DNA from: Leucobacter sp. Psy1
GTDB lineage: Bacteria; Actinomycetota; Actinomycetes; Actinomycetales; Microbacteriaceae
Assembly: GCF_020096995.1 (NCBI RefSeq)
Contig: NZ_CP083692.1
Coordinates: 124,001-188,000 of the forward strand
Direction of reading: 5' to 3'
DNA length: 64,000 nucleotides
Part shown: positions 1-64,000 of the stretch, in pieces
Numbering within the stretch: the stretch's first letter is position 1
How the letters are laid out: each line of letters opens with the position of its first letter
Translations under genes and position numbers: made by a program
The notes under the pieces: generated by a model
The model's input: the letters and a program-made list of their open reading frames with translations, nothing else
Told to the model about the DNA's origin: nothing
Database searches by the model: none

Positions 1-533
1 ATCTTGCCGTGCTCGCTGAGCGATTCGCCGAGACGGCCGGGCAACGCGAGCGTTTGCGTGACGATCCGGTGATAGGCCAGCTGATTCATCAGCAATTCAT
101 AGTGCTCGGCGAGTTTGCGGTTATCGGCGCCGGTCACGAGTGTGTGGTGGAACTCGTGCACGAGTGTGGCGTAGGCGCGGGCGTCACCCGCCTCGACGAC
201 GGAGCGTTCGTCGGCGACGTTCTGCCTGAGTGCGCGGAGTTCGACGACCTCACCCCGCTGGGCGAGGAGACCGGCGGCGAGACCCTCCAGGGACTCCTTG
301 AGCTGGAACAGCTCGAGGATCTCCCGCTCGGTTGGTTTACGCACGAACGTGCCGACGCGCGGGCGCACCTCGACGAGGCCCTCGCGCTCCAGCTGCTTGA
401 GTGCTTCGCGCACCGGGGTGCGGCTGACCTCGAACTCCTGGGCGAGCGCGATCTCGCCGAGGAGTTCACCGGGGGGTGCCGATCCGCTGACGACCATGTC
501 GCGGAGTCGATCCAGAATCGTGCCTTCTTGCAT
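1..533 (-). CDS. GntR family (FCD-type) transcriptional regulator, 3' end cut by window
   Basis: DNA-binding repressor or activator of the GntR superfamily. The N-terminal winged helix-turn-helix spans about residues 5-66, with the recognition helix around SRTPVREALKQLE (38-50) and the wing at RPRVGTFV. The rest, beginning near residue 70, matches an FCD effector domain, with an acidic and histidine-rich segment (DARAYATLVHEFHH) like the FCD metal/ligand pocket. The ATG at 533 is chosen because an in-frame stop lies two codons upstream. The C-terminus runs off the window start. It is divergent from the flavin reductase fusion at 650, which it probably controls; the two starts share a 9-bp motif. 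The ligand is unknown. Confidence 0.9.
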   Translation of the reverse strand, partial: MQEGTILDRLRDMVVSGSAPPGELLGEIALAQEFEVSRTPVREALKQLEREGLVEVRPRVGTFVRKPTEREILELFQLKESLEGLAAGLLAQRGEVVELRALRQNVADERSVVEAGDARAYATLVHEFHHTLVTGADNRKLAEHYELLMNQLAYHRIVTQTLALPGRLGESLSEHGK

Positions 534-654
534 ACATCAACCGTATCTTGCATTCATGAGCGGGTCAAGAATTCTCGTTAGTTTCCAGTGTTCTGAGTGT
601 TTCCCGATGATTTCTTGACGATTTCCGGATCGCTGTTAGCATTCCATGTATGCA
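529..654. promoter_or_regulatory. Candidate GntR operator pair in divergent intergenic region
   Basis: The 9-mer ATGTATGCA occurs at 646-654 on the plus strand and, in inverted orientation, at 529-537, each copy overlapping the start codon of one of the two divergent genes. A related TTGCATTCATG lies at 551-561. FCD-type GntR proteins usually bind short AT-containing palindromes near their own promoter, so this is a plausible autoregulatory operator. Inference only. Confidence 0.45.
615..642 (+). promoter_or_regulatory. Promoter with leaderless start for the 650 gene
   Basis: TTGACG (615-620), a 16-bp spacer and TAGCAT (637-642) form a good sigma70-like promoter. The expected transcription start falls at about 649-650, exactly on the ATG at 650, and no Shine-Dalgarno is visible upstream. 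The putative GntR motif at 646-654 overlaps the start site. Confidence 0.55.
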
Positions 655-1597
655 TCAGATCAAGGAAGCCGTGATTGGCGCGTGGGAAGCCGCGTGGGAC
701 CGGGGCGAGCTCGACGCCTTCGACACGATCCTGCATCGGGATTATCAGCGCGTGAGCACGAGTTCGAAGCGGGTGACCGACGCCGAGGCGCTCAAGCGTG
801 AGATCAGTGAGGTACGCGAAGCCTTTCCCGACCTCGTCACCACTGTCGACAGCCTGGTCATCGACGAGGCCGGTGATTCCGCTGCGATCTTCTGGAGTAC
901 CACCGGTACCTTCACGAACGATCTTCAGGGCGTGCCCGCGAGCGGTACTCGGGTTGAAACCCGGGGTTCCAATCTCGTCCAGTTCCGCGACGGCAAGATC
1001 GCGCGCGAAGAGGTGACCTGGGATCAGAGCGAGCTGCTCCGCGATCTCGGGGTGCCGTCGCTCAGATCCGCCTTCGAAGCCGATGACTCCGTGGTCGACG
1101 ATATGAGCGGCGTGCCCTCGCTCGAAGCCCTCAAAGGTTTCAACCGGCAGTTCATCACCGGCGTGACCGTCGTCACCACCATCGACGCGGAGGGGAAGCC
1201 CAGGGGGCTCGCCGCCAACTCGTACGCATCGGTATCGCTCGACCCGCCGCTCGTGCTCGTCTGCGTGCAGAAGACGACGAGCACCTACGCATCGCTCTTC
1301 AAGTCGACGCACCTCGGTATCAACATCATGAGCAACGCGCAGCGCGGCACCGTCGGTGTCTTCGCGTCGAAGGGAGCTGACAAGTTCGCCGATCTCGACT
1401 GGCACGCCGGCCCGTCGGGGAGTCCGCTCATCGACGGATCCGCAGCTTCCATCGAGGCAGAGATCAAGGAGCGGTTCCAGGCCAAAACCCACACCGTGTT
1501 CATCGCGAAGGTGACGCACGCCGAACTCTCCGACGTCGAGCCCATGGTCTACAAGGCCGGCCGCTTCTTCGACGGCGCACAGCTCAACGAGCTCTGA
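650..1597 (+). CDS. SnoaL-like/NTF2 domain fused to flavin reductase (FMN-binding) domain
   Basis: A 315-residue two-domain protein. Residues 1 to about 130 resemble the SnoaL-like ester cyclase/NTF2 fold (WEAAWDRGELDAFDTIL, FRDGKIAREEVTWD). After a short linker, residues from about 157 to 312 match the flavin reductase-like FMN-binding family that includes HpaC (FNRQFITGVTVVTT, GLAANSYASVSLDPP, GINIMS). Such reductases make reduced FMN with NAD(P)H for a partner monooxygenase; no monooxygenase lies in this window. The start at 650 fits a leaderless transcript. It precedes a BCCT transporter and an alcohol dehydrogenase, suggesting a small catabolic unit under the divergent GntR protein. The two domains are normally separate proteins. 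Confidence 0.8.
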   Translation: MHQIKEAVIGAWEAAWDRGELDAFDTILHRDYQRVSTSSKRVTDAEALKREISEVREAFPDLVTTVDSLVIDEAGDSAAIFWSTTGTFTNDLQGVPASGTRVETRGSNLVQFRDGKIAREEVTWDQSELLRDLGVPSLRSAFEADDSVVDDMSGVPSLEALKGFNRQFITGVTVVTTIDAEGKPRGLAANSYASVSLDPPLVLVCVQKTTSTYASLFKSTHLGINIMSNAQRGTVGVFASKGADKFADLDWHAGPSGSPLIDGSAASIEAEIKERFQAKTHTVFIAKVTHAELSDVEPMVYKAGRFFDGAQLNEL

Positions 1598-1699
1598 GCT
1601 CGCTCACCACCCCGGTCCGGTAGCCGATGCCGAACCAGCTCAACCTCCCCATGCGGCTGTCCATCCGGGCAGCCACCCCGACACAAGGACGTGTACGCC

Positions 1700-3400
1700 A
1701 TGCAAGTAGACGGACGCCAGCCAGAATCTGAGCCCGGTGCCGATCCTTCGATCGCGATCGGCACCAGACAGAGCGAAACGGATTTCGCGACATCGTCCTT
1801 CGCGGTGCGAGAGGCGGACCGGAAGCGGGGGCGGCCAGGGGTCGTGTTCCTCGTCTCTGTCGCGTTGATCATCGCCTTCGTCGTCTGGGCTGCTGTAGCG
1901 CCGGAGCGGCTCGGTGGCGTCATGACCGAGGCCTCGAACTGGGCGGCGCAGAACATCGGCTGGGCATATCTCGTGGTGACGGGCGCGTGCATCATCCTGA
2001 TGCTGTTCCTCGGCTTCAGCCGTTACGGGCGTATCCGCCTCGGCGAGGATCACGACCGACCCGAGTACTCCCGGTGGGCGTGGATCGCCATGATTCTCGG
2101 AGCGGTCATGGGCATCGGGCTCATCAGCTACGGTGCAGCCGAACCGATGACGCACTTCATGGTCCCCCCGCACGGTCTCGCCGAGCCCGAGACGATCGAC
2201 GCCGCGGTCACCGCGATGCAGTTCTCCTACTTCGACTGGGGACCGAACGCGTGGGCGCTCTTCGGAGTCTTCGGACTCGCGATCGCTTACTCCACCCACC
2301 GACGGCACAATTCCGGATTGATCTCTCCCATGCTGCGACCCGTGCTGGGGAGGAGCATGGACGGGTGGGCGGGTAAAGCCATCGACATCTTCACCGTGCT
2401 CGCCACGCTCTTCGGAACCACCACCTCCCTCGGTCTCGGAGCATCGCAGATCGCCGAAGGGATGAACCGGTTGACGGGCATCTCCACCGACCTCTTCGTG
2501 CAAATCGTCATCATCGCGGGCGTGACCGTCATCTTCACGCTCTCAGCGCTCTCCGGAATCGGACGCGGCATCAAGTGGGTCAGTCAGATCACCATGATCG
2601 GCGCGGCACTCCTCGGCGTCTATGTGCTCGTCATCGGGCCGACGAGCTTCATCAGCAACCTCTACTTCCGGTCATTCGGACAGTTCATCGGTGAGTTCCC
2701 GATGGTAGCCCTCCTGACGCCCGGATCGCCGGAAGATCTGCAGTGGATGCAGTGGTGGACCTACTTCATGATGGCGTGGTGGCTGAGCTGGGGCGCCTTC
2801 GTCGGCATCTTCCTCGCCGCGATCTCCAAGGGCAGGACCATCCGAGAGTTCGTGGCGGTCGTCCTGGGCGTGCCCACCATCGTCTTCTCCCTGTGGTTCA
2901 CCATCTTCGGCGGAACTGCGATACACCTCGAGATGTTCGGAGGCACCGGTATCGGAGAAGCAACCCTCGCGGATACCAACGTCACCTTCTTCGCGCTGCT
3001 CGCCGAACTGCCGCTCTCGACGATCACCTCAATCCTTACTGTGATCATGGTCGTGCTGTACTTCGTCACCGGCGCAGATTCGAATACCTTCGTACTCAGC
3101 TCCCTCACGTCCCGCGGCACGTTGAAACCCACGAAGACCGTGCTCGGCATCTGGGGGGTGCTCACCGGCGTGTGCGCGATCGTGCTGCTCATCGTCGGAG
3201 GGCTCCAGGCGCTCCAGCAGGCCGCGATCCTCTCCGCGATCCCGTTCACCGTGATCGTGTCCCTCCTCGGCGTCTCGCTCGTCAAAGAACTGCGCAACGA
3301 TGCGAGATTCGCGGGCACACGCCCCGTCACCCGAGACGAGATGCGTCGAGCCCTCAACGTCCATCCCGATCGGTCCGATGGTCGCTCCTCACGGGAGTAG
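1700..3400 (+). CDS. BCCT family betaine/choline/carnitine-type transporter
   Basis: Integral membrane secondary transporter of about 566 residues with a cytosolic N-terminus of about 45 residues and some 12 hydrophobic segments. The Trp-rich family signature (WWTYFMMAWWLSWGAFVG) lies near residue 352, followed by GRTIREF. Typical substrates are quaternary amines such as glycine betaine, choline or carnitine, taken up with sodium or protons; the exact substrate cannot be read. The ATG at 1700 is preferred over GTG 1691 because AAGGAC (1685-1690) then has proper spacing. It lies about 100 nt downstream of the flavin reductase fusion and 81 nt upstream of the alcohol dehydrogenase, so the three may be one operon. 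Confidence 0.92.
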   Translation: MQVDGRQPESEPGADPSIAIGTRQSETDFATSSFAVREADRKRGRPGVVFLVSVALIIAFVVWAAVAPERLGGVMTEASNWAAQNIGWAYLVVTGACIILMLFLGFSRYGRIRLGEDHDRPEYSRWAWIAMILGAVMGIGLISYGAAEPMTHFMVPPHGLAEPETIDAAVTAMQFSYFDWGPNAWALFGVFGLAIAYSTHRRHNSGLISPMLRPVLGRSMDGWAGKAIDIFTVLATLFGTTTSLGLGASQIAEGMNRLTGISTDLFVQIVIIAGVTVIFTLSALSGIGRGIKWVSQITMIGAALLGVYVLVIGPTSFISNLYFRSFGQFIGEFPMVALLTPGSPEDLQWMQWWTYFMMAWWLSWGAFVGIFLAAISKGRTIREFVAVVLGVPTIVFSLWFTIFGGTAIHLEMFGGTGIGEATLADTNVTFFALLAELPLSTITSILTVIMVVLYFVTGADSNTFVLSSLTSRGTLKPTKTVLGIWGVLTGVCAIVLLIVGGLQALQQAAILSAIPFTVIVSLLGVSLVKELRNDARFAGTRPVTRDEMRRALNVHPDRSDGRSSRE

Positions 3401-3438
3401 CCTGGAGGGAGGACGCCGATCCGACGCCCTGTACGACC

Positions 3439-3461
3439 GCTCCGACGCCCACCGTCGGAGC
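3439..3461 (+). other. Perfect 9-bp hairpin between BCCT transporter and alcohol dehydrogenase
   Basis: GCTCCGACG (3439-3447) and CGTCGGAGC (3453-3461) form a perfect 9-bp stem with a 5-nt loop, about 20 nt before the next start codon. No U-run follows, so it may stabilise or process the mRNA, or attenuate transcription, rather than act as a simple terminator. Confidence 0.5.
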
Positions 3462-3481
3462 CGACTGAGACAGGAGATCTC

Positions 3482-4522
3482 ATGCGCGCAGTGACCTACG
3501 TGAAGAACGACACCGTTGAGCTGCAGGAGAAGCCGAAGCCCGAGATCCAGCCGGACGAGGTACTGCTCCGCGTCGGCGGTGCAGGTCTCTGCCACTCGGA
3601 CATCGCCATCATCGGCATGGGCGACGACAACCCGCTCATCGGCAGCACCCTCGGCCACGAGGTCGCCGGCACCGTCGAGCAGATCGGCGACGATGTCACC
3701 GGCTGGAAAGCCGGCGACAGCGCACTCGTCGCGCTCATCCTCGCGTGCGGGCAGTGCCGCGAGTGCCTTGCCGGGCGCGATAACCAGTGCGAGGTGGCGT
3801 ACCCCCGCGATGCACTCGCCCCCCTCTCGCCCGGCATCGGATCGCCCGGCGGCATGGCCGACTACATCGCCGTGAAGGCGCACCACCTCGATCCGCTCGG
3901 CGACCTCGACCCCGTCGACGCTGCGCCCCTCGCCGACGCTGCACTCACGCCCATCCACGCGATCAACACCGTCCGCGACCGCCTCGTCGGCGACGCGACC
4001 GTCGTCACCATCGGACTCGGCGGGCTCGGACACATGGCGCTGCAGATCCTCGCCGCCACGACGGGCGCGCGGATCATCGCCCTCGACACCGACGCGGAGA
4101 AGCTGAAGTACGCAGAGTCTCACGGGGCAGACCTCGCCCTGCAGAGCGACGGCTCCGCCGCTGAGCGGATCCTCTCCGAGACCGGCGGCCGCGGCGCGGA
4201 TGTGGTCTTCGACTTCGTCGGAGTGCAGCCGACCGTCGACCTCGCGCTCGCCGTCGTCGCCGGTGGCGGCGCGATCCGCTTCGTCGGGCTCGGCAACGGT
4301 GCGTTCGAGTACGTGGCAGGCAGCGGCACTCCGCTGCCGTGGGGCGTCAACATCGAGCGCGCCTACGGGGGCACGCGCTCCGACATGCGGCAGGCGATCG
4401 CACTCGCCCGTGCGGGGAAGATCGGCGTGGAGGTCGTGCGCTATCCGCTCGACGACGCCCTGCAGGCCTTCGACGACCTGCACCACGGGCGCGTGCAGGG
4501 CCGCGCCGTGCTGGTGCCGTAA
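3482..4522 (+). CDS. Zinc-dependent alcohol dehydrogenase (MDR family)
   Basis: Medium-chain NAD(P)-dependent alcohol dehydrogenase of 346 residues. The catalytic zinc ligand Cys37 is in GLCHSD and the GHE pair at 59-60 is present. The structural zinc loop has all four cysteines (Cys89, 92, 95 and 103). The Rossmann motif GLGGLG lies at 178-183, followed by ALDTD, whose Asp suggests NAD rather than NADP. The Shine-Dalgarno AGGAG (3472-3476) is 5 nt from the ATG. Position behind the flavin reductase fusion and BCCT transporter suggests oxidation of an alcohol formed from the imported compound; the substrate is unknown. Confidence 0.92.
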   Translation: MRAVTYVKNDTVELQEKPKPEIQPDEVLLRVGGAGLCHSDIAIIGMGDDNPLIGSTLGHEVAGTVEQIGDDVTGWKAGDSALVALILACGQCRECLAGRDNQCEVAYPRDALAPLSPGIGSPGGMADYIAVKAHHLDPLGDLDPVDAAPLADAALTPIHAINTVRDRLVGDATVVTIGLGGLGHMALQILAATTGARIIALDTDAEKLKYAESHGADLALQSDGSAAERILSETGGRGADVVFDFVGVQPTVDLALAVVAGGGAIRFVGLGNGAFEYVAGSGTPLPWGVNIERAYGGTRSDMRQAIALARAGKIGVEVVRYPLDDALQAFDDLHHGRVQGRAVLVP

Positions 4523-4536
4523 GCCGACTCTGACCG

Positions 4537-4557
4537 AGCGGGCACGGCCCGCCCGCT
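4537..4557 (+). terminator. Hairpin terminator candidate after alcohol dehydrogenase
   Basis: AGCGGGC (4537-4543) pairs with GCCCGCT (4551-4557) around a 7-nt loop, 15 nt after the stop codon. There is no clear U-tract, as is common for terminators in high-GC actinobacteria. Confidence 0.45.
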
Positions 4558-4644
4558 TCAGTGGAGGGTTTCGCAGGTTATGTCCCATGAATTGCGTGCG
4601 GAATCCTCCACTGATCGGCCGGTGTCCGCCGTGGCCCGCCGAAC

Positions 4645-5625
4645 CTAGCCCGGATGACTCCAGCCTCGTGCTCGGAGTGCGGTGGCGACGGCCGCTCGAA
4701 GTCGGTCCGGTTCGCGGTAGAGCATGCGGGCCGTGACGCGGATCATCGTCCAGCCTGCTGCGGCGTATGCCTGCTGCTTCTCGATGTCTCGATTCCATTG
4801 GCGGACGCTGGTGCGGTGGTGGTCCCCCTCGTATTCAAGGGCGACCCGGAACTTGGGAAATGCGAGCTCCGACGCCCCGAGCAGACGACCGTGTGCGTTC
4901 CTCACATCGAAGTCGAGTTCGGGGCGCGGGAGGCCCCATTCTCGGCAGCGGAGCCGCAGATGCGTCTCGGGAGGCGAGGCGCTTTGTGTTGAGAGCAGCG
5001 GGAGTGCTTCCCGGAGTGCAACGATTCCGGGGCGGCGACCGCGACTCATGGTGGCGGCAAACTCGGTCACGGTTGTGAGCGCCGGAGCTTCGAGTCGACG
5101 GGTGCCGGGGACTCGCGCTTCATGGATGAGCGAGTCGCCGAGCGCCACCCGTTCGTCCCGGCTGAGGCGTGGACCGAGAGTGCACCACAGTGAGGCCGGG
5201 GTCACGACCCGAAGCCCGCGGTGAATCGTCACCGTCACGAGGTGTTCTCGGTAGGTGGTGCCGTGTATGCCGAGTTTGCGCGGTGGACGACGAGGCGCGA
5301 AGGCCCCCACTTCGAGATCGTCGGTGGTCGCGGGCGGCACGGGGGCTCCCCAGATCACGGCCGCTGTGGTGCCGGAGAAGAAGGTGTGGTGCGGCAGGGA
5401 TGACACGAGCAGGTTGATGCGCTCCCACTGGCGTCGTCTCCATGCCGCCGAGGGGTGTTCCTCCTGGATACGGTGGGGGAACGGCCTGATCCGATACACC
5501 CCTCTGATGAGTCGCTCGAGATCGGTTCCCTGCAGGCGACCCCGTCCCACTCCCGCCGCCAGGGCTTCGGCCGTCGTGAAGACGCTCCCGAGCGAGGGCG
5601 GAAGCGGTGCGGGCCGGCGCGACAT
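4645..5625 (-). CDS. AbiEi-like N-terminus with Vsr/DUF559-like endonuclease domain
   Basis: A 326-residue protein of a family frequent and variable in actinobacteria. The first 60 or so residues (FTTAEALAAGVGRGRLQG, LIRGVYRI) resemble the winged-helix 'gatekeeper' seen in AbiEi-like antitoxins. The C-terminal part (from about residue 215) resembles a Vsr/DUF559 PD-(D/E)XK fold: an acidic residue after SPPETHLRLR, then FRVALEYEGDHHR, a WNRDIEKQQAYAAAGW helix and a final IRVTA strand. Function is unknown; no adjacent toxin, methylase or mobile element is visible. It may be a housekeeping nuclease-like protein or a decayed defence factor. Confidence 0.75.
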   Translation of the reverse strand: MSRRPAPLPPSLGSVFTTAEALAAGVGRGRLQGTDLERLIRGVYRIRPFPHRIQEEHPSAAWRRRQWERINLLVSSLPHHTFFSGTTAAVIWGAPVPPATTDDLEVGAFAPRRPPRKLGIHGTTYREHLVTVTIHRGLRVVTPASLWCTLGPRLSRDERVALGDSLIHEARVPGTRRLEAPALTTVTEFAATMSRGRRPGIVALREALPLLSTQSASPPETHLRLRCREWGLPRPELDFDVRNAHGRLLGASELAFPKFRVALEYEGDHHRTSVRQWNRDIEKQQAYAAAGWTMIRVTARMLYREPDRLRAAVATALRARGWSHPG

Positions 5626-5858
5626 GGCTTCAGTCTGATCGAGTCCCTGTCGAAGCGCCGGCTTTCGCGCAGGGTTGTGAATAACTCGCTGTCGCTCACG
5701 TGCCGCGAGCAGTGCGCTCGCCGCATCGCTCGTTGACGTCTATTCGGTGGCGCGTTGCGCATGGAATGAGCCACGAATAGCATGCGAGACCGTACACCGA
5801 ACGGCGGCCCCGGCCCCGGTCCGGGGCGCGCAACGCCGCACCCCGGACCGTGTGCGCC

Positions 5859-7786
<1,928 letters not shown>

Positions 7787-7932
7787 GACCACCAGTCTAC
7801 TTCGCACCACCGACATCCGCGGGGCGGCGGCCGACGGTGCCGAGGTGGCTGAAGGGTCCGTTCTCGGCGCCGCGTCGAAACGTCAGTGGCCGGGCGTATG
7901 CTGTCTGGGTCCCGACGCGCCGGTCGGGTCAC

Positions 7933-7950
7933 GGGGCGCGCGGGCGCCCC
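7933..7950 (+). other. GC hairpin in the leader of the MFS efflux gene
   Basis: GGGGCGC (7933-7939) and GCGCCCC (7944-7950) form a perfect 7-bp stem with a GCGG loop, just upstream of the purine-rich ribosome binding site (about 7955-7962) of the MFS gene. A TATGCT at 7897-7902 could be the -10 element, putting the hairpin in the 5' leader. Confidence 0.4.
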
Positions 7951-7968
7951 GAATGAGAGAGGTCGTCG

Positions 7969-9450
7969 ATGTCTGTGAACAGCGCTCCCATCAGGCCGTG
8001 GGCCGCACTCTGGGCGATGGTGATCGGGTTCTTCATGATCCTGGTGGACACCACGATCGTGTCCGTCGCGAACCCCTCGATCATGAGCGGACTCGGCGCT
8101 TCGCTGACGGCGACGCTGTGGGCGACGAGCGCGTACCTGCTTGCGTACGCGGTTCCGCTGCTGATCACGGGGCGGCTCGGCGATCGCTTCGGCCAGCGGA
8201 GGGTCTACCTCATCGGTCTCACGGTCTTCACGGTGTCCTCGCTCGCCTGCGGGCTGGCTGGCGACATCACGACGTTGATCGTCGCGCGCGTGTTCCAGGG
8301 GCTCGGTGCCGCGCTCATGACCCCCCAGACGATGGCGGTCATCACCCGGATCTTCGGCCCGCGCGAGCGCGGTTCCGCCATGGCGGTGTGGGGCGTCACT
8401 GCCGGGGTGGCGACGCTCGTCGGCCCGATCCTCGGCGGCTTCCTGCTCGACGGGTTCGGGTGGGAGTGGATCTTCTTCATCAACGTGCCGGTCGGTGTCG
8501 TCGCGTTCGTGCTCGCACTGAAGTATGTGCCGAAGCTCGAGACGAGCGCGCACCGCTTCGATCTGCTCGGTGTGCTGCTCAGCGCAGTCGGCATGTTTCT
8601 GGTGGTGTTCGGGATCCAGGAGGGCGAGGCCTTCGACTGGGGTCGCATCTGGGGGCCCATCACGGTGTGGATGCTGATCGCTGCGGGTGCCGTCTTCCTG
8701 GCGCTGTTCGTCCTGTGGCAGCGGGTGCAGCGGGGTGAGCCGTTGATGCCGCTCTCCCTGTTCCGCAACCGCAACTTCTCGGTCGGTTCGGCGACGATCG
8801 TGACGGTGGGCGCGACGGTGACGGCGCTCGGACTGCCGATCATGTTCTACTTCCAGCTGGTGGACGGCCTCACCCCGACCCGCGCCGCGCTCATGCTCGT
8901 GCCGATGGCGGTCGTGTCAGTGGCGATGGCTCGCCCCGTCGGCCGTTACATCGACGCTCACGATGCGCGCCGCGTCTCGACCGTCGGGCTCGCGCTCATG
9001 GCGATCGGTCTCGTCGGCTACGGGGCGATGATGTGGGTGCAGGTCCCGGTGCTCTGGATGCTCGTGCCGAGCGCCGTACTCGGGTTCGGCAACGCGTTCA
9101 TGTGGGGGCCGCTCGCGTCGATCACGACGTTCAGCCTCGACCGATCGCTGGCCGGGGCCGGATCAGGGGTGTACAACACTGGCCGTCAGGTGGGCGCTGT
9201 CTTGGGCGCCGCTGGAGTAGCGGCGCTCATGGAGGGGCGCATCACGGCGCAGCTCGGCGCCGGCGCCGGCGGGCCAGGGGAAGCTGCCGGGCAGCTTCCC
9301 GAGGCGCTCCGCGAGGGGTTCGGGATCGCGATGGCCCAGTCGCTGATCCTGCCGGTCTCCGCCATCGTCGTGGGTCTGCTGCTCACGCTCTGCTTCGCCC
9401 CGCGCCCCGCGCAGACGCGCACCGAGTCGGTGGCGGTCGCCGCGAAGTAA
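7969..9450 (+). CDS. DHA2-type MFS multidrug efflux transporter
   Basis: Proton-driven exporter of the EmrB/QacA (14-helix) group, 493 residues with hydrophobic segments along the whole length. It has the TM1 acidic motif (FFMILVDTTIVSVA), motif A GRLGDRFGQRR between helices 2 and 3, and the antiporter motif C (GVATLVGPILGG). Family members expel drugs, dyes or toxic metabolites. It is divergent from xth and stands alone, with no adjacent regulator. The next gene is 71 nt downstream. Confidence 0.93.
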   Translation: MSVNSAPIRPWAALWAMVIGFFMILVDTTIVSVANPSIMSGLGASLTATLWATSAYLLAYAVPLLITGRLGDRFGQRRVYLIGLTVFTVSSLACGLAGDITTLIVARVFQGLGAALMTPQTMAVITRIFGPRERGSAMAVWGVTAGVATLVGPILGGFLLDGFGWEWIFFINVPVGVVAFVLALKYVPKLETSAHRFDLLGVLLSAVGMFLVVFGIQEGEAFDWGRIWGPITVWMLIAAGAVFLALFVLWQRVQRGEPLMPLSLFRNRNFSVGSATIVTVGATVTALGLPIMFYFQLVDGLTPTRAALMLVPMAVVSVAMARPVGRYIDAHDARRVSTVGLALMAIGLVGYGAMMWVQVPVLWMLVPSAVLGFGNAFMWGPLASITTFSLDRSLAGAGSGVYNTGRQVGAVLGAAGVAALMEGRITAQLGAGAGGPGEAAGQLPEALREGFGIAMAQSLILPVSAIVVGLLLTLCFAPRPAQTRTESVAVAAK

Positions 9451-9521
9451 CGATCTCGTCCGGGTGGTCGGGCTGCCCGTACTCTGGTGGCAAGACCGTC
9501 CGTGACCCGAAGGGATTCCCT

Positions 9522-9824
9522 ATGCTGCTCGCATTCTCCGTCGCCCCGTCTGGAACGGGCCGGGCGGACGGCTCCGTGCACGACGCCGTCGCCGCTGCCG
9601 TGCAGGTGGTCCGCGATTCCGGGCTGCCCAACCGCACTGACGCCATGTTCACGACCGTCGAGGGGGAGTGGGACGAGGTATTCGACGTGGTGAAGCGCGC
9701 GACGGAGGCGGTGGCGCCGTTCGGGTCCCGCATCTCGCTGGTGATGAAGGCCGACATCCGCCCCGGATACACCGGTGAGCTGGACGGCAAGCTCGAGCGC
9801 ATGGAATCGGCCCTGGAAACGTAG
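9522..9824 (+). CDS. MTH1187/YkoF-type thiamine-binding protein
   Basis: A 100-residue protein of the DUF77 family (small ferredoxin-like fold, tetrameric, binding thiamine or a related pyrimidine). Characteristic features are the N-terminal LLAFSVAPSG strand, the SVHDAVAAAVQVVRDSGL helix, the TMFTTVEGEWDEVFDVVKRA-like segment and SLVMKADIRPGY. The ATG at 9522 has GAAGGG about 8 nt upstream. No thiamine genes are nearby, so the role (thiamine sequestration or transport) is inferred from the family. Confidence 0.85.
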   Translation: MLLAFSVAPSGTGRADGSVHDAVAAAVQVVRDSGLPNRTDAMFTTVEGEWDEVFDVVKRATEAVAPFGSRISLVMKADIRPGYTGELDGKLERMESALET

Positions 9825-9842
9825 CGTCCGGGGTGGCTGACG

Positions 9843-10751
9843 TCACCTGCTGCAGTAGGCGGACAGGCGCTCCTCACCTGCAGTCAGCGCCTCGTCCCAA
9901 ACGGTGAAGTCCGCGTCGGCCTGAGCGATATACGCATCAAGCTTTTCAGGGGAAAGCTCGAGCGCCTGCTCCTCCGTGAGCAACGTCGCGACCACGTCCT
10001 CGGAGTATGTCTCGTACGCGTCGTACATGCGCGCCATCTCCGTATGGGCCTCGGGGTCGGTCACCTGTACCAGGGCGGCTTTGAGCTGCGCCAGTCCGTC
10101 GGCTGCCTGACGCTGCGCCGCGGCCACGTCGCCGTCGGCCGCGAGGTTGGCGGCGTCGCTGAACACCTCGCCCCCGTCGACCCAGTCCCCGTTGGCTATC
10201 TCGCACGCCTGCGCGGCGGTCTGGCCGCTCTGCATCGGACCGCACAGATCGTACCGCTGCACATCTGCATCTGACATCTGCTGCTCAAATGCGGTTCGCT
10301 GCTCCCCCAGAATGACCAAGAGGTTCGTGGGATCCTCGAGATCGACCGCGTACCCTTCCGGAACCTCGTTCAAGCCGGGCCAGATGGTGTCGGCGTACTG
10401 CTGATGCGCACTGATCGATGCGTCCAGAGCTGTTCGCAGCTCGGGGGCCTCGACACGGTCAGCAATGTCCTGCAAGGCAGAGATCACGGCTTGGTGCTCC
10501 GTCTGCTTCTGCGCGAAATCCTGGCTCTGGGTGTCGGCTTCGAGTGCCGCCCAGGGTTCTAAGGCGAATCCCCACTCGGAGTTCACCGTCTTGCACCCGC
10601 CTTCGAGGAGCTGCTCCGCGGACGAGGTCTGAGCCGGGGCGGCTTCGGCGTCGTCATCGACGGACGGGCTGAGGCTCGCGCACCCAACTGCGCTCGCCGT
10701 CAACGCGATGGCCAACGCCACCATCCCTGCGCGCTCCCAGACGCTTCGCAT
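9843..10751 (-). CDS. Putative secreted lipoprotein of unknown function
   Basis: A 302-residue protein with a lipoprotein signal: basic start, hydrophobic MVALAIALTASAV and lipobox AVGC with lipidated Cys24, followed by a Ser/Asp/Ala-rich linker. The mature part is acidic, mostly helical by composition (ALQDIADRVEAPELRTALDA, ADGLAQLKAALV), and has a few cysteines (CKT, LCGP, ACEI, and CSR at the very end) that could form disulfides outside the membrane. The ATG at 10751 has GGGGAG 5 nt upstream. No known domain is recognised. It is convergent with the thiamine-binding protein gene, 18 nt away. Confidence 0.8.
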   Translation of the reverse strand: MRSVWERAGMVALAIALTASAVGCASLSPSVDDDAEAAPAQTSSAEQLLEGGCKTVNSEWGFALEPWAALEADTQSQDFAQKQTEHQAVISALQDIADRVEAPELRTALDASISAHQQYADTIWPGLNEVPEGYAVDLEDPTNLLVILGEQRTAFEQQMSDADVQRYDLCGPMQSGQTAAQACEIANGDWVDGGEVFSDAANLAADGDVAAAQRQAADGLAQLKAALVQVTDPEAHTEMARMYDAYETYSEDVVATLLTEEQALELSPEKLDAYIAQADADFTVWDEALTAGEERLSAYCSR

Positions 10752-10917
10752 GCTGTCTCCCCGGTAGTTGCCGATGTCACTGTCTTTCAGCTTACGGCGG
10801 TCCACCGTCTCTGCTGCCTGCTGAATGGACGGTGTGGCGGGAAAGAGCGGCTGCCATCGGACATCGACACCCGTGTCTGCGACGCTCGAGGTCCATCGCC
10901 CATGGCGGACCAGGCGT

Positions 10918-10947
10918 TTGGGCGAGTCGACCAGGGAGTGCCAGAAT
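10918..10947 (+). promoter_or_regulatory. Promoter for alaA with leaderless start
   Basis: TTGGGC (10918-10923), an 18-bp spacer and CAGAAT (10942-10947) preceded by an extended TG motif. The transcription start is predicted about 7 nt downstream, on the ATG at 10954. No Shine-Dalgarno lies in front of that ATG. Confidence 0.45.
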
Positions 10948-10953
10948 CAGTGC

Positions 10954-12180
10954 ATGCGTCCGATTACTCAGTCACGCAAGCTCAGCGGGGTGCGCTACGA
11001 CGTGCGCGGTCCGATCCTGCAGGAGGCGCAGCGTCTCGAGCGTGACGGTCACGAGATCCTGAAACTGAACATCGGCAACCCCGAGCCCTTCGGGTTCGAG
11101 GCGCCGCCCGAGATCGTCGACGAACTGCGCCAGGTGCTGCCCACGGCGCAGGGCTACAGCGATTCGCGCGGAATCCCCGCGGCGCGGCAGGCGGTTGCCC
11201 AGTTCTACCGTGACGAGGGCGTCGCCGACGTGACCGAGGACGACGTGTTCATCGGCAACGGCGTGAGCGAGATGATCTCGCTGGTGCTGCAGGCGCTGGT
11301 GGACAGCGGCGACGAGGTGCTCGTACCGTCGCCCGACTATCCGCTGTGGACGGCGCAGGTGACGCTGTCCGGCGGGCACGCTGTGCACTATCCGTGCGAC
11401 GAGTCGAACGGCTGGATGCCTGATCTCGAGGCGATCGAGCGTCTCGTCACCGATCGCACGAAGGGGATCGTGCTGATCAACCCGAACAACCCGACGGGGG
11501 CCGTGTACTCGGCCGAGCTGGTGCGCGGGTTCGCTGCGCTGGCGGAGCGTCATGGCCTCGTGCTCATGGCCGACGAGATCTACGAGCAGATCCTGTACGA
11601 CGGCGCGGTGCACGAACACGCCGCGCTCCACGTCTCCGACACGCTCTGCCTCACGTTCAGCGGGCTCTCGAAGGCGCAGCGGGTTGCGGGCTACCGCGCG
11701 GGCTGGGTCACGGTGAGCGGAGACCGGGATCGTGCGCGCGACTTCCTGGAGGGTCTTACTCTGCTCGCGAACATGCGCATGTGCTCGAATGTGCCGGCGC
11801 AGTACGCGATCCCCGTCGCGCTCGGCGGAGAAGCGGGCGGGAGTTCGATCGCCGAGCTGTGCGCACCCGGTGGCCGTTTGCGCGAGCAGCGAGACGCGGC
11901 GCACCGGTTGCTCACGCAGATTCCGGGTGTCGACTGCGCAATGCCCGGAGGGGCGATGTATCTGTTCCCGCGTCTCGACCCGCAGCGGTACCCGATCGCC
12001 GACGATCAGGCATTCGTGATCGACCTCCTCAGGGCGACGCACGTGCTCGTGACGAACGGGCGCGGCTTCAACTTGCCGACCCCTGATCACCTGCGGTTCG
12101 TGACCCTGCCTGCGGTGCCGGTGCTGACCGAGGCGATCGGGCGCATCGGCGAATACCTGGCGTCGATCCGCGAAGACTGA
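10954..12180 (+). CDS. alaA: Alanine-type PLP aminotransferase (AlaA-like)
   Basis: Fold-type I pyridoxal-phosphate aminotransferase of 408 residues, close to the E. coli AlaA group that transfers amino groups between alanine/pyruvate and glutamate. The N-terminus (SRKLSGVRYDVRGPILQEA, LKLNIGNPEPFGF) is diagnostic. Other marks are PTAQGYSDSRG, the LINPNNPTGAVYS loop with the cofactor-binding Asn, MADEIYEQ with the pyridine-N Asp, and the Schiff-base Lys240 in SGLSKAQRVAGYR. The ATG at 10954 matches the family start. It stands alone, divergent from the lipoprotein gene. Confidence 0.9.
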   Translation: MRPITQSRKLSGVRYDVRGPILQEAQRLERDGHEILKLNIGNPEPFGFEAPPEIVDELRQVLPTAQGYSDSRGIPAARQAVAQFYRDEGVADVTEDDVFIGNGVSEMISLVLQALVDSGDEVLVPSPDYPLWTAQVTLSGGHAVHYPCDESNGWMPDLEAIERLVTDRTKGIVLINPNNPTGAVYSAELVRGFAALAERHGLVLMADEIYEQILYDGAVHEHAALHVSDTLCLTFSGLSKAQRVAGYRAGWVTVSGDRDRARDFLEGLTLLANMRMCSNVPAQYAIPVALGGEAGGSSIAELCAPGGRLREQRDAAHRLLTQIPGVDCAMPGGAMYLFPRLDPQRYPIADDQAFVIDLLRATHVLVTNGRGFNLPTPDHLRFVTLPAVPVLTEAIGRIGEYLASIRED

Positions 12181-12287
12181 GGGTCCGTCTCCGCGAAAGC
12201 AGAAAGACTATCGGGGTTCGGGGCACCTGTCGAGGGGTGTTCTCGTCGCCGAGGATCTCGTTACTTTGGGGGTCCGGAGGTGATGTC

Positions 12288-12563
12288 GTGGCGAAGCAAT
12301 CAGCGAAGCAGAATCCGTCCATCAAGGACCCCGAACTCTACGAGCGTCTGACCGATGAGGGGGCGTCCGAGGAGAAGGCGGCGAGGATCGCCAACGCCGC
12401 AGCGCGTGACGGCCGAGGGAGCGTCGGCAAGCGCGGGGGTGCGGCCGAGGATTACGAGGATCGCACCGTCCCCGAGCTGCGCGAGCGTGCCAAGGAGCTC
12501 GGACTCAGCGGATACTCGGATCTGCGGAAAGACGAGCTCATCGAGCTGCTGCGCGAGCACTGA
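12288..12563 (+). CDS. Small Rho N-terminal-like (SAP-type) domain protein
   Basis: A 91-residue basic/acidic protein. The N-terminal half (SAKQNPSIKDPELYERL, EEKAARIANAAA) is a short conserved module that I associate with small actinobacterial proteins. The C-terminal half (RTVPELRERAKELGLSGY then LRKDELIELLREH) is a clear Rho N-terminal/SAP-like helix-turn-helix that could bind nucleic acid. The GTG at 12288 is chosen because the near-perfect Shine-Dalgarno GGAGGTGAT (12276-12284) is correctly spaced. Function unknown. Confidence 0.8.
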   Translation: MAKQSAKQNPSIKDPELYERLTDEGASEEKAARIANAAARDGRGSVGKRGGAAEDYEDRTVPELRERAKELGLSGYSDLRKDELIELLREH

Positions 12564-12629
12564 TCCCTGAGGGATCGTTACCGAGCCCGCGCGGTCGGAA
12601 GAGCACCTGAAGAAACAAGGAGGAACCTC

Positions 12630-12887
12630 ATGATCGAGCATGATGGGGATCGTCGAGATCCCGATGCGACGAGTGACCCGGCACGGTCGGATGAGACCGG
12701 GGCTGACTGGGCCGACGAGGGCGGCGCGACCCCCCAGGGTCCGGCAACGGCGGAATCCGCAGTCGACGACGGTGATGCTGGTGGAGACCGGCGGGCCGGT
12801 GGCTCGGTGATGGGTGAGGACGTGTCCGTCTCGCAGACGGCCGAGCACATCCCGTCGACACCGGTCAATTTCGATCCGCCGAGCTGA
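12630..12887 (+). CDS. Small acidic, probably disordered protein of unknown function
   Basis: An 85-residue protein very rich in Asp, Glu, Gly, Ala and Ser with no hydrophobic core, so it is likely disordered. The reading frame is supported by the strong Shine-Dalgarno AAGGAGG (12618-12624) ahead of the ATG. It follows the Rho-N-like protein gene after 66 nt and may be cotranscribed with it. No family recognised. Confidence 0.6.
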   Translation: MIEHDGDRRDPDATSDPARSDETGADWADEGGATPQGPATAESAVDDGDAGGDRRAGGSVMGEDVSVSQTAEHIPSTPVNFDPPS

Positions 12888-12910
12888 TCGCTCGCAGCCC
12901 GCGGGCTGGG

Positions 12911-13216
12911 TTAGGCGTCGTCTTGAGGGTCTGCCGCCGGTTCCGGCGTGAGCACGAGTCCGCCGCGTCCGTTGGCGAGGCCGGTGAGCTGTTCGAGCCA
13001 GCGGTGATTGATGTCCTGGTTATCCGTCGAGTCGAACTCGAAGGTTACCGGAATCGACGGGTGCAACCAGATGGTCCGGCGCTGCCCGGCGTCGTCCCAG
13101 GTGAAGACGACGCTCTCCTGGAGCGTGAGCTTCACGACGATGACGGAGCGCAGATGCGCGAGCGTACGATCGTCGAACGCGAATGTCTGTCCGTGTCCGT
13201 AGTGCAGCTTCCCCAC
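12911..13216 (-). CDS. Small conserved protein, first of a paralogous pair (DUF7882-like)
   Basis: A 101-residue protein starting at GTG 13216. The motifs G-LHYGHG, FDDRTLAHLRSVIVVKL, RRTIWLHPSIPVTFEF and NHRWLEQLTGLANGRGGL recur in its neighbour at 13252-13602, so the two are paralogues. I recognise the pattern as a small family common in Microbacteriaceae, sometimes mislabelled as DNA ligase; no biochemical function is known to me. It is predicted cytosolic and beta-rich. It is 35 nt downstream of its paralogue on the same strand, so they are likely cotranscribed. Confidence 0.75.
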   Translation of the reverse strand: MGKLHYGHGQTFAFDDRTLAHLRSVIVVKLTLQESVVFTWDDAGQRRTIWLHPSIPVTFEFDSTDNQDINHRWLEQLTGLANGRGGLVLTPEPAADPQDDA

Positions 13217-13251
13217 GCGCGTCCTCGATTCTGTGGTGGCTCGGTCGTTGA

Positions 13252-13602
13252 TTACTCGAACTGGGTTTGCGCGCCCTCCTGGGCGCGCTGAGCAGCGTAG
13301 GCTTCCGCCTCTTTCTCGGTGAGCAGCACGAGGCCGCGAGACGTGTTCGAGAGGTCGTGCAGCACGTTAACCCAGGTCTGATTGAGTTCAGGGACGCGGC
13401 TCCCCGCGAAGCGGAAGACCAGCGGAATGTGCGGGGAGAGCCAGATCGAGACGCGTCCGCTGCCCTTGGAGACCGGGTTGGGCCAGCTGACGAAGAACGC
13501 CTCGCCGCGACGGAGCTTCATGCCGATCGCGACCTTGGCGTGGGCGAGGGTGCGGTCTTCGATGTCGTACTCTATGCCGCTGCCGTAGATGAGGTGACCC
13601 AT
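13252..13602 (-). CDS. Small conserved protein, second of a paralogous pair (DUF7882-like)
   Basis: A 116-residue protein with MGHLIYGSGIEYDIEDRTL, AKVAIGMKLRRGEAFFVSW, SIWLSPHIPLVFRF and LNQTWVNVLHDLSNTSRGL, matching the 12911-13216 product segment by segment. The C-terminal tail is charged and differs (KEAEAYAAQRAQEG). The ATG at 13602 is chosen because it lines up with the conserved MG-LIYG start, although the frame is open further upstream and no strong Shine-Dalgarno is seen. It is divergent from rlmH. Function unknown. Confidence 0.75.
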   Translation of the reverse strand: MGHLIYGSGIEYDIEDRTLAHAKVAIGMKLRRGEAFFVSWPNPVSKGSGRVSIWLSPHIPLVFRFAGSRVPELNQTWVNVLHDLSNTSRGLVLLTEKEAEAYAAQRAQEGAQTQFE

Positions 13603-13703
13603 GGGTACAAGAATCCCACAGCCAACGGCCGCTGCATGTGCGGGCGCGCCGGGTGAAATCGGGGATCCTGCCACCCCGCCGTCGCCCGATGCGGCCCCGG
13701 GCC

Positions 13704-13712
13704 TGAGATGAT
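13704..13712 (+). promoter_or_regulatory. Extended -10 element for rlmH
   Basis: TGA-GATGAT (13704-13712) looks like an extended -10 box ending 6 nt before the rlmH ATG at 13719, so the message would start at or next to the ATG. No -35 or Shine-Dalgarno is evident. Confidence 0.35.
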
Positions 13713-13718
13713 GAACGT

Positions 13719-14177
13719 ATGTCGGTCAGGATCCTCGCTGTGGGCAAGAAGCATGAGCGCTGGGTTGCCGAGGGCATCGGCCGCTACGAACAGCGGCTGC
13801 GCAAGCCGTTCGACGTCTCCTGGGCGCTGCTGCCGCACTCGTCCCGTGCTGCCGACGCCGCTCGGAGCGAGGAGTCCGACCGTCTCCTCGCGAAGATCGA
13901 CCGCGACGACTTCGCGGTGCTCCTCGATGAGCGCGGGGAGAACCTCGCCTCGCCCGGACTGGCGCGGTCACTGCAGCAGGCCTTCGACCGGTCGGCGCGA
14001 GTGTCGCTCGTGATCGGCGGCGCCTACGGGGTGGACGAGCGCGTGCGCGAGCGCGCGAACCTCGTCTGGAGCCTCTCACGCCTCGTGTTCCCCCACCAGC
14101 TCGTGCGCCTCATCGTGGCGGAGCAGCTGTACCGCGCGCAGGAGATCTCAGCGGGGCGTCCCTACCACCACGAGTAG
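13719..14177 (+). CDS. rlmH: 23S rRNA (pseudouridine(1915)-N3)-methyltransferase RlmH
   Basis: SPOUT-class methyltransferase that methylates pseudouridine 1915 in helix 69 of 23S rRNA on assembled ribosomes. The 152-residue length is typical. The knotted SAM-binding region is seen as LDERGENLASPGLA, FVIGGAYGV-like SLVIGGAYGVDE near 100-112, and the C-terminal HQLVRLIVAEQLYRA and GRPYHH. The start is at ATG 13719. It stands upstream of the nrd locus but is separated from it by a 288-nt regulatory gap. Confidence 0.97.
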   Translation: MSVRILAVGKKHERWVAEGIGRYEQRLRKPFDVSWALLPHSSRAADAARSEESDRLLAKIDRDDFAVLLDERGENLASPGLARSLQQAFDRSARVSLVIGGAYGVDERVRERANLVWSLSRLVFPHQLVRLIVAEQLYRAQEISAGRPYHHE

Positions 14178-14365
14178 GCCGCTCGCACCGATCCCGGCCC
14201 CGCAGGCAGCCCCGCGCACCCGCGCTCGCGACACGCCGAGAGGCATCGGTGGAGGAAATTTCTTCCCCCCTCCCGACGTTGTGGATAAGTGAGGGTGAGC
14301 GGCAGAATCTCGCCGAAAGTTCTCCCCAGATGAGGGGTGATCGCGGTGGAAATCGCGTGAAAAAC

Positions 14366-14425
14366 TACAGGGGTGTAACTACAGCATCTTGTGGTCGCCT
14401 CTCGTGTGGTTCACTATATGTAGTG
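14366..14425 (+). promoter_or_regulatory. NrdR box pair upstream of nrdH
   Basis: The near-consensus NrdR box CACTATATGTAGTG is at 14412-14425. A weaker partner with core ACAGCATCTTGT is at 14381-14392; the centres are about 32 bp apart, three helical turns, the usual arrangement for NrdR tandem boxes. A further small dyad TACA-GGGG-TGTA is at 14366-14377. NrdR represses ribonucleotide reductase genes in response to dATP/ATP. The 14178-14365 part of this gap shows no gene. Confidence 0.75.
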
Positions 14426-14465
14426 CCTCGGACGGGGCGCACCGGTTTTGATCGAAGGGCGTGAA

Positions 14466-14702
14466 ATGGCAACCACGGTGTACACGAAGCCGTCATGCGT
14501 GCAGTGCACGGCGACGTACCGAGCGCTCGATAGCAAGGGCATCGAGTACGACGTGATCGACCTCTCGGAAGACGAGACGGCACTGGAGACGGTGAAGGGT
14601 CTGGGGTACCTCCAGGCACCGGTCGTGGTCACCGACGACGAGCACTGGTCGGGCTTCCGCCCCGATAAGATCTCGGAGCTCGCCGGCCGCCTCGCCGACT
14701 AG
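14466..14702 (+). CDS. nrdH: Glutaredoxin-like protein NrdH
   Basis: Small thioredoxin-fold electron donor for class Ib ribonucleotide reductase, 78 residues. The redox motif is CVQC (Cys11 and Cys14), matching the CxQC type of NrdH proteins. TVYTKPSC, the cis-Pro segment [19 protein letters not shown] and the C-terminal helix fit the family. It accepts electrons from thioredoxin reductase rather than glutathione. The ATG at 14466 is chosen (GAAGGG upstream); a TTG at 14448 is in frame but less likely. First gene of nrdHIE, directly behind the NrdR boxes. Confidence 0.95.
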
Positions 14703-14775
14703 TCCTCCGCCGGGAGACGATTCGATGCACACGCACCCCGAGTCGCCTCCCGGTCCTGTTCGACCGGAGGTGCGG

Positions 14776-15177
14776 ATGGTGGATCTCGTCTACTTCTCGA
14801 GCGCATCGGGCAACACCCACCGCTTCATCGAGAAGCTCGGGCGTCCGGCGGCGAGGATCCCCCTCTATCCGCGCGAGGATCCCCTCCTGGTCGACGAACC
14901 GTTCGTCCTGGTCGTTCCGACCTACGGCGGCGGACCCGAAACGAAGGCCGTGCCGAAGCAGGTGATCCGCTTCCTCAACGATGAGCGCAACCGCCGTCAC
15001 CTCCGCGGGGTGATCGCGGCGGGAAACACGAATTTCGGCGATGCGTACGGCATCGCGGGAGACATCATCGCTCGCAAGTGCGGAGTCCCGCACCTCTATC
15101 GATTCGAACTCTTTGGAACACCGGACGACGTCATCGCCGTTCGAGAAGGATTGGAACAGTTTTGGAAACTCTCGTGA
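14776..15177 (+). CDS. nrdI: Class Ib ribonucleotide reductase flavodoxin NrdI
   Basis: FMN flavodoxin-like protein that supplies the oxidant used to assemble the dimanganese-tyrosyl radical of Nrd[21 protein letters not shown] is the phosphate-binding region; [25 protein letters not shown] and [12 protein letters not shown] are conserved. The ATG at 14776 gives 133 residues and has GGAGG 5 nt upstream; ATG 14725 is in frame and would add 17 non-conserved residues. The stop overlaps the GTG start of nrdE by 3 nt within GTGA. Confidence 0.95.
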
Positions 15178-17318
15178 CTGAGCCGGGCCTCGACTCGTCG
15201 AAGGTCAGCGACATGGATTACCACTCGCTGAACGCGATGCTCAACCTGTACGACGCCAACGGCATGATCCAGTTCGATAAGGACCGTGAGGCCGCTCGGC
15301 AGTACTTCCTCCAGCACGTCAACCAGAACATGGTGTTCTTCCACTCCTTCGAGGAGCGGATGCGCTACCTGCTCGACAACGAGTACTACGAGCGCGAGCT
15401 CATCGAGCAGTACTCGGTCGACTTCATCGAGCGGCTCACGAACGAGGCGTTCGCGCTGAAGTTCCGCTTCCCGACGTTCCTCGGAGCGTTCAAGTTCTTC
15501 ACCTCGTACGCGCTGAAGACGTTCGATGGCAAGCGGTACCTCGAGCGATTCGAGGATCGTGTCGTGATGGTCGCTCTCGGCCTGGCGCAGGGCGATCAGG
15601 ATCTGGCCCGAGGTCTCGTCCACGAGATCCTCTCCGGCCGCTTCCAGCCGGCGACCCCCACCTTCCTGAACCTCGGCAAGGCGCAGCGAGGCGAACTCGT
15701 CTCCTGCTTCCTCCTCCGCATCGAGGACAACATGGAGTCGATCTCGCGCGGCATCAATTCCTCGCTGCAGCTGTCGAAGCGCGGCGGAGGCGTCGCGCTG
15801 CTCCTCTCGAACGTTCGCGAGGCCGGCGCCCCGATCAAGAAGATCGAGAACCAGTCCTCCGGCATCATCCCCGTGATGAAGCTCCTGGAAGACAGCTTCA
15901 GCTACGCGAACCAGCTCGGCGCGCGTCAGGGCGCCGGTGCCGTCTACCTGTCGGCGCACCACCCCGACATCATGCGCTTCCTCGACACCAAGCGCGAGAA
16001 CGCGGACGAGAAGATCCGCATCAAGACGCTCTCGCTCGGCGTCGTGATCCCCGACATCACGTTCGAACTCGCGAAGAAGAACGAGGACATGTACCTCTTC
16101 TCGCCGTACGACGTCGAGCGCGTGTACGGAGTGCCCTTCGGCGACATCTCGGTCTCCGAGAAGTACTACGAAATGGTCAACGATTCGCGGATCAAGAAGA
16201 CGAAGATCAACGCGCGCCACTTCTTCCAGACCATCGCCGAGCTGCAGTTCGAGTCCGGGTACCCGTACATCGTGTTCGAGGACACCGTGAACCGGGCGAA
16301 CCCGATCAAGGGCCGCATCAACATGTCGAACCTGTGCTCCGAGATCCTGCAGGTCAACACCCCGACCACCTACACGGAGGACCTGGGCTACGACCTCATC
16401 GGCAAGGACATCTCCTGCAACCTCGGGTCGATGAACATCGCCATGATGATGGACGGCGAGAACTTCAGCTCGAGCGTCGAGCTGTCGATCCGCGCCCTCA
16501 CCGCCGTGAGCGACATGAGCCACATCTCCTCGGTCCGCTCGATCGAGGACGGCAATGACAAGTCGCACGCCATCGGCCTCGGCCAGATGAACCTGCACGG
16601 GTACCTCGCTCGCGAGCATATCCACTACGGGTCGGAAGAGGGCATCGACTTCACGAACATCTACTTCTACACGATCCTGTTCCACGCTCTGCGCGCGTCG
16701 AACCAGATCGCGAAGGAGCGGGGCGAACAGTTCGAGGGCTTCGCCGACTCGAAGTACGCGTCTGGCGAGTTCTTCGACACCTACACCGACCAGGCCTGGG
16801 AGCCGGCGACCGAGCGCGTGCGCGAGCTGTTCGCCTCGTCGAACGTCGACATCCCGACCCAGGACGATTGGCGCGAGCTCAAGGCGAGCGTGCAGCAGTA
16901 CGGCATCTACAACCAGAACCTGCAGGCGGTGCCCCCGACCGGCTCGATCTCGTACATCAACAACTCGACGAGCTCGATCCACCCGATCGCGTCGAAGATC
17001 GAGATCCGCAAGGAGGGGAAGCTCGGCCGCGTCTACTACCCGGCCCCGTTCCTCACCAACGACAACCTCGAGTACTACGAGGACGCCTACGAGATCGGTC
17101 CCGAGAAGATCATCGACACGTACGCGGCGGCGACGCAGCACGTGGACCAGGGTCTTTCGCTGACGCTGTTCTTCAAGGACACCGCGACGACCCGCGAGAT
17201 CAACCGGGCGCAGATCTACGCGTGGCGCAAGGGCATCAAGACGATCTACTACATCCGTCTCCGTCAGCTCGCGCTCGAAGGAACGGACATGGAAGAGTGC
17301 GTCAGCTGCATGCTGTAA
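15174..17318 (+). CDS. nrdE: Class Ib ribonucleoside-diphosphate reductase alpha subunit NrdE
   Basis: Catalytic subunit that reduces ribonucleoside diphosphates to deoxyribonucleotides in the cytosol. The 714-residue product starts at GTG 15174, overlapping the nrdI stop. It has the active-site NLCSEIL triad (Asn, radical Cys, Glu), [13 protein letters not shown], the [11 protein letters not shown] loop, [16 protein letters not shown] and the C-terminal redox pair in EECVSCML that is re-reduced by NrdH. There is no N-terminal ATP-cone in the sequence, as usual for NrdE. A strong hairpin follows 18 nt after the stop. Confidence 0.98.
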
Positions 17319-17335
17319 CGACTGCGAGCAGGCGT

Positions 17336-17367
17336 GAAAGGGCGATCCCGATCGGGGTCGCCCTTTC
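17336..17367 (+). terminator. Strong hairpin terminator between nrdE and nrdF
   Basis: GAAAGGGCGA (17336-17345) pairs perfectly with TCGCCCTTTC (17358-17367); the stem extends inward by four more pairs (one G-U) to a GATC loop. It lies 18 nt after the nrdE stop and separates nrdE from nrdF. Confidence 0.75.
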
Positions 17368-17409
17368 CGTCATACCCACACCATGTTGCGGTGCTGTGGG
17401 CGCTCGGGC

Positions 17410-17421
17410 ACTAGATCTAGT
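17410..17421 (+). promoter_or_regulatory. Second NrdR-like box, upstream of nrdF
   Basis: ACTAGATCTAGT (17410-17421) is a perfect 12-bp palindrome of NrdR-box form (core CTA-N-AT-N-TAG). A degenerate partner may lie at about 17378-17393, roughly 30 bp upstream centre to centre. Together with the terminator before it, this suggests nrdF has its own NrdR-controlled promoter. Confidence 0.6.
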
Positions 17422-17470
17422 ATTCGTCGACTGCGGAGTGGTGGGCGCGGTTCGCGAGGGAACCGGGTAG

Positions 17471-18565
<1,095 letters not shown>

Positions 18566-18571
18566 GTCGCT

Positions 18572-18598
18572 GAGTTCCTACCGCACCCGGTGGGACTC
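18572..18598 (+). terminator. Hairpin terminator after nrdF
   Basis: GAGTTCC-T-ACC (18572-18582) pairs with GGT-GGGACTC (18589-18598) with one G-U pair and a bulged T, 6 nt after the nrdF stop. Confidence 0.5.
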
Positions 18599-18693
18599 TG
18601 GAGGGGTCCGGTTTTCGCGCATCGCTGCGACACCGGGCCTCTCGTGGCTCGCGGGCGAGCGCGAGATTCAAGCATCCGTACATAACATTCCGC

Positions 18694-18728
18694 TTACCAA
18701 CACTTAGCTCATTAAGTGTTGGTAAAAT
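18694..18728 (+). promoter_or_regulatory. Perfect 13-bp inverted repeat operator/promoter of the fic gene
   Basis: TTACCAACACTTA (18694-18706) and TAAGTGTTGGTAA (18713-18725) are exact inverted copies separated by 6 nt. The repeat is AT-rich in a GC-rich genome and ends 9 nt before the fic ATG. A TAAAAT at 18723-18728 overlaps the right arm and would place the transcription start at about 18735, the ATG itself; no Shine-Dalgarno is present. A self-binding operator for the fic product is the simplest reading. Confidence 0.7.
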
Positions 18729-18734
18729 TCGGTC

Positions 18735-19976
18735 ATGCCCACACCTCTCGAGCGCATCAGCATTCCGATCGAACCCGTCTCGTTCGAGACGCTCGACTGG
18801 CGGCCGCGTGCTCCCGAGATGCACTCGCGGGCCGAGGTGGCGAGGCAGACCGGCTCCTACCGGGCCTCGATCGCGGCATCGATCTGTGGCTGGTCGCCGC
18901 GCTTGGGTGCGGAGGACTCGTCCGATATCGAAGATGCGACGCGTCGGCTGGTGGAGTTCGACGGTCACGCACAGCGTGCCCTCGGCACCGACAGTCCCGC
19001 GCTGGGGCCCATGACGGCGATCCTCCTCCGGACCGAGTCGGCCTCGAGCTCGCAGATCGAGCAGTTGACCACCTCGGCGAAGCAGCTCGCGCTCGCGGAG
19101 ATCGATGAGGGCGAGAAGCACAATGCGCTCACCGTGATTGGCAATGTCCGGGCGATGGAAGCCGCCCTGGATCTCGCGGATGAGGTGAGCGAAAACTCGA
19201 TTCTGGCGATGCACCGGGCGCTCATGCTGCACCAGCCAGGCTTTGACCCTGCTGCCGCCGGGTGCTACCGCTCGGAGCAGGTCTGGATCGGGCCAGGTGA
19301 GGCCGGCCCCCGGACGGCGGACTTCGTCGCACCGCACCACACCCGCATTTCGGAATCGATTCACGACCTCGTGCGCTTCGCGAAGCGCGAGGACGTGCCG
19401 GTACTTGTGCAGGTCGCGGTCGCGCACGCCCAATTCGAGACCATTCACCCGTTCCCTGATGGGAACGGGCGCACCGGGCGGGCCTTGGCGCAGTCCATCT
19501 TGCGCAATAAGGGTCTCGTCGGTTCAACGGCGGTGCCGATCTCGGCGGGACTGCTCGTCGACGTGGGTCGCTACTTCACCGCGCTCGGAGCGTTCCGTGA
19601 GGGGGATGCAGGTCCCATCGTTCGCGAGTTCGCGCGTGCGAGCCGAATCGCCGCGACGAGTGGAATACGGCTCGTCGACGACCTCGCCGCTCAGCTATCG
19701 GAATCGCGAAGCAGGCTTCAGGGGCTCAGGTCTGATGCTGCGGCCTGGCGGATATTGCCCGCTCTCGTCGCCCAGCCCGTCGTCAATACGACGTATCTCG
19801 TCCGCGAGCTCGGGCTGGGGGAGATGGCTGCGCTGCGATCCCTCAAGGCCCTGGCCGAGCGCGGCGTGCTGACCGAAGTCACGGGTCGGGCGCGTGGGCG
19901 GGTATGGCAGCACGGGGGAATTCTCGGGATACTGGACGATTACGCCGCGGAGATCCGGCGCATGTCGACGTGGTAA
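18735..19976 (+). CDS. Fic/DOC family protein with C-terminal winged helix
   Basis: A 413-residue Fic protein. Fic enzymes usually transfer AMP from ATP to target protein hydroxyls. The catalytic motif HPFPDGNGRTGR is at 238-249 and matches the active HPFx(D/E)GNGRxxR consensus. An N-terminal segment with SSQIEQ (105-110) resembles the inhibitory helix (S/T)xxxE(G/N), with Gln in the last position. The C-terminal 80 residues (LVAQPVVNTTYLVRELGL, ALRSLKALAERGVLTEV) form a winged helix-turn-helix, and the gene is preceded by a perfect inverted repeat, so it probably regulates itself. It could act as a solitary regulator/AMPylator or a toxin-like element; no partner antitoxin gene is adjacent. 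Confidence 0.9.
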   Translation: MPTPLERISIPIEPVSFETLDWRPRAPEMHSRAEVARQTGSYRASIAASICGWSPRLGAEDSSDIEDATRRLVEFDGHAQRALGTDSPALGPMTAILLRTESASSSQIEQLTTSAKQLALAEIDEGEKHNALTVIGNVRAMEAALDLADEVSENSILAMHRALMLHQPGFDPAAAGCYRSEQVWIGPGEAGPRTADFVAPHHTRISESIHDLVRFAKREDVPVLVQVAVAHAQFETIHPFPDGNGRTGRALAQSILRNKGLVGSTAVPISAGLLVDVGRYFTALGAFREGDAGPIVREFARASRIAATSGIRLVDDLAAQLSESRSRLQGLRSDAAAWRILPALVAQPVVNTTYLVRELGLGEMAALRSLKALAERGVLTEVTGRARGRVWQHGGILGILDDYAAEIRRMSTW

Positions 19977-19978
19977 GG

Positions 19979-21778
19979 ATGTTGCGCGTCAGACGTCGCG
20001 ACTACGGTGGAGAGGTGATCGCGCCACCCGCCTCTGACTCAGGGGGACACCGCCCCCGCCCCGGCTGGTGCGTGGTCGGTGTACTGCCGAGCGGAGGCAT
20101 CGGCGCTGTCGATGTGAGCGCGGATGGCCAGACCGGCGACCCGGTCGAGCTCTCGCACGAGGAGCTGTCGACTTACGTGAGCGACCGCGAAACAACGCAC
20201 CCACCCCGGTGGGTGTGGAGTGACACCGCGCACTGGTTGCCGAGCCTCCTGACAGACGGCGTCACGGTGGCGCGCTGCCATGATCTTCGGCTGTGCCACG
20301 CGATCCTGGCGCGCTCCGAGTACACGGGGACCCGGCAGGCGCTCGTGGCCGCGGACGAGTGGCGGCGTGACTTCGAGGAACCCGAGGTCGCAGCGCCGGC
20401 GGCGACCCTGTTCGACCTCGAGGTCGAGAGCGCAGACCGTGTCACAGTGCCCGATGGTCTGGGGGCGGCGCTCGATGAGTTCGCGCGGCAGCGCGCAGCG
20501 CTCGCCTCGAGCGGTGGGGAAGCGCGGCGTCTGCGGATCCTGCTCGCCGCCGAATCGGCGGGTGCGCTGATCGCGGCCGAGATGCGTTCCGCCGGCCTCC
20601 CGTGGAGCGCATCGGAGCACGACCGCCTGCTTAGCGAGGCGCTCGGCCCGCGCCCGGCGACGGGCACCAAACCGTCGGCGATGGTGGAACTCGCGACGCG
20701 TGTGGAAGAGGCGCTCGGCGTGCGGGGCCTCTCGATCGACTCCGCGCCGAAGCTGCTGCAGGCGCTCCGCCGCGCGGGGATCGACGTGCACTCCACCTCG
20801 CAGTGGGAACTCATGGAGCACGAGCACCCCGCGATCGCACCGCTGTTGCAGTACAAGAAACTCGCGCGGCTCCTCTCGGCGAACGGGTGGGCGTGGATCG
20901 ACGAGTGGGTGCGCGATGGCCGGTATCGGCCGGTGTACGTTCCCGGAGGAGTGGTGACGGGGCGGTGGGCGTCGAGCGGCGGGGGCGCCCTCCAGATTCC
21001 GCGGAGGCTCAGACCGGCGATCCGCGCCGATGAGGGGTGGACCTTCGTCTCGGCCGACGTCGCCCAGCTCGAGCCGCGGGTGCTCGCGGCCATGTCGGGG
21101 GACCGTGCCATGGCGGTCGCGGGACAGGGCAAGGACCTCTACGCCGGCATCGTCGAGAGCGGCGCGGTGCAGTCGAGGGAGGAGGCGAAGCTCGCGGTGC
21201 TCGGGGCGATGTACGGATCGACGACCGGCGACGCCGGTCGCCTGGTGCCGAGACTCCGCCGGATCTACCCGAACGCGATGCGCATGGTCGATGAGGCGGC
21301 CTCCGCGGGGGAGCGCGGGGGCGTGGTGTCGACCTGGCTGGGCCGTTCGTCGCCGGAGCCAGGACCCGAGTGGGCCGACCTGCAGGCCCGCGCCCAGGGG
21401 AACTCCGCGACCTCGGCGGACGAAACCCGCGCCCGCCGTGCGGCCCGCGATTTCGGGCGCTTCACCCGGAACTTCATCGTGCAGGGCACGGCGGCGGAGT
21501 GGGCGCTCGCGTGGATGGCCGACCTCCGATTGCGGCTCGCACGACTCCCGGAGACCGGCGGAGTGCATGCCCCGGCCTCCGGCCCCGCGTTCGCACGACG
21601 CGCGCACCTCGCGTTCTTCCTGCACGACGAGGTCATCGTTCATGCCCCGCTCGACCAGGCGAAGGCCGCGGCCGCGGCCATTCAGGATGCCGCGGCGGCG
21701 GCTGGTGAACTGCTCTTCGGCAAGACCCCGGTGGAGTTCGCACTCGAGGTCAGTGTCGCGGATACGGCGTCGAAATGA
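19979..21778 (+). CDS. Bifunctional 3'-5' exonuclease/DNA polymerase-like protein (family A)
   Basis: A roughly 590-600 residue DNA polymerase I-type protein without a 5'-nuclease domain. Residues 1-190 are a degenerate 3'-5' exonuclease-like region. The polymerase part shows GRWASSGGGALQIPRRLR, motif A as ADVAQLEPRVLAAMSGD, the O-helix region AKLAVLGAMYGSTTGDAGRL and motif C FLHDEVIVHAP. Motif A has Glu-Pro-Arg where Pol I has Glu-Leu-Arg. Such short family A enzymes accompany a normal polA in actinobacteria and their role is unclear (repair synthesis is likely). The start is uncertain: ATG 19979, two nt after the fic stop, or GTG 20015. Confidence 0.85.
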   Translation: MLRVRRRDYGGEVIAPPASDSGGHRPRPGWCVVGVLPSGGIGAVDVSADGQTGDPVELSHEELSTYVSDRETTHPPRWVWSDTAHWLPSLLTDGVTVARCHDLRLCHAILARSEYTGTRQALVAADEWRRDFEEPEVAAPAATLFDLEVESADRVTVPDGLGAALDEFARQRAALASSGGEARRLRILLAAESAGALIAAEMRSAGLPWSASEHDRLLSEALGPRPATGTKPSAMVELATRVEEALGVRGLSIDSAPKLLQALRRAGIDVHSTSQWELMEHEHPAIAPLLQYKKLARLLSANGWAWIDEWVRDGRYRPVYVPGGVVTGRWASSGGGALQIPRRLRPAIRADEGWTFVSADVAQLEPRVLAAMSGDRAMAVAGQGKDLYAGIVESGAVQSREEAKLAVLGAMYGSTTGDAGRLVPRLRRIYPNAMRMVDEAASAGERGGVVSTWLGRSSPEPGPEWADLQARAQGNSATSADETRARRAARDFGRFTRNFIVQGTAAEWALAWMADLRLRLARLPETGGVHAPASGPAFARRAHLAFFLHDEVIVHAPLDQAKAAAAAIQDAAAAAGELLFGKTPVEFALEVSVADTASK

Positions 21779-21788
21779 GATCTTGAGA

Positions 21789-21807
21789 TCGCCCCGCACG
21801 GGGGCGA
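21789..21807 (+). terminator. Hairpin terminator after the family A polymerase gene
   Basis: TCGCCCC (21789-21795) pairs with GGGGCGA (21801-21807) around a 5-nt loop, 10 nt after the stop codon. Confidence 0.5.
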
Positions 21808-21946
21808 AACCCACCCGAGTGGGGGGCCGCACTTCCGACACCGCGTTCCATGAGCTTTCTTTCAGTGCGTGCACAGACTACGCTCTGGGTCTGACGTCGT
21901 TGATGATCTCGTCCGTGACGCCACCCTCACCGGCGGAAGGAAACCG

Positions 21947-23512
21947 ATGACACGAGCAGACCCCCAGACGGCGGTCCCTGAGCGCGAGCAGTGGACGGGC
22001 CAGGTCGGTTTCATCCTCTCGGCGCTCGGTTCCGCCGTCGGCCTCGGAAACATCTGGCGCTTCCCCGGCGTCGCCTACGAATCTGGAGGCGGGGCGTTCC
22101 TGATCCCGTACATCGTGGCGCTCGTGACCGCGGGTATTCCGATCCTGTTCCTGGACTATGCCATCGGCCACCGGTTCAGAGGTTCCGTGCCGCTCGCGCT
22201 CAGACGCCTCGGCGGGAAGCTGGGCGAGGGGCTCGGATGGTTCCAGGTGGCCATCTGCGTGTTCATCGCGATCTACTACACCGCGGTACTAGCGTGGTCG
22301 TCGAGCTACTTCGTGTTCTCCTTCGACCTGCGGTGGGGCGATGACACCGCGGGTTTCTTCACCGGCGACTACCTGCAGACGGCCGCGAGCCCGTTCACGC
22401 TGGACTTCGTGCCCGGCGTGATGATCCCGCTGGTGATCGCGTGGGTCGTGACGCTCGGCATCCTCGCAGCGGGAGTGGTGAAGGGCATTCAGCGCGCGAA
22501 CATCATCTTCATCCCACTGTTGATCGTCGGCTTCCTGATCCTGGTCGGGTACGCGCTGACGCTGCCAGGGGCGATGGACGGCCTGAACGCATTCTTCACG
22601 CCCGACTTTGCCGCCCTCGCCGATCCGAACGTGTGGATCGCCGCGTACGGACAGATCTTCTTCTCCCTGTCAGTCGCGTTTGGCATCATGATCACCTATT
22701 CGTCCTACCGTCGCAGGCGTTCGAACATGACCGGTGCGGGACTCGTGGTCGCCTTCGGTAACTCGGCCTTCGAGCTGCTGGCAGGTATCGGCGTGTTCGC
22801 CACCCTGGGCTTCTTCGCCTTCCAGCAGGGCGTTGCGGTCTCGCAGCTCGAGGGGCTCACGGGCGTCGGGCTGTCGTTCATGACCTTCCCCGCTATCGTG
22901 AGTCAGATGCCTGGTGGTGCCTGGTTCGGGGCATTGTTCTTCGGCTCGCTCACGCTTGCGGGCCTCACCTCACTGATCTCGATCCTCGAGGTCGTCATCG
23001 CTTCGCTGCGCGACAAGTTCGGCTGGAGCAGGCCGAAGGCAGTGCTTGGCTTCGGCAGCATTCTCGCCGTGATCTCGCTGGTGCTGTTCGGCTCGACCTC
23101 CGGTCTCACCGCGCTCGACACCATCGATGCGTGGTCGAACCAGATCGGTATCGTCGGGTCCGCGGTCGGCATGTCGGTCATCGTGCTGTGGGTCAAGCGG
23201 AAGGGCCCGGAGCTCGCCCGTCACCTCAGTGCGGTCTCGACGTTCAAGGTGGGCACCCTGTGGCAGATCTTCACTACCGTGCTCGCCCCGCTCGTGCTGG
23301 GCTACATGCTGATCGCGAAGATCATCGACTTCCTTCAGAACGGCTACGAGGGGTATGACACGTGGTATCTCTGGGCGGCCGGATGGGGATGTATCCTCGT
23401 CATGCTGATCGCGGCCTTCGTGCTGCCCCAGCTCCGCTGGCGCCACGATCCGGACAAGTTCGATGCGTGGCCGACCGATGCACAACTCGGAGTGAAGGGA
23501 GGCGCACGATGA
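21947..23512 (+). CDS. Neurotransmitter:sodium symporter family transporter (MetP-like)
   Basis: Sodium-coupled amino acid importer of the NSS/LeuT fold, 521 residues with about 11-12 membrane helices. The TM1 unwound sodium/substrate site is clear in LSALGSAVGLGNIWRFP. The next gene, overlapping by 4 nt, encodes the tiny membrane subunit found with actinobacterial methionine/alanine importers of the MetPS type, so methionine or alanine is the likely substrate (inference from Corynebacterium MetPS). ATG 21947 is chosen: GGAAGG lies about 7 nt upstream. Confidence 0.92.
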   Translation: MTRADPQTAVPEREQWTGQVGFILSALGSAVGLGNIWRFPGVAYESGGGAFLIPYIVALVTAGIPILFLDYAIGHRFRGSVPLALRRLGGKLGEGLGWFQVAICVFIAIYYTAVLAWSSSYFVFSFDLRWGDDTAGFFTGDYLQTAASPFTLDFVPGVMIPLVIAWVVTLGILAAGVVKGIQRANIIFIPLLIVGFLILVGYALTLPGAMDGLNAFFTPDFAALADPNVWIAAYGQIFFSLSVAFGIMITYSSYRRRRSNMTGAGLVVAFGNSAFELLAGIGVFATLGFFAFQQGVAVSQLEGLTGVGLSFMTFPAIVSQMPGGAWFGALFFGSLTLAGLTSLISILEVVIASLRDKFGWSRPKAVLGFGSILAVISLVLFGSTSGLTALDTIDAWSNQIGIVGSAVGMSVIVLWVKRKGPELARHLSAVSTFKVGTLWQIFTTVLAPLVLGYMLIAKIIDFLQNGYEGYDTWYLWAAGWGCILVMLIAAFVLPQLRWRHDPDKFDAWPTDAQLGVKGGAR

Positions 23513-23658
23513 GCGCCATCGCCGTGACCTGCTTCGTCATCGCCGCCGTGATCATCTGGGGCGGCCTGATCGCGAGCATTGTCTTCCTCTCGATGAAACC
23601 GTCGGTCGGAACATACCCCGAGGGCGGGAACGACGCAGAAGGCGACGTGCAGGAGTGA
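23509..23658 (+). CDS. NSS transporter small subunit (MetS-like, methionine/alanine import)
   Basis: A 49-residue protein with one membrane helix (VTCFVIAAVIIWGGLIASIV) followed by FLSMKPS and a short acidic tail. This is the pattern of the methionine and alanine importer small subunit, required for activity of MetP-type transporters. The ATG overlaps the stop of the transporter gene (ATGA), and GGGAGG sits upstream, so translation is coupled and a 1:1 complex is likely. Confidence 0.85.
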   Translation: MSAIAVTCFVIAAVIIWGGLIASIVFLSMKPSVGTYPEGGNDAEGDVQE

Positions 23659-23681
23659 CCGACGCCAGATCGCGGTCGGCG

Positions 23682-24389
23682 TCACTGCGGTCTGCGCTGT
23701 CGGGCGAGGCGCTCTTCTTCGCGTCCTGCTCGCGCATCCCGCTGGGCCTGCAGGCCCATCATGAATACGTCCAGCCCCGACTCGAACGCCTGGTCCGCCG
23801 GACTCGCGCCGGTCTCGGTGGTTCGAGTCTCTCGTTGGGCATACGCCTCGGAGAACTGGGGAACATCCCCGCGATCGCCCGGTGACATCAGGTCGGCTGG
23901 AGCCGCCGCATCGAGCGCGGAGCCGAGGATGAACGACTCCATCGCGACGAGAATGTTGAGCGCTTCCCACCGCTCCCACCCTTCGCGGTGCAGTGCCTCG
24001 ATGACCTGTTCGTAGGTGGTGAAGATCTCGGAGTCGGTCGCGAACGGCATCACCGCGAGCAGGGCGATGGTGGGCGGGTGGCTGGCGAACACTTCGCGAT
24101 AGGAGCGCGCCCAGGTTCTGAGCGCCTCATCCCACCGCTGCGTCGTGAACGGGGCGACCGTGATGCGGGTAGCGATGACCTCGCGAATGCCCTTGAAGAC
24201 GTCATCCTTACTGGAGACGTGGTTGTACAGCGCCGAAGGGCGCACTCCGAGTTCGTGTGCGATATCTCGCATTCCGAAACCGTCGCGGCCGTGACGGTCG
24301 AGCAGGTCAAGCGCAGTCTCGACGATCAGTACGCGGGAGAGAACGTTCTCGTTCGGCCTGCCGACGCCTCTTCGCTTCTGGCCTGCCAT
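23682..24389 (-). CDS. TetR family transcriptional regulator
   Basis: A 235-residue regulator. The N-terminal HTH covers about residues 14-65 (VLIVETALDLLDRHGRDGFGMRDIAHELGV then PSALYNHVSSKDDV; read as two pieces), with the YNHVSSK turn typical of TetR. The C-terminal part is an all-helical ligand domain with an extra acidic and Gln-rich tail. AAAGGA lies 6 nt before ATG 24389. It is divergent from the APC permease gene at 24572 and convergent with the NSS small-subunit gene; a GAAC-N3-GTTC dyad in the divergent gap is a candidate operator. The ligand is unknown. Confidence 0.9.
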   Translation of the reverse strand: MAGQKRRGVGRPNENVLSRVLIVETALDLLDRHGRDGFGMRDIAHELGVRPSALYNHVSSKDDVFKGIREVIATRITVAPFTTQRWDEALRTWARSYREVFASHPPTIALLAVMPFATDSEIFTTYEQVIEALHREGWERWEALNILVAMESFILGSALDAAAPADLMSPGDRGDVPQFSEAYAQRETRTTETGASPADQAFESGLDVFMMGLQAQRDARAGREEERLARQRRPQ

Positions 24390-24485
24390 CGAAGTCCTTT
24401 CGCCAGTGCCGGTACCGCATTCGAAGAAAATGCGATCACGGCTCGCTTTGTTCCCATTCAAGACTTATCCTAGTGAAGCTAAAAA

Positions 24486-24496
24486 GAACGTTGTTC
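24486..24496. promoter_or_regulatory. Candidate TetR operator dyad
   Basis: GAAC-GTT-GTTC (24486-24496) is a short palindrome in an AT-richer stretch of the 182-nt gap between the TetR gene and the divergent APC permease gene. Position and symmetry suggest an operator; no functional proof. Confidence 0.35.
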
Positions 24497-24571
24497 ATTT
24501 TGCCGGCGCGATCCGACGATGGATCCTGCTGCTCACTATCGGCATCTGCCGCTGTATTCCAGGAGTTCCCC

Positions 24572-26032
24572 GTGAGCCAAGCATCCGGTGCGCATCTCAA
24601 ACGCACCCTCGGCGTCTTCACCCTCACCCTCTTCGGGTTGTCGTACATGGCGGTCGGTACCGTCTTCACCACTTACGGCATCGTCAACCAGCTCACCGAA
24701 GGCCATCTCGTCGACTCGTACGTCGTAGCCCTTGTCGTCATGCTATTCACCGCCGGGAGTTATGCGGCGATGGTACGGCGCTACCCGGTCGCCGGATCCG
24801 CGTACACCTACTCGCAGCAAGCGTTCGGCGGCGCCACCGGGTTCCTCACGGGCTGGGTTCTTATGCTCGACTACCTGTTCATCCCGATGATCAACTTCCT
24901 GATCCTCGGTCTGTACGTCGGGACGCAGTTCCCGAGCGTGCCGAGCTGGATCTTCACGCTCGCCGCCCTCATCGGCGTATTCATCTTCAACGTGCTCGGC
25001 ATCTCGCTCGTCGGGAAGATCAACACGGTGATCGTTGTGGTCTCGGTCGCCGCGGTGATCGTCTTCGCAATCCTCGCCATCAAGGCCGCGATCAACGACC
25101 CCAACGCCCCCTCGCTGCTCGAGCCGTTCATCCCCGGTTCGGCCGGCTACAGCCCGATCTTCACGGGCGCTGCCGTGCTCGCCCTGTCATTCCTCGGATT
25201 CGATGCTGTCTCGACGCTGTCGGAAGAGGCGAAGAACCCGCGCCGTGATATTCCCCGCGCCATCATGCTGACGACGATCGTCGGCGGACTGCTCTTCATC
25301 TTCGTCTCATACGTCGGTGCGCGCGCGTACTATCTCTCTGACTGGAGCACCGCCTCGGACGACCTGTTGAACGCGGCGGGGGCCGTGCTGTTCAGCCACG
25401 TGGGCGGCGACGTACTGGCCATCATCTTCGTGATCATCACCGTTGCCGGCTGCTTCGGTTCCGGTCTCGCCGGCCAGGTCGCCGTCTCGCGCATCCTGTA
25501 CTCGATGGGTCGCGATGGGATTCTGCCGAAACCCCTCGGCAAGCTCTCACGGCGCTTCGGCACCCCGGTCGTGGCGGCGACCACGGTTTCCGTCGTCGCG
25601 CTCGCGAGCCTCTTCGTCAGTCTCGAACAGGCGGCGTTCATGATCAGCTTCGGAGCTCTCGCCGCCTTTGCGATGGTCAACCTCTCGGTGATCCGCACCT
25701 ACCTCTTCCCGAAGGGCGGGCGCACCGAGCCCGTCACCGCCTGGGCGTGGATCCGCTATGGACTGCTCCCGTTCATCGGCTTCGGGCTGACCATCTGGCT
25801 GTGGACCTCGCTCGAGAGTCTGACCTGGATCATCGGCGGCATCTGGGTCGCCATCGGCGTCGTGATTCTCGCTCTCAAGACCGGGTTCTTCCGTAAGCCC
25901 GTGCCGAAGCTGAACTTCTCCGAGGAGATCCCGTCGACGGAGGCCATTGACGCGCTGTCTGCGGAGTACCCGCTTGATGAGCACGCCGGAGCCCGAACGG
26001 CCTCCGGCGAGGCGGATGGACCGCAGCGATGA
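24572..26032 (+). CDS. APC family amino acid/amine permease
   Basis: Integral membrane permease of 486 residues with about 12 helices. The APC pattern is present: FGLSYMAVGTVFTTYG in TM1, AGSYAAMVRRYPVAGSAYTY in TM2, and LSFLGFDAVSTLSEEAKNPRRDIPRA in the TM6-loop (pieces shown only). Substrates in the family are amino acids or biogenic amines. GTG 24572 is chosen: AGGAG lies 6 nt upstream and the cytosolic N-terminus then has normal length. Its stop overlaps the start of the amidohydrolase gene (ATGA), so the permease probably imports the amidohydrolase substrate or its precursor. Likely controlled by the divergent TetR protein. Confidence 0.9.
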   Translation: MSQASGAHLKRTLGVFTLTLFGLSYMAVGTVFTTYGIVNQLTEGHLVDSYVVALVVMLFTAGSYAAMVRRYPVAGSAYTYSQQAFGGATGFLTGWVLMLDYLFIPMINFLILGLYVGTQFPSVPSWIFTLAALIGVFIFNVLGISLVGKINTVIVVVSVAAVIVFAILAIKAAINDPNAPSLLEPFIPGSAGYSPIFTGAAVLALSFLGFDAVSTLSEEAKNPRRDIPRAIMLTTIVGGLLFIFVSYVGARAYYLSDWSTASDDLLNAAGAVLFSHVGGDVLAIIFVIITVAGCFGSGLAGQVAVSRILYSMGRDGILPKPLGKLSRRFGTPVVAATTVSVVALASLFVSLEQAAFMISFGALAAFAMVNLSVIRTYLFPKGGRTEPVTAWAWIRYGLLPFIGFGLTIWLWTSLESLTWIIGGIWVAIGVVILALKTGFFRKPVPKLNFSEEIPSTEAIDALSAEYPLDEHAGARTASGEADGPQR

Positions 26033-27687
26033 CGACAACGCTGTACCGCAACGCCGTCGTCTTCACGGCCGACCAGAGTGCCGGCCGGCCGGGGCCTCTC
26101 GCCGAAGCCTTCGCCGTCGACGACGGACACTTCGTCGCAGTCGGTTCAGTCGAAGAGGTGCGCAGAGCCGTCGGCCAGACCGCGGGTGGCGCGCAGGTGG
26201 TCGAGATCGACCTGGGCGGGCAGTTCGTCTGCCCAGGGGTGATCGATTCGCACACCCACCTCGTCGGCTTCGGCGACGCCCTCGCTCGCGTTCTGCTGCG
26301 AGACTGCGGGTCGCTCGTGGAGATCCAGCAGCGACTCGTCGCTGCACGAGCGGCGGATCCGACGGCCGATCGCGTGCTCGGTAGCGGTTGGATGTTCGGG
26401 GCGATCGCAGAGGGGCAGCCGACCGCGGCGATGCTCGATGCGGTGCTCCCCGACATACCGGTCTACCTCGACGCCAACGACTTCCACTCGGTATGGGTCA
26501 ACTCCGCCGCGCTGGAGGAGATGGGGATCGATGCGTCGACGCCCGACCCCGTGGGCGGCGAAATCGTGCGAGACGCGGCGGGCCGCGCGACGGGTCTGCT
26601 GCTCGAAACCGCGGGTACGCAGTACGCCGGCGGGTTCCTGAGCGCACAGACGACTGAGAGCGACATCATCGCAGCCCTGGATCGCGCCTTCGACGCATAC
26701 CTCTCCGTCGGCGTGACGGGTGCCACGGAGATGTCGTTGACCGCTGCAGAGGTTGCCGGGCTGCGTGCCATCATCACGCGAGACGGTCGACTCCCGTTCC
26801 CGATCACGGCGCACTGGATACTCGAGCCCAGCGGCGACATTGACCAGGACCTCGCCGGGATCGATGGCATCGTGCACTTGCGCGACGCGCTCGCCGCGGG
26901 CCCGGAAGCGGCGTGGCTACGCGTCGCCGGCGTAAAGTTCATCATGGACGGCACGATCGATGCTTGCACGGCGACCATGATCGCTCCGTACGCGAACGGC
27001 ACGAACGCCGAACCGATCTGGACGTCGGAGCGCATCATGCCGGTGGCCGAGGCCGCCGATCGTGCTGGCCTGCAGCTCGCGATGCACGCGATCGGGGATC
27101 GCACGAGCGAGATCGCACTCGAAGTCGTCGACCACTGCGTCCGCGTCAACGGACCGCGCGCGCGACGTCACCGAATCGAGCATCTGGAGAGCGTGGCCGA
27201 TGACACCATCGCCCGCATGGCCGAGCTCGGGGTGGTGGCGTCGATGCAGCCGGTGCACTCCGACCCCGCGGTGCTCGACAACTGGAAGGCACAACTCGGC
27301 GACGAACGTCAAGAGCTCGGCTTCCCGTGGCACAAGTTTCGCGCGGCGGGCGTGCCGATCACCCTCGGTACCGATGCACCGACCGCACCGCACGAACCGC
27401 TGCCCAATCTGTACATCGCGTTGACCGGCGGATCGGCGCTGGCCCCTCACCGAGAGCCCTACCATCCGGAGCGCGCGTTCACTCCGGCCGAGGCGCTGAT
27501 CGCGCTGACCGCCGGCGGGGCCTACGCGGGGGAGATGGACCGGACTGCCGGCCGCATTCGAGTGGGACTGAGTGCCGACTTCATCGTGCTCGATGTGAAC
27601 CCGCTCGAGAGTGCTCCAGCCGCGATGCTGACGTCTCGGGTGCGATCCACGGTCGTGCGAGGCGAAGAACGGTATCGGGCGGAGTGA
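26029..27687 (+). CDS. Amidohydrolase family protein (YtcJ/Amidohydrolase_3 type)
   Basis: A 552-residue metal-dependent hydrolase of the TIM-barrel amidohydrolase superfamily. The first metal pair is His75-x-His77 in DSHTHLVGFGD; the probable carbamylated Lys is near 303 (GVKFIMDGT); LAMHAIGDR and HRIEHLE supply further His ligands, and LGTDAP the catalytic Asp. DANDFHSVWVNSAALEEMGI is typical of the YtcJ/N-substituted formamide deformylase branch, which cleaves C-N bonds of amides or formamides. Translation is coupled to the APC permease. It is the first of three paralogues in this window. Confidence 0.88.
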   Translation: MTTTLYRNAVVFTADQSAGRPGPLAEAFAVDDGHFVAVGSVEEVRRAVGQTAGGAQVVEIDLGGQFVCPGVIDSHTHLVGFGDALARVLLRDCGSLVEIQQRLVAARAADPTADRVLGSGWMFGAIAEGQPTAAMLDAVLPDIPVYLDANDFHSVWVNSAALEEMGIDASTPDPVGGEIVRDAAGRATGLLLETAGTQYAGGFLSAQTTESDIIAALDRAFDAYLSVGVTGATEMSLTAAEVAGLRAIITRDGRLPFPITAHWILEPSGDIDQDLAGIDGIVHLRDALAAGPEAAWLRVAGVKFIMDGTIDACTATMIAPYANGTNAEPIWTSERIMPVAEAADRAGLQLAMHAIGDRTSEIALEVVDHCVRVNGPRARRHRIEHLESVADDTIARMAELGVVASMQPVHSDPAVLDNWKAQLGDERQELGFPWHKFRAAGVPITLGTDAPTAPHEPLPNLYIALTGGSALAPHREPYHPERAFTPAEALIALTAGGAYAGEMDRTAGRIRVGLSADFIVLDVNPLESAPAAMLTSRVRSTVVRGEERYRAE

Positions 27688-27693
27688 CCGGCG

Positions 27694-27740
27694 GCGGCGA
27701 GTGCAGACGCCCGTGACACGGGGATGTCTGCACTCGCCGC
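27694..27740. terminator. Perfect 15-bp bidirectional terminator hairpin
   Basis: GCGGCGAGTGCAGAC (27694-27708) is the exact reverse complement of 27726-27740. The 17-nt loop itself can fold (CCCG/CGGG). It sits between the convergent amidohydrolase and GlsB-like genes and can serve both strands. Confidence 0.75.
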
Positions 27741-27746
27741 GCTCCC

Positions 27747-28010
27747 TCACGCCTTCTTGCGGCCGAAAATGAGTCCCCAGATCAGCAGGACCACGAGAGA
27801 TCCGCCGATGGCGAGCGCCCAGGTCTGGAGCGACCAGAACTCCTCAAGCGACGCGTCGAAGAGCAGCGAGCCGAGCCAGCCTCCCACGACAGCGCCCACG
27901 ACGCCGAGGATCAAAGTGACGATCCAGCCGCCACCCTGCTTGCCCGGCATGATGGCTTTCGCGATCGCGCCCGCGATGAGGCCGAGGATGATAAATGCGA
28001 AAAATCCCAT
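27747..28010 (-). CDS. GlsB/YeaQ/YmgE family stress response membrane protein
   Basis: An 87-residue membrane protein with three hydrophobic segments. It carries the family's glycine-rich repeats: ILGLIAGAIAKAIMPGKQGG and LILGVVGAVVGGWLGSLLF, ending in FGRKKA. Members are often induced by general stress, and some anchor Asp23-like proteins to the membrane (GlsB). AAGGGGG lies just upstream of ATG 28010. It is a single gene, 62 nt upstream of which lies the end of the MarR-type gene on the same strand. Confidence 0.9.
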   Translation of the reverse strand: MGFFAFIILGLIAGAIAKAIMPGKQGGGWIVTLILGVVGAVVGGWLGSLLFDASLEEFWSLQTWALAIGGSLVVLLIWGLIFGRKKA

Positions 28011-28072
28011 GGTGTCCCCCTTGCGATAACTGTGGTTTTCCCAGCTATTACAGCGGCACGCGCGCGGTAAGG

Positions 28073-28546
28073 TCAAGCCTCGCGCGGCGTCGATCCCATA
28101 TCGTTCCGCAGTGAACGCTCGCTGGCTTCGATGAGTTCAAGCATCGCTGCGTGGAGTTCTTCGAGCCGAGCGGTGCTCATTCCGAGACGGGACGCCATTT
28201 CAGCGGGAACGCGCTCGGCGCGCCTGCGCAGGTCTGCTCCCGCCGAGGTCAGGGACACCTCCAGTCGACGCTCGTCCTCGGTATTTCGGCGTCGTTCGAC
28301 GAGACCGCGTGCTTCAAGACGTTTGACGAGCGGTGACAGTGTCGGCGCTTCCTGGTGCAGTCTCGTGGCGAGTTCGGTGAGCGCAAGCGGCTCTTCTTCC
28401 CAGAGGGCGAGCAGGACGAGGTATTGCGGGTGGGTGATGCCGAGCGGGTCGAGTACGGGGCGGTACGCCGCGACGATGCTGCGGGAGGCCACAGTGAGCG
28501 CGAAGCACACCTGGCGCTCGAGGGACAGCGGATCGGTCGACGTCAT
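28073..28546 (-). CDS. MarR family regulator of OhrR type
   Basis: A 157-residue winged-helix regulator. The N-terminus (ERQVCFALTVASRSIVAAYR then LDPLGITHPQYLVLLALWEE) matches organic-hydroperoxide sensors of the OhrR group; Cys14 sits where the peroxide-reactive cysteine of OhrR lies. The HTH is TELATRLHQEAPTLSPLVKRLE and the wing RRNTEDERRLEVSLT. OhrR normally represses an adjacent ohr peroxidase gene; here there is none, and the divergent neighbour begins a small cluster with chdC and tspO. A 9-9-9 inverted repeat in the divergent gap is the likely operator. Confidence 0.85.
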   Translation of the reverse strand: MTSTDPLSLERQVCFALTVASRSIVAAYRPVLDPLGITHPQYLVLLALWEEEPLALTELATRLHQEAPTLSPLVKRLEARGLVERRRNTEDERRLEVSLTSAGADLRRRAERVPAEMASRLGMSTARLEELHAAMLELIEASERSLRNDMGSTPREA

Positions 28547-28605
28547 GCCCCCATCATCCCCTACCCGCGGTCGAATCTGCTGGTGGAGGATCGGCTAGAC
28601 TAAGA

Positions 28606-28632
28606 TTCATGCACGAATAGTTTGTGCATGAA
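28606..28632. promoter_or_regulatory. Inverted-repeat operator for the MarR/OhrR-type regulator
   Basis: TTCATGCAC (28606-28614) and GTGCATGAA (28624-28632) are perfect inverted repeats with a 9-nt spacer. A TAAGAT (28601-28606) just before the left arm may be the -10 of the plus-strand cluster, so binding would block transcription. Located between the divergent regulator (start 28546) and the gene at 28652. Confidence 0.65.
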
Positions 28633-28651
28633 GTAACCGAGGAGGAGTCAC

Positions 28652-28924
28652 ATGTCTGGGGAACCCGGCACTGAAGACCGCATCCCGTCCCGGCCGCTCT
28701 TTGAACCGTCGCCCCACCCGCGCATGTCTGCGTTCGACCTGCTGTGCTTCCTGGTTTCGGCCGCGCTCGTGTTCGGAGGCTTCTATGTGATGAGCCTCGC
28801 CTTCACCTACGAGGAGTGGGGATTCTGGCTGTTCTTCGGTGGTGTGCTGCTCGACGCGCTGGGCCTGTGGATGGCGTTCGGCCTGATCCCGAACTGGCGC
28901 GTGAAGCGCGGAGATCGCTCGTGA
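28652..28924 (+). CDS. Small two-helix membrane protein
   Basis: A 90-residue protein with a hydrophilic, proline-rich N-terminus and two membrane helices (FDLLCFLVSAALVFGGFYV and GFWLFFGGVLLDALGLWMAF) ending in a basic tail. GGAGGAG precedes the ATG. Its stop overlaps the GTG start of chdC within GTGA, so the two are translationally coupled. I do not recognise the family; the context suggests a membrane role linked to heme handling. Confidence 0.7.
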   Translation: MSGEPGTEDRIPSRPLFEPSPHPRMSAFDLLCFLVSAALVFGGFYVMSLAFTYEEWGFWLFFGGVLLDALGLWMAFGLIPNWRVKRGDRS

Positions 28925-29601
28925 CGGGGCCGAAAGCGGAGCAGGAACCCTTCGGCTACACCATGTGGTCGGTGTTCGCACACCGGACAGGCATGCTCGC
29001 GGACCGCGCATACGCGGTCCGCGAAGCGCGCGAGGCGTGGGCATCGAACGATGACGGGGTGACCGTACGCGGCCTGTATCGCGTTTCCGGTCTGCGCGCG
29101 GACGCCGATTGGTTCGTGTGGACGCACGGTCCGAGCATCACCGCGCTGCAGAATCGGTATGCCGCCTTCCGGAAGACCGCGTGGGGGCGCGCGAGCACGC
29201 CGGTGTGGAGCGCCGTCGGTGTGCACCGACCCGCCGAGTTCTCCCGAGACCACGTGCCCGCATACCTGCGCGACGTCGCACCCGCGAGGTTCCTGACGGT
29301 GTACCCCTTCGTCCGGTCATACGAGTGGTATCTGCTGCCAGAAGACGAGCGCCGGGCCCTGCTCATCGATCACGGTGCCGCGGCGCGCCCATTCCCCGAC
29401 GTGATTGCGAACACCGTCTCCGCCTTCGCGCTCGGTGACTTCGAGTGGATCCTGGCACTGGAAGCGGAGCACCTGCACCGACTCGTCGATGTGATGCGAG
29501 CGTTCCGCGGCACCTACGCCCGACGGCATGTCCGCGAAGAGACCCCCTTCTTCACCGGCGAGCGCACGTCGATTGAGGCGTTGATCTCGGATGTGCCGTG
29601 A
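28921..29601 (+). CDS. chdC: Coproheme decarboxylase ChdC (HemQ), actinobacterial clade
   Basis: Last enzyme of coproporphyrin-dependent heme synthesis; it decarboxylates coproheme to heme b using hydrogen peroxide. The 226-residue protein belongs to the chlorite dismutase fold: YTMWSVF, LYRVSGLRADADWFVW, WSAVGVHRPAEF and YPFVRSYEWYLLP. Its His111, Tyr128, Trp136 and His151 occur with exactly the spacing of the distal His, radical Tyr, Trp and proximal His that I recall for Corynebacterium ChdC, so it is likely active. Start GTG 28921 overlaps the upstream stop. Other heme genes are not in this window, so it is detached from the usual hem cluster. Confidence 0.92.
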   Translation: MTGPKAEQEPFGYTMWSVFAHRTGMLADRAYAVREAREAWASNDDGVTVRGLYRVSGLRADADWFVWTHGPSITALQNRYAAFRKTAWGRASTPVWSAVGVHRPAEFSRDHVPAYLRDVAPARFLTVYPFVRSYEWYLLPEDERRALLIDHGAAARPFPDVIANTVSAFALGDFEWILALEAEHLHRLVDVMRAFRGTYARRHVREETPFFTGERTSIEALISDVP

Positions 29602-29945
29602 CCCCGGCACGCGGCGAGAGTGTCTCCGGCGTAGCCGACCGAGGCGCGTTCTTCTCGAGTCCCGCCCTGGTCCTGAGCGGGGTGATTCTCGGCATCTACG
29701 CGGTGTACACCTGGGCGTGGTTCAGCTGGGCCAGGTTCACCGCCGACGTCGCGGCCGCTCTCGTACACGGGGCGGAGCCGATCCTCGGGGTCACGCAGCA
29801 GATCGTGCACTGGTGCGCGCCGGCTGCGCCGCTACTCTGGTGCGGCACCGTCTGGCTCATGCACCGTGAGTCCCCGCGTACGACCCTGCTGCGGCTCGTG
29901 GCCGGCCTGATTGTGCTCGCCCCGCTCCCCGTCTTCCTCGACTGA
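29598..29945 (+). CDS. Small membrane protein of unknown function
   Basis: A 115-residue protein starting at GTG 29598, overlapping the chdC stop (GTGA). It has three hydrophobic stretches (ALVLSGVILGIYAVYTWAWF, APAAPLLWCGTVWLM, LLRLVAGLIVLAPLPVF). No family recognised. Coupling to chdC and closeness to tspO suggest a role in the same process. Confidence 0.7.
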   Translation: MTPARGESVSGVADRGAFFSSPALVLSGVILGIYAVYTWAWFSWARFTADVAAALVHGAEPILGVTQQIVHWCAPAAPLLWCGTVWLMHRESPRTTLLRLVAGLIVLAPLPVFLD

Positions 29946-29958
29946 TCGGAGGCTTCCC

Positions 29959-30282
29959 GTGCCCGCACGCGTACTCGCCTGGGTCGTCTCGGCAGTAATC
30001 ACCGCACTGTATGCCTCGGTCGTCGTTCGCGGCGTCGTGGATCTTATCGAACTCCCGCGCGCAGCTCGCGAGAACATGGGGCTCGGAGTGACCTCCAACG
30101 GGGTCTTCTGGCTCTGGTTCGGTGTGCTCTTCCCCGTGCCGATCTATGCAGCGAGCGTGTGGGCGGCGCGGCGGCGAGCCATACCGATTCGCTTGCTCGC
30201 GCTGCTCTGTGGATTGGGAGTGGTGGCCGTCGTGCAACTCGAAGTGTCTTACCTGGTCTCTCGGCTCGATTTCTTCGCGTAG
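29959..30282 (+). CDS. Small membrane protein of unknown function
   Basis: A 107-residue protein with three hydrophobic segments (VLAWVVSAVITALYASVV, GVFWLWFGVLFPVPIYAASV, LLALLCGLGVVAVVQLEV). GTG 29959 is chosen; CGGAGG lies 6 nt upstream. It is 13 nt after the previous gene and is probably in the same operon. No family recognised. Confidence 0.7.
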   Translation: MPARVLAWVVSAVITALYASVVVRGVVDLIELPRAARENMGLGVTSNGVFWLWFGVLFPVPIYAASVWAARRRAIPIRLLALLCGLGVVAVVQLEVSYLVSRLDFFA

Positions 30283-30345
30283 GAGCGCGAGCGGCCTTCG
30301 GGTCATCAGGTAGTCACCCGCGGACTGCCGTAGAGTGTGCGCAAC

Positions 30346-30891
30346 ATGACATCAGAATCCGTTGCTGCGCCCGCAGTGAAGCCTCCCTTGGGTCGTCAGA
30401 TCGTGGTGCTCATCGCCATGATCGCGGCGGTGGCACTCGTCTCGTTCCTGGGGTCGCTGGCCTCCACGTCGAACGTCGAAGGGTGGTACCAGGATGCCGA
30501 GAAGGTGCCATGGAATCCGCCAGGCTCCGTGTTCGGGCCGGCTTGGGGTGTGCTCTACGCGGCGAACGCCGTCGTCGGGTTTCTCCTCTGGCGCGCCGGG
30601 TACCGCGGCGCGGGTGCACCGAACGCCTCGCGGCGGGCGCTCACGGTGTTCGGCGTGCAGCTCGGACTGAACCTTTTGTGGACTCCGACGTTCTTCGCCG
30701 GATATCCGATCATCGGAGCCCCCGCATGGTGGGCGGGACTCGTCGTGATCACGGCACTCATCATCGCCGTGATCTGGTTGATGGTGTTGGCGCGACGTCG
30801 CTCGACGGCGGCGACCATCCTGCTCGTGCCCTACCTCCTCTGGCTGCTGTTCGCGTCGACGCTGAACATCGGGATCATCGCGCTGAACTGA
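30346..30891 (+). CDS. tspO: TspO/MBR family tryptophan-rich sensory protein
   Basis: Five-helix membrane protein that binds porphyrins and is linked to porphyrin degradation, transport or stress sensing. The 181-residue sequence has the conserved WYQDAEKVPWNPPGSVFGPA entry segment, WGVLYAANAVVGFLLWR, GLNLLWTPTFFAG and a final helix with STLNIGIIALN. The ATG at 30346 is used; a TAGAGT at 30331-30336 could be a -10 giving an almost leaderless message. It is 63 nt downstream of the small membrane-protein genes following chdC, which fits a porphyrin-related cluster. It is convergent with the amidase gene, only 10 nt apart. Confidence 0.92.
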   Translation: MTSESVAAPAVKPPLGRQIVVLIAMIAAVALVSFLGSLASTSNVEGWYQDAEKVPWNPPGSVFGPAWGVLYAANAVVGFLLWRAGYRGAGAPNASRRALTVFGVQLGLNLLWTPTFFAGYPIIGAPAWWAGLVVITALIIAVIWLMVLARRRSTAATILLVPYLLWLLFASTLNIGIIALN

Positions 30892-30901
30892 GGACCGGAA
30901 C

Positions 30902-32299
30902 TCACAGGGCCGGGTGCTTCAGGTGAAAACGCGACACCCGCTGGAACGCGCTCGCGATCCGCACCAGGTTGGCTTCGGTCAGTCGAGCGCCGACGAGCTG
31001 CCCCGCGACCGGGAGTCCTTCCGCCTCGGTGAATCCGATCGGGAACGTGATCGTCGGTACCTGGCTCATCGTGAAGGGCACCGTGTATCGGTGCACTTCG
31101 GCGAGCTGTTGAGCCCCCATCTGCACCGTATCCGAGGCCAGTGGGGCCTCGTAGGGGAGCCCGGGGATGAAGAGCGCATCGACCTCGGAGAGCAGGTGAT
31201 TGACCTGTCCCTTGAACCACTCCCGGCGCTGCAGCACTTCCTGGTACCCGACTCCGGAGGTGCTCCGGCCAATCGAGATCAGCTCGTGGAGGGCGGCGCC
31301 GTAGGTCGCCTCGTGGGTATCGAACCACGAACCGTGCGCTGTCGCCGTCTGCACGCCACAGACGACGAACCAGTCTTCGTTGATCTGCTCGGGGTCGGGG
31401 AAGCGCACCGGAACGAACTCGGCGCCGAGCTGTTCAAGCTGGTCGATGGCCTCCAGCATGCCGCGCCGAACCGTGTCTGAGACGTCGCCGAGCGCCCAGT
31501 CGACGTCGAGGCCGATCCGTGTTCCACTCAAGTCGGTCGAGGTCCTGGCCCCGTACGGGTCGACCGGGGCAGCGAGCGACGTCGGATCATGCACGTCGTA
31601 ACCGGCGATCGCCTCGAGGACGAAGCCGGCGTCGCGTGCTGACCGCGCGATCGGGCCGACGTGGTCGAGGGTTGCTCCGAGCTCGAAGACGCCGAATCTG
31701 CTGCACCGCCCCCAGGTCGGCTTGATCCCAGTGGCGCCGTTGGCCGACGATGGCATTCGGATCGATCCACCGGTGTCCGAGCCGAGGGCGGCGAAGGCCA
31801 GCCCGCCCGCGGTCGACGATGCACTGCCGCTCGACGATACTCCCACCCACCGATCAAGCCCCCATGGGTTCTTCGGTGCGACGAACGGAGCGGTGTGTTC
31901 CCCGTACACGCCCTCGGTCGTGTGTACGCGGCCGATGATGACCGCGCCAGCGTCGCGCAGGCGACGCACGACGGTGGCTGTCTCTTCCGCGACTGCTCCG
32001 ATGCGGCTCGGCATCCCGACTTCGAGAGGCTGGCCAGCATCCGCATAGATGTCCTTGACCGCGAGGGGCACTCCGTGAAGCGGCCCCCTCCAAGTACCGG
32101 CGGCACGCTCCTGATCGAGCCGAGCAGCGGATGCTCGCGCGCCGGCCCCGTCGACGTGCGCATAGGCGCCCAGAACGGGGTCGACTGCGGCAATCCGATC
32201 GAGCATGGCGTCGGTGAGTTCGACGGCGCTGAGTTCTCCCCGAGCGAGGAGGTGCGAGATATTCTCGATGGTCTCGTAGTGGAGGGGCTGGTTGGTCAT
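30902..32299 (-). CDS. Amidase signature family protein
   Basis: A 465-residue amidohydrolase using a Ser-cisSer-Lys triad to cleave amide bonds. Lys82 (AVKDIY), cis-Ser about 155 (GVSSSGSAS) and nucleophile Ser179 (GSDTGGSIRMPS) fit the family. In the triad loop the usual GGSSGGSA is changed to GVSSSGSA. SIGRSTSGVGYQEVLQRRE in the C-terminal part is typical. ATG 32299 is the conserved start. It is the third gene of a minus-strand unit: iron alcohol dehydrogenase, NCS1 permease, amidase; the permease is 17 nt upstream, so the imported compound is likely its substrate. Confidence 0.9.
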   Translation of the reverse strand: MTNQPLHYETIENISHLLARGELSAVELTDAMLDRIAAVDPVLGAYAHVDGAGARASAARLDQERAAGTWRGPLHGVPLAVKDIYADAGQPLEVGMPSRIGAVAEETATVVRRLRDAGAVIIGRVHTTEGVYGEHTAPFVAPKNPWGLDRWVGVSSSGSASSTAGGLAFAALGSDTGGSIRMPSSANGATGIKPTWGRCSRFGVFELGATLDHVGPIARSARDAGFVLEAIAGYDVHDPTSLAAPVDPYGARTSTDLSGTRIGLDVDWALGDVSDTVRRGMLEAIDQLEQLGAEFVPVRFPDPEQINEDWFVVCGVQTATAHGSWFDTHEATYGAALHELISIGRSTSGVGYQEVLQRREWFKGQVNHLLSEVDALFIPGLPYEAPLASDTVQMGAQQLAEVHRYTVPFTMSQVPTITFPIGFTEAEGLPVAGQLVGARLTEANLVRIASAFQRVSRFHLKHPAL

Positions 32300-32316
32300 G
32301 TGCTGTTCTCCCAATC

Positions 32317-33729
32317 TCAAACTCGAGCGGCGACGGGCGCGACCGCGTAGAAGCGACCGCGAGTGATCGCGGTCAGAATGATGTGCAGGATCGGGCCGAC
32401 GAACATGGCCGCGAATGAAGCGTAGTACACGGGGTAAAGGCCGACGAGCCCGAGCGCGCCGATGGCGACGGCGACCACCATGGCGATGATGCCGCAGGGG
32501 TTCCACTTGCGCACCTCGTGGTCTTCGTACTCGATCCGGTCGGTGGAGGCGTACTTGAGGGCCTTTCGGCAGATGAAGTAGTCGGCAAGGAGAATGAAGA
32601 TCCAAGTGTTCGTCATGATGCCCGTCACCGCGAGGAAAGTGTCCGTGTACTGCAGCACGTTGATCGGATATAGGGCGATACCGAGAATCAGCAGGCCGAC
32701 CATCCAGTAATTCCGTTTGATCGGCCGCTTGGCGAACGCGTCCCAGGTGTTCGCGAACGCCAGTGATCCTGAGTAGAGATTCATGACGTTGATGCGGATC
32801 TGAGTGATGATCGTGAATACGACCCCGAGGAAGCCCATCACGAGCGCGAACACGAACCCAGGGTCGGTGGCCCAGAGCTCAGGATTGTCCTGGGTCAGTG
32901 TCGGATACAGAGTGAAGGCGAGAAGCGCGCCGAGGATCATCACCACGGAGATCATTACGAGCTCGCCGAACATGATGCCCGCGGTGCCGCGGTAGCCGAT
33001 CTGCGTGCGAGAGAAGCGGCCGTAATCCGTCGCGAGCAGGGCTTGGAAGACGATCTGCCCATTCACCAGTGAGAACGCCTGAGCCATGACTGTCGGATCG
33101 TTGGGGGAAAGGGACTCCCATTGGCCTGGGCCCACGATCGCGTGGCCGTCGGCGAGCATGAACATGCCGACGATGAAGAGCCCGATGAAGATCGGCATGC
33201 CGAATCGTTGGAGGATGTTCATCGAGTGCATTCCGCGCCAAGCGAAGTAGAGTGCGGCCGCCCCGACAAGTGCGAAGATGACGCTCGCCATCGGCGAGCC
33301 TTGGCCGATCCCGAAGTACTCGCTGAGGGCGTGCGAGACGATACTGCCCTCGAAGATGAAGTAGAAGATGTAATTGATGCCGTAGACGAACGAGGCGAGC
33401 GCTGATCCCTTGGCCCCGAAACCGAGACCGCGGGTGAGTAAGACGAGGCTGAGGCCCTCCTTGGACGCGATACGCATGATGAGCGACCCGAGGATCGTCG
33501 ACACGATGATTAGGTACCCGATCGGGAGCAACATGTTCGGCCACCCCACCAGAAAACCGATCTGACCCCCCAGGGTGAACCAGAACATCGCTGTGACGTT
33601 GCCGGTCAGGATGAGCAGAATCGCGAACGCGGGCCATCTCTGAGAGCTGGGCACGCGCGACGTCGCGTAGCTCTCCATCTGATCGTCCAGCGAGGTTGCG
33701 GGACTCGTGAATGCGTCTCTCCAGGCCAT
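32317..33729 (-). CDS. NCS1 family cytosine/purine/hydantoin-type permease
   Basis: A 470-residue membrane transporter with about 12 helices of the nucleobase:cation symporter-1 family. The N-terminal SSQRWPAFAILLILTGNVTA and the FWFTLGGQIGFLVGWPN region correspond to TM1-2, and TQIRINVMNLYSGSLAF to the conserved TM8 region. Substrates in the family are nucleobases, hydantoins, allantoin, thiamine or related ring amides. It is directly upstream of the amidase and 67 nt downstream of the iron alcohol dehydrogenase gene, suggesting uptake of a heterocyclic or amide nitrogen source. Confidence 0.87.
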   Translation of the reverse strand: MAWRDAFTSPATSLDDQMESYATSRVPSSQRWPAFAILLILTGNVTAMFWFTLGGQIGFLVGWPNMLLPIGYLIIVSTILGSLIMRIASKEGLSLVLLTRGLGFGAKGSALASFVYGINYIFYFIFEGSIVSHALSEYFGIGQGSPMASVIFALVGAAALYFAWRGMHSMNILQRFGMPIFIGLFIVGMFMLADGHAIVGPGQWESLSPNDPTVMAQAFSLVNGQIVFQALLATDYGRFSRTQIGYRGTAGIMFGELVMISVVMILGALLAFTLYPTLTQDNPELWATDPGFVFALVMGFLGVVFTIITQIRINVMNLYSGSLAFANTWDAFAKRPIKRNYWMVGLLILGIALYPINVLQYTDTFLAVTGIMTNTWIFILLADYFICRKALKYASTDRIEYEDHEVRKWNPCGIIAMVVAVAIGALGLVGLYPVYYASFAAMFVGPILHIILTAITRGRFYAVAPVAARV

Positions 33730-33796
33730 GAGGTGGCTCCTTCGCCATCAGGGTGGTGGGTGGGATCGGGTGGGAGTGCGGTGCAGGGTGTGCCCG

Positions 33797-34963
33797 CTAG
33801 CGGGCGTCGTAGATCCTGCGATAGAGCTCGACGATTTCGGCGTGCTCGGGAATGCGCGGATTGTTGGCGGGTGAGCCCGAGGCGAGGGCCTGCTCTGCCA
33901 TCACTGAGAGGGCCTGCTCCCACGCTTCGGATGAGATGCCGAATGCGCGAGGCGACGGTACCTCGAGTTCGACGCTCAATCGGTGGAGCTCGGCGACGAG
34001 CGCGCGCGCCGCCGCAGAATCATCGTCACGCTCGGTGGCCACGCCGAGCGCGCGAGCGCAGTCCGCGTATCGAGCGTCGGAGACACCGAGTGAAAACTCG
34101 GTCACTGCCGCGAAGAGCATCGCATTCGCCATCCCGTGCGCGACATGGAAGTGCGCCCCGAGCGGGCGACTCATGCCGTGCACAAGAGCGACTGAAGAAT
34201 TCGAGAACGCGATACCCGCGAGCGTCGCGGCCTCCATCATGGCTGACCGGGCGCCGCGGTCGGTCCCATCGGCGACGGCTCGTCTGAGGTGCTGCCCGAT
34301 TTGCCGGATTGCCTGCAGCGCAACGGCGTCGGAGAAACCTGAGGCCCGGGAGCTCACGTACGCCTCCACGGCGTGGGTTAGTGCGTCGAGACCGGTGTCC
34401 GCGGTGAGGCGCTGGGGCATCGTGAGCGTGAGTTCGTAGTCCACGAGTGCTGCTGTTGGCAAGTACGATGGCCCTCCGCACAACATTTTCTCACCGGTTT
34501 CGGAATCGGTGATGACGGTGAACTGGGTGGCCTCCGAGCCGGTACCGGCGGTCGTCGGCACCGCCACGATGGGTAGCGCGGAGCCGGTGTACTGCACCGG
34601 GGCCTTCAGCTCGCTCATGGTGCCTCCGCGTCGGGCGAGTACTGCGAGTGCCTTGGCGCTGTCGATCGGGCTTCCCCCGCCGAGTCCGATGATGACGTCG
34701 GCCCGGTGAGCGTGAACGGCATCGACACCGGCCTTGAGTGAAGCGGTCGTGGGATCGGGAACCGTACCGTCGAAGATCGCTGTCGGAATGTCCGAGGATG
34801 TCAGATCTTCCGCGAGGCGCGCCGCGAGACCGGTGCTCGACAGGAAGGCATCGGTCACGATGAGCGCGCGAGACGCGCCGAGGCGGGCGATCACGTCGTG
34901 CATCTCTCGCAGGGCACCACCTCCGATACTCAGAATGGGTGGAACAGCGATGTGTTGCGCCAT
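33797..34963 (-). CDS. Iron-containing alcohol dehydrogenase
   Basis: Group III NAD(P)-dependent alcohol dehydrogenase, 388 residues. The nucleotide-binding loop is LGGGSPIDSAKA, followed by VPTTAGTGSEAT. The metal site is formed by Asp/His in DTGLDALTHAVEAYVS and the histidines of HGMSRPLGAHFHVAHGMANA. ATG 34963 is chosen because the family begins here. The first gene of the NCS1/amidase unit and divergent from a LysR regulator at 35099; it could oxidise or reduce an alcohol/aldehyde released by the amidase. The substrate is unknown. Confidence 0.9.
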   Translation of the reverse strand: MAQHIAVPPILSIGGGALREMHDVIARLGASRALIVTDAFLSSTGLAARLAEDLTSSDIPTAIFDGTVPDPTTASLKAGVDAVHAHRADVIIGLGGGSPIDSAKALAVLARRGGTMSELKAPVQYTGSALPIVAVPTTAGTGSEATQFTVITDSETGEKMLCGGPSYLPTAALVDYELTLTMPQRLTADTGLDALTHAVEAYVSSRASGFSDAVALQAIRQIGQHLRRAVADGTDRGARSAMMEAATLAGIAFSNSSVALVHGMSRPLGAHFHVAHGMANAMLFAAVTEFSLGVSDARYADCARALGVATERDDDSAAARALVAELHRLSVELEVPSPRAFGISSEAWEQALSVMAEQALASGSPANNPRIPEHAEIVELYRRIYDAR

Positions 34964-35036
34964 TGCGGTAGAAACTCCTCTTCGCCGGGTCACGGCAGCG
35001 GCCGTGGGGACGAGTTTCAGTCTGCTCTGACAGGAT

Positions 35037-35083
35037 TGCGGTATCAATGGCCATTTCCGCAGACTTGACTGCAGAGTTGCAGT
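35037..35083. promoter_or_regulatory. Candidate LysR binding region
   Basis: Two dyads lie in the 135-nt divergent gap: TGCGG (35037-35041) facing CCGCA (35057-35061), and ACTGCA-GAGT-TGCAGT (35068-35083). LysR proteins typically bind such interrupted dyads next to their own promoter. Inference. Confidence 0.45.
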
Positions 35084-35098
35084 GACGAATGGAGACAC

Positions 35099-36016
35099 GT
35101 GCTCGAGCACATCGGTGTTTTTCTCGAGTTGGCGCGGTGGGGGACCCTGCGCGGCGCAGCCGCGCAATTGGGTCTCGACGAGACCACGGTCTCCCGGCGT
35201 CTCGGGCGACTCGAAGCATCACTGGGCGTGCGTCTGATGGATCGGGGTCGTGAAGGGTGGCGTCTTACCGAGGCGGGTAGACGGTTGGTGCCGCATGCTG
35301 AGGCCATCGACTCCCAGATGATGGCTGCCACCGAGGATCTCGCTGCTGGCGCGGGTGAACTGTCAGGCGCCTTGAGGATTGTCACCTCCGACGGGTTCGG
35401 GGCCTACGTTATGCTGCCGAAGCTCACCGAGTTCCACGAGCGCCACCCGGCACTCCGGATCGAGGTCTCGACTTCAACCTCCCACACCGCGGCGACCGAT
35501 CGAGACTTCGACGTCGCGATCACTCTGGAACGACCTCCGTCGAAAACGGCCGAGGTGCGCGCGTTGACCGACTATGAACTGCGCTTGTACGCATCGGCTC
35601 AGTACCTCGAGTCGCACGGGTCGCCTCGTAACGCGACGGATCTGCGGAGCGGACACACGCTCATCTGGTACGTCGACGCGCTCCTCGACGTTGAGCCGCT
35701 CCGCCTCCTCGATCAGGTCGTTCCGAACGCCACGGCGATGGTGCAGACGAATAACATCGCCGGGCATCTGACCGCCGCCCGAGCAGGTCTCGGCATCGCT
35801 CTCCTGCCCACCTACATCGGCGAGGCCGAGCCCGACCTGTGTCCGGTACTCCATGATCAACTCTCAGTACGGCGTCGCTACTGGCTGACGGTGCCTCGGT
35901 CGACGCTCCTCTTGGCGCGTGTCACGGCGTTCTGCTCCGCTCTCGAGCGCATCGTGGCGGATCATCCCCAGCTTCTTCCGCCTGAAACGCCGGATCGCCC
36001 GCGCCGGTTGGAGTGA
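35099..36016 (+). CDS. LysR family transcriptional regulator
   Basis: A 305-residue regulator. The winged HTH covers residues 1-60 (FLELARWGTLRGAAAQLGLD, TTVSRRLGRLEASLGVRL), and the effector domain of periplasmic-binding-protein type runs from about 90 (LRIVTSDGFGAYVMLPKL, LRIEVSTSTS, FDVAITLERPP). The start is GTG 35099 with GGAG upstream. It is divergent from the iron alcohol dehydrogenase/NCS1/amidase unit and probably activates it in response to the imported compound or its product. It is convergent with the PucR-type gene, 15 nt apart. Confidence 0.92.
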   Translation: MLEHIGVFLELARWGTLRGAAAQLGLDETTVSRRLGRLEASLGVRLMDRGREGWRLTEAGRRLVPHAEAIDSQMMAATEDLAAGAGELSGALRIVTSDGFGAYVMLPKLTEFHERHPALRIEVSTSTSHTAATDRDFDVAITLERPPSKTAEVRALTDYELRLYASAQYLESHGSPRNATDLRSGHTLIWYVDALLDVEPLRLLDQVVPNATAMVQTNNIAGHLTAARAGLGIALLPTYIGEAEPDLCPVLHDQLSVRRRYWLTVPRSTLLLARVTAFCSALERIVADHPQLLPPETPDRPRRLE

Positions 36017-36031
36017 GTATGCACCGTGACG

Positions 36032-37183
36032 TCACGCCCAACCAACGACTAGGCGGGCCGCTTGCTGCGGGATGAAGGGGTCGATGCCGGTGAGCTTCGC
36101 GAACCGTCCGAGCCGATTGGTGAGCGTGTTGCGGTGGCAGTAGAGTCTCGCGGCGGAGGCGCTGACGCTCCCGGTGACGAGATAGTCTCTGACCGCATCG
36201 GTGAGCCGTTCCCGTTCGGCCTCTCCGCAGTTGTCCAGTGCGCGATCCACATCTGCGATCACGGGGTGGCCGGCGTGTGCGAGGTGTTCATGGGCGACTC
36301 TGGCCCAACCGCGTTGCCAGGTCATTGCGTGGGCGTCGTCCGGGCCGAGGGCTTGAGCGAGAACCCGTGCCGTCGTGGCCGACTCGTGGACGTCTTCGAG
36401 GCCGCGGGGCGCCTCGAACACGCCGACTCTATGATCGACGATGCCGCGGGAGAACGTCTCCAGCCGTGATCCGGGATAGTGCGCGGACCGGGTGAATGCG
36501 ATGAGCGTGTCACCGAGGTGGTGGGTGAGAATCGTGGTGCCCGCCCGCTCGCCCTCGGCGATGAGGACGCGGAGGGCGGGGATGTCGTCTCCGATCGCGG
36601 CCACGACGAGCAGGGGCTCGTCGTGGGGGAGTTCGAGGTCCTCTCCGATCTGCGCGAGTTGGACCTCGGTCGGGCTCGGGGATTGGAAGAGGCGCGCGAT
36701 CAGCCCCTGTCGGACGGACGAGGCCTCCTCGCGGATGCGGTGCAGCTCGGACATGTAGGCGCTCTGCGCCTGCCCCGCATACTCGTCGACAGCGGCGAGG
36801 ACGACCCCGGCTCGTCGTACGAGGAGAGCGGCGTCCTCGGGAGACGCCACTTCGGCGATGGCGTGCCAGAGGACCGTGAAATCGAGGCGGATGGCGGTCA
36901 TGAGCGAGGTGATCGGGATGCCGGCCCGCGCTCGAGTCACGCCGACTTCGCGGGCCGCCGGGAGGAACTCCTCGACATCTTCGGAGCGGAGGCGGTTCAG
37001 GAGCGCGGCGAAGGTGAGCTTACCGGTGCGCAGTATCTCGGTCATCGGGACGGGCGGAGGGTCGTAGTCCGGCACGGCTCGCAGGAGCGTCGTGAAGCGG
37101 TCGGCGAGCACGCGTGCGTCGAGCCGATCGACGAGAGCGCACCACCGCTCGTGGTCTGCGGTGTCGGGGCTTTCCGGGGGCAC
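36032..37183 (-). CDS. PucR/CdaR-type helix-turn-helix regulator
   Basis: A 383-residue regulator. The N-terminal and central parts are an all-helical sensor followed by a GGDEF-like fold, as seen in the PucR family. The C-terminal HTH_30-type motif is LYCHRNTLTNRLGRFAKLTG, preceded by LTDAVRDYLVTGSVSASAAR. PucR itself activates purine catabolism in Bacillus; family members control uptake and breakdown of diverse nitrogen compounds. The GTG at 37183 is chosen, since TATCAT on the minus strand (37195-37190) would give a leaderless start there. Divergent from the MHS symporter operon at 37339. Confidence 0.88.
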   Translation of the reverse strand: MPPESPDTADHERWCALVDRLDARVLADRFTTLLRAVPDYDPPPVPMTEILRTGKLTFAALLNRLRSEDVEEFLPAAREVGVTRARAGIPITSLMTAIRLDFTVLWHAIAEVASPEDAALLVRRAGVVLAAVDEYAGQAQSAYMSELHRIREEASSVRQGLIARLFQSPSPTEVQLAQIGEDLELPHDEPLLVVAAIGDDIPALRVLIAEGERAGTTILTHHLGDTLIAFTRSAHYPGSRLETFSRGIVDHRVGVFEAPRGLEDVHESATTARVLAQALGPDDAHAMTWQRGWARVAHEHLAHAGHPVIADVDRALDNCGEAERERLTDAVRDYLVTGSVSASAARLYCHRNTLTNRLGRFAKLTGIDPFIPQQAARLVVGWA

Positions 37184-37213
37184 ACCGTCATGATATGTGC
37201 AGATGCACTGTTT

Positions 37214-37253
37214 GTGGGCCTGAAAGAGCGAAGAATGCCCACCTCAGATGGGC
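37214..37253. promoter_or_regulatory. Overlapping inverted repeats in the pucR-type/MHS divergent gap
   Basis: GTGGGC (37214-37219) faces GCCCAC (37237-37242), and the same GCCCA also pairs with TGGGC (37249-37253). Two overlapping dyads sharing one half-site suggest alternative binding positions for the PucR-type regulator. Inference. Confidence 0.35.
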
Positions 37254-37338
37254 GATGTGCCACCTAGGCTCGAACACGTGGGCGAGCCGGCCCGCGCACC
37301 GAACCCAGCAGGAACGATCACGACCTCGACGGAGAGAC

Positions 37339-38670
37339 ATGACCGAGACGACCCCAACTGCGGCGATCGAATACGACGCCGCACAAGAATTGACCGTGAA
37401 GGACGCCAATAAGGTCGCTGTGGGCGCGCTGATCGGCACCGCCCTCGAGTGGTACGACTTCTTCCTCTTCAGCGCGGCGGCCGCGCTCGTGTTCAACGTC
37501 CAGTACTTCGCGAGCGAGAATGCGACGGCAGCCGCCCTCGCCTCCTTCGCGACGTTCGGTGTGGGACTCGCCGCTCGACCGCTCGGCGGCATCATCTTCG
37601 GTGCGATGGGGGACCGGATCGGCCGGAGGAAGGTGCTGATGATCACGATCGTCGGCATCGGGCTCGTGACCGGACTCATCGGAATGCTGCCGACCTACGC
37701 CGCGATCGGCATTGCGGCACCGATCCTGCTCGTGCTCATGCGCATCTTGCAGGGCCTGTTCGTCGGGGGCGAGTGGTCGGGCGCGATGACGATCGTCGTC
37801 GAGAACGCGCCCCTTCACCTGCGTGCGCGCTACGCGGCGATCCCGCAGATCGGCTCGCCGATCGGCACCATCCTCTCCTCGGGCGGCTTCTTCGTGATGA
37901 CGCTGCTCTTCTCGCAGGACAACTTCGACGCCTGGGGATGGCGCATCCCGTTCCTCATCGCGATTCCGATGCTGCTCATCGCGCTCTACATTCGCAGCCG
38001 CCTCGAGGAGTCGCCGGTCTTCCGGCAGCTGGAAGCATCGGGGGAGGTCGAGAAGAGCCCGGTCGCCACCACCTTCAAGAACAGCTGGAAGCACATCATC
38101 ATCGGTATGGCAGCGGCGCTGCTCGGCGTCGGCGGGTTCTACCTCGTCACCGCGTTCTGCGTCTGGTACGGCGTCAATGTGCTCGGGTACAGCTCGCAGC
38201 TCATGCTGCTCGGCAGCATGGTCGCCGCAGCGGTCGAGATCCCGGTGCTGATCCTGGGCGGCCGCCTCGGGTCCCGCTTCGGTGCGAGCAAGGTGATCAT
38301 CTACGGAGGCATCGCGTCCGCGGTCGTCGCATTCCCCGCCTTCATGCTGCTCGAGTCGGGCGTTCCGATGCTCGTGGTGCTCGGCATGACTCTCGCCGTC
38401 TCCGCACTGTCGTTCCCCTACGCGGCGTCGGGTACGGTGCTGACCGGCCTGTTCCCCGCCAAGACCCGGTACACCGGCGTGGGCATGGCGCAGAATGCCG
38501 CAGGTATGCTCTCCGGGTTCATCCCGCTGCTCGCCACCGGCCTCGTCGCTGCGGCATCCGACCACTGGTGGCCGGCGGCGCTGGTGCTCGTCCTCCTGTC
38601 AGTGTTCACCGCCTTCGCCGGGGTCGTCGCGCCCCGGATGAGCGTGAAGCTACCCGGCTTCAAGCACTGA
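37339..38670 (+). CDS. MFS metabolite:H+ symporter (MHS family)
   Basis: A 443-residue, 12-helix proton symporter. The N-terminus ALIGTALEWYDFFLFSAAA and the TM2-3 motif GAMGDRIGRRKVL are hallmarks of the MHS group that imports organic acids, betaines or related metabolites; RILQGLFVGGEWSGA is equally typical. The ATG at 37339 follows GGAGAG. It is the first gene of a five-gene operon with a ThDP enzyme, an amidohydrolase, an M20 hydrolase and a cupin, so it most likely brings in the substrate. The substrate is unknown. Confidence 0.92.
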   Translation: MTETTPTAAIEYDAAQELTVKDANKVAVGALIGTALEWYDFFLFSAAAALVFNVQYFASENATAAALASFATFGVGLAARPLGGIIFGAMGDRIGRRKVLMITIVGIGLVTGLIGMLPTYAAIGIAAPILLVLMRILQGLFVGGEWSGAMTIVVENAPLHLRARYAAIPQIGSPIGTILSSGGFFVMTLLFSQDNFDAWGWRIPFLIAIPMLLIALYIRSRLEESPVFRQLEASGEVEKSPVATTFKNSWKHIIIGMAAALLGVGGFYLVTAFCVWYGVNVLGYSSQLMLLGSMVAAAVEIPVLILGGRLGSRFGASKVIIYGGIASAVVAFPAFMLLESGVPMLVVLGMTLAVSALSFPYAASGTVLTGLFPAKTRYTGVGMAQNAAGMLSGFIPLLATGLVAAASDHWWPAALVLVLLSVFTAFAGVVAPRMSVKLPGFKH

Positions 38671-38717
38671 CGCCGACCCAACATCTCATTCGCACCGACC
38701 TGACAAGGAGCCGCACC

Positions 38718-40403
38718 GTGTCGCAGTCCGCCGGTCATCTCATCGTCCGCACGCTCGAAGCACACGGGGTCGAGCGTGTGTACGCCGTTCCCGGCGAGAG
38801 CTATCTCGATGTGCTCGACGGCCTGTACGACTCGGAGATCGACACGATCGTCTGCCGGCAGGAGGGCGGGGCCGGGTTCATGGCGCTCGCGGAGGGACGT
38901 CTTACCGGCCGGCCCGGCATCGCGATGGTCACCCGGGGGCCTGGAGCGGCGAACGCCATGATCGCAGTGCATACGGCGTGGCAGGATGCGACCGCCCTCG
39001 TGCTCTTCGTCGGGCTCGTCCCGGTTGCGGATCGCGAACGCGAAGCGTTCCAGGAGTTCAGTCTCAACGGCTGGTTCGGATCGACGGCGAAGCGCGTGCT
39101 CACGATCGACGACGCCGACCGTGCAGGCGAGCTCGTGGGCGAAGCAATGCGGATCGCCGCCAGCGGGCGACCAGGACCAGTCGTCGTCGGCCTGCCCGAG
39201 GACGTGCTGGTGCGGGCGACGGACGCCGATGTCGCCCCGGTGCTCGGTCAGGCGAAGCCCGCTCCCGACATCGGGGGCTTCGAAGAGCTCACTAGCCGTC
39301 TTGCCGATGCGGCCCGGCCGGCCATCGTGGTAGGCGGTGACGGCTGGGAGCGCGGTTCCGGCGCCGCCCTACTCGATTTCGCGGAGCGCGCCGGGATCCC
39401 CGTCTTCGCAGACTGGCGGGCCTACGATGCCGTGCCTCACCGCGGGGCCGCCTGGGCAGGCTGGCTCGGGTACGGTCGCGCCGACGCAGTGGTCGCCGGG
39501 TACGCCGACGCCGACCTGCTGATCTTCGTGGGTTGCGGGCGGTCGGACGTGCTGAGCGACGGGTTCACCCGTGGCATGGACACCGAGACGGTGGTGGTGC
39601 TGCCAGACCCCGATGCGAGAGTGCATGCCGGTCGACTCGACCAGCACCTCATCGCGACACCGGCGACGTTCGCCGAGGCACTCGACCGCACCGACGTCGC
39701 GGATGCGCGGGGCTCCCGCGACGACGGGTGGATGCGCGCGTGCGCCGAGCGACAGCGGAACGTCGCGGCGCACCGGCCGGACCGGTCGCCCGACTCGGAG
39801 CCGCTCGGTGTCGACCTCGGTGTCGCGTTCGGTCTGCTGGACGACCGGCTCGCCGGCGAAGCGACCCTGACCTACGGCGCCGGGAACGCGACGATCTGGC
39901 CGCATCGCTTCGTGCGGCATCTGCGCCCGGCCTCACTCGTGGGCGCCCGGAACGGGGCCATGGGCCTCGCCGTGCCGGCAGCCGTCGCGGCCGCGCTGGT
40001 GCAGCCGCATCGTCGAGTTGTCGCCGTGTGCGGTGACGGGGACTTCCTCATGAACGGGCAAGAACTCGCGACCGCCTTCGCGCACGCCGCCTCGCCCCTC
40101 GTCATCGTGGTCGATAACGGGGTCTACGGCACGATCGTGCAGCATCAGCAGCGCCACTACCCGGGTCGGCCGTCGGGCACCGGAATGACGAACCCCGACT
40201 TCGCCGCGTGGATGCACTCGTTCGGCGGCTTCGGCGAGCGGGTCGACCGCACCGAGGACTTCGAGGCCGCCCTCGACCGCGCGCTCGCCGCCGAGGGTCC
40301 TGCCCTTCTCCACCTGATGGTGGACGCGTCCGTCATGCCGCCGGCGTCGGACGAGATCCCGGTCGGGCGACCGGACCACGACGAGAACGGGGAGGACCGT
40401 TGA
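38718..40403 (+). CDS. Thiamine diphosphate-dependent enzyme (acetolactate synthase-like)
   Basis: A 561-residue ThDP enzyme with Pyr, middle and PP domains. The Pyr domain has YAVPGESYLDVLDGL and the catalytic Glu49 in CRQEGGAG; the middle domain and the PP-domain motif GDGDFLMNGQE (near 438) with VVDNGVYGT complete the fold. Glyoxylate carboligase lacks this Glu, so that assignment is unlikely. Candidates are a decarboxylase, carboligase or C-C hydrolase acting on a 2-oxo acid. GTG 38718 follows AAGGAG by 7 nt. Its stop overlaps the TTG start of the amidohydrolase gene. Confidence 0.85.
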   Translation: MSQSAGHLIVRTLEAHGVERVYAVPGESYLDVLDGLYDSEIDTIVCRQEGGAGFMALAEGRLTGRPGIAMVTRGPGAANAMIAVHTAWQDATALVLFVGLVPVADREREAFQEFSLNGWFGSTAKRVLTIDDADRAGELVGEAMRIAASGRPGPVVVGLPEDVLVRATDADVAPVLGQAKPAPDIGGFEELTSRLADAARPAIVVGGDGWERGSGAALLDFAERAGIPVFADWRAYDAVPHRGAAWAGWLGYGRADAVVAGYADADLLIFVGCGRSDVLSDGFTRGMDTETVVVLPDPDARVHAGRLDQHLIATPATFAEALDRTDVADARGSRDDGWMRACAERQRNVAAHRPDRSPDSEPLGVDLGVAFGLLDDRLAGEATLTYGAGNATIWPHRFVRHLRPASLVGARNGAMGLAVPAAVAAALVQPHRRVVAVCGDGDFLMNGQELATAFAHAASPLVIVVDNGVYGTIVQHQQRHYPGRPSGTGMTNPDFAAWMHSFGGFGERVDRTEDFEAALDRALAAEGPALLHLMVDASVMPPASDEIPVGRPDHDENGEDR

Positions 40404-42061
40404 AGATCGACCTCATCATTCGGGCGCACGAGATCCTGACGCTCGACGACGCGCGACCGACCGCGACGGCGGTCGGCGTGCTGAACGGGCGCATCGTCGG
40501 CTTCGACGAGGAACTCTCAGACGTCGATGCGGTGCGGGTCGCAGACTTCGGGGAGGCGTGCGTGACCCCGGGGCTCATCGATGCGCACTGCCACACCGCG
40601 TGGTGGGGTCTCGGCCTGTCGGCGGTGGACCTCAGTGTCGTGCGCGGGATCGAAGCCCTCTACGCCGCCGTGGCAGATGAGGTCGACCGGCTCGACCGAG
40701 CGGGGGACGTCGGCGGTTGGGTGCACGGCACGGGTTTCAACCAGTCGCACCACGGTGGAGCCTTCCCCGATATCGCGAGACTGGACGAGATCACCGGTGA
40801 CCGCCCCCTCTATCTGCGGCACACCTCTGGCCACGCCTCGATCACGAACACGGCGACGCTGCGCCTGATCGGCGCCCTGGAGGCGGGGTTCGAGGATCCG
40901 ACGGGCGGGGTCATCGTGCGCGACGAGCACGGGCACCCGACGGGTCTCGTCGAAGAGGCTGCGCAGGGACTCGTGCAGGCGCTTCTCCTGCCGTACTCGA
41001 CCGATCGTCTGGTCGAGGCGCTCGATGCGGCGACGACGCGCTACGCCGCACAGGGAATCACGAGTTTCACCGAGGCCGGAGTCGGCGGCGGGTGGATCGG
41101 GCACAGTCCCGTCGAGGCAGCCGCGTACCGGACTGCGGCGAACACGGGCCGCCTCCACGCCCGTGCCCAGCTCATGCCCGCACTGGATGCCCTGCGCCCG
41201 CTCACTGCAAACGCCGATGACTTCCACGGGAACGGCGGAGGTGCAGGACTCGACCTCGGGGTCGGGTTCGGTTTCGGGGATGACCGCGTGCGGTTCGGGC
41301 ACGTGAAGGTCTTTCTCGACGGGTCCCTCCTCGGGACGACGGCGGCCGTCACGGAATCCTACTGCGGCCATGAGCACCGAACGGGGTATCTGTTGGATGC
41401 ACCCGAGACCTACCGTGAGCGCGCTCTCGCGGCGTATCGAGCGGGGTGGCCCCTCGCACTCCACGCCATCGGCGACGCGGCGATCGACCTCGCACTCGAC
41501 CTGATCGAAGAGGCGCAGGTCGCCTATGGGGTGGCGCCGGTGCCGTGCCGGATCGAGCATTTCGGTATCGCACGGCCGGATCAGGTCGAGCGTGCGGCGC
41601 GTCTCGCGATCGCGGTGACCCCCCAAGCCGGTTTCATCGGACCGCTCGGCGATCAGATGGCATATCTCGTCGGGGAGGAGCGAGTGGGCTGGCTGTATCG
41701 CGGACGATCGGTCATCGACGCCGGTGTGATCCTCGCCGGTTCCTCCGACCTCCCGGTCGCCGACAACAACCTGCGGCGCGGCATGCAGGCCGCGGTCGAC
41801 AGGCGGACCGATTCCGGCGCCGTCCTGGCGGAGCGGGAGGCGCTCACGCCACAGGAGGCCTTGCGCACGCATACGGTCTGGGCCGCCCGCGCGACGGGCC
41901 TCCTCGCCGACCGGGGAACGCTCGAGCGCGGCAAGCTCGCCGACTTCACGGTCTTCTCCGCCTCGCCGCTGACGGCTTCCCGCATCGATGCGCTCGACAT
42001 CGTCGCGACCGTCGTCGGCGGGCAGTTCACGCACGATGCTCGAGAAGGGACCACGGCATGA
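40400..42061 (+). CDS. Amidohydrolase family protein (Amidohydrolase_3 type), TTG start
   Basis: A 553-residue TIM-barrel metal hydrolase, paralogous to those at 26029 and 48818. Ligand motifs: IDAHCHTAWWG (HxH), VKVFLDGS (Lys), LALHAIGDA, CRIEHFG and LAGSSDLPV (Asp). The start is the rare TTG at 40400 within TTGA, overlapping the ThDP gene stop, with GGAGG 4 nt upstream; no ATG or GTG gives a complete N-terminus. Its stop overlaps the next start (ATGA). It probably cleaves a C-N bond of an amide, carbamate or cyclic ureide-like substrate. Confidence 0.87.
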   Translation: MKIDLIIRAHEILTLDDARPTATAVGVLNGRIVGFDEELSDVDAVRVADFGEACVTPGLIDAHCHTAWWGLGLSAVDLSVVRGIEALYAAVADEVDRLDRAGDVGGWVHGTGFNQSHHGGAFPDIARLDEITGDRPLYLRHTSGHASITNTATLRLIGALEAGFEDPTGGVIVRDEHGHPTGLVEEAAQGLVQALLLPYSTDRLVEALDAATTRYAAQGITSFTEAGVGGGWIGHSPVEAAAYRTAANTGRLHARAQLMPALDALRPLTANADDFHGNGGGAGLDLGVGFGFGDDRVRFGHVKVFLDGSLLGTTAAVTESYCGHEHRTGYLLDAPETYRERALAAYRAGWPLALHAIGDAAIDLALDLIEEAQVAYGVAPVPCRIEHFGIARPDQVERAARLAIAVTPQAGFIGPLGDQMAYLVGEERVGWLYRGRSVIDAGVILAGSSDLPVADNNLRRGMQAAVDRRTDSGAVLAEREALTPQEALRTHTVWAARATGLLADRGTLERGKLADFTVFSASPLTASRIDALDIVATVVGGQFTHDAREGTTA

Positions 42062-43308
42062 CCCAGCAGGATGAGGCATTCCTCGCAGATTGGGCGGTGC
42101 ACTCGCAGTTCGGGGCCGTCGAGGGGACTCACGGTGTCGATCGGCAGGCCGCATCGACCGCGGACGGTGCGCAGCGCAAGTGGTTCGAGCGCTTGCTCGA
42201 GTCGCACGGGTTCACGGTGACGCGGGATGCGGTCGGCAACCAGTTCGGGCTGCTCGAACTCGTGCCGGGGGCCCCCTACGTGGTGACCGGTTCGCACATG
42301 GATTCCCAGCCGACCGCCGGCCGCTTCGACGGGGCGTACGGTGTCATGGCGGCCGCGCACGCCTGCTTCCGGGTGGCCGACGAGCTGCGCGCGGATCCGG
42401 CTGCAGCCCGGTTCAACCTCGCGATCGTGAACTGGTTCAACGAGGAGGGCTCGCGGTTCAAGCCGTCGATGATGGGGAGTTCCGTATTCACGGGGAAGAT
42501 GCCGCTCGCCGACGCACTGGCGACACGCGACCTCCAGGGTGTCTCGGTGCGTGACGCGCTCGACGAGATCGGTGAACGCGGTGATCTCGATGGCCTCGAA
42601 GTCGCCTCGTACGCCGAGATTCATGTGCAGCAGGGCCGCAGCATGGAGGAGGACGGGGTCACGATCGGGTTGGTCGAGGCGACGTGGGCCGCTCACAAGT
42701 TCGACTTCCGCGTAACGGGCGAACAGGCGCACAGCGGGTCCGCGCTCATGGCCGACCGGCGTGACGCGCTGCTCGGGGCCGCCCGCCTCGTCGTCGCGGC
42801 GCGGGAGCTCGTCGACGAGTTCTCGCCCGGAGAACTCCATACGGCGTGCGGCGAACTGAACGTCTACCCGAACTCACCGGTCGTCGTTGCGAGCGAGGTG
42901 CAATTGCTCCTCGACCTGCGATCCCCGAGCCCCGACGTCATCGCACGTGCGCACGCATCGCTCATGCTCACTATCGAGCGGGTGCAGCGCGAGGATCGCG
43001 TCGAGATCGAGATCGTCGGTGAGCACAGCTGGGATCAGAACCCGTACCCCGAGGCGGGCGTGGAGCTCGCCCGCCAGGTCGCGGAGGAGCTCGGGCTTGC
43101 GAACGACCGGGTGATGACGGTCGCCGGTCACGACTCGACGAACATGAAGGACAGCGTGCCGACGGTCATGCTGTTCGTTCCCAGCGTGGACGGGATCTCG
43201 CATAACCTGAAGGAGTACACCCGCGACGAGGATCTGGTCGCAGGCGTCGATCACCTCACTGGAGTGGTTCGGCGACTCGCGGCGGGTGCCCTGGTCGCGG
43301 ACGCGTGA
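42058..43308 (+). CDS. M20 family Zn-dependent hydrolase (N-carbamoyl-amino acid/allantoate amidohydrolase-like)
   Basis: A 416-residue dimetal hydrolase. GSHMDSQPTAGRFDGAYGV holds the first metal ligands, NEEGSRF the catalytic and bridging acids, and GVLEAT-like GLVEATWAAHKF plus GEQAHSG the dimerisation/substrate lid; AGHDSTNMKDS and GISHNLKEYT complete the site. This pattern is that of the hydantoinase/carbamoylase group (N-carbamoyl-L-amino acid hydrolase, beta-ureidopropionase, allantoate amidohydrolase). In this operon it may remove a carbamoyl group from the product of the preceding amidohydrolase. Start and stop overlap neighbours, so translation is coupled. Confidence 0.88.
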   Translation: MTQQDEAFLADWAVHSQFGAVEGTHGVDRQAASTADGAQRKWFERLLESHGFTVTRDAVGNQFGLLELVPGAPYVVTGSHMDSQPTAGRFDGAYGVMAAAHACFRVADELRADPAAARFNLAIVNWFNEEGSRFKPSMMGSSVFTGKMPLADALATRDLQGVSVRDALDEIGERGDLDGLEVASYAEIHVQQGRSMEEDGVTIGLVEATWAAHKFDFRVTGEQAHSGSALMADRRDALLGAARLVVAARELVDEFSPGELHTACGELNVYPNSPVVVASEVQLLLDLRSPSPDVIARAHASLMLTIERVQREDRVEIEIVGEHSWDQNPYPEAGVELARQVAEELGLANDRVMTVAGHDSTNMKDSVPTVMLFVPSVDGISHNLKEYTRDEDLVAGVDHLTGVVRRLAAGALVADA

Positions 43309-43340
43309 GACGCGCGGGAGCGCGAGGAGGCGAGGCCGAC

Positions 43341-43631
43341 ATGACCGGAGCGGCGCACGGGGAAGTGCAGGTCGAGAACGACCGGATGCGGGTCACCCGC
43401 TGGACGATCGAGCCAGGCGGTGCGATTCCTATGCACCGGCATCACCACGACTACGCGGTGATCCCACTGGTGACGGGCACGATGTTCGCGGTGGGCCCTG
43501 ACGGCGACGAGATCGTCGTCGAGCTGGAGCAGGGCAGCAGCTATGCGCGTGAGGCGGGTGCCGAGCACCGCATGGAGCATCGCGGCGACGGGGAGCCGAT
43601 CGTCTTCGTGGAGGTCGAACGGCTCGACTGA
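43341..43631 (+). CDS. Small cupin-domain protein
   Basis: A 96-residue single-domain cupin. The first motif IPMHRHHHDYAVIPLVTG supplies His ligands for a metal, and YAREAGAEHRMEHRG the second. Cupins of this size are usually isomerases, dioxygenases or metabolite-binding accessory proteins. The ATG at 43341 is preferred (GAGG upstream); GTG 43305 overlapping the M20 stop is an alternative. Last gene of the MHS/ThDP/amidohydrolase/M20 operon. Its precise role is unknown. Confidence 0.75.
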   Translation: MTGAAHGEVQVENDRMRVTRWTIEPGGAIPMHRHHHDYAVIPLVTGTMFAVGPDGDEIVVELEQGSSYAREAGAEHRMEHRGDGEPIVFVEVERLD

Positions 43632-43649
43632 GGCCTGCTGCGACGGCTG

Positions 43650-45281
43650 TCAGGCGGCCCAGATCGGTTCGGGGCGCGAGGCGAGGAGGCGCACGGTGTA
43701 GGGGTCTTCTGGTGCGCCGAGGATCCGCGCGGTGCGGCCCTGCTCGACGACCCGGCCGCGCTGCATCACGAGCGTGTGCTCGCAGACCTGCGAGACGACG
43801 GCGAGGTCGTGGGTGACGAACACGATCGTGAGTCCCAGCTGCTCGCGCACTTCTTCGACGAGGGCGAGCACCTGAGCCTGGACCGAGACGTCGAGCGCGC
43901 TGGTCGCCTCGTCGAGCACGAGCATGGTGGGTTCTGCGGCCAGCGCCTTCGCGATCGCGACGCGCTGCCGCTGGCCGCCCGAGAGCGCTCGCGGTCGAGC
44001 GGGCAGGTGCTCGTGGCGAATCCCGACCCGCTCGAGCAGCGCTCCCGCTTCTCGCTCAGCGGTGGAACGGTCGAGCCCGCGGTGCAGCCGAATGACGTCG
44101 GATACCGATCTGCCGACCGGGACGCGCGGGTCGAGCGACAGATAGGGATCCTGGAAGACCATCTGCGTGTGCGCGGCGAACGCGCGCCGCTCCGCAGCTT
44201 TCAGCGGGCGGTCCGGTCGCGTGACGCCGTCGATCTCGAGGGTGCCGGCGTCTGCCTGCTCGAGTCCGACGAGGATCCGGGCGAGCGTTGACTTGCCCGA
44301 CCCCGATTCGCCGACGATGCCGAGCGACCCGCCCCGATCGAGCGTGAACCCAGCGTCGGAGAGTGCGATGACGTCGTCGCGGCCAGGGACGACGTACCGC
44401 TTCACGAGGCCCTCGGCGACGACGGCGGGCGTCCCGCTCGCGGTGCGCGCATCGTCGTCCCGCGCGCCGAGTGGTTCCGGTTCCGCGAAGCGGGTGAGAT
44501 CGATGCGGGGCGTGGCCGCGAGGAGGTCGCGCGTGTACTGCTGCTCGGGGTGCTCGAAGACCGTCTCGGTCTGGCCGGTCTCGACGATGCGGCCCCCCTG
44601 GAGCACGACGGTGCGCTCGCAGAGCGACGCCGCGAGTCCGAGATCGTGGGTGATGAAGAGCATGCCCATGCCGCGCGCCTGCTGCTGCTCGCGCAGCAGT
44701 TCCACGATGCCGGCCTGCGTCGTCACATCGAGCGCGGTGGTGGGTTCGTCGCAGAGCATCAGCTGGGGTTCGTCGAGCAGTGCTGCGGCGATCATGACGC
44801 GCTGCAGCATGCCTCCCGAGAGCTGGTGGGGGTACTGCTCCAGCAGGGCTTCGCCGCGGGGCAGGCCGACCTGCGCGAGCTCGTCGATCGCACGCGCGGC
44901 GGCGTCTCGTCGGTCGAGTCCGTGCCAGCGGATGAGGGTCTCGGTGAGGAAGTCGCCGATGCGTCTGACGGGATTGATGCCGGCGCGGGGATCCTGGAAG
45001 ATCATCGAGGCGCGCACGCGACGAATGCTCCTGAGCTGTTCCGCGTCGGCGGTGACGGTGTCGACACCCGCCACGCGAACGGAGCCCGTCAGGGAGGCCC
45101 GGTCGGGGAACAGGCCGAGTGCGGCCCGGGTCGTGAGCGACTTGCCCGATCCGGATTCGCCGACGAGCGCGACCGCCTCGCCAGCGTCGACGCTGAGCGA
45201 GATGTCGTGGAGGAGGGCGCCTCGGCCTGGCACTGCGAGGGTGAGGCCGTCGACGCTGAGCAGGGGGAGCGGTGCGGTCAT
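43650..45281 (-). CDS. Dipeptide/oligopeptide-type ABC transporter, duplicated ATP-binding protein
   Basis: A 543-residue fusion of two ATPase domains (DppD- and DppF-like). Each half has Walker A (GESGSGKS), signature (LSGGMLQR, LSGGQRQR), Walker B (LMLCDEPTTALD, LVLDEATSALD) and a switch His (FITHDLG, FVTHDLA). It energises import through the two permeases encoded upstream. The ATG at 45281 overlaps the permease stop (ATGA). Last gene of the minus-strand amidohydrolase/SBP/permease/permease/ATPase operon, convergent with the cupin gene 18 nt away. Confidence 0.94.
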   Translation of the reverse strand: MTAPLPLLSVDGLTLAVPGRGALLHDISLSVDAGEAVALVGESGSGKSLTTRAALGLFPDRASLTGSVRVAGVDTVTADAEQLRSIRRVRASMIFQDPRAGINPVRRIGDFLTETLIRWHGLDRRDAAARAIDELAQVGLPRGEALLEQYPHQLSGGMLQRVMIAAALLDEPQLMLCDEPTTALDVTTQAGIVELLREQQQARGMGMLFITHDLGLAASLCERTVVLQGGRIVETGQTETVFEHPEQQYTRDLLAATPRIDLTRFAEPEPLGARDDDARTASGTPAVVAEGLVKRYVVPGRDDVIALSDAGFTLDRGGSLGIVGESGSGKSTLARILVGLEQADAGTLEIDGVTRPDRPLKAAERRAFAAHTQMVFQDPYLSLDPRVPVGRSVSDVIRLHRGLDRSTAEREAGALLERVGIRHEHLPARPRALSGGQRQRVAIAKALAAEPTMLVLDEATSALDVSVQAQVLALVEEVREQLGLTIVFVTHDLAVVSQVCEHTLVMQRGRVVEQGRTARILGAPEDPYTVRLLASRPEPIWAA

Positions 45282-46150
45282 GAGAAGTTGCCTCCGATGC
45301 GGTCGGACAGTTCTTCGCCGATGATGTTGATCGCGACGACGACGAGCACGACGACGAGCGCCGGCATCAGGGTGGGCAGGAAGTGCCCGCCCATGAGCGC
45401 GCCGCGGCTCTCGTTGATCATGGAGCCCCAGTCGGCGGTGGGAGCCTGGACGCCGAGGCCCAGAAATGAGAGCGCTGCGAGGTCGGCGAGCACGTAGCCG
45501 AAGTTCAACGTCGACTGCGCGCCGACGGTCGGGAAGACGTTCGGGAGCACCCGGCGGAACGCGATCCAGGTGCTTCGGAACCCGAGCACGCGGTACGCCT
45601 GGACGTAGGGCCTGGACCGCTCCGCCACGATGAGGCCGCGCGTCAGCCGGGCGATGTAGGGGATGTACGCGATCGACATGGCGAGGATCGGCGCGAACAG
45701 TCCCTTGCCGAACAGTGCGACGGCGAGGATCGCGAGGAGCAGCGCGGGGAATGAGAACAGGAAGTCGAAGACTCTGGAGAGCGCGGCGTCGATCCAGCCG
45801 CCCCGCCACCCGGCCGTGAGGCCGAGCGCGATACCGACGACGGTCGACGCGATGACGACGATGAGCGGGCCGATGAGGGACGTGCGGGCGCCGAACATGA
45901 GCCGGGTGAGCAGGTCGCGGCCCAGCGCGTCGGTGCCGAGCCAGTGCGCGAGCGACGGGCCGGAGAGCACGCTTTGCAGATCGACGTAGTCGGGGTCGTA
46001 CGGTGCGATGAGCGGTGCGAACGCGGCTGCGAGAACGACGACGGAGGCGAACCCGAGAGCGATCAGCCCGAGCGGGGTGAGCAGGGCCCGGCGGCGCGGT
46101 CTCGGGGGCACGACGAGCGCCTGCGTGCCGGTGAGGGGGGCGATGCTCAT
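45278..46150 (-). CDS. ABC transporter permease (DppC/OppC-like)
   Basis: A 290-residue inner-membrane permease with a DppC-type N-terminal extension and about six helices. HWLGTDALGRDLLTRLMFGARTSL is the family hallmark, and the EAA loop region is YVQAYRVLGF with LPNVFPTV. It forms a heterodimer with the DppB-like permease encoded just upstream (overlap ATGA). Substrate class: di/oligopeptides or other amide-containing solutes. Confidence 0.94.
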   Translation of the reverse strand: MSIAPLTGTQALVVPPRPRRRALLTPLGLIALGFASVVVLAAAFAPLIAPYDPDYVDLQSVLSGPSLAHWLGTDALGRDLLTRLMFGARTSLIGPLIVVIASTVVGIALGLTAGWRGGWIDAALSRVFDFLFSFPALLLAILAVALFGKGLFAPILAMSIAYIPYIARLTRGLIVAERSRPYVQAYRVLGFRSTWIAFRRVLPNVFPTVGAQSTLNFGYVLADLAALSFLGLGVQAPTADWGSMINESRGALMGGHFLPTLMPALVVVLVVVAINIIGEELSDRIGGNFS

Positions 46151-47172
46151 CGGGTCTCCGTTCCTGCGGCGATCCTCGGATCGATCAGCGGTTGAATGAT
46201 GTCGACGATGGTGTTGACCGTCACGAAGGCGATGACGACGACGAGCACGATGGCCTGGACGACCGGGAAGTCGAGCCGGTCGACCGACTGCACGAGGAGG
46301 GAACCGATGCCGGCGAGCCCGAAAGTCTGCTCCACGATCGCGCTGGAGACGAGGAGCCCGGCGACGAGCACGCCGCTCACCAGCAGAATCGGGCTGATCG
46401 CGTTGCGGAGCACGTGCCGCAGCACGACCGACGGGCGTGTGAGACCGCGGCTTGTCGCGACCTCGACGTGCTCGCGGACGAACTGCTCGTTCATCGATGA
46501 TCGGGTGACCCGCGTGACGAGCGCGACGAACGTGAGGCCGAGCGCGAGGGCAGGGAGGATGAGGTGCACGAACCGGTCGAGCCCCTCGTCGCCGCTGCCG
46601 AACGAGGGGAACCATCCCAGTTGCACTGCGAAGATCGCGATGAGCAGGATCGCGATGACGAAGGACGGGATCGCGCCGAGCGCCGTGGAGACGACGAGGA
46701 TCACCCGGTCCGTGGGGCGCCCCCGTCTGAGGCTCGCGAGCACGCCGGCGGCGAGACCCAGTACGACGATGAAGACGGCGGCGAGCGCGACGAGCTCGAG
46801 GGTGACCGGCAGCCGCTGCAGGAGCACGGTGGAGACGTCGTCGCGGTACTGGAGGGAGCGGCCGAAGTCGCCCTGGAGGATCCCTCCGGCCCAGTTTAGG
46901 TACTGCTGGAGGGGAGGGAGGTCGAGCCCGTACTGGCGAGTGACCTCGGCGATGGCCTCCTCGCTCGGGCTGCGTCCGCGGAGGAGGAAGCGGGCGGGGT
47001 CTCCCGGCACGACGAAGCGCGAGAAGAACACGACGAGGGAGGCGGCGACGAGGGTCAGTGCGAGGCCGATCACACGCCCCGCGATGAAGCGGGCGGTGCG
47101 CCGCCAGCGTCCGGATGGTCGGGTCGGTCGGTCCTCTCGGATGCGCACCGCTCGCGTGGAAGTCTCGGTCAC
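46147..47172 (-). CDS. ABC transporter permease (DppB/OppB-like)
   Basis: A 341-residue permease. VVFFSRFVVPGDPARFLL and the extracytoplasmic YGLDLPPLQQYLNWAGGILQ with GDFGRSLQY are typical of DppB. The EAA motif is HVEVATSRGLTRPSVVLRHV-like, followed by FGLAGIGSLLVQSV. It begins at GTG 47172, overlapping the binding-protein stop. A basic 35-residue N-terminal extension precedes TM1. Confidence 0.94.
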   Translation of the reverse strand: MTETSTRAVRIREDRPTRPSGRWRRTARFIAGRVIGLALTLVAASLVVFFSRFVVPGDPARFLLRGRSPSEEAIAEVTRQYGLDLPPLQQYLNWAGGILQGDFGRSLQYRDDVSTVLLQRLPVTLELVALAAVFIVVLGLAAGVLASLRRGRPTDRVILVVSTALGAIPSFVIAILLIAIFAVQLGWFPSFGSGDEGLDRFVHLILPALALGLTFVALVTRVTRSSMNEQFVREHVEVATSRGLTRPSVVLRHVLRNAISPILLVSGVLVAGLLVSSAIVEQTFGLAGIGSLLVQSVDRLDFPVVQAIVLVVVIAFVTVNTIVDIIQPLIDPRIAAGTETR

Positions 47173-48821
47173 TGCTCGGCCCTCCCGATCTTCGCGGCCC
47201 AGGGGAAGTAGAGGTAGTTGATGGACGGATCGACGCCGGTGATGCGATCGCCCATCCAGACGGTCGCGGGCAGATCGAAGAGGGGGATCCACGGCAGCTG
47301 GTCGGTCGCGATGCGCTGCGCGTCCGCCGCGAGGGCGAAGCGTTCGTCGGCGTCGAGCGTGGCGACGGCGCGGTTCACGACGTCGTCGAACTCGGGGTCC
47401 GACCACTTGCCGTAGTTCGAGAACTCGTCGGTCCGCAAGACGGAGTACATCTCGAGGGGATCGGTGCTCGAGAGGTACCAGAGGGTCGTGAACATGTCGA
47501 CGCCCTCGATTGCGGCCGGGTCGGAGAACAGCAGTGTGTAGGCGTTCTGGGAGCGCGTGTCGATCTCGATGTCGAGCCCGATCTCCTTGCCGGCTGACGC
47601 CATCGCCTGCGAGACGACATCGAACGAGGGGTCGAGGGACGAGGTCGCGAAGACGATCCGCTCGCCCTCTGCGCCGGCCTCGCGGACGAGTTCGCGGGCC
47701 TCCTCGAGGTCGTAGTCGTAGTGGGCGATGTCGTCGAAAGCGCGCGCGCGGGTCGCGTCGTCGGCGTCTCGCCACACCGACTCGGGGGTCAGGGAGTCGG
47801 TGGGGGTGCCGTAGCCCTGCACGGCCGCTTGCGCGAGCGCCTCACGGTCGAGCGCCAGCGCGAGGGCGCGCCTGACGCGGACGTCACCGAGTGGACCCTC
47901 CATGTCTGAGATGACGATGCTCTGCACCGTCGCATTGGTGCCGAAGTACACGTTGCCGGTGTCGCTCGCGCGCATCGGGTCGATGGCGTTGGTCGGGATC
48001 GTCCACGCGCCGTCGATTTCACCGGTCTGGAGCGCGTTGACGCGGGCGTTCGCGTCGTTGAGGATCACGAACTCGACCTCGTCAGCGCGTGCGCGCAGGT
48101 CGGGGTCCCAGTAATCGTCGAATCGGGACATCGTGATCGACTCGCCCGACCGCCACTCCTCGAACTGGAAGGGGCCCGTGCAGTTCACGCCGGTCGACTG
48201 GTTGCCGTAGTCGGGGCCGGCCTCCTCAGTGCTGGCCGCCGACTGCACCACGCCTGGCGCCGCGGACATGAGCTGGTTGAACTGCGAGTCGGGCTCTGTG
48301 GTGCGGACCGTCACCTCGTGCTCGCCGGTCTGCTCGACCGACGCCACGTTCTGGAATGTGCTGTACCAGAACGACCCCACCTCGGGGTCGAGGTGACGCT
48401 GCAGCGAGACGACGACATCGTGGGGTGTCATCGTCGTCCCGTCGTGGAACTGCACGCCCTCCCGGATCGTGTAGACCCAGGTCAGCGGATCGGGGTTCTC
48501 GAAGCTGGTCGCGAGGCCTGGCGAGACGGAGAGGTCGGCGTTCCAGCGGAGCAGGGACTCGCACATGTTCGAGAGCACCGTATTGTCGGCGTAGTCGAAC
48601 GCGTACGCCGGATCGAGGGAGAACGGCTCGGTCGTGAGTGCCCAGGTGAACCGGTCGATGTCTCCGGCCGGCGCGGGGGTCTCGGCCGTCAGCTCGAAGG
48701 TGCCGGCGTGCTGCCCGATGGCGCTCTGCCCGCAGCCGGACAGCGCGAGAACCCCGACGAGGCTCACGGCGACGGCGATGCCGGTACGCGGGCGGCGGAG
48801 CGCGCCGTTCCGCCGCTTCAC
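47169..48821 (-). CDS. ABC transporter substrate-binding lipoprotein (family 5)
   Basis: A 550-residue extracellular solute-binding protein. The signal peptide (RTGIAVAVSLVGVLAL) ends in the lipobox LSGC, so it is lipid-anchored on the outer face of the membrane. FSLDPAYAFDYADNTVLSNM, VSPGLATSFENPDPLTWVYT and DVRVRRALALALDREALAQ are typical of peptide/nickel-type SBP_bac_5 proteins, which bind peptides, glycosides or opine-like amides. The GTG at 48821 overlaps the amidohydrolase stop (GTGA), an unusual order in which the hydrolase leads the transport operon. Confidence 0.93.
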   Translation of the reverse strand: MKRRNGALRRPRTGIAVAVSLVGVLALSGCGQSAIGQHAGTFELTAETPAPAGDIDRFTWALTTEPFSLDPAYAFDYADNTVLSNMCESLLRWNADLSVSPGLATSFENPDPLTWVYTIREGVQFHDGTTMTPHDVVVSLQRHLDPEVGSFWYSTFQNVASVEQTGEHEVTVRTTEPDSQFNQLMSAAPGVVQSAASTEEAGPDYGNQSTGVNCTGPFQFEEWRSGESITMSRFDDYWDPDLRARADEVEFVILNDANARVNALQTGEIDGAWTIPTNAIDPMRASDTGNVYFGTNATVQSIVISDMEGPLGDVRVRRALALALDREALAQAAVQGYGTPTDSLTPESVWRDADDATRARAFDDIAHYDYDLEEARELVREAGAEGERIVFATSSLDPSFDVVSQAMASAGKEIGLDIEIDTRSQNAYTLLFSDPAAIEGVDMFTTLWYLSSTDPLEMYSVLRTDEFSNYGKWSDPEFDDVVNRAVATLDADERFALAADAQRIATDQLPWIPLFDLPATVWMGDRITGVDPSINYLYFPWAAKIGRAEQ

Positions 48822-50503
48822 GCCGCGCCCCCGCGACGGAACAGGCGTTCGCCGCCGACCCAGGTCTCATCAACCCGAGCGTCATGCAGCTGCTCGGGTG
48901 GGAGGTCGAAGAGGTTGCGATCGATAACCGCGAAGTCGGCGTACGCTCCGGGCACGAGCCGGCCCGTGACGTGGTCGAGGTGATTCACGTAGGCGGTGCC
49001 CTGTGTGTAGGCGTCGAGCGCCTGTGCGAGGGTGAGGCGCTGCCGGTCAGGGCCGAGCGGACGGTGGTGCTCGCCCGGGCCGACGCGGTTCACCGCGACG
49101 TGGATCGCCTGGATCGGGTCGGGGCTCGATACGGACCAGTCGCTTCCCGCCGCGAGTCGGGCTCCCGAGGCCGAGAGTTCGCCGAAGGGGTAGTGGTGCT
49201 CTTCCGCGTCCGCGGCCATGAAGGGCAGGGTGAGCTCGTCGAGCTGATCCTCGTGGCACGCCCACAGCGCCTGGATGTTGGCGGTGGCACCGAGGGGCGC
49301 GAAGCGCGCGACGTCAGCCGACCGCACCACCTGCAGATGCGCGAGGTGGTGACGCCGGTCGCCCGGCCCGTTCTCGTGCAGCGCGCGCTCGACGGCGTCG
49401 AGCGCGTCGGTGACCGCTCGATCGCCGAGCGCGTGGAAGTGCACCTGCATGCCCTCGCGGTCGAGTTCGGACACGAACGCCGCCATGTCGGCGGGATCGA
49501 AGAAGGAGATCCCGCGGTTGTCGGTGGGGCGGCCGTGGTGATCGCGGTAGCACTCGTGCATCGCGGCGGTGAAGTTCTCGGCGACGCCGTCGACCATGAC
49601 CTTCACTGACGCGAGGGAGAAGCGATCCGGATCGCACGAGGCGGCCGCCTCGTCGCGGCGCGCAAGGATTCCGGCGAGCTGGGCGTCTCCGTCCTCCCGA
49701 TTCCACCACTGCGCGCCGCGAACCCGAACCTTGAGCGCTCCCTCGCGCACCGCCCTGAAGTAGACGGGAACGGTGTCAGGACTCCCCATGAACTCGCCGA
49801 CGGCCGCGTCCTGCCAGGCCGTGATGCCGAATCCCAGCAGGTGCTCCTGCGCGGCGAGGAGGCCGGCGTACGCCTCGTCTTCGGTCGCCATCGGGCGGAC
49901 CGTGTTGAAGAGGTTCATCGCCCCCTCGTGCGCCGTGCCCGCTGGGAATCCGTCGGACTCGCGCTCGAGACGGCCGTCGGAGGGATCGGGCGTCTCACCG
50001 TCGACGCCCGCGAGGTCGAGCGCCCGGGTGTTGACCCACGCCCCGTGGTGATCGCGGTTCTCCAGGAACACGGGCCGGTCGGGCACGACGGCATCCAGCA
50101 TGCCGCGCGTCGGGGTGCCACCAGGGAACGCATCCATCGACCAGCCGGCGCCGACGATCCAGTCGAGCTCCGGGTGGGCGTCCGCGTACGCGGCGACCGC
50201 GGCCACGGTCTCATCGGCTGTCGAGCACGCGGAGAGATCGCAACCGAGCAGCTCCATGCCCGCGAGGATCGGGTGGATGTGCGCATCCTGGAACCCCGGG
50301 GTCACGAGGCGACCGTCGAGATCGATGCGCAGGTGCGCGCCGGGGGCGAGCCTGGCGACCTCTTCGTCGTCCGTGCTCAGGACGCGTCCGTCCAGGATCG
50401 CGAGGCCCCCTCGCCGCGGGGCGGCGTCGCATCCGGTGTAGACCCAGCCGTTCTCGAGCACCACATCGGCGCGGGTGCGGTCGGTGGTCGGGGCAGTGGA
50501 CAT
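48818..50503 (-). CDS. Amidohydrolase family protein (Amidohydrolase_3 type)
   Basis: A 561-residue metal hydrolase, third paralogue of the window. Ligand motifs: FQDAHIHPILAG (HxH), VKVMVDGVAENFT (Lys), VHFHALGDRAVTDAL, HHLAHLQ and AAGSDWSVSSPD (Asp). FLENRDHHGAWVNTRAL corresponds to the substrate loop, changed from DANDFHSVWVNS in the 26029 paralogue, so the substrate is probably different. A strong GAGGAGG precedes ATG 50503. First gene of the ABC transporter operon, controlled from the divergent TetR operator region. Confidence 0.88.
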   Translation of the reverse strand: MSTAPTTDRTRADVVLENGWVYTGCDAAPRRGGLAILDGRVLSTDDEEVARLAPGAHLRIDLDGRLVTPGFQDAHIHPILAGMELLGCDLSACSTADETVAAVAAYADAHPELDWIVGAGWSMDAFPGGTPTRGMLDAVVPDRPVFLENRDHHGAWVNTRALDLAGVDGETPDPSDGRLERESDGFPAGTAHEGAMNLFNTVRPMATEDEAYAGLLAAQEHLLGFGITAWQDAAVGEFMGSPDTVPVYFRAVREGALKVRVRGAQWWNREDGDAQLAGILARRDEAAASCDPDRFSLASVKVMVDGVAENFTAAMHECYRDHHGRPTDNRGISFFDPADMAAFVSELDREGMQVHFHALGDRAVTDALDAVERALHENGPGDRRHHLAHLQVVRSADVARFAPLGATANIQALWACHEDQLDELTLPFMAADAEEHHYPFGELSASGARLAAGSDWSVSSPDPIQAIHVAVNRVGPGEHHRPLGPDRQRLTLAQALDAYTQGTAYVNHLDHVTGRLVPGAYADFAVIDRNLFDLPPEQLHDARVDETWVGGERLFRRGGAA

Positions 50504-50544
50504 GGGGCCTCCTCGGAACGGCTCATCGTTGATCCGTGAAGCAC

Positions 50545-50620
50545 ACACTAGGCGTGTGTCAACACGTATGTCAACAGCGATGACATTCGTGTTGACCCCA
50601 AATCCGATCCCGGGTCTAGA
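50545..50620. promoter_or_regulatory. 39-bp nested palindrome with overlapping divergent promoters
   Basis: GTCAACACG (50558-50566) and CGTGTTGAC (50588-50596) are perfect outer arms; ATGTCA (50568-50573) and TGACAT (50581-50586) are inner arms around a 7-nt centre. The outer right arm contains a TTGACC -35 for the TetR gene (a TCTAGA at 50615-50620 as -10), and TTGACA at 50574-50569 with TAGTGT at 50550-50545 forms a minus-strand promoter for the amidohydrolase operon. TetR binding here would block both. Confidence 0.7.
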
Positions 50621-50688
50621 CTGGCGGGAGTCCTCCACGAGGGGTGCTGCAGCGCTGATGGCGGCGGACGAGACACGGAGGTAATCCC

Positions 50689-51378
50689 ATGCCAGAGACC
50701 GTGGCGAAGCGGGTGCGTCTCGACCGCGAGCTCATCGTGGAGGCCGCGCTCGAACTCGCGCGCAGCGAACCGCACGCCGACGTCACGTTCCGACGGCTCG
50801 GTGAAGCGCTCGGCGTCGACGCGACCGCCATGTACCGGCATTTCCGAAGCAAGAACGAACTCACCCGTGCCGCACTCGACCGTCTCAGGGCGATGACGAC
50901 GGACTACGCGCGCAGCGTCCCTGGGACGTGGCGCGAGCAACTCGAGACGCACATGATGCGATTCGTCGAGGTCAGCCTCGAGTACCCGTCGATCGGCGCG
51001 CAGGCTGCGGTCATCGATCCGGTGGGCCCCGGCGACACCGGGACCGTCGAGTTCCTCCTCGAAAAGCTCACCGAAGCCGGCCTCGAGGGGGGTGCGCTCA
51101 TCCGGGCGTACGCCGCGCTCTCGGGGTTCGCTCTATCGCACGGTGCGGCCCTGGCGCACGAGGTCATGGTGACTCCGGGCGCCGCCCGCGACGGCTCGAT
51201 ACCCTGGATCAGTACGTTCGGCACCGTCAGGCTCTCCGACTATCCGTTCGTCGACGCGCACCGCGACGCACTGCTCGCCATCGACGGCGTCACGGTGTAT
51301 CGCGCCGGGATCGCGGCGATTCTCGACTCCGTCGAGCGGGGAACGGTCGCAGACGTCCGGAGCGGGCCGGCCGCGTAG
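50689..51378 (+). CDS. TetR family transcriptional regulator (TetR_C type)
   Basis: A 229-residue regulator. The HTH is at about 12-55 (IVEAALELARSEPHADVTF, RRLGEALGVDATAMYRHFRSK), and a long helical C-terminal domain carries the effector site. It is divergent from the amidohydrolase/ABC transporter operon with a large nested palindrome between, so it most likely represses that operon and itself. Upstream of the M20 peptidase gene on the same strand, with a 95-nt gap. Ligand unknown; presumably the transported compound. Confidence 0.92.
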   Translation: MPETVAKRVRLDRELIVEAALELARSEPHADVTFRRLGEALGVDATAMYRHFRSKNELTRAALDRLRAMTTDYARSVPGTWREQLETHMMRFVEVSLEYPSIGAQAAVIDPVGPGDTGTVEFLLEKLTEAGLEGGALIRAYAALSGFALSHGAALAHEVMVTPGAARDGSIPWISTFGTVRLSDYPFVDAHRDALLAIDGVTVYRAGIAAILDSVERGTVADVRSGPAA

Positions 51379-51473
51379 AACTGGAGCGCGCGGGGCTGCT
51401 CCCTTCCGGGGGTATCGTGGGGGTACGCGAGAGTGCGCCGGCCCCGGGTGCCGGCACGGGAGGAGTGTGGCGG

Positions 51474-52811
51474 GTGGCTGACGATCGGGATCCCGGGACC
51501 CCCGAGGCGGTCGCCCTCCTGCAGGCCCTCATCCGCGAGGCGTGCGTGAACACTGGAGCGCCCGAGTCGGGCCAGGAGATCCGCAGCGTGCGGGTGCTCC
51601 AGCGGTTCTTCGCCGACACTCCGGTCGAGGTGCAGGTGCTCGAGGCATCGCCCGGTCGCGCATCGCTCGTCGCGCGGGTGCGCGGCACCGAGCCTGGTGC
51701 TCCGGCGCTGGGACTCCTGGGTCACCTCGACGTGGTACCCGTCGACGCTGCGGGGTGGACCCGCGACCCGTTCGGCGGGGAACTCGTCGGCGACCTCGAG
51801 CACGGCGAGATCTGGGGTCGCGGCGCCGTCGACATGCTCTACCTCACCTCGGTGTTCGCGTGCGTCGTGCGCGAGGTCGCGCTGGCGCCGACCCCGCCGA
51901 AGGGCGACCTGGTTCTGCTGGCCGTGGCCGATGAGGAGGCCGGAGGAGAGTTCGGCCTGCGCTGGCTGCTCCGTGAGCACCCGGCGGTCGTGCAGGTCAC
52001 CGAGGTGCTCTCCGAGTCCGGGGGCATGCGCATGGGCGACCACGTCGCGATCGGTGTCGCCGAGAAAGGGTCGGCCGGCCGGCGTCTCGTGGTCAGCGGA
52101 GTTCCCGGGCACGCATCGATCCCGTACGGGGCGAAGAGCGCGGCGTTCGAGGTCGCCGAGGTGCTGCAGCGCTTGTCCGATGTGCAGCCCGCCATCGAGT
52201 TCGGTGAGCTGTGGGCGCGGTTCGTCGCCGCGCGCGTCTCGGACCCGGAGCTCGCCGAGCGGTTGCTCGACCCCGTCAGGGTCGACGCCGCGCTGCCCGA
52301 GATCGGAGGCATAGCCGGATACGCGCACGCGATCTCGCGGAACACGATCTCACCCACCGTCATCCGCGCCGGCCAGGCGCACAACGTCATCCCGGGAGAG
52401 GCCACGATCGACCTCGACATCCGCACCCTTCCGGGAACGACCGATGACGAGGTCGACCAGTTGCTCACCGAGATGCTCGGGCCACTGGCCAGAAGCGTCC
52501 GCATCGAGCACCTGCACGGCTGGGCGGCGACGGGATCCCCGATCGACACCCCGCTCTTCGCCGCCATCGAACGCGCCGTCGGCGACGTCGCCGGGGCGCC
52601 GGTCGTGCCGAACCTCGCCGCGGGGGGATCCGATGCGCGGCTCTTCCGCGACCGCGGAATCCCGGCCTACGGATTCGGTCTGCTCGAGCCCGACTGGTCA
52701 TACGAGCGCTACCGGGCGCACATCCACGGCAACGACGAGCGGATCGGCGTGGGCTCGGTCGACCTCGCCCTGCGGGCACTCAGGCAGATCGTCGCCGAGC
52801 GCGTCGGCTGA
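51474..52811 (+). CDS. M20 family metallopeptidase (dipeptidase/ArgE-DapE-like)
   Basis: A 445-residue dizinc peptidase. LGLLGHLDVVPVDAAGWTRD gives the first His and the catalytic Asp, GRGAVDML the bridging Asp, DEEAGGEFG the catalytic Glu pair, and VLSESGG a metal-binding Glu; GVPGHASIP is the dimerisation-domain motif. The C-terminus has the last His ligand in YRAHIHGNDERI. The GTG at 51474 is used with GGGAGGAG 8 nt upstream; the frame remains open upstream but lies over the TetR gene. It may degrade peptides or acyl-amino acids brought in by the neighbouring ABC transporter. Confidence 0.9.
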   Translation: MADDRDPGTPEAVALLQALIREACVNTGAPESGQEIRSVRVLQRFFADTPVEVQVLEASPGRASLVARVRGTEPGAPALGLLGHLDVVPVDAAGWTRDPFGGELVGDLEHGEIWGRGAVDMLYLTSVFACVVREVALAPTPPKGDLVLLAVADEEAGGEFGLRWLLREHPAVVQVTEVLSESGGMRMGDHVAIGVAEKGSAGRRLVVSGVPGHASIPYGAKSAAFEVAEVLQRLSDVQPAIEFGELWARFVAARVSDPELAERLLDPVRVDAALPEIGGIAGYAHAISRNTISPTVIRAGQAHNVIPGEATIDLDIRTLPGTTDDEVDQLLTEMLGPLARSVRIEHLHGWAATGSPIDTPLFAAIERAVGDVAGAPVVPNLAAGGSDARLFRDRGIPAYGFGLLEPDWSYERYRAHIHGNDERIGVGSVDLALRALRQIVAERVG

Positions 52812-52852
52812 CACGGCGCTTCCCGCCGCCGGGCACCGGACGAAGCGCCGTG
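52812..52852. terminator. Bidirectional 11-bp terminator hairpin
   Basis: CACGGCGCTTC (52812-52822) and GAAGCGCCGTG (52842-52852) are perfect inverted copies between the convergent M20 peptidase and zinc-ribbon genes. Confidence 0.65.
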
Positions 52853-52874
52853 GCGTTCCAGCCCGGTGCGCCGC

Positions 52875-53348
52875 TCAGTCGAAGAGGTCGCCCAACCAGT
52901 CCATCCGCTTCTTCTTGCGGTATCGCGGATCGGCTCGGCGGTCGTACCCGCCCTCGTAGCCGCGATGCTCGCGATCGTCGTAGCGCGGTTGCCCGTACGG
53001 GTCGCCCTCGCGCCCGCGATCCCCGTATCCGCGCTGGTCGTAGCGCGGGTCGAACCGGGGGTCGTTTCCGGGAGCCTGTGCGGGCGGCGGCTGCACAGGC
53101 GGCTGCATCGGCGGCACGGGAGGGGCAGCCGACGGCGGTGCCACCGAGGGGGCCTGGACGGGAGTGGACGGTGCGGGGGGCAACGGCGGGGCCGGAGCCG
53201 CCTCCTCGCTCTCCACGCGAGCCTTCTCCAGAATCTTGTCGAGCTCACCGCGATCGAGCCACACGCCGCGGCAGTCCGGGCAGTAGTCGATCTCGATGCC
53301 CTGGCGTTCGCTCATGAGCAGGGTGGTTCCGTCTGCGGGACACTTCAT
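52875..53348 (-). CDS. TFIIB-type zinc ribbon protein with Pro-rich linker
   Basis: A 157-residue protein. Residues 1-45 form a zf-TFIIB zinc ribbon: [12 protein letters not shown] then [20 protein letters not shown], with three to four cysteines (CP-x-D and CPDC) for zinc. The middle is almost only Pro, Ala and Gln, and the C-terminal third is rich in Arg, Asp, Gly and Tyr ([18 protein letters not shown]), so it is likely disordered. The final [14 protein letters not shown] is a short conserved tail. ATG 53348 is chosen because the ribbon starts there. Function unknown; it may bind nucleic acid or act as an adaptor. Confidence 0.82.
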
Positions 53349-53398
53349 GGGGATCAACGTACCGGCGTTCGCCGAGTGCATGCCGGGAGTGTTTCAGG

Positions 53399-53499
53399 TA
53401 TGATGGTGTGGTTTGCGGCATTTTGCGCGCCGTGAACATCGCACCGCGATCCGGAACGGCCGGACCTGCGGGAGAACTCGTGCGGAACCGCACGCGTTC
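53399..53499 (+). promoter_or_regulatory. rplK-rplA promoter and structured leader
   Basis: A TATGAT at 53399-53404 is a likely -10, giving a leader of about 105 nt. The leader carries a compact hairpin: GTGCGG (53480-53485) with CCGCAC (53488-53493) and, outside an internal loop, GAAC (53474-53477) with GTTC (53496-53499), just before the ribosome binding site. In many bacteria L1 represses this operon by binding a leader hairpin resembling its 23S site; that role here is inferred. Confidence 0.5.
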
Positions 53500-53516
53500 G
53501 AGGAAAGGAATCACTC

Positions 53517-53945
53517 ATGGCGAAAGTCAAGAAGGTCACAGGTCTGATCAAGCTTCAGATCTCGGCCGGCGCCGCCAACCCGGCACCCCCCGTGGGTCCT
53601 GCGCTGGGTCAGCACGGCGTCAACATCATGGAGTTCTGCAAGGCCTACAACGCGGCCACCGAGTCGCAGCGCGGCAACGTGATCCCCGTCGAGATCACGG
53701 TGTACGAGGATCGCTCGTTCACCTTCGTCCTGAAGACCCCGCCGGCAGCCGAGCTGCTGAAGAAGGCTGCAGGCGTCCAGAAGGGCTCCGGCACCCCGCA
53801 CACCGTCAAGGTGGCGAAGGTCACGACCGAGCAGGTCCGCGCGATCGCCGAGCAGAAGCAGGCAGATCTCAACGCGAACGATCTCGACCAGGCCACCAAG
53901 ATCATCGCGGGCACCGCTCGCTCCATGGGCATCACGGTCGAGTAA
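53517..53945 (+). CDS. rplK: 50S ribosomal protein L11
   Basis: A 142-residue protein of the GTPase-associated centre of the large subunit, binding 23S rRNA helices 43-44 and contacting elongation factors. The N-terminal domain ([37 protein letters not shown]) and the RNA-binding C-terminal domain ([31 protein letters not shown]) are complete. AGGAAAGGA lies before ATG 53517. It is 11 nt upstream of rplA. The secE and nusG genes that commonly precede rplK are not adjacent here. Confidence 0.98.
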
Positions 53946-53956
53946 GGGGCAGAACA

Positions 53957-54643
53957 ATGGCAAAGTCAAAGGCATACCGCGCCGCTGCCGCGAAGATCGA
54001 GGCCGGCAAGTACTACGCTCCCGCTGAGGCAGTCGCCCTCGCGAAGGAGACCGGTTCCACCAAGACCGACTCGACCGTCGAGGTCGCCGTCAAGCTCGGT
54101 GTGGACCCCCGCAAGGCGGACCAGATGGTTCGCGGCAACGTCAGCCTGCCCCACGGCACCGGCAAGACCGCCCGCGTCATCGTGTTCGCGAACGGCGCTC
54201 AGGCGGAGGCGGCCATCGCCGCAGGCGCCGATGAGGTCGGCGGCGACGAGCTGATCGAGAAGGTGGCCGCCGGCTACACCGACTTCGACTCGGCTGTCGC
54301 GACTCCCGATCTCATGGGCAAGGTCGGACGTCTCGGTAAGGTCCTGGGCCCCCGTGGTCTCATGCCGAACCCGAAGACCGGCACCGTCACCCCGGACCCG
54401 GCGAAGGCCGTGTCCGACATCAAGGGCGGCAAGATCTCGTTCCGCGTCGACAAGCACGCCAACGTTCACTTCATCGTGGGCAAGGCATCGTTCTCGGCGG
54501 AGCAGCTCGGTGAGAACCTCAACACCGTGCTCGAGGAGATCTCGCGTCTCAAGCCGTCGTCGGCCAAGGGCAAGTACGTGCTGAAGGGTGCGGTTTCGAC
54601 CACCTTCGGCCCGGGCATCCCGCTCGACGTCGCGGGTCTCTAA
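53957..54643 (+). CDS. rplA: 50S ribosomal protein L1
   Basis: A 228-residue two-domain protein of the L1 stalk, which moves with E-site tRNA release. [20 protein letters not shown] and [20 protein letters not shown] are the usual N-terminal segments; [20 protein letters not shown] is the L1 signature. It probably also regulates its own operon through the leader. The ATG at 53957 follows AAGGGG. A stable UUCG hairpin follows 13 nt after the stop. Confidence 0.98.
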
Positions 54644-54656
54644 CTCGCAGCTCTCT

Positions 54657-54690
54657 GATGGGCCCTCGCGCTTCGGCGTGGGGGCCCATC
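54657..54690 (+). terminator. UUCG-capped terminator hairpin after rplA
   Basis: The 15-bp stem 54657-54671 / 54676-54690 (GATGGGCCC... with ...GGGCCCATC; two wobble pairs) is closed by C(TTCG)G, an unusually stable tetraloop. It ends the ribosomal operon. The following region up to 54801 shows no gene. Confidence 0.75.
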
Positions 54691-54801
54691 GGCGTTTCCG
54701 GGAGGATTTTCGGGGCCGAGCGGCGCAGGCTGCGCCCGGCGGCACGGGACGCGCCGAGCAGCGCCGAGCAGCGCGGAGCGATGCGCGACCGTTACTCGAC
54801 G

Positions 54802-54832
54802 GTGACCCGCTACGGCGGGCGACGGATACACT
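54802..54832 (+). promoter_or_regulatory. Promoter of the kinase operon, possible leaderless start
   Basis: GTGACC (54802-54807) and TACACT (54827-54832) form a sigma70-like pair with a 19-bp spacer. The predicted start lies on or beside the GTG at 54839, the first codon of the small ORF that overlaps the kinase gene. Confidence 0.35.
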
Positions 54833-54838
54833 GGAGAC

Positions 54839-54973
54839 GTGTTTGGGTTCGGCTCCTCTGGGGGACGCGGGCGGTCGGACGGCACGCTGAGCAGAGCCGT
54901 CCACGCGCGCCTATTCGGCGTGCCCGGCGCTCCAGCGGCCGACGTGCTCGACCGGATTCGTGCAGTTCGATGA
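54839..54973 (+). CDS. Possible 44-residue leaderless upstream peptide, overlapping the kinase start
   Basis: The GTG at 54839 opens a 44-codon frame that ends in TGA at 54971-54973, overlapping the kinase ATG (54970) as ATGA. The peptide is basic with an N-terminal FGFGSSGGRG stretch and a helical LFGVPGAPAADVLDRIRAV end. The same ATGA/GTGA junctions recur throughout this operon, which supports a real coupled gene; the absence of a Shine-Dalgarno for the kinase ATG also does. It could instead be a leader peptide or chance. No family recognised. Confidence 0.45.
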   Translation: MFGFGSSGGRGRSDGTLSRAVHARLFGVPGAPAADVLDRIRAVR

Positions 54974-56103
54974 GCGCCAGCACGCCACGACCCCCGCGCA
55001 TCTCGGGGTTCACCTATGTGCGTCCTCTGGGGTCTGGCGGATTCGCGCAGGTGTACCTCTACGAGCAGGACATTCCGCGACGGGTCGTCGCGGTAAAGGT
55101 ACTCGGCGGCGGAGCAACTGAACCTGCGGCGCTGCGCTCGGCGTTCGAGAGCGAGGCCGACGTGATGGCGCGCCTCAGCAGCCACCCGTCGATCGTCTCG
55201 ATCTTTCAGGCGAGCATCTCCCAGGAGGGGCTCCCGTATCTCGCCATGGAGTTCTGCCCGGCTTCGATGGGGGCGCAGACGAAGGGACGGCCGGCGCCGC
55301 TGGAGCAGGTACTCGACGCGGGCGTACGGATCGCAGGCGCGCTCGAGACGGCGCATCGAGCGCGCGTGCTGCATCGCGACATCAAGCCGTCGAACGTGCT
55401 CATCACGACGCTGGGGCGGCCGGTCCTCTCCGACTTCGGCATCGCTCTCGTCGCGGATCAGGCAGCGGCTGCCGACGCGCGCGCGGCCATGTCGATCCCC
55501 TGGTCGGCGCCCGAAGTGGTGCAGCTCGAGAGCACCGGCAGCGTGTCGAGCGAGGTGTGGTCGCTCGGCGCGACCCTGTATTCCTTCGCCGCGGGCCGTT
55601 CCCCCTTCGAGAAGCCGGAGCGGGCCCAGAACTCCCGGGAGAAGCTCACGGCGCGAATCGCCCGCGCCGCCTACACGCCCGTGCCTGACGCGCGCGGGTA
55701 CGAGCCGTTCGACGCGGTGCTGCAGCGGGCGCTGGCCGCGCGCGCCGAGGATCGGTTCGCTTCCATGGCGGCGTTCGGTGAGGCCCTGCAAGAGCTGCAG
55801 CGCGGGTACGGCTTCGATGTGACGCCTCTGGAGGTCGTGGCCGACGGGTGGATCCCCAGGGCGACACCAGCCGAGAGCGGTGTGCGCGGCCCCGCTATCA
55901 GCGAAGTTGCGGGGCGACGGACGCGGGCGGAGGCCAGGGCCGAGCTGCGTGCGCAGCACCTGACGACGGATTCCGACGGCGTGGTGTACGACCGCCCCCC
56001 GATGTCACCGATGCGCGCTGGACTCATCGGTGCGGCGATCGGTGCAGCAGGGTCTGCCCTGATTCTCGTCGGGATCTGGGCGCTGCTGGGCGGTCTCGCG
56101 TGA
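54970..56103 (+). CDS. Membrane-anchored serine/threonine protein kinase
   Basis: A 377-residue Hanks-type kinase. Subdomain marks: LGSGGFAQVYL (Gly loop), VVAVKVL (ATP Lys), LHRDIKPSNVL (catalytic loop), LSDFGIAL (DFG), SIPWSAPEV (APE). The kinase domain ends near residue 285, followed by a basic linker and one C-terminal membrane helix (IGAAIGAAGSALILVGIWAL) with almost no extracellular part, so there is no sensor domain of PASTA type. Its partner may instead be the giant surface protein encoded next, whose GTG start overlaps the kinase stop (GTGA). Confidence 0.93.
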   Translation: MSASTPRPPRISGFTYVRPLGSGGFAQVYLYEQDIPRRVVAVKVLGGGATEPAALRSAFESEADVMARLSSHPSIVSIFQASISQEGLPYLAMEFCPASMGAQTKGRPAPLEQVLDAGVRIAGALETAHRARVLHRDIKPSNVLITTLGRPVLSDFGIALVADQAAAADARAAMSIPWSAPEVVQLESTGSVSSEVWSLGATLYSFAAGRSPFEKPERAQNSREKLTARIARAAYTPVPDARGYEPFDAVLQRALAARAEDRFASMAAFGEALQELQRGYGFDVTPLEVVADGWIPRATPAESGVRGPAISEVAGRRTRAEARAELRAQHLTTDSDGVVYDRPPMSPMRAGLIGAAIGAAGSALILVGIWALLGGLA

Positions 56104-59100
56104 GCGGCGGGGGAGCGGCGCCGGCGACGCGTCGACGACGCTCCACCCGCGTGTGGGTCGCCGGAGCCGTCTCTGCGGCCCTCGTGGCGACCATCGCCGT
56201 CATCGCGAACGGGTACGACGCCCGCGAGGTGCCCCGCGCGGAGCCGGGAGTGTGGGTCGCGAGGGATGCGGGCCAGTACGCGCGGGTGAACACGGACACC
56301 GGCGAAATCGACGCGGTCAGACGGGTGGAGAACCCGAGCGGGCTGGTGCAGTCGGGCGATCGCACCGCAGTGCTCACGCACGGCAACGGACGCGCGTGGC
56401 CGGTCGATGCCGCCTCGCCCGAAGACCTCGGCATCGACGACACCGCCGTCGACAGCGCCGGAGACGGTGAGGGTGACGGTGAGGGTGACGACGCCGGCGG
56501 GTCGACCGACGATGCCGAGACGGTCTCCTCTCCGGCCGAGGCCGGCGGTGGTGCGGTGAACCTGCCCCAGGGGGCGAGGGACGTCGTGACAGCGGGCGAC
56601 TTCGTGGCGGTGAGAACCGAGTCGGGGCAGGTGTACGCCGGCGCGCTGCGGCCGGGGAACGAGGCGGGGACGAGCAGCCCGTACGGCGCAGAGGGGGGTG
56701 TCGCCCTCGCCGCTGAGCAGGGCGCCGAAGACCTCGGAAGCCGGCTCGCGAGCCTGACCGCAGTGGACGCCGCGTCCGGCGAGGCGACGGGCGCCGAGGA
56801 CTCCGCACCTGCCGAGGACGCCGCGGCAGCCGCTGACGCTGAGGAAGAGGGATCTCCCGCGGCGCCCGAGCCGTTCTCCGCCGATGCCGTGGCGGTGACG
56901 GCTGACGGCGCGCTCGTCGCGTACGCGGCGGAGACCGGCACCGTCTCGACGTTCAACATCGCGCGGAACGCGCTCGAAGACGAGCACGAGCTTCCCGAGT
57001 CCTGGCACGGTATCGAGCGACCGCAGCTCGCGGTGGTGGACGGCGACTGGGTGCTGCTCGATCCGGAATCCGGCAGCGTGTACCGCGAGCGCTCGGGCGA
57101 GACCGCGCTTCCGCTCGACGGAGAGCCCCGACTCCAGGCGTCGGGTTCCTCGGGCGGCGTGTTCATCGCCGACAGCGCGGGGCTGCTCAGTCTGAACGAC
57201 GACGGGGCGGCCGAACGCGTGGTGAACGCCGCAGGGGCGGCGGCGCAGCCGATCCCGATCGACGGGTCGATCGCCGCCGCGTGGCTCGGCCAGCAGAACG
57301 GCACGCTGTGGACCGGTGACGGTGAACCGGTAGTGCTCGACTACGACGATTCGGTCGAGGATCCTGGCGAGTTCACCCCCGTCTTCCGTGGGAACGGCGA
57401 GCGCGCCGTGCTGAGCGAGATGGGCACCGGCATGCTGTGGACGGTGCCGGACGGGGTGGCGATACCCCTCTCCCAGTGGGACATCTCCGATCCGCCGAAG
57501 GAGGACGAGGGCGTCGTCGTCGTCGACGAGGTGACGGAGCAGGTGCCTCCGACGGCGCAGGACGACGACTTCGGCGTGCGCGCCGGAGCGCCGGCGCAGC
57601 TTCCCGTGCTCCTCAACGACTTCGACGCGAATCAGCGTGACGTCCTCACGATCGTCCCGGAATCCCTGGAGTCCTCCCCGCTGCCCGCGGAGTTCGGGTC
57701 GGTGGAGCTTCTGCCGGACGGGCAGGGCATCGCCGCCGAGATCGCGGAGGGCGCTTCGGGCTCGGCGACCTTTACCTACCGGGTCACCGACGGAGCCCTT
57801 ACGTCGGAGCCCGCGACCGTCACCCTCTCCGTCGCTGCGGAGGAGACGAACTCGGCGCCCGAGTGGTGCCCCGTCGTGGGCTGCCAGCGTGAGTGGGGCG
57901 TGCCTGCCATTGCTCCGGGCGGCACGCTCGTGGCTCCGCTGCTCGACGGTTGGGTCGACCCCGAGAGCGACGTGATGATCCTCGGGGGTGTGCGGGTCGC
58001 CGATGCCGACGCCCCGGTTACCGCGATCGTGACGGGAGACGGGCGTCTCGCCGTGCGGCACACCGACCCCAATGCCGGAGCGTCGGAGACCGCCCTCGAG
58101 GTCACGGTGCGCGACAGCCGCGGTGAGGAGACGACGCGCGAGCTCACGCTCCGGGTGCAGCCCGACGCCCCTCCCGTGTTCGCTGCGTCGGCCTCGACGG
58201 TGCAGGTGGACGAGCCGACCGAGATCCGGCCGCTCACCCGGGTGCTCGGGGGATCCGGGGCCTTCGAGATCACCGATGCCGCCGCTCAGGGTTCCGGATC
58301 GGGGCTTTCCGTGTCGCACCGCACCGACGCCGTCGAGGTGACGGCCGCGGAAGCGGGTGCCGCGCTGGTCTCGGTGACGGTACGCGACGTGGTGACGGGC
58401 CTCGAAGCGACGGGCGTCGTGAGGGTGACCGCGACTGAGGAGGCGCCGGAACTCGCCCTCCCTCCCATGCGCGCGTTCATTCGCCCACTCTCCGACGCCG
58501 TCGTCGATGTGCTCGACGCAGTACCCGGCGGTGCGGCGCGCACGCTGTCGGTCGCCGCGGCCGAGCCGGCCGACGGCGAGGTCGAGGCCGACGTGATCGA
58601 GCACCAGCGAGTGCGGGTCGCAGGATCCACACCGGATGGTGCAGCGGGTCGCGTCGGTGACGTCGACGTGACAGTGACGGATGGAGCTGACGAGGTTCAG
58701 GGTCGCCTGACGGTCTTCCAGGTGCCGGACTCCGATTCGGGCGGCACGGTCGCCGTGACCGACACGGCTACCGCGCGAGCGGGATCGGTCGTCGACATTC
58801 CCGTGCTGCGCAACGATGTCTCCGCAGCGGGTGACCGCCTGCTGCTCGACCCGGAGATCGTCGGCTCGGGGGCGGAGGGCGAACTCGCGTTCGCATCGGG
58901 TTCGACGCTCCGGTATCTCGCCCCCGAGGAACCGGGAACGTACCGGCTGAGCTACACCACGTACGGGGCGAGCCAGCCGGACGCGAGCGACGTCGGCACC
59001 GTCCTGGTGACCGTCGTCGCCGAGGGGTCGAACCGCGACCCTTCACCCGCGACGCTCACGGCACGAGTCGCGCCGGAGGAGCAGACCGACATCGCCGTGC

Positions 59101-62100
59101 CGGTGTCCGGCGTCGATCCCGATGGCGACCGAGTGCGCCTCATGGGCGTCGACCCGGGCGATGACCCCCGGGTCTCCGCGGTCGTCGGCTCCGACGGAGC
59201 GAGCATCAGCGTTTCCGCTGCGGGAGGCACTGAACCGGGAGTGCGCGACCTCGAGTACACCGTTCGCGACGAGGCGGGCGGCGAGGGCACCGGCCGCCTG
59301 CGCGTCGTCGTTGCCGAAACGGGCGGGCAGGGACGATCGCCGGTGGCGACGACCGATCACGTCCGACTGCCACCGGGAGGGACCCCGGTCACGATCCGCC
59401 CGCTTGACAACGACGTCGATCCCGCCAAAGGGACGCTCGCCCTGACGGCCGTCGAACCGAACGTCGCTGGCGGTGAGGACAGCGCCGAGTACCGCCGTCT
59501 CGCCGATCGTCTCGATACCCGGGAGCTCGCGCGCGGGCGGGTGGCGATCTCGGCGGGAGAGGATCTCGGGACCGTCTCGTACCGGTACACGACCCGGTCG
59601 AGCGCGACGTCGAGCACCGCGACCGGGCTCATCGTCGTCCACACCTCGGAACGCGTCGGCACGCAGGCGCCCGCCGTGTCGGACACCGTGCTGACCGTGG
59701 GGGACCGAGCCGCACTCGAGGGAGACGGCATCGACGTGCTCACCAGCAAGGTGCGCTGGGCGACGGGCGACCCCGACGCGCTGGAGCTCTCGCTGTGGGG
59801 GGAGAGTTCCGACCGCTACGGTGTCGAGGGCAGCAGGATCTCCGGGGACTACAACCCCGATGGCGATCAGGTGGTCTTCCGGCTCTCGGGCACTGATGCC
59901 ACGGGCGCGGAGGTGACGACCTACGGTCTGCTCATCGTGCCGCCGCTCGACGAACTCCGGCTCACGCTCAAGCCGGGCATCCGGCCTCTCTCCGTCAAGG
60001 AGGAGCAGTCGGCGGATATGCGGGTGGCGACGCTCGTCGAGATCGCATCGGGAGACCGGATCGAGGTGCGCGACGGTGATCTCCGCGTCGGTCGGGCGCA
60101 GGCGGCATGCACAGCGGTGTCGGACACGACGGTGCGCTACACGGCTGGTGCGGGAGCGCCGTGGGACGACGTCTGCGTCATGGACGTGCGACTCGAGGGG
60201 CAGGAGCGCTGGAGCTCGCTGCCCGTCCCGGTCTCGGTGGTGCCGCGAGACCCGATCGCCGAGCTCCAGGGCATCACGCGCACCGTCGCGCCCGGTGCGA
60301 GCGAGACGGTCGCCCTCGCCGATATGGTCGTCTGGCGCGGCGAGCGCGCAGGATCGGCTGCCGACCTGAGCTTCGTCGCCGACGGCGGAGGCTCGCAGTT
60401 CGATACCAGGCTCGAGGGCGGCGCGCTGCAGGTCTCCGCGCGGGCGGACGCGACCCCCGGAAGGCAGCAACCCGTCACGGTGCAGGTGAGCGGCGCCGGC
60501 GACGCGCGCGGCACGCTCACCTTGCGGGTCGGCTCGGCACCCCGTGACCTGCCGCGCGGCGGCACGGTGGCGCTCCGCTGCACGGTCGGGAGCGAGTGCA
60601 GTACCGATCTCGTCGGCGTGGCCGGCGAGCACGACCCCTTCGCGGGGAAGAGCGGCGGAGGCCTGGAGGTGGCGTCGGTGAACGGTGGATCCTGCGCCGT
60701 CGGCACCCTCGTGAAGCAGGGCGATCGGGGCGTGCGCGTCGCGTGGGGCGACCGCACGACCGGGGGCACCTGCACCGCGGGATTCACGGTGCGCGATGCG
60801 CAGAACCGGGTGGGAGAGGGCACGATCGAGCTGGACGCGCAGGGGGTTCCCGACGCCCCCGCGAGCATCGCGCAGACGGGGTACGACGCGACGAGCGCCA
60901 CGTTCACCGTCACACTCGGATCGCGCGCCGCGCACCCCGCCGTCACCGGTGTCGAACTGTCGGGCGCCGGGTCGACGAGTTGCGCGCCGCGGGGCGGCTC
61001 GGTGTACCAGTGCGTGGCCTCCGGGCTGCGCAGCGGTGAGCAGCACCGGTTCACCGCCAGGGCGGTCAACGATGTCGGTCGCTCCGATCCGTCGAACGGC
61101 GTCACGGCGTGGGCGTACGCAGCACCGCGCGTCTCCTCCGTCACGGCGACCGCGGTCAAGAACGCTTCGAATAGCGATCAGCGCTCGGGCGGCGTGCGGG
61201 TCAGCGTCGTCGGGTCGAGCGATGCGGCGTCCTTCGAAGTGCGTCTGGGAGGGTCGGTGCTCGGGACGATCCGGGGGCCGGAGGGGAGCGAGACCTACTC
61301 GGGGATCCCCGTCGGCGGGCAGACGTTCACCGTCACCCCGGTGACGCGGCACCAGGTGCCGAGCATCGGAGGTTCGCCGACCGGCTCTGCCGCGCAGGCC
61401 AGCGTCACTGTGATCGGAGCGCCGCGGCTCTCGGGAGCGGCCCTCGAGTCCACGGGAGCGACGAGCGCGCGGGTCGCGGTGCAGGGACTCGGCGGGCACG
61501 GCGGCGAGTCGGTGAGCACTCGCTTCTCGCTCGGGCCGGCCGGTGGCGGTGCGCCGCCGGACTGCGTGAACGGGCAGACGAGCGCCGACTTCGGCGGACT
61601 CGCTCGCTTCCAGAAGTATCGGGCGATGGCCTGCGCCGTGAGCGACTACGGGATCACCCGGCAGTCGAGCGCCGAGGTGCGTATCGGCGGTCGACCGGAG
61701 CCTCCGGGCGGCAGCCCCTCCTACGCTGTCGCGACGTCGCCGGCCGGCAATGGCACCGGTACCGTTCGCTATGCCGTGACGCGCGAGCCGTCACCGACGG
61801 CGATCGATGGCGCGACGCTGCAGTACCGCATCGACGGTGCGGTCGTTCCCCGATTCGCGCTGACCGAGGATCGTGAGCACGAGGTCGCGGTGCGGCAGTG
61901 CGTGGACACCGCTGACGAGGCCAGCTGCTCGGACTGGACCGAGGTGCGCGCCGAGACGGTGAAGGCACCGGTCTCGGTGAGCACGAACGGTCAGTGCTTC
62001 ACCTCGGAGACGGAGAACGCCGCGAGCCTCGTGAACATCTCCGCGGCGGCGCGCCCGCACGCGACCGTCACGGCAGGAGAGCCGGACGGCGATACCGTTC

Positions 62101-62171
62101 TCTTGACCGTCACCTGGGGCGGTGGCTTCGCCCCGCTCTCCGCAGCCACGCTGACGACGTGCGCGGAATGA
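56100..62171 (+). CDS. Giant single-pass surface protein with Ig/cadherin-like and fibronectin-like modules
   Basis: A 2,023-residue protein. A basic N-terminus and one membrane helix at about 18-37 (VWVAGAVSAALVATIAVIA) anchor it with a huge extracellular part. Residues 40-480 look like a beta-propeller-type region interrupted by acidic low-complexity inserts (DGEGDGEGDD near 122-131; EDAAAAADAEEE). Then come several Ig/cadherin-like repeats with the recurring PVLxND(x)D motif at about 502, 900 and 1100, and fibronectin type III-like modules from about 1583 (PDAPASIAQTGYD, GLRSGEQHRFTARAVND). Paired cysteines near the C-terminus suggest disulfides. Coupled to a kinase upstream and followed by MoxR and DUF58 genes; a cell-envelope assembly or adhesion role is inferred. 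Confidence 0.88.
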   Translation: MSGGGAAPATRRRRSTRVWVAGAVSAALVATIAVIANGYDAREVPRAEPGVWVARDAGQYARVNTDTGEIDAVRRVENPSGLVQSGDRTAVLTHGNGRAWPVDAASPEDLGIDDTAVDSAGDGEGDGEGDDAGGSTDDAETVSSPAEAGGGAVNLPQGARDVVTAGDFVAVRTESGQVYAGALRPGNEAGTSSPYGAEGGVALAAEQGAEDLGSRLASLTAVDAASGEATGAEDSAPAEDAAAAADAEEEGSPAAPEPFSADAVAVTADGALVAYAAETGTVSTFNIARNALEDEHELPESWHGIERPQLAVVDGDWVLLDPESGSVYRERSGETALPLDGEPRLQASGSSGGVFIADSAGLLSLNDDGAAERVVNAAGAAAQPIPIDGSIAAAWLGQQNGTLWTGDGEPVVLDYDDSVEDPGEFTPVFRGNGERAVLSEMGTGMLWTVPDGVAIPLSQWDISDPPKEDEGVVVVDEVTEQVPPTAQDDDFGVRAGAPAQLPVLLNDFDANQRDVLTIVPESLESSPLPAEFGSVELLPDGQGIAAEIAEGASGSATFTYRVTDGALTSEPATVTLSVAAEETNSAPEWCPVVGCQREWGVPAIAPGGTLVAPLLDGWVDPESDVMILGGVRVADADAPVTAIVTGDGRLAVRHTDPNAGASETALEVTVRDSRGEETTRELTLRVQPDAPPVFAASASTVQVDEPTEIRPLTRVLGGSGAFEITDAAAQGSGSGLSVSHRTDAVEVTAAEAGAALVSVTVRDVVTGLEATGVVRVTATEEAPELALPPMRAFIRPLSDAVVDVLDAVPGGAARTLSVAAAEPADGEVEADVIEHQRVRVAGSTPDGAAGRVGDVDVTVTDGADEVQGRLTVFQVPDSDSGGTVAVTDTATARAGSVVDIPVLRNDVSAAGDRLLLDPEIVGSGAEGELAFASGSTLRYLAPEEPGTYRLSYTTYGASQPDASDVGTVLVTVVAEGSNRDPSPATLTARVAPEEQTDIAVPVSGVDPDGDRVRLMGVDPGDDPRVSAVVGSDGASISVSAAGGTEPGVRDLEYTVRDEAGGEGTGRLRVVVAETGGQGRSPVATTDHVRLPPGGTPVTIRPLDNDVDPAKGTLALTAVEPNVAGGEDSAEYRRLADRLDTRELARGRVAISAGEDLGTVSYRYTTRSSATSSTATGLIVVHTSERVGTQAPAVSDTVLTVGDRAALEGDGIDVLTSKVRWATGDPDALELSLWGESSDRYGVEGSRISGDYNPDGDQVVFRLSGTDATGAEVTTYGLLIVPPLDELRLTLKPGIRPLSVKEEQSADMRVATLVEIASGDRIEVRDGDLRVGRAQAACTAVSDTTVRYTAGAGAPWDDVCVMDVRLEGQERWSSLPVPVSVVPRDPIAELQGITRTVAPGASETVALADMVVWRGERAGSAADLSFVADGGGSQFDTRLEGGALQVSARADATPGRQQPVTVQVSGAGDARGTLTLRVGSAPRDLPRGGTVALRCTVGSECSTDLVGVAGEHDPFAGKSGGGLEVASVNGGSCAVGTLVKQGDRGVRVAWGDRTTGGTCTAGFTVRDAQNRVGEGTIELDAQGVPDAPASIAQTGYDATSATFTVTLGSRAAHPAVTGVELSGAGSTSCAPRGGSVYQCVASGLRSGEQHRFTARAVNDVGRSDPSNGVTAWAYAAPRVSSVTATAVKNASNSDQRSGGVRVSVVGSSDAASFEVRLGGSVLGTIRGPEGSETYSGIPVGGQTFTVTPVTRHQVPSIGGSPTGSAAQASVTVIGAPRLSGAALESTGATSARVAVQGLGGHGGESVSTRFSLGPAGGGAPPDCVNGQTSADFGGLARFQKYRAMACAVSDYGITRQSSAEVRIGGRPEPPGGSPSYAVATSPAGNGTGTVRYAVTREPSPTAIDGATLQYRIDGAVVPRFALTEDREHEVAVRQCVDTADEASCSDWTEVRAETVKAPVSVSTNGQCFTSETENAASLVNISAAARPHATVTAGEPDGDTVLLTVTWGGGFAPLSAATLTTCAE

Positions 62172-62220
62172 ACCCGCCCGTTTCGACCCACCCGACCACT
62201 CTGATGAAGGAGCCTCGCGC

Positions 62221-63234
62221 ATGAACCCCGAGCCGCAGCAGTCCACGGCCGACGACGCCGCCCGTCAGCCGGTCATCACGCCGGATCAGGCGCAGTGGGT
62301 GGCCCAGGTGTTCGACGCCTGCTCCGACGCCATCGCGGAGGTCATCCACGGCAAGCGACGGGTGATCGAGCTGGTGTTCGCGAGCGTGCTCGCCGGGGGC
62401 CACGTGCTGCTCGAGGACGTGCCAGGCACCGGCAAGACCGCGCTCGCCCGGGCGCTGGCGCAGGTGATCCACGGCACCTCGACGCGCATCCAGTTCACGC
62501 CCGACCTGCTGCCGAGCGACGTGACCGGAATCTCGGTGTACGACCAGCGCGCCGGCCTCTTCGAGTTCCACGCCGGCCCGGTCTTCGCGAACGTGGTGCT
62601 CGCGGATGAGATCAACCGAGCGAGCCCGAAGACGCAGTCCGCCCTGCTCGAGGTCATGGAGGAGGGTCGCGTGACGGTCGACGGCACCTCGCACGACGTG
62701 CCGACTCCGTTCCTCGTCATTGCGACTCAGAACCCGGTGGAGCAAGCCGGCACATACCGGCTTCCGGAGGCGCAGCTCGATCGGTTCATGATCAAGACCT
62801 CGGTCGGATACCCGGACGAGGCGGCGATGATGCGGATCCTGCAGGGCGCGCGTGGGCGGAGCGAGCCGCTCGAGCCCATCGCCTCGACGAACGTCATCGA
62901 ACAGGCGCAGCGGTTCGCGGCCACCACGCACGTCGGCTCTCTGGTCGCCGACTACGCCGTACGACTCGTCGAGGCCACGCGCCGAGCGAGCGAGGTGCGG
63001 CTCGGCGCGAGCGTCCGCGGCGCGCTGGCGCTCGTCCGGCTCTCCTCGGCGTGGGCTGCTGCGCACGGTCGCCACTACGTCACGCCTGACGACATCCGCG
63101 ATCTCGCGGTGCCTGTGCTCGCGCACCGTCTCATCCTTGAGCCCGAGGCGGAGTTCGACGGCGTTACGGCCGAGCAGATCGTCGGCCAGGTGCTCATGGA
63201 CGTCGAGGTGCCCCAGGAGAACGGAGGGGCGTGA
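62221..63234 (+). CDS. MoxR family AAA+ ATPase
   Basis: A 337-residue chaperone-like ATPase. Walker A is LLEDVPGTGKTALARALA, Walker B VVLADEINRASPKTQSALLE, followed by sensor 1 (FLVIATQNPVEQAG) and the C-terminal lid with RRASEVRLGASVRGALALVR. MoxR proteins work with DUF58/von Willebrand-type partners in maturation or assembly of protein complexes, often at the envelope. The ATG at 62221 lies 49 nt after the giant protein gene, with AAGGAG upstream. Its stop overlaps the DUF58 start (GTGA). Confidence 0.95.
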   Translation: MNPEPQQSTADDAARQPVITPDQAQWVAQVFDACSDAIAEVIHGKRRVIELVFASVLAGGHVLLEDVPGTGKTALARALAQVIHGTSTRIQFTPDLLPSDVTGISVYDQRAGLFEFHAGPVFANVVLADEINRASPKTQSALLEVMEEGRVTVDGTSHDVPTPFLVIATQNPVEQAGTYRLPEAQLDRFMIKTSVGYPDEAAMMRILQGARGRSEPLEPIASTNVIEQAQRFAATTHVGSLVADYAVRLVEATRRASEVRLGASVRGALALVRLSSAWAAAHGRHYVTPDDIRDLAVPVLAHRLILEPEAEFDGVTAEQIVGQVLMDVEVPQENGGA

Positions 63235-64000
63235 AAGCGAGGACTTCGCGCGCGCCGGTCTCCGCCACCGGGACGCGCGGTCGCACCATCGGGACGACCC
63301 GCTGGGGCGACACGACGCGCGCGGGCGGGGGCCAGGGCGGTGCTCCATCGCGCCGCACGCGGTTGCGGCGCTGGTGGCGTCGGTCGCGGGTGCGGGTGAC
63401 GCGACGTGTCCGCCGCGTCACGCGAACGGTCACCGCCCCCGGCTGGTTCGTGATCCTCGCCACGCTGGGGGCTACGGGCGCCGCGCTCGGTGCTGGTTGG
63501 GTCGAGGCGGCGTTCCTCGCCGTCGTCGGGGCGGTGCTGCTCGTCACGGCGGTCCCCTTCCTCGCCGGGAGCCGCTCCTATCTCATCAGGATCGTGATCG
63601 ACCGTGACCGGGTGGTGGTCGGCGATGAGGTCAGCGCCGTGGTCGAGGTCGAGAACGGCGGCGCGCGGCCAGCGTTGCCCGCGACCGCCGACCTGCCGGT
63701 GGGGGAGGCGCTGCGCGAGCTCGCGATCCCCTTCATCGGGCCGCGGGGGGCCGTGCAGTTGCCGGTCGAGATCGCTGCCGCCGAGCGCGGGGTCTTCGAA
63801 GTGGGGCCGATCACGCTGTCCAGGCGCGACCCGCTCGGCCTGCTGCATCGGGAAGCGAGATGGCGCGACCGGCACCTGGTCCACGTGCACCCCCGCACGG
63901 TGACGCTCCCGCCGGGATCCGCCGGACTCGTCCGCGACCTCGAGGGCGCGGCCAGTCGCCGCCTGACGGACGCGGATCTCTCGTTCCACGCCGTGCGCGA
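63231..64000 (+). CDS. DUF58 domain protein, C-terminus cut by window end
   Basis: The visible 256 residues begin at GTG 63231 overlapping the moxR stop. An Arg-rich N-terminus of about 75 residues precedes two membrane helices (PGWFVILATLGATGAALGAG and AAFLAVVGAVLLVTAVPFLA). The rest (YLIRIVIDRDRVVVGDEVSAVVEVENG, RGVFEVGPITLSRRDPLGLL) is the beta-rich region that typically precedes the DUF58 domain itself. Family members pair with MoxR ATPases, commonly followed by a transglutaminase-like protein and a PP2C phosphatase; those would lie beyond the window. Confidence 0.88.
   Translation, partial: MKARTSRAPVSATGTRGRTIGTTRWGDTTRAGGGQGGAPSRRTRLRRWWRRSRVRVTRRVRRVTRTVTAPGWFVILATLGATGAALGAGWVEAAFLAVVGAVLLVTAVPFLAGSRSYLIRIVIDRDRVVVGDEVSAVVEVENGGARPALPATADLPVGEALRELAIPFIGPRGAVQLPVEIAAAERGVFEVGPITLSRRDPLGLLHREARWRDRHLVHVHPRTVTLPPGSAGLVRDLEGAASRRLTDADLSFHAVR

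Follow-up and report, generated by a model that had tools for sequence, protein, structure and literature searches.

An operon of Leucobacter sp. Psy1, in which a transporter, a ThDP enzyme and two C-N hydrolases (AH3 and M20) lie behind a divergent regulator, forms a coherent unit, and since its gene order recurs across genera, the grouping is beyond chance. One possible reading, to which we give clearly less than even weight, is that the M20 hydrolase and the ThDP enzyme, as a decarboxylase, form the core of a modular system with one conserved predicted operator, in which amide-type acids would be converted to carboxy-semialdehydes through exchangeable front ends. The families are known and the combination is new; no description of M20, AH3, ThDP, MHS and PucR together was found in the open-access literature searched, in keeping with the first-pass annotation, which had called a pathway of this composition undescribed. 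If the reading is true, actinobacteria re-wire one catabolic core by swapping modules under a common predicted operator, and a function is supplied for the PRK08199 subfamily, which NCBIfam calls merely 'thiamine pyrophosphate protein', and for the M20/AH3 pair, currently labelled 'allantoate amidohydrolase' and 'amidohydrolase'. The predicted operator and a small four-gene version open the question to direct testing.

Gene layout and predicted operator

The window, the whole stretch of DNA analysed, comprises 64,000 nt of assembly GCF_020096995.1 (contig NZ_CP083692.1, positions 124,001-188,000, forward strand). Gene families were assigned by Pfam and NCBIfam profile matches, judged by the curated cut-off of each model. 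The features of the operon are as follows.

36032..37183, minus strand: PucR/CdaR-type regulator (HTH_30), divergent (reading frame and Pfam)
37197..37208, no strand: predicted operator, an inverted repeat GTGCA-GA-TGCAC situated 142 nt ahead of the transporter start (sequence)
37339..38670, plus strand: MHS-like MFS symporter, ATG start (reading frame, Pfam and NCBIfam, below the TIGR00883 cut-off)
38718..40403, plus strand: ThDP enzyme, PRK08199 subfamily, GTG start, with E49, R73, R411-N412 and H476 (NCBIfam and alignments)
40400..42061, plus strand: AH3, an Amidohydro_3 (YtcJ-type) hydrolase, TTG start (Pfam and alignment)
42058..43308, plus strand: M20 hydantoinase/carbamoylase-family amidohydrolase, ATG start (NCBIfam and alignment)
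43341..43631, plus strand: small Cupin_2 protein, accessory, ATG start at 43341 or alternative GTG at 43305 (reading frame and Pfam)

The earlier description of three genes linked by 4-nt overlaps, placed after a symporter and opposite a PucR-type regulator, is borne out by the sequence: the ThDP and AH3 genes overlap by TTGA (40400-40403), and the AH3 and M20 genes by ATGA (42058-42061). A third overlap, GTGA, would join M20 to the cupin gene if the latter, whose stop is at 43631, starts at GTG 43305. HTH_30, MFS_1, TPP_enzyme N/M/C, Amidohydro_3, Peptidase_M20 and Cupin_2 were each above their Pfam cut-offs. The best NCBIfam family of the transporter was MHS TIGR00883, at 357 bits, below the cut-off of 443.45. 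The assignment of the regulator to the PucR type holds for its divergent orientation and its C-terminal HTH_30 (46 bits against a cut-off of 27); the N-terminal PucR ligand domain, PF07905, had no match in it in Pfam.

With at most one mismatch, the pattern GTGCA-N2-TGCAC was present in 30 of the 38 gaps between PucR and MHS genes (against a mean of 0.43 and a maximum of 3 after reshuffling), although the counting was done on the very sequences from which the pattern had been derived; it was missing from the other 8 PucR-transporter gaps. Two exact copies of the 14-base operator pattern occur in the genome, one at the operon and one, at G000:C1:1355519, within a coding frame (L278, position 6020). 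With one mismatch allowed, 9 forward and 9 reverse matches were counted, compared with 3 and 7 in the backward-read control, so weaker operator-like sites in the genome mean little. A stricter symmetric pattern was matched in 14 of the 54 genomes surveyed; in 8 of these a match lay at the operon by coordinates, and in the rest it lay elsewhere.

The ThDP enzyme and the two hydrolases

The ThDP enzyme was above the cut-off of NF006052 (PRK08199), with 548 against 539 bits. Glyoxylate carboligase (Gcl) lacks the catalytic Glu of ThDP enzymes. The claim that the window enzyme retains this residue, unlike Gcl, was upheld: it is E49, Glu occupies the position in 103 of 103 aligned relatives, and the glyoxylate carboligase model TIGR01504 gave 107 bits against a cut-off of 711.2. 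H476 is invariant in the alignment. Enzymes with the R411-N412 pair have an M20 or AH3 gene within 6 kb in 57 of 61 cases, compared with 0 of 39 enzymes with T or V at 411, a correlation which tracks the family tree and does not consist of independent observations.

AH3 passed the Amidohydro_3 cut-off (PF07969, 257 against 29.7 bits), and its residues H63, H65, H145, K303, H355, H387 and D450, which include the HxH, Lys, His, His and Asp ligands, are invariant among 21 sequences. It was above the cut-off of no NCBIfam model, dihydropyrimidinase and allantoinase included; for the latter (TIGR03178) it reached 28.3 bits against a cut-off of 357.85, in agreement with the earlier view that it is not of the allantoinase type. 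The M20 enzyme was above the cut-offs of NF006772 (435.1/424 bits) and TIGR01879 (260.6/204 bits), and below that of allantoate deiminase AllC, TIGR03176 (157.4 against 597.75 bits). In the alignment the enzyme keeps the Arg of beta-alanine synthase as well as the metal-ligand motifs; at the Asn309 position, 15 of 16 aligned loci have Val, and the same genome's own paralogue has Ile. For this Arg and Asn we assume the substrate-binding roles and the numbering of the yeast enzyme.

Variable neighbourhoods and the order of reactions

Among 54 Leucobacter-genus genomes, an M20 orthologue of at least 79% identity was present in 43, and 38 of those 43 loci were fetched. Within 6 kb of M20, a ThDP gene was found in 34 of the 38 and a PucR-type gene in 32. 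Related gene sets were present in Arthrobacter, Cryobacterium, Pseudoclavibacter and Brevibacterium, and overlapping genes recur in other genera as well; a neighbourhood check in actinobacterial genomes, as the first-pass annotation had proposed, thus found the set kept beyond close relatives, the cupin excepted and AH3 being variable. A Cupin_2 gene does follow M20, but it is no regular member: among the loci compared, tblastn matches were confined to L005/L159 (same species), L152 and L046, in a search that a weak match to a short protein could escape. A five-gene unit including the cupin was therefore rejected. Nor is a fixed, complete five-gene pathway supported: the cupin is rare, AH3 is absent or replaced in many loci, and other lineages have genes, such as aldehyde dehydrogenase, with no counterpart in the window operon. 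In a phylum-wide scan for AH3, 2 of 396 genomes were positive, the window genome being one of these two.

Around M20 and ThDP, the variable genes are AH3, Rid with an RraA-like aldolase, dehydrogenases and an aminotransferase. Rid and RraA-like genes lie between transporter and ThDP in 8 of 38 Leucobacter loci, and these loci do not form a single clade (p-AU 1e-47; the tree and the neighbour counts cover the 64 of 70 loci with an M20 match of more than 54% identity). A small set, PucR-MHS-ThDP-M20, recurs in L210, L211 and L229, where neither AH3 nor an aminotransferase or dehydrogenase gene lies within 6 kb. This pattern suggests that no transaminase acts between M20 and the ThDP enzyme.

Of 38 distant loci, 12 have an aldehyde dehydrogenase gene no further than 2.5 kb from ThDP, compared with 0 of 38 at 4-9 kb; none of 42 more closely related loci has one within 2.5 kb. 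The window operon contains none, and a search for a partner elsewhere in the genome yielded 19 aldehyde dehydrogenases, none of which exceeds 40% identity to the Arthrobacter enzyme. In L086 (Arthrobacter), an aminobutyraldehyde-dehydrogenase-like gene directly follows ThDP, just below its cut-off (594 against 615 bits); L214 and L215 likewise have an aldehyde dehydrogenase gene in this position. SSADH-type best matches, every one of them below the curated cut-off, adjoin ThDP in L217 and L047 and M20 in L218 and L235. L-piperidine-6-carboxylate dehydrogenase was above its cut-off in L087.

It is conceivable, though short of probable, that the conserved operon serves to import an N-acyl or N-carbamoyl acid of the enamide or ureido type, hydrolyse its C-N bond and decarboxylate the resulting 2-oxo acid to a carboxy-aldehyde. 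The regulator would bind GTGCA-N2-TGCAC, the predicted operator, and the transporter would bring in the acid. The hydrolytic step, by M20, AH3 or both, would yield an enamine, imine or hemiaminal, whose collapse would give the 2-oxo acid; in Rid-RraA loci, Rid would accelerate this collapse, a Rid gene in a locus being no proof of an imine. Judging from gene neighbours, the substrate of the ThDP enzyme would be a 2-oxo acid that bears a distal acidic group, and the product a semialdehyde, for instance succinate or malonate semialdehyde. An SSADH-like aldehyde dehydrogenase would oxidise it; some lineages encode such an enzyme in the cluster, whereas here its gene would lie elsewhere in the genome. 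We count in favour of this reading the small sets, the Rid-RraA loci, the likeness to plasmid p2MP, the aldehyde dehydrogenase neighbours, R411-N412, the M20 residues and a separate allantoin-Gcl island. The lack of an aldehyde dehydrogenase in the operon and the sub-threshold SSADH-type calls count against it; so do the unexplained need for two hydrolases and the L134-type loci, in which M20 is accompanied by alcohol and aldehyde dehydrogenases with no ThDP. In the modular form of this reading, which we hold a shade less guardedly but still short of even confidence, the front ends would be an AH3 enamide hydrolase, Rid with an RraA-like aldolase, a 2-hydroxyacid dehydrogenase or alcohol-aldehyde dehydrogenases, leading different nitrogenous acids into one funnel. 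Pantothenate, citrulline/4-ureidobutyrate, imidazole lactate, ectoine intermediates and other 2-oxo dicarboxylate precursors were considered as candidate substrates, none being preferred.

The reactions could also run in reverse: the compound imported would be an amide-bearing 2-oxo acid, which the ThDP enzyme would convert to an amido-aldehyde, an aldehyde dehydrogenase would oxidise it to an amido-acid, AH3/M20 would release an omega-amino acid, and a class III aminotransferase would form the semialdehyde. The order ThDP-ALDH-AH3-M20 in L086, L214 and L215, with the dehydrogenase of L086 described above, fits this scheme. So do L220, L221 and L227, where AH3 and M20 adjoin an aminotransferase that has 73-76% identity to a PRK06062 member (L220 and L227 also carry family 3 solute-binding proteins), and the genome's own M20 paralogue (L122), near MMSDH and a PRK06062-type aminotransferase (56% identity). 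However, the small sets have neither aldehyde dehydrogenase nor aminotransferase within 6 kb, and Rid and RraA are given no obvious role; we regard the reverse order as unlikely.

The ring pathway of the first-pass annotation, in which AH3 would open a cyclic ureide, M20 take off the carbamoyl group and the ThDP enzyme ligate the product, seems improbable. M20 does exceed the cut-offs of hydantoinase/carbamoylase-family models, and hydantoinase-carbamoylase pairs are a known logic, but AH3 exceeds no NCBIfam cut-off, ThDP accompanies M20 in loci with no AH3 within 6 kb, and the genome has its own allantoin-Gcl island. Carboligation is about equally improbable. Here the ThDP enzyme would join two hydrolase-released carbonyls, in the manner of Gcl or acetolactate synthase, and the product would pass to a 2-hydroxyacid dehydrogenase or the RraA-like aldolase. 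Acetolactate synthases and BbmA are the nearest relatives with solved structures, by which carboligation may apply in place of decarboxylation, and a 2-hydroxyacid dehydrogenase gene is present in 6 of 64 loci; against this stand the aldehyde dehydrogenase neighbours in several lineages and the score of the enzyme under the Gcl model (107 bits, cut-off 711). The least probable reading is that AH3 and M20 each admit a different conjugate as separate entry hydrolases, sharing transporter and regulator and no intermediate, for although AH3 occurs with no M20 in Brevibacterium stretches (L029, L032, L033, L035-L041) and M20 with no AH3 within 6 kb, the genes overlap, in the window genus and others, downstream of one predicted operator.

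Comparison with known systems

The pathway from allantoin via glyoxylate to tartronate semialdehyde uses allantoinase, an M20 allantoate/ureidoglycolate hydrolase and Gcl. It resembles the window operon in combining M20 and ThDP enzymes close to a regulator of the PucR type, whereas the operon has AH3 in place of allantoinase and a ThDP enzyme that retains Glu and is not Gcl. The purine/allantoin-like logic first suggested for the operon was weakened, and this route rejected, on account of a separate island elsewhere on this chromosome, in which allantoinase, glycerate kinase, Gcl and tartronate-semialdehyde reductase are each above cut-off, with an allantoin-permease-like gene below its own. 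The hyu hydantoin-utilisation clusters of Arthrobacter pair a cyclic-amide hydrolase with an M20 carbamoylase. The window operon has this logic in common with them, but no hydantoinase model is above cut-off in it and the ThDP enzyme is extra. With the reductive pyrimidine route through N-carbamoyl-beta-alanine it shares the M20 family of beta-alanine synthase, the metal-ligand motifs and the Arg; it differs in the Val at the Asn309 position and in having no dihydropyrimidinase-type gene.

Two systems were set aside: 4-hydroxypyridine degradation in Arthrobacter, whose amidohydrolase is of PF01979 (PMC7356986), and piperine hydrolase, of which PuhA and PuhB are named as relatives (PMC12753220). 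In cyanobacteria, alpha-ketoglutarate decarboxylase, a ThDP 2-oxo acid decarboxylase, is followed by a semialdehyde dehydrogenase, SSADH (PMC10418658). By motif offset, H476 of the window enzyme would fall at the place of its Lys471, which binds docked alpha-KG (PMC10418658).

Over 99% of its length, AH3 has 42% identity to an amidohydrolase from the pyr cluster on plasmid p2MP of Arthrobacter sp. 68b, where genes for an LLM monooxygenase, RidA and SSADH lie around it. We take that cluster to serve pyridine degradation and its amidohydrolase to be PyrC, with an N-formyl enamine acid as its substrate en route to succinate semialdehyde. Compared with p2MP, the window operon is without the monooxygenase and SSADH and has M20 and ThDP genes in addition.

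Gene content of the operon and related hydrolase sets

The six reading frames named in the first-pass annotation were all present, and their gene families were confirmed with Pfam and NCBIfam. The 4-nt start/stop overlaps that it had claimed, TTGA (40400-40403) and ATGA (42058-42061), were likewise found, and a third, GTGA (43305-43308), may join M20 to the cupin.

Features of the operon
36032-37183, - strand: divergent PucR-type regulator; HTH_30 was the sole domain match
37339-38670: MHS-like transporter; MHS symporters are the nearest family, score under cut-off
38718-40403: ThDP enzyme; NCBIfam subfamily PRK08199, 548/539 bits (score/cut-off)
40400-42061, + strand: Amidohydro_3 enzyme (AH3); no NCBIfam functional model passed
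42058-43308, + strand: M20 amidohydrolase (M20); above the NCBIfam cut-offs of TIGR01879 and of the subfamily labelled 'allantoate amidohydrolase'
stop at 43631: cupin

The host genome is a single contig of 3.25 Mb. Leucobacter tardus was the closest named relative among the matches listed (ThDP enzyme 82% identical, transporter 97%). The first-pass annotation had likened the operon to purine/allantoin breakdown; outside the operon, the same chromosome carries an allantoinase-Gcl-glycerate kinase island (G000:C1:3205000-3222000), in which allantoinase (560 bits), Gcl (1120 bits), tartronate-semialdehyde reductase and glycerate kinase scored over their cut-offs and an allantoin-permease-like gene scored under. 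In the open-access literature no description of the gene combination was found; one in a subscription journal could be missed. What appears new is this combination, together with the predicted operator and the variation in layout; the families themselves are known.

When aligned with yeast beta-alanine synthase, M20 retains that enzyme's Arg as well as the metal-ligand motifs. The position of the synthase's Asn309 is occupied by Val in 15 of 16 aligned loci and by Ile in the host's own 50% paralogue. That paralogue lies in a set (G000:C1:264000-281000) with LysR, an MHS-like transporter, an amidase, a full-length PucR, methylmalonate-semialdehyde dehydrogenase and a class III aminotransferase, a probable beta-amino acid route.

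An amidohydrolase 42% identical to AH3, from the Arthrobacter sp. 68b plasmid p2MP, is encoded among LLM monooxygenase, flavin reductase, RidA and SSADH genes; presumably this is the pyr pyridine pathway, whose amidohydrolase has an N-formyl enamine acid as substrate. Across 21 sequences, that of p2MP included, the HxH, Lys, His, His and Asp columns of AH3 were invariant, and ligands of this kind have been reported in a PF07969 bile salt hydrolase (PMC13081902). Elsewhere on the chromosome (G000:C1:2594000-2612000, at 5384-10542 of that stretch), genes for LysR, an MHS-like transporter, an AH3 with 41% identity to that of the window, and a luciferase-like monooxygenase seem to form a ring-cleavage cassette resembling the p2MP cluster. 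A second Amidohydro_3 gene in the window (552 aa; 24257-27687, +) overlaps an amino-acid permease frame by 4 nt, an import-plus-hydrolase pair. Adjoining the operon but separate from it, a hydrolase-transporter set (43650-50638, -; 50928-52811, +) comprises dipeptide-type ABC genes, a family 5 solute-binding protein and a third Amidohydro_3 (606 aa), facing an M20/M20_dimer gene.

Distribution and changing layouts

The ThDP protein search retrieved at least 80 loci, split into 42 closer (L005-L046) and 38 others (L047-L084). Among the matches listed, the closer loci all carried actinobacterial titles, and for every one but L045 (41 of the 42) the stretch compared contained a match to M20 or AH3; in the other 38, PucR, AH3, M20 and cupin matches were absent, and one locus (L063) had a transporter match (29%). 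Within the genus, 43 of the 54 genomes encode an M20 orthologue (≥79% identity). With the own genome counted, M20 was found at E 1e-140 in 36/396 genomes of the order (9/110 genera), the ThDP enzyme at E 1e-120 in 20/299 genomes of the family (9/85 genera) and AH3 at E 1e-100 in 2/396 genomes of the phylum. The unit is therefore frequent in a small number of genera and rare outside them.

The surroundings of M20 were compared in 38 of the 43 Leucobacter loci, a few of which are truncated at a contig end. Within 6 kb we found ThDP in 34, AH3 in 28, a transporter and a PucR-type gene each in 32, Rid with RraA in 8 and AH3 with Rid in 2. The ThDP-AH3 and AH3-M20 overlaps also occur in Cryobacterium (L017) and Arthrobacter (L023). 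Extra genes in the compared loci were typed with Pfam and NCBIfam.

Layouts (a slash separates the regulator from the gene run)
PucR/MHS-ThDP-AH3-M20
PucR2/MHS2-Rid-RraA-ThDP-M20
Split units: PucR, ThDP, 2-hydroxyacid dehydrogenase and MHS-AH3-M20
PucR/MHS-ThDP-M20: Brevibacterium; in L228, which a contig end truncates, an aldehyde dehydrogenase (ALDH) match lies within 6 kb
MHS-ThDP-ALDH-AH3-M20: L086 (Arthrobacter), L214, L215
PucR2/ALDH-ZnADH-sugar-type ABC-M20: L134, L148, L151; a PyrC-like AH3 adjoins in L134 and L148
Family 3 solute-binding protein, AH3, M20, class III aminotransferase: L220, L227
ThDP + AH3: ten Brevibacterium loci (L029, L032, L033, L035-L041); by clustering, Orn/Lys/Arg-decarboxylase-like gene in 10/10, class III aminotransferase in 9/10, proline racemase in 5/10

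In Brevibacterium loci such as L038 (6989-9811), the Orn/Lys/Arg-decarboxylase-like protein is 940 aa and adjoins the proline racemase, ThDP and AH3 genes. The transporter gene of L086 (Arthrobacter sp. StoSoilB13 plasmid, 7690-8995) may be broken, since its match splits into two overlapping pieces in different frames.

On an M20 tree of 65 rows, which includes the long branches L230, L218 and L235, the Rid-RraA label required 5 changes, of which at least 4 were forced by well-supported branches. A single clade of all 11 Rid loci was rejected (p-AU 9.7e-48). These results show repeated gain or loss of Rid-RraA but do not give the frequency of each.

A predicted operator

The motif GTGCA-N2-TGCAC was common to the upstream regions of the loci. 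With at most one mismatch, it was present in 30 of 38 PucR-transporter gaps (mean 0.43 and maximum 3 in 200 first-order Markov reshuffles), the motif having been derived from part of the same sequences, and in 28 of the 30 it lay 137-162 nt upstream of the transporter-match start. It was absent at that stringency from eight gaps (L133, L136, L141, L214, L215, L218, L230 and L086). Exact copies numbered 25 in 65 loci (1.08 Mb), against about 1 expected after base shuffling, and 23 of them adjoin pathway genes on our reading of the match list. These 23 include separate sites that precede ThDP where the layout is split (L140, L145), one ahead of the L217 transporter and, in L235, one that marks the 5' end of an ArgE/DapE-type deacylase frame. 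In the own genome, exact matches to the 14-base form number two, one at the operon and one within a coding frame. We infer that the PucR-type regulator would bind this predicted operator.

The ThDP enzyme and a proposed order of reactions

From the 113 loci supplied, ThDP matches of at least 450 residues were kept; the catalytic Glu, R73, H476 and R484 were invariant in all 103 homologues. R411-N412 occurred in 61, and in 57 of these a match to M20 or AH3 lay within 6 kb. Another 39 carried T or V at 411 and had no such neighbour; of the last three, which have KN or GN, one has such a neighbour and two lack it. This correlation tracks the phylogeny of the family and cannot be taken as independent.

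ALDH matches lay within 2.5 kb of ThDP in 12 of the 38 distant loci and at 4-9 kb in none, and in the 42 closer loci the counts were 0 and 5, respectively, some stretches being short. The ALDH of L086 was of the aminobutyraldehyde type (594/615 bits), those of L047, L217, L218 and L235 had an SSADH-like best match under cut-offs, and that of L087 was an L-piperidine-6-carboxylate dehydrogenase over its cut-off. These typed neighbours lead us to infer that the ThDP product would be a carboxy-aldehyde.

The existence of the small set PucR-MHS-ThDP-M20 points to a carbonyl acid as the immediate product of hydrolysis, as is the case for ureidoglycolate hydrolase. Rid would suit an intermediate of the enamine or imine type. 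The RraA-like protein is distantly related, with scores under cut-offs, to 4-carboxy-4-hydroxy-2-oxoadipate aldolase/oxaloacetate decarboxylase, whose substrates are 4-hydroxy-2-oxo dicarboxylates (PMC5065237). On the small set, Rid and the RraA-like relationship, we tentatively rank first, at low confidence, an order in which hydrolysis would give a 2-oxo acid and decarboxylation a semialdehyde; the reverse, decarboxylation first and hydrolysis last, ranks second and seems somewhat less likely.

Cyanobacteria offer a precedent, in which an alpha-ketoglutarate-specific ThDP decarboxylase is paired with SSADH (PMC10418658). By motif offset, the docked substrate-binding Lys471 of that enzyme would correspond to H476 of the window ThDP enzyme.
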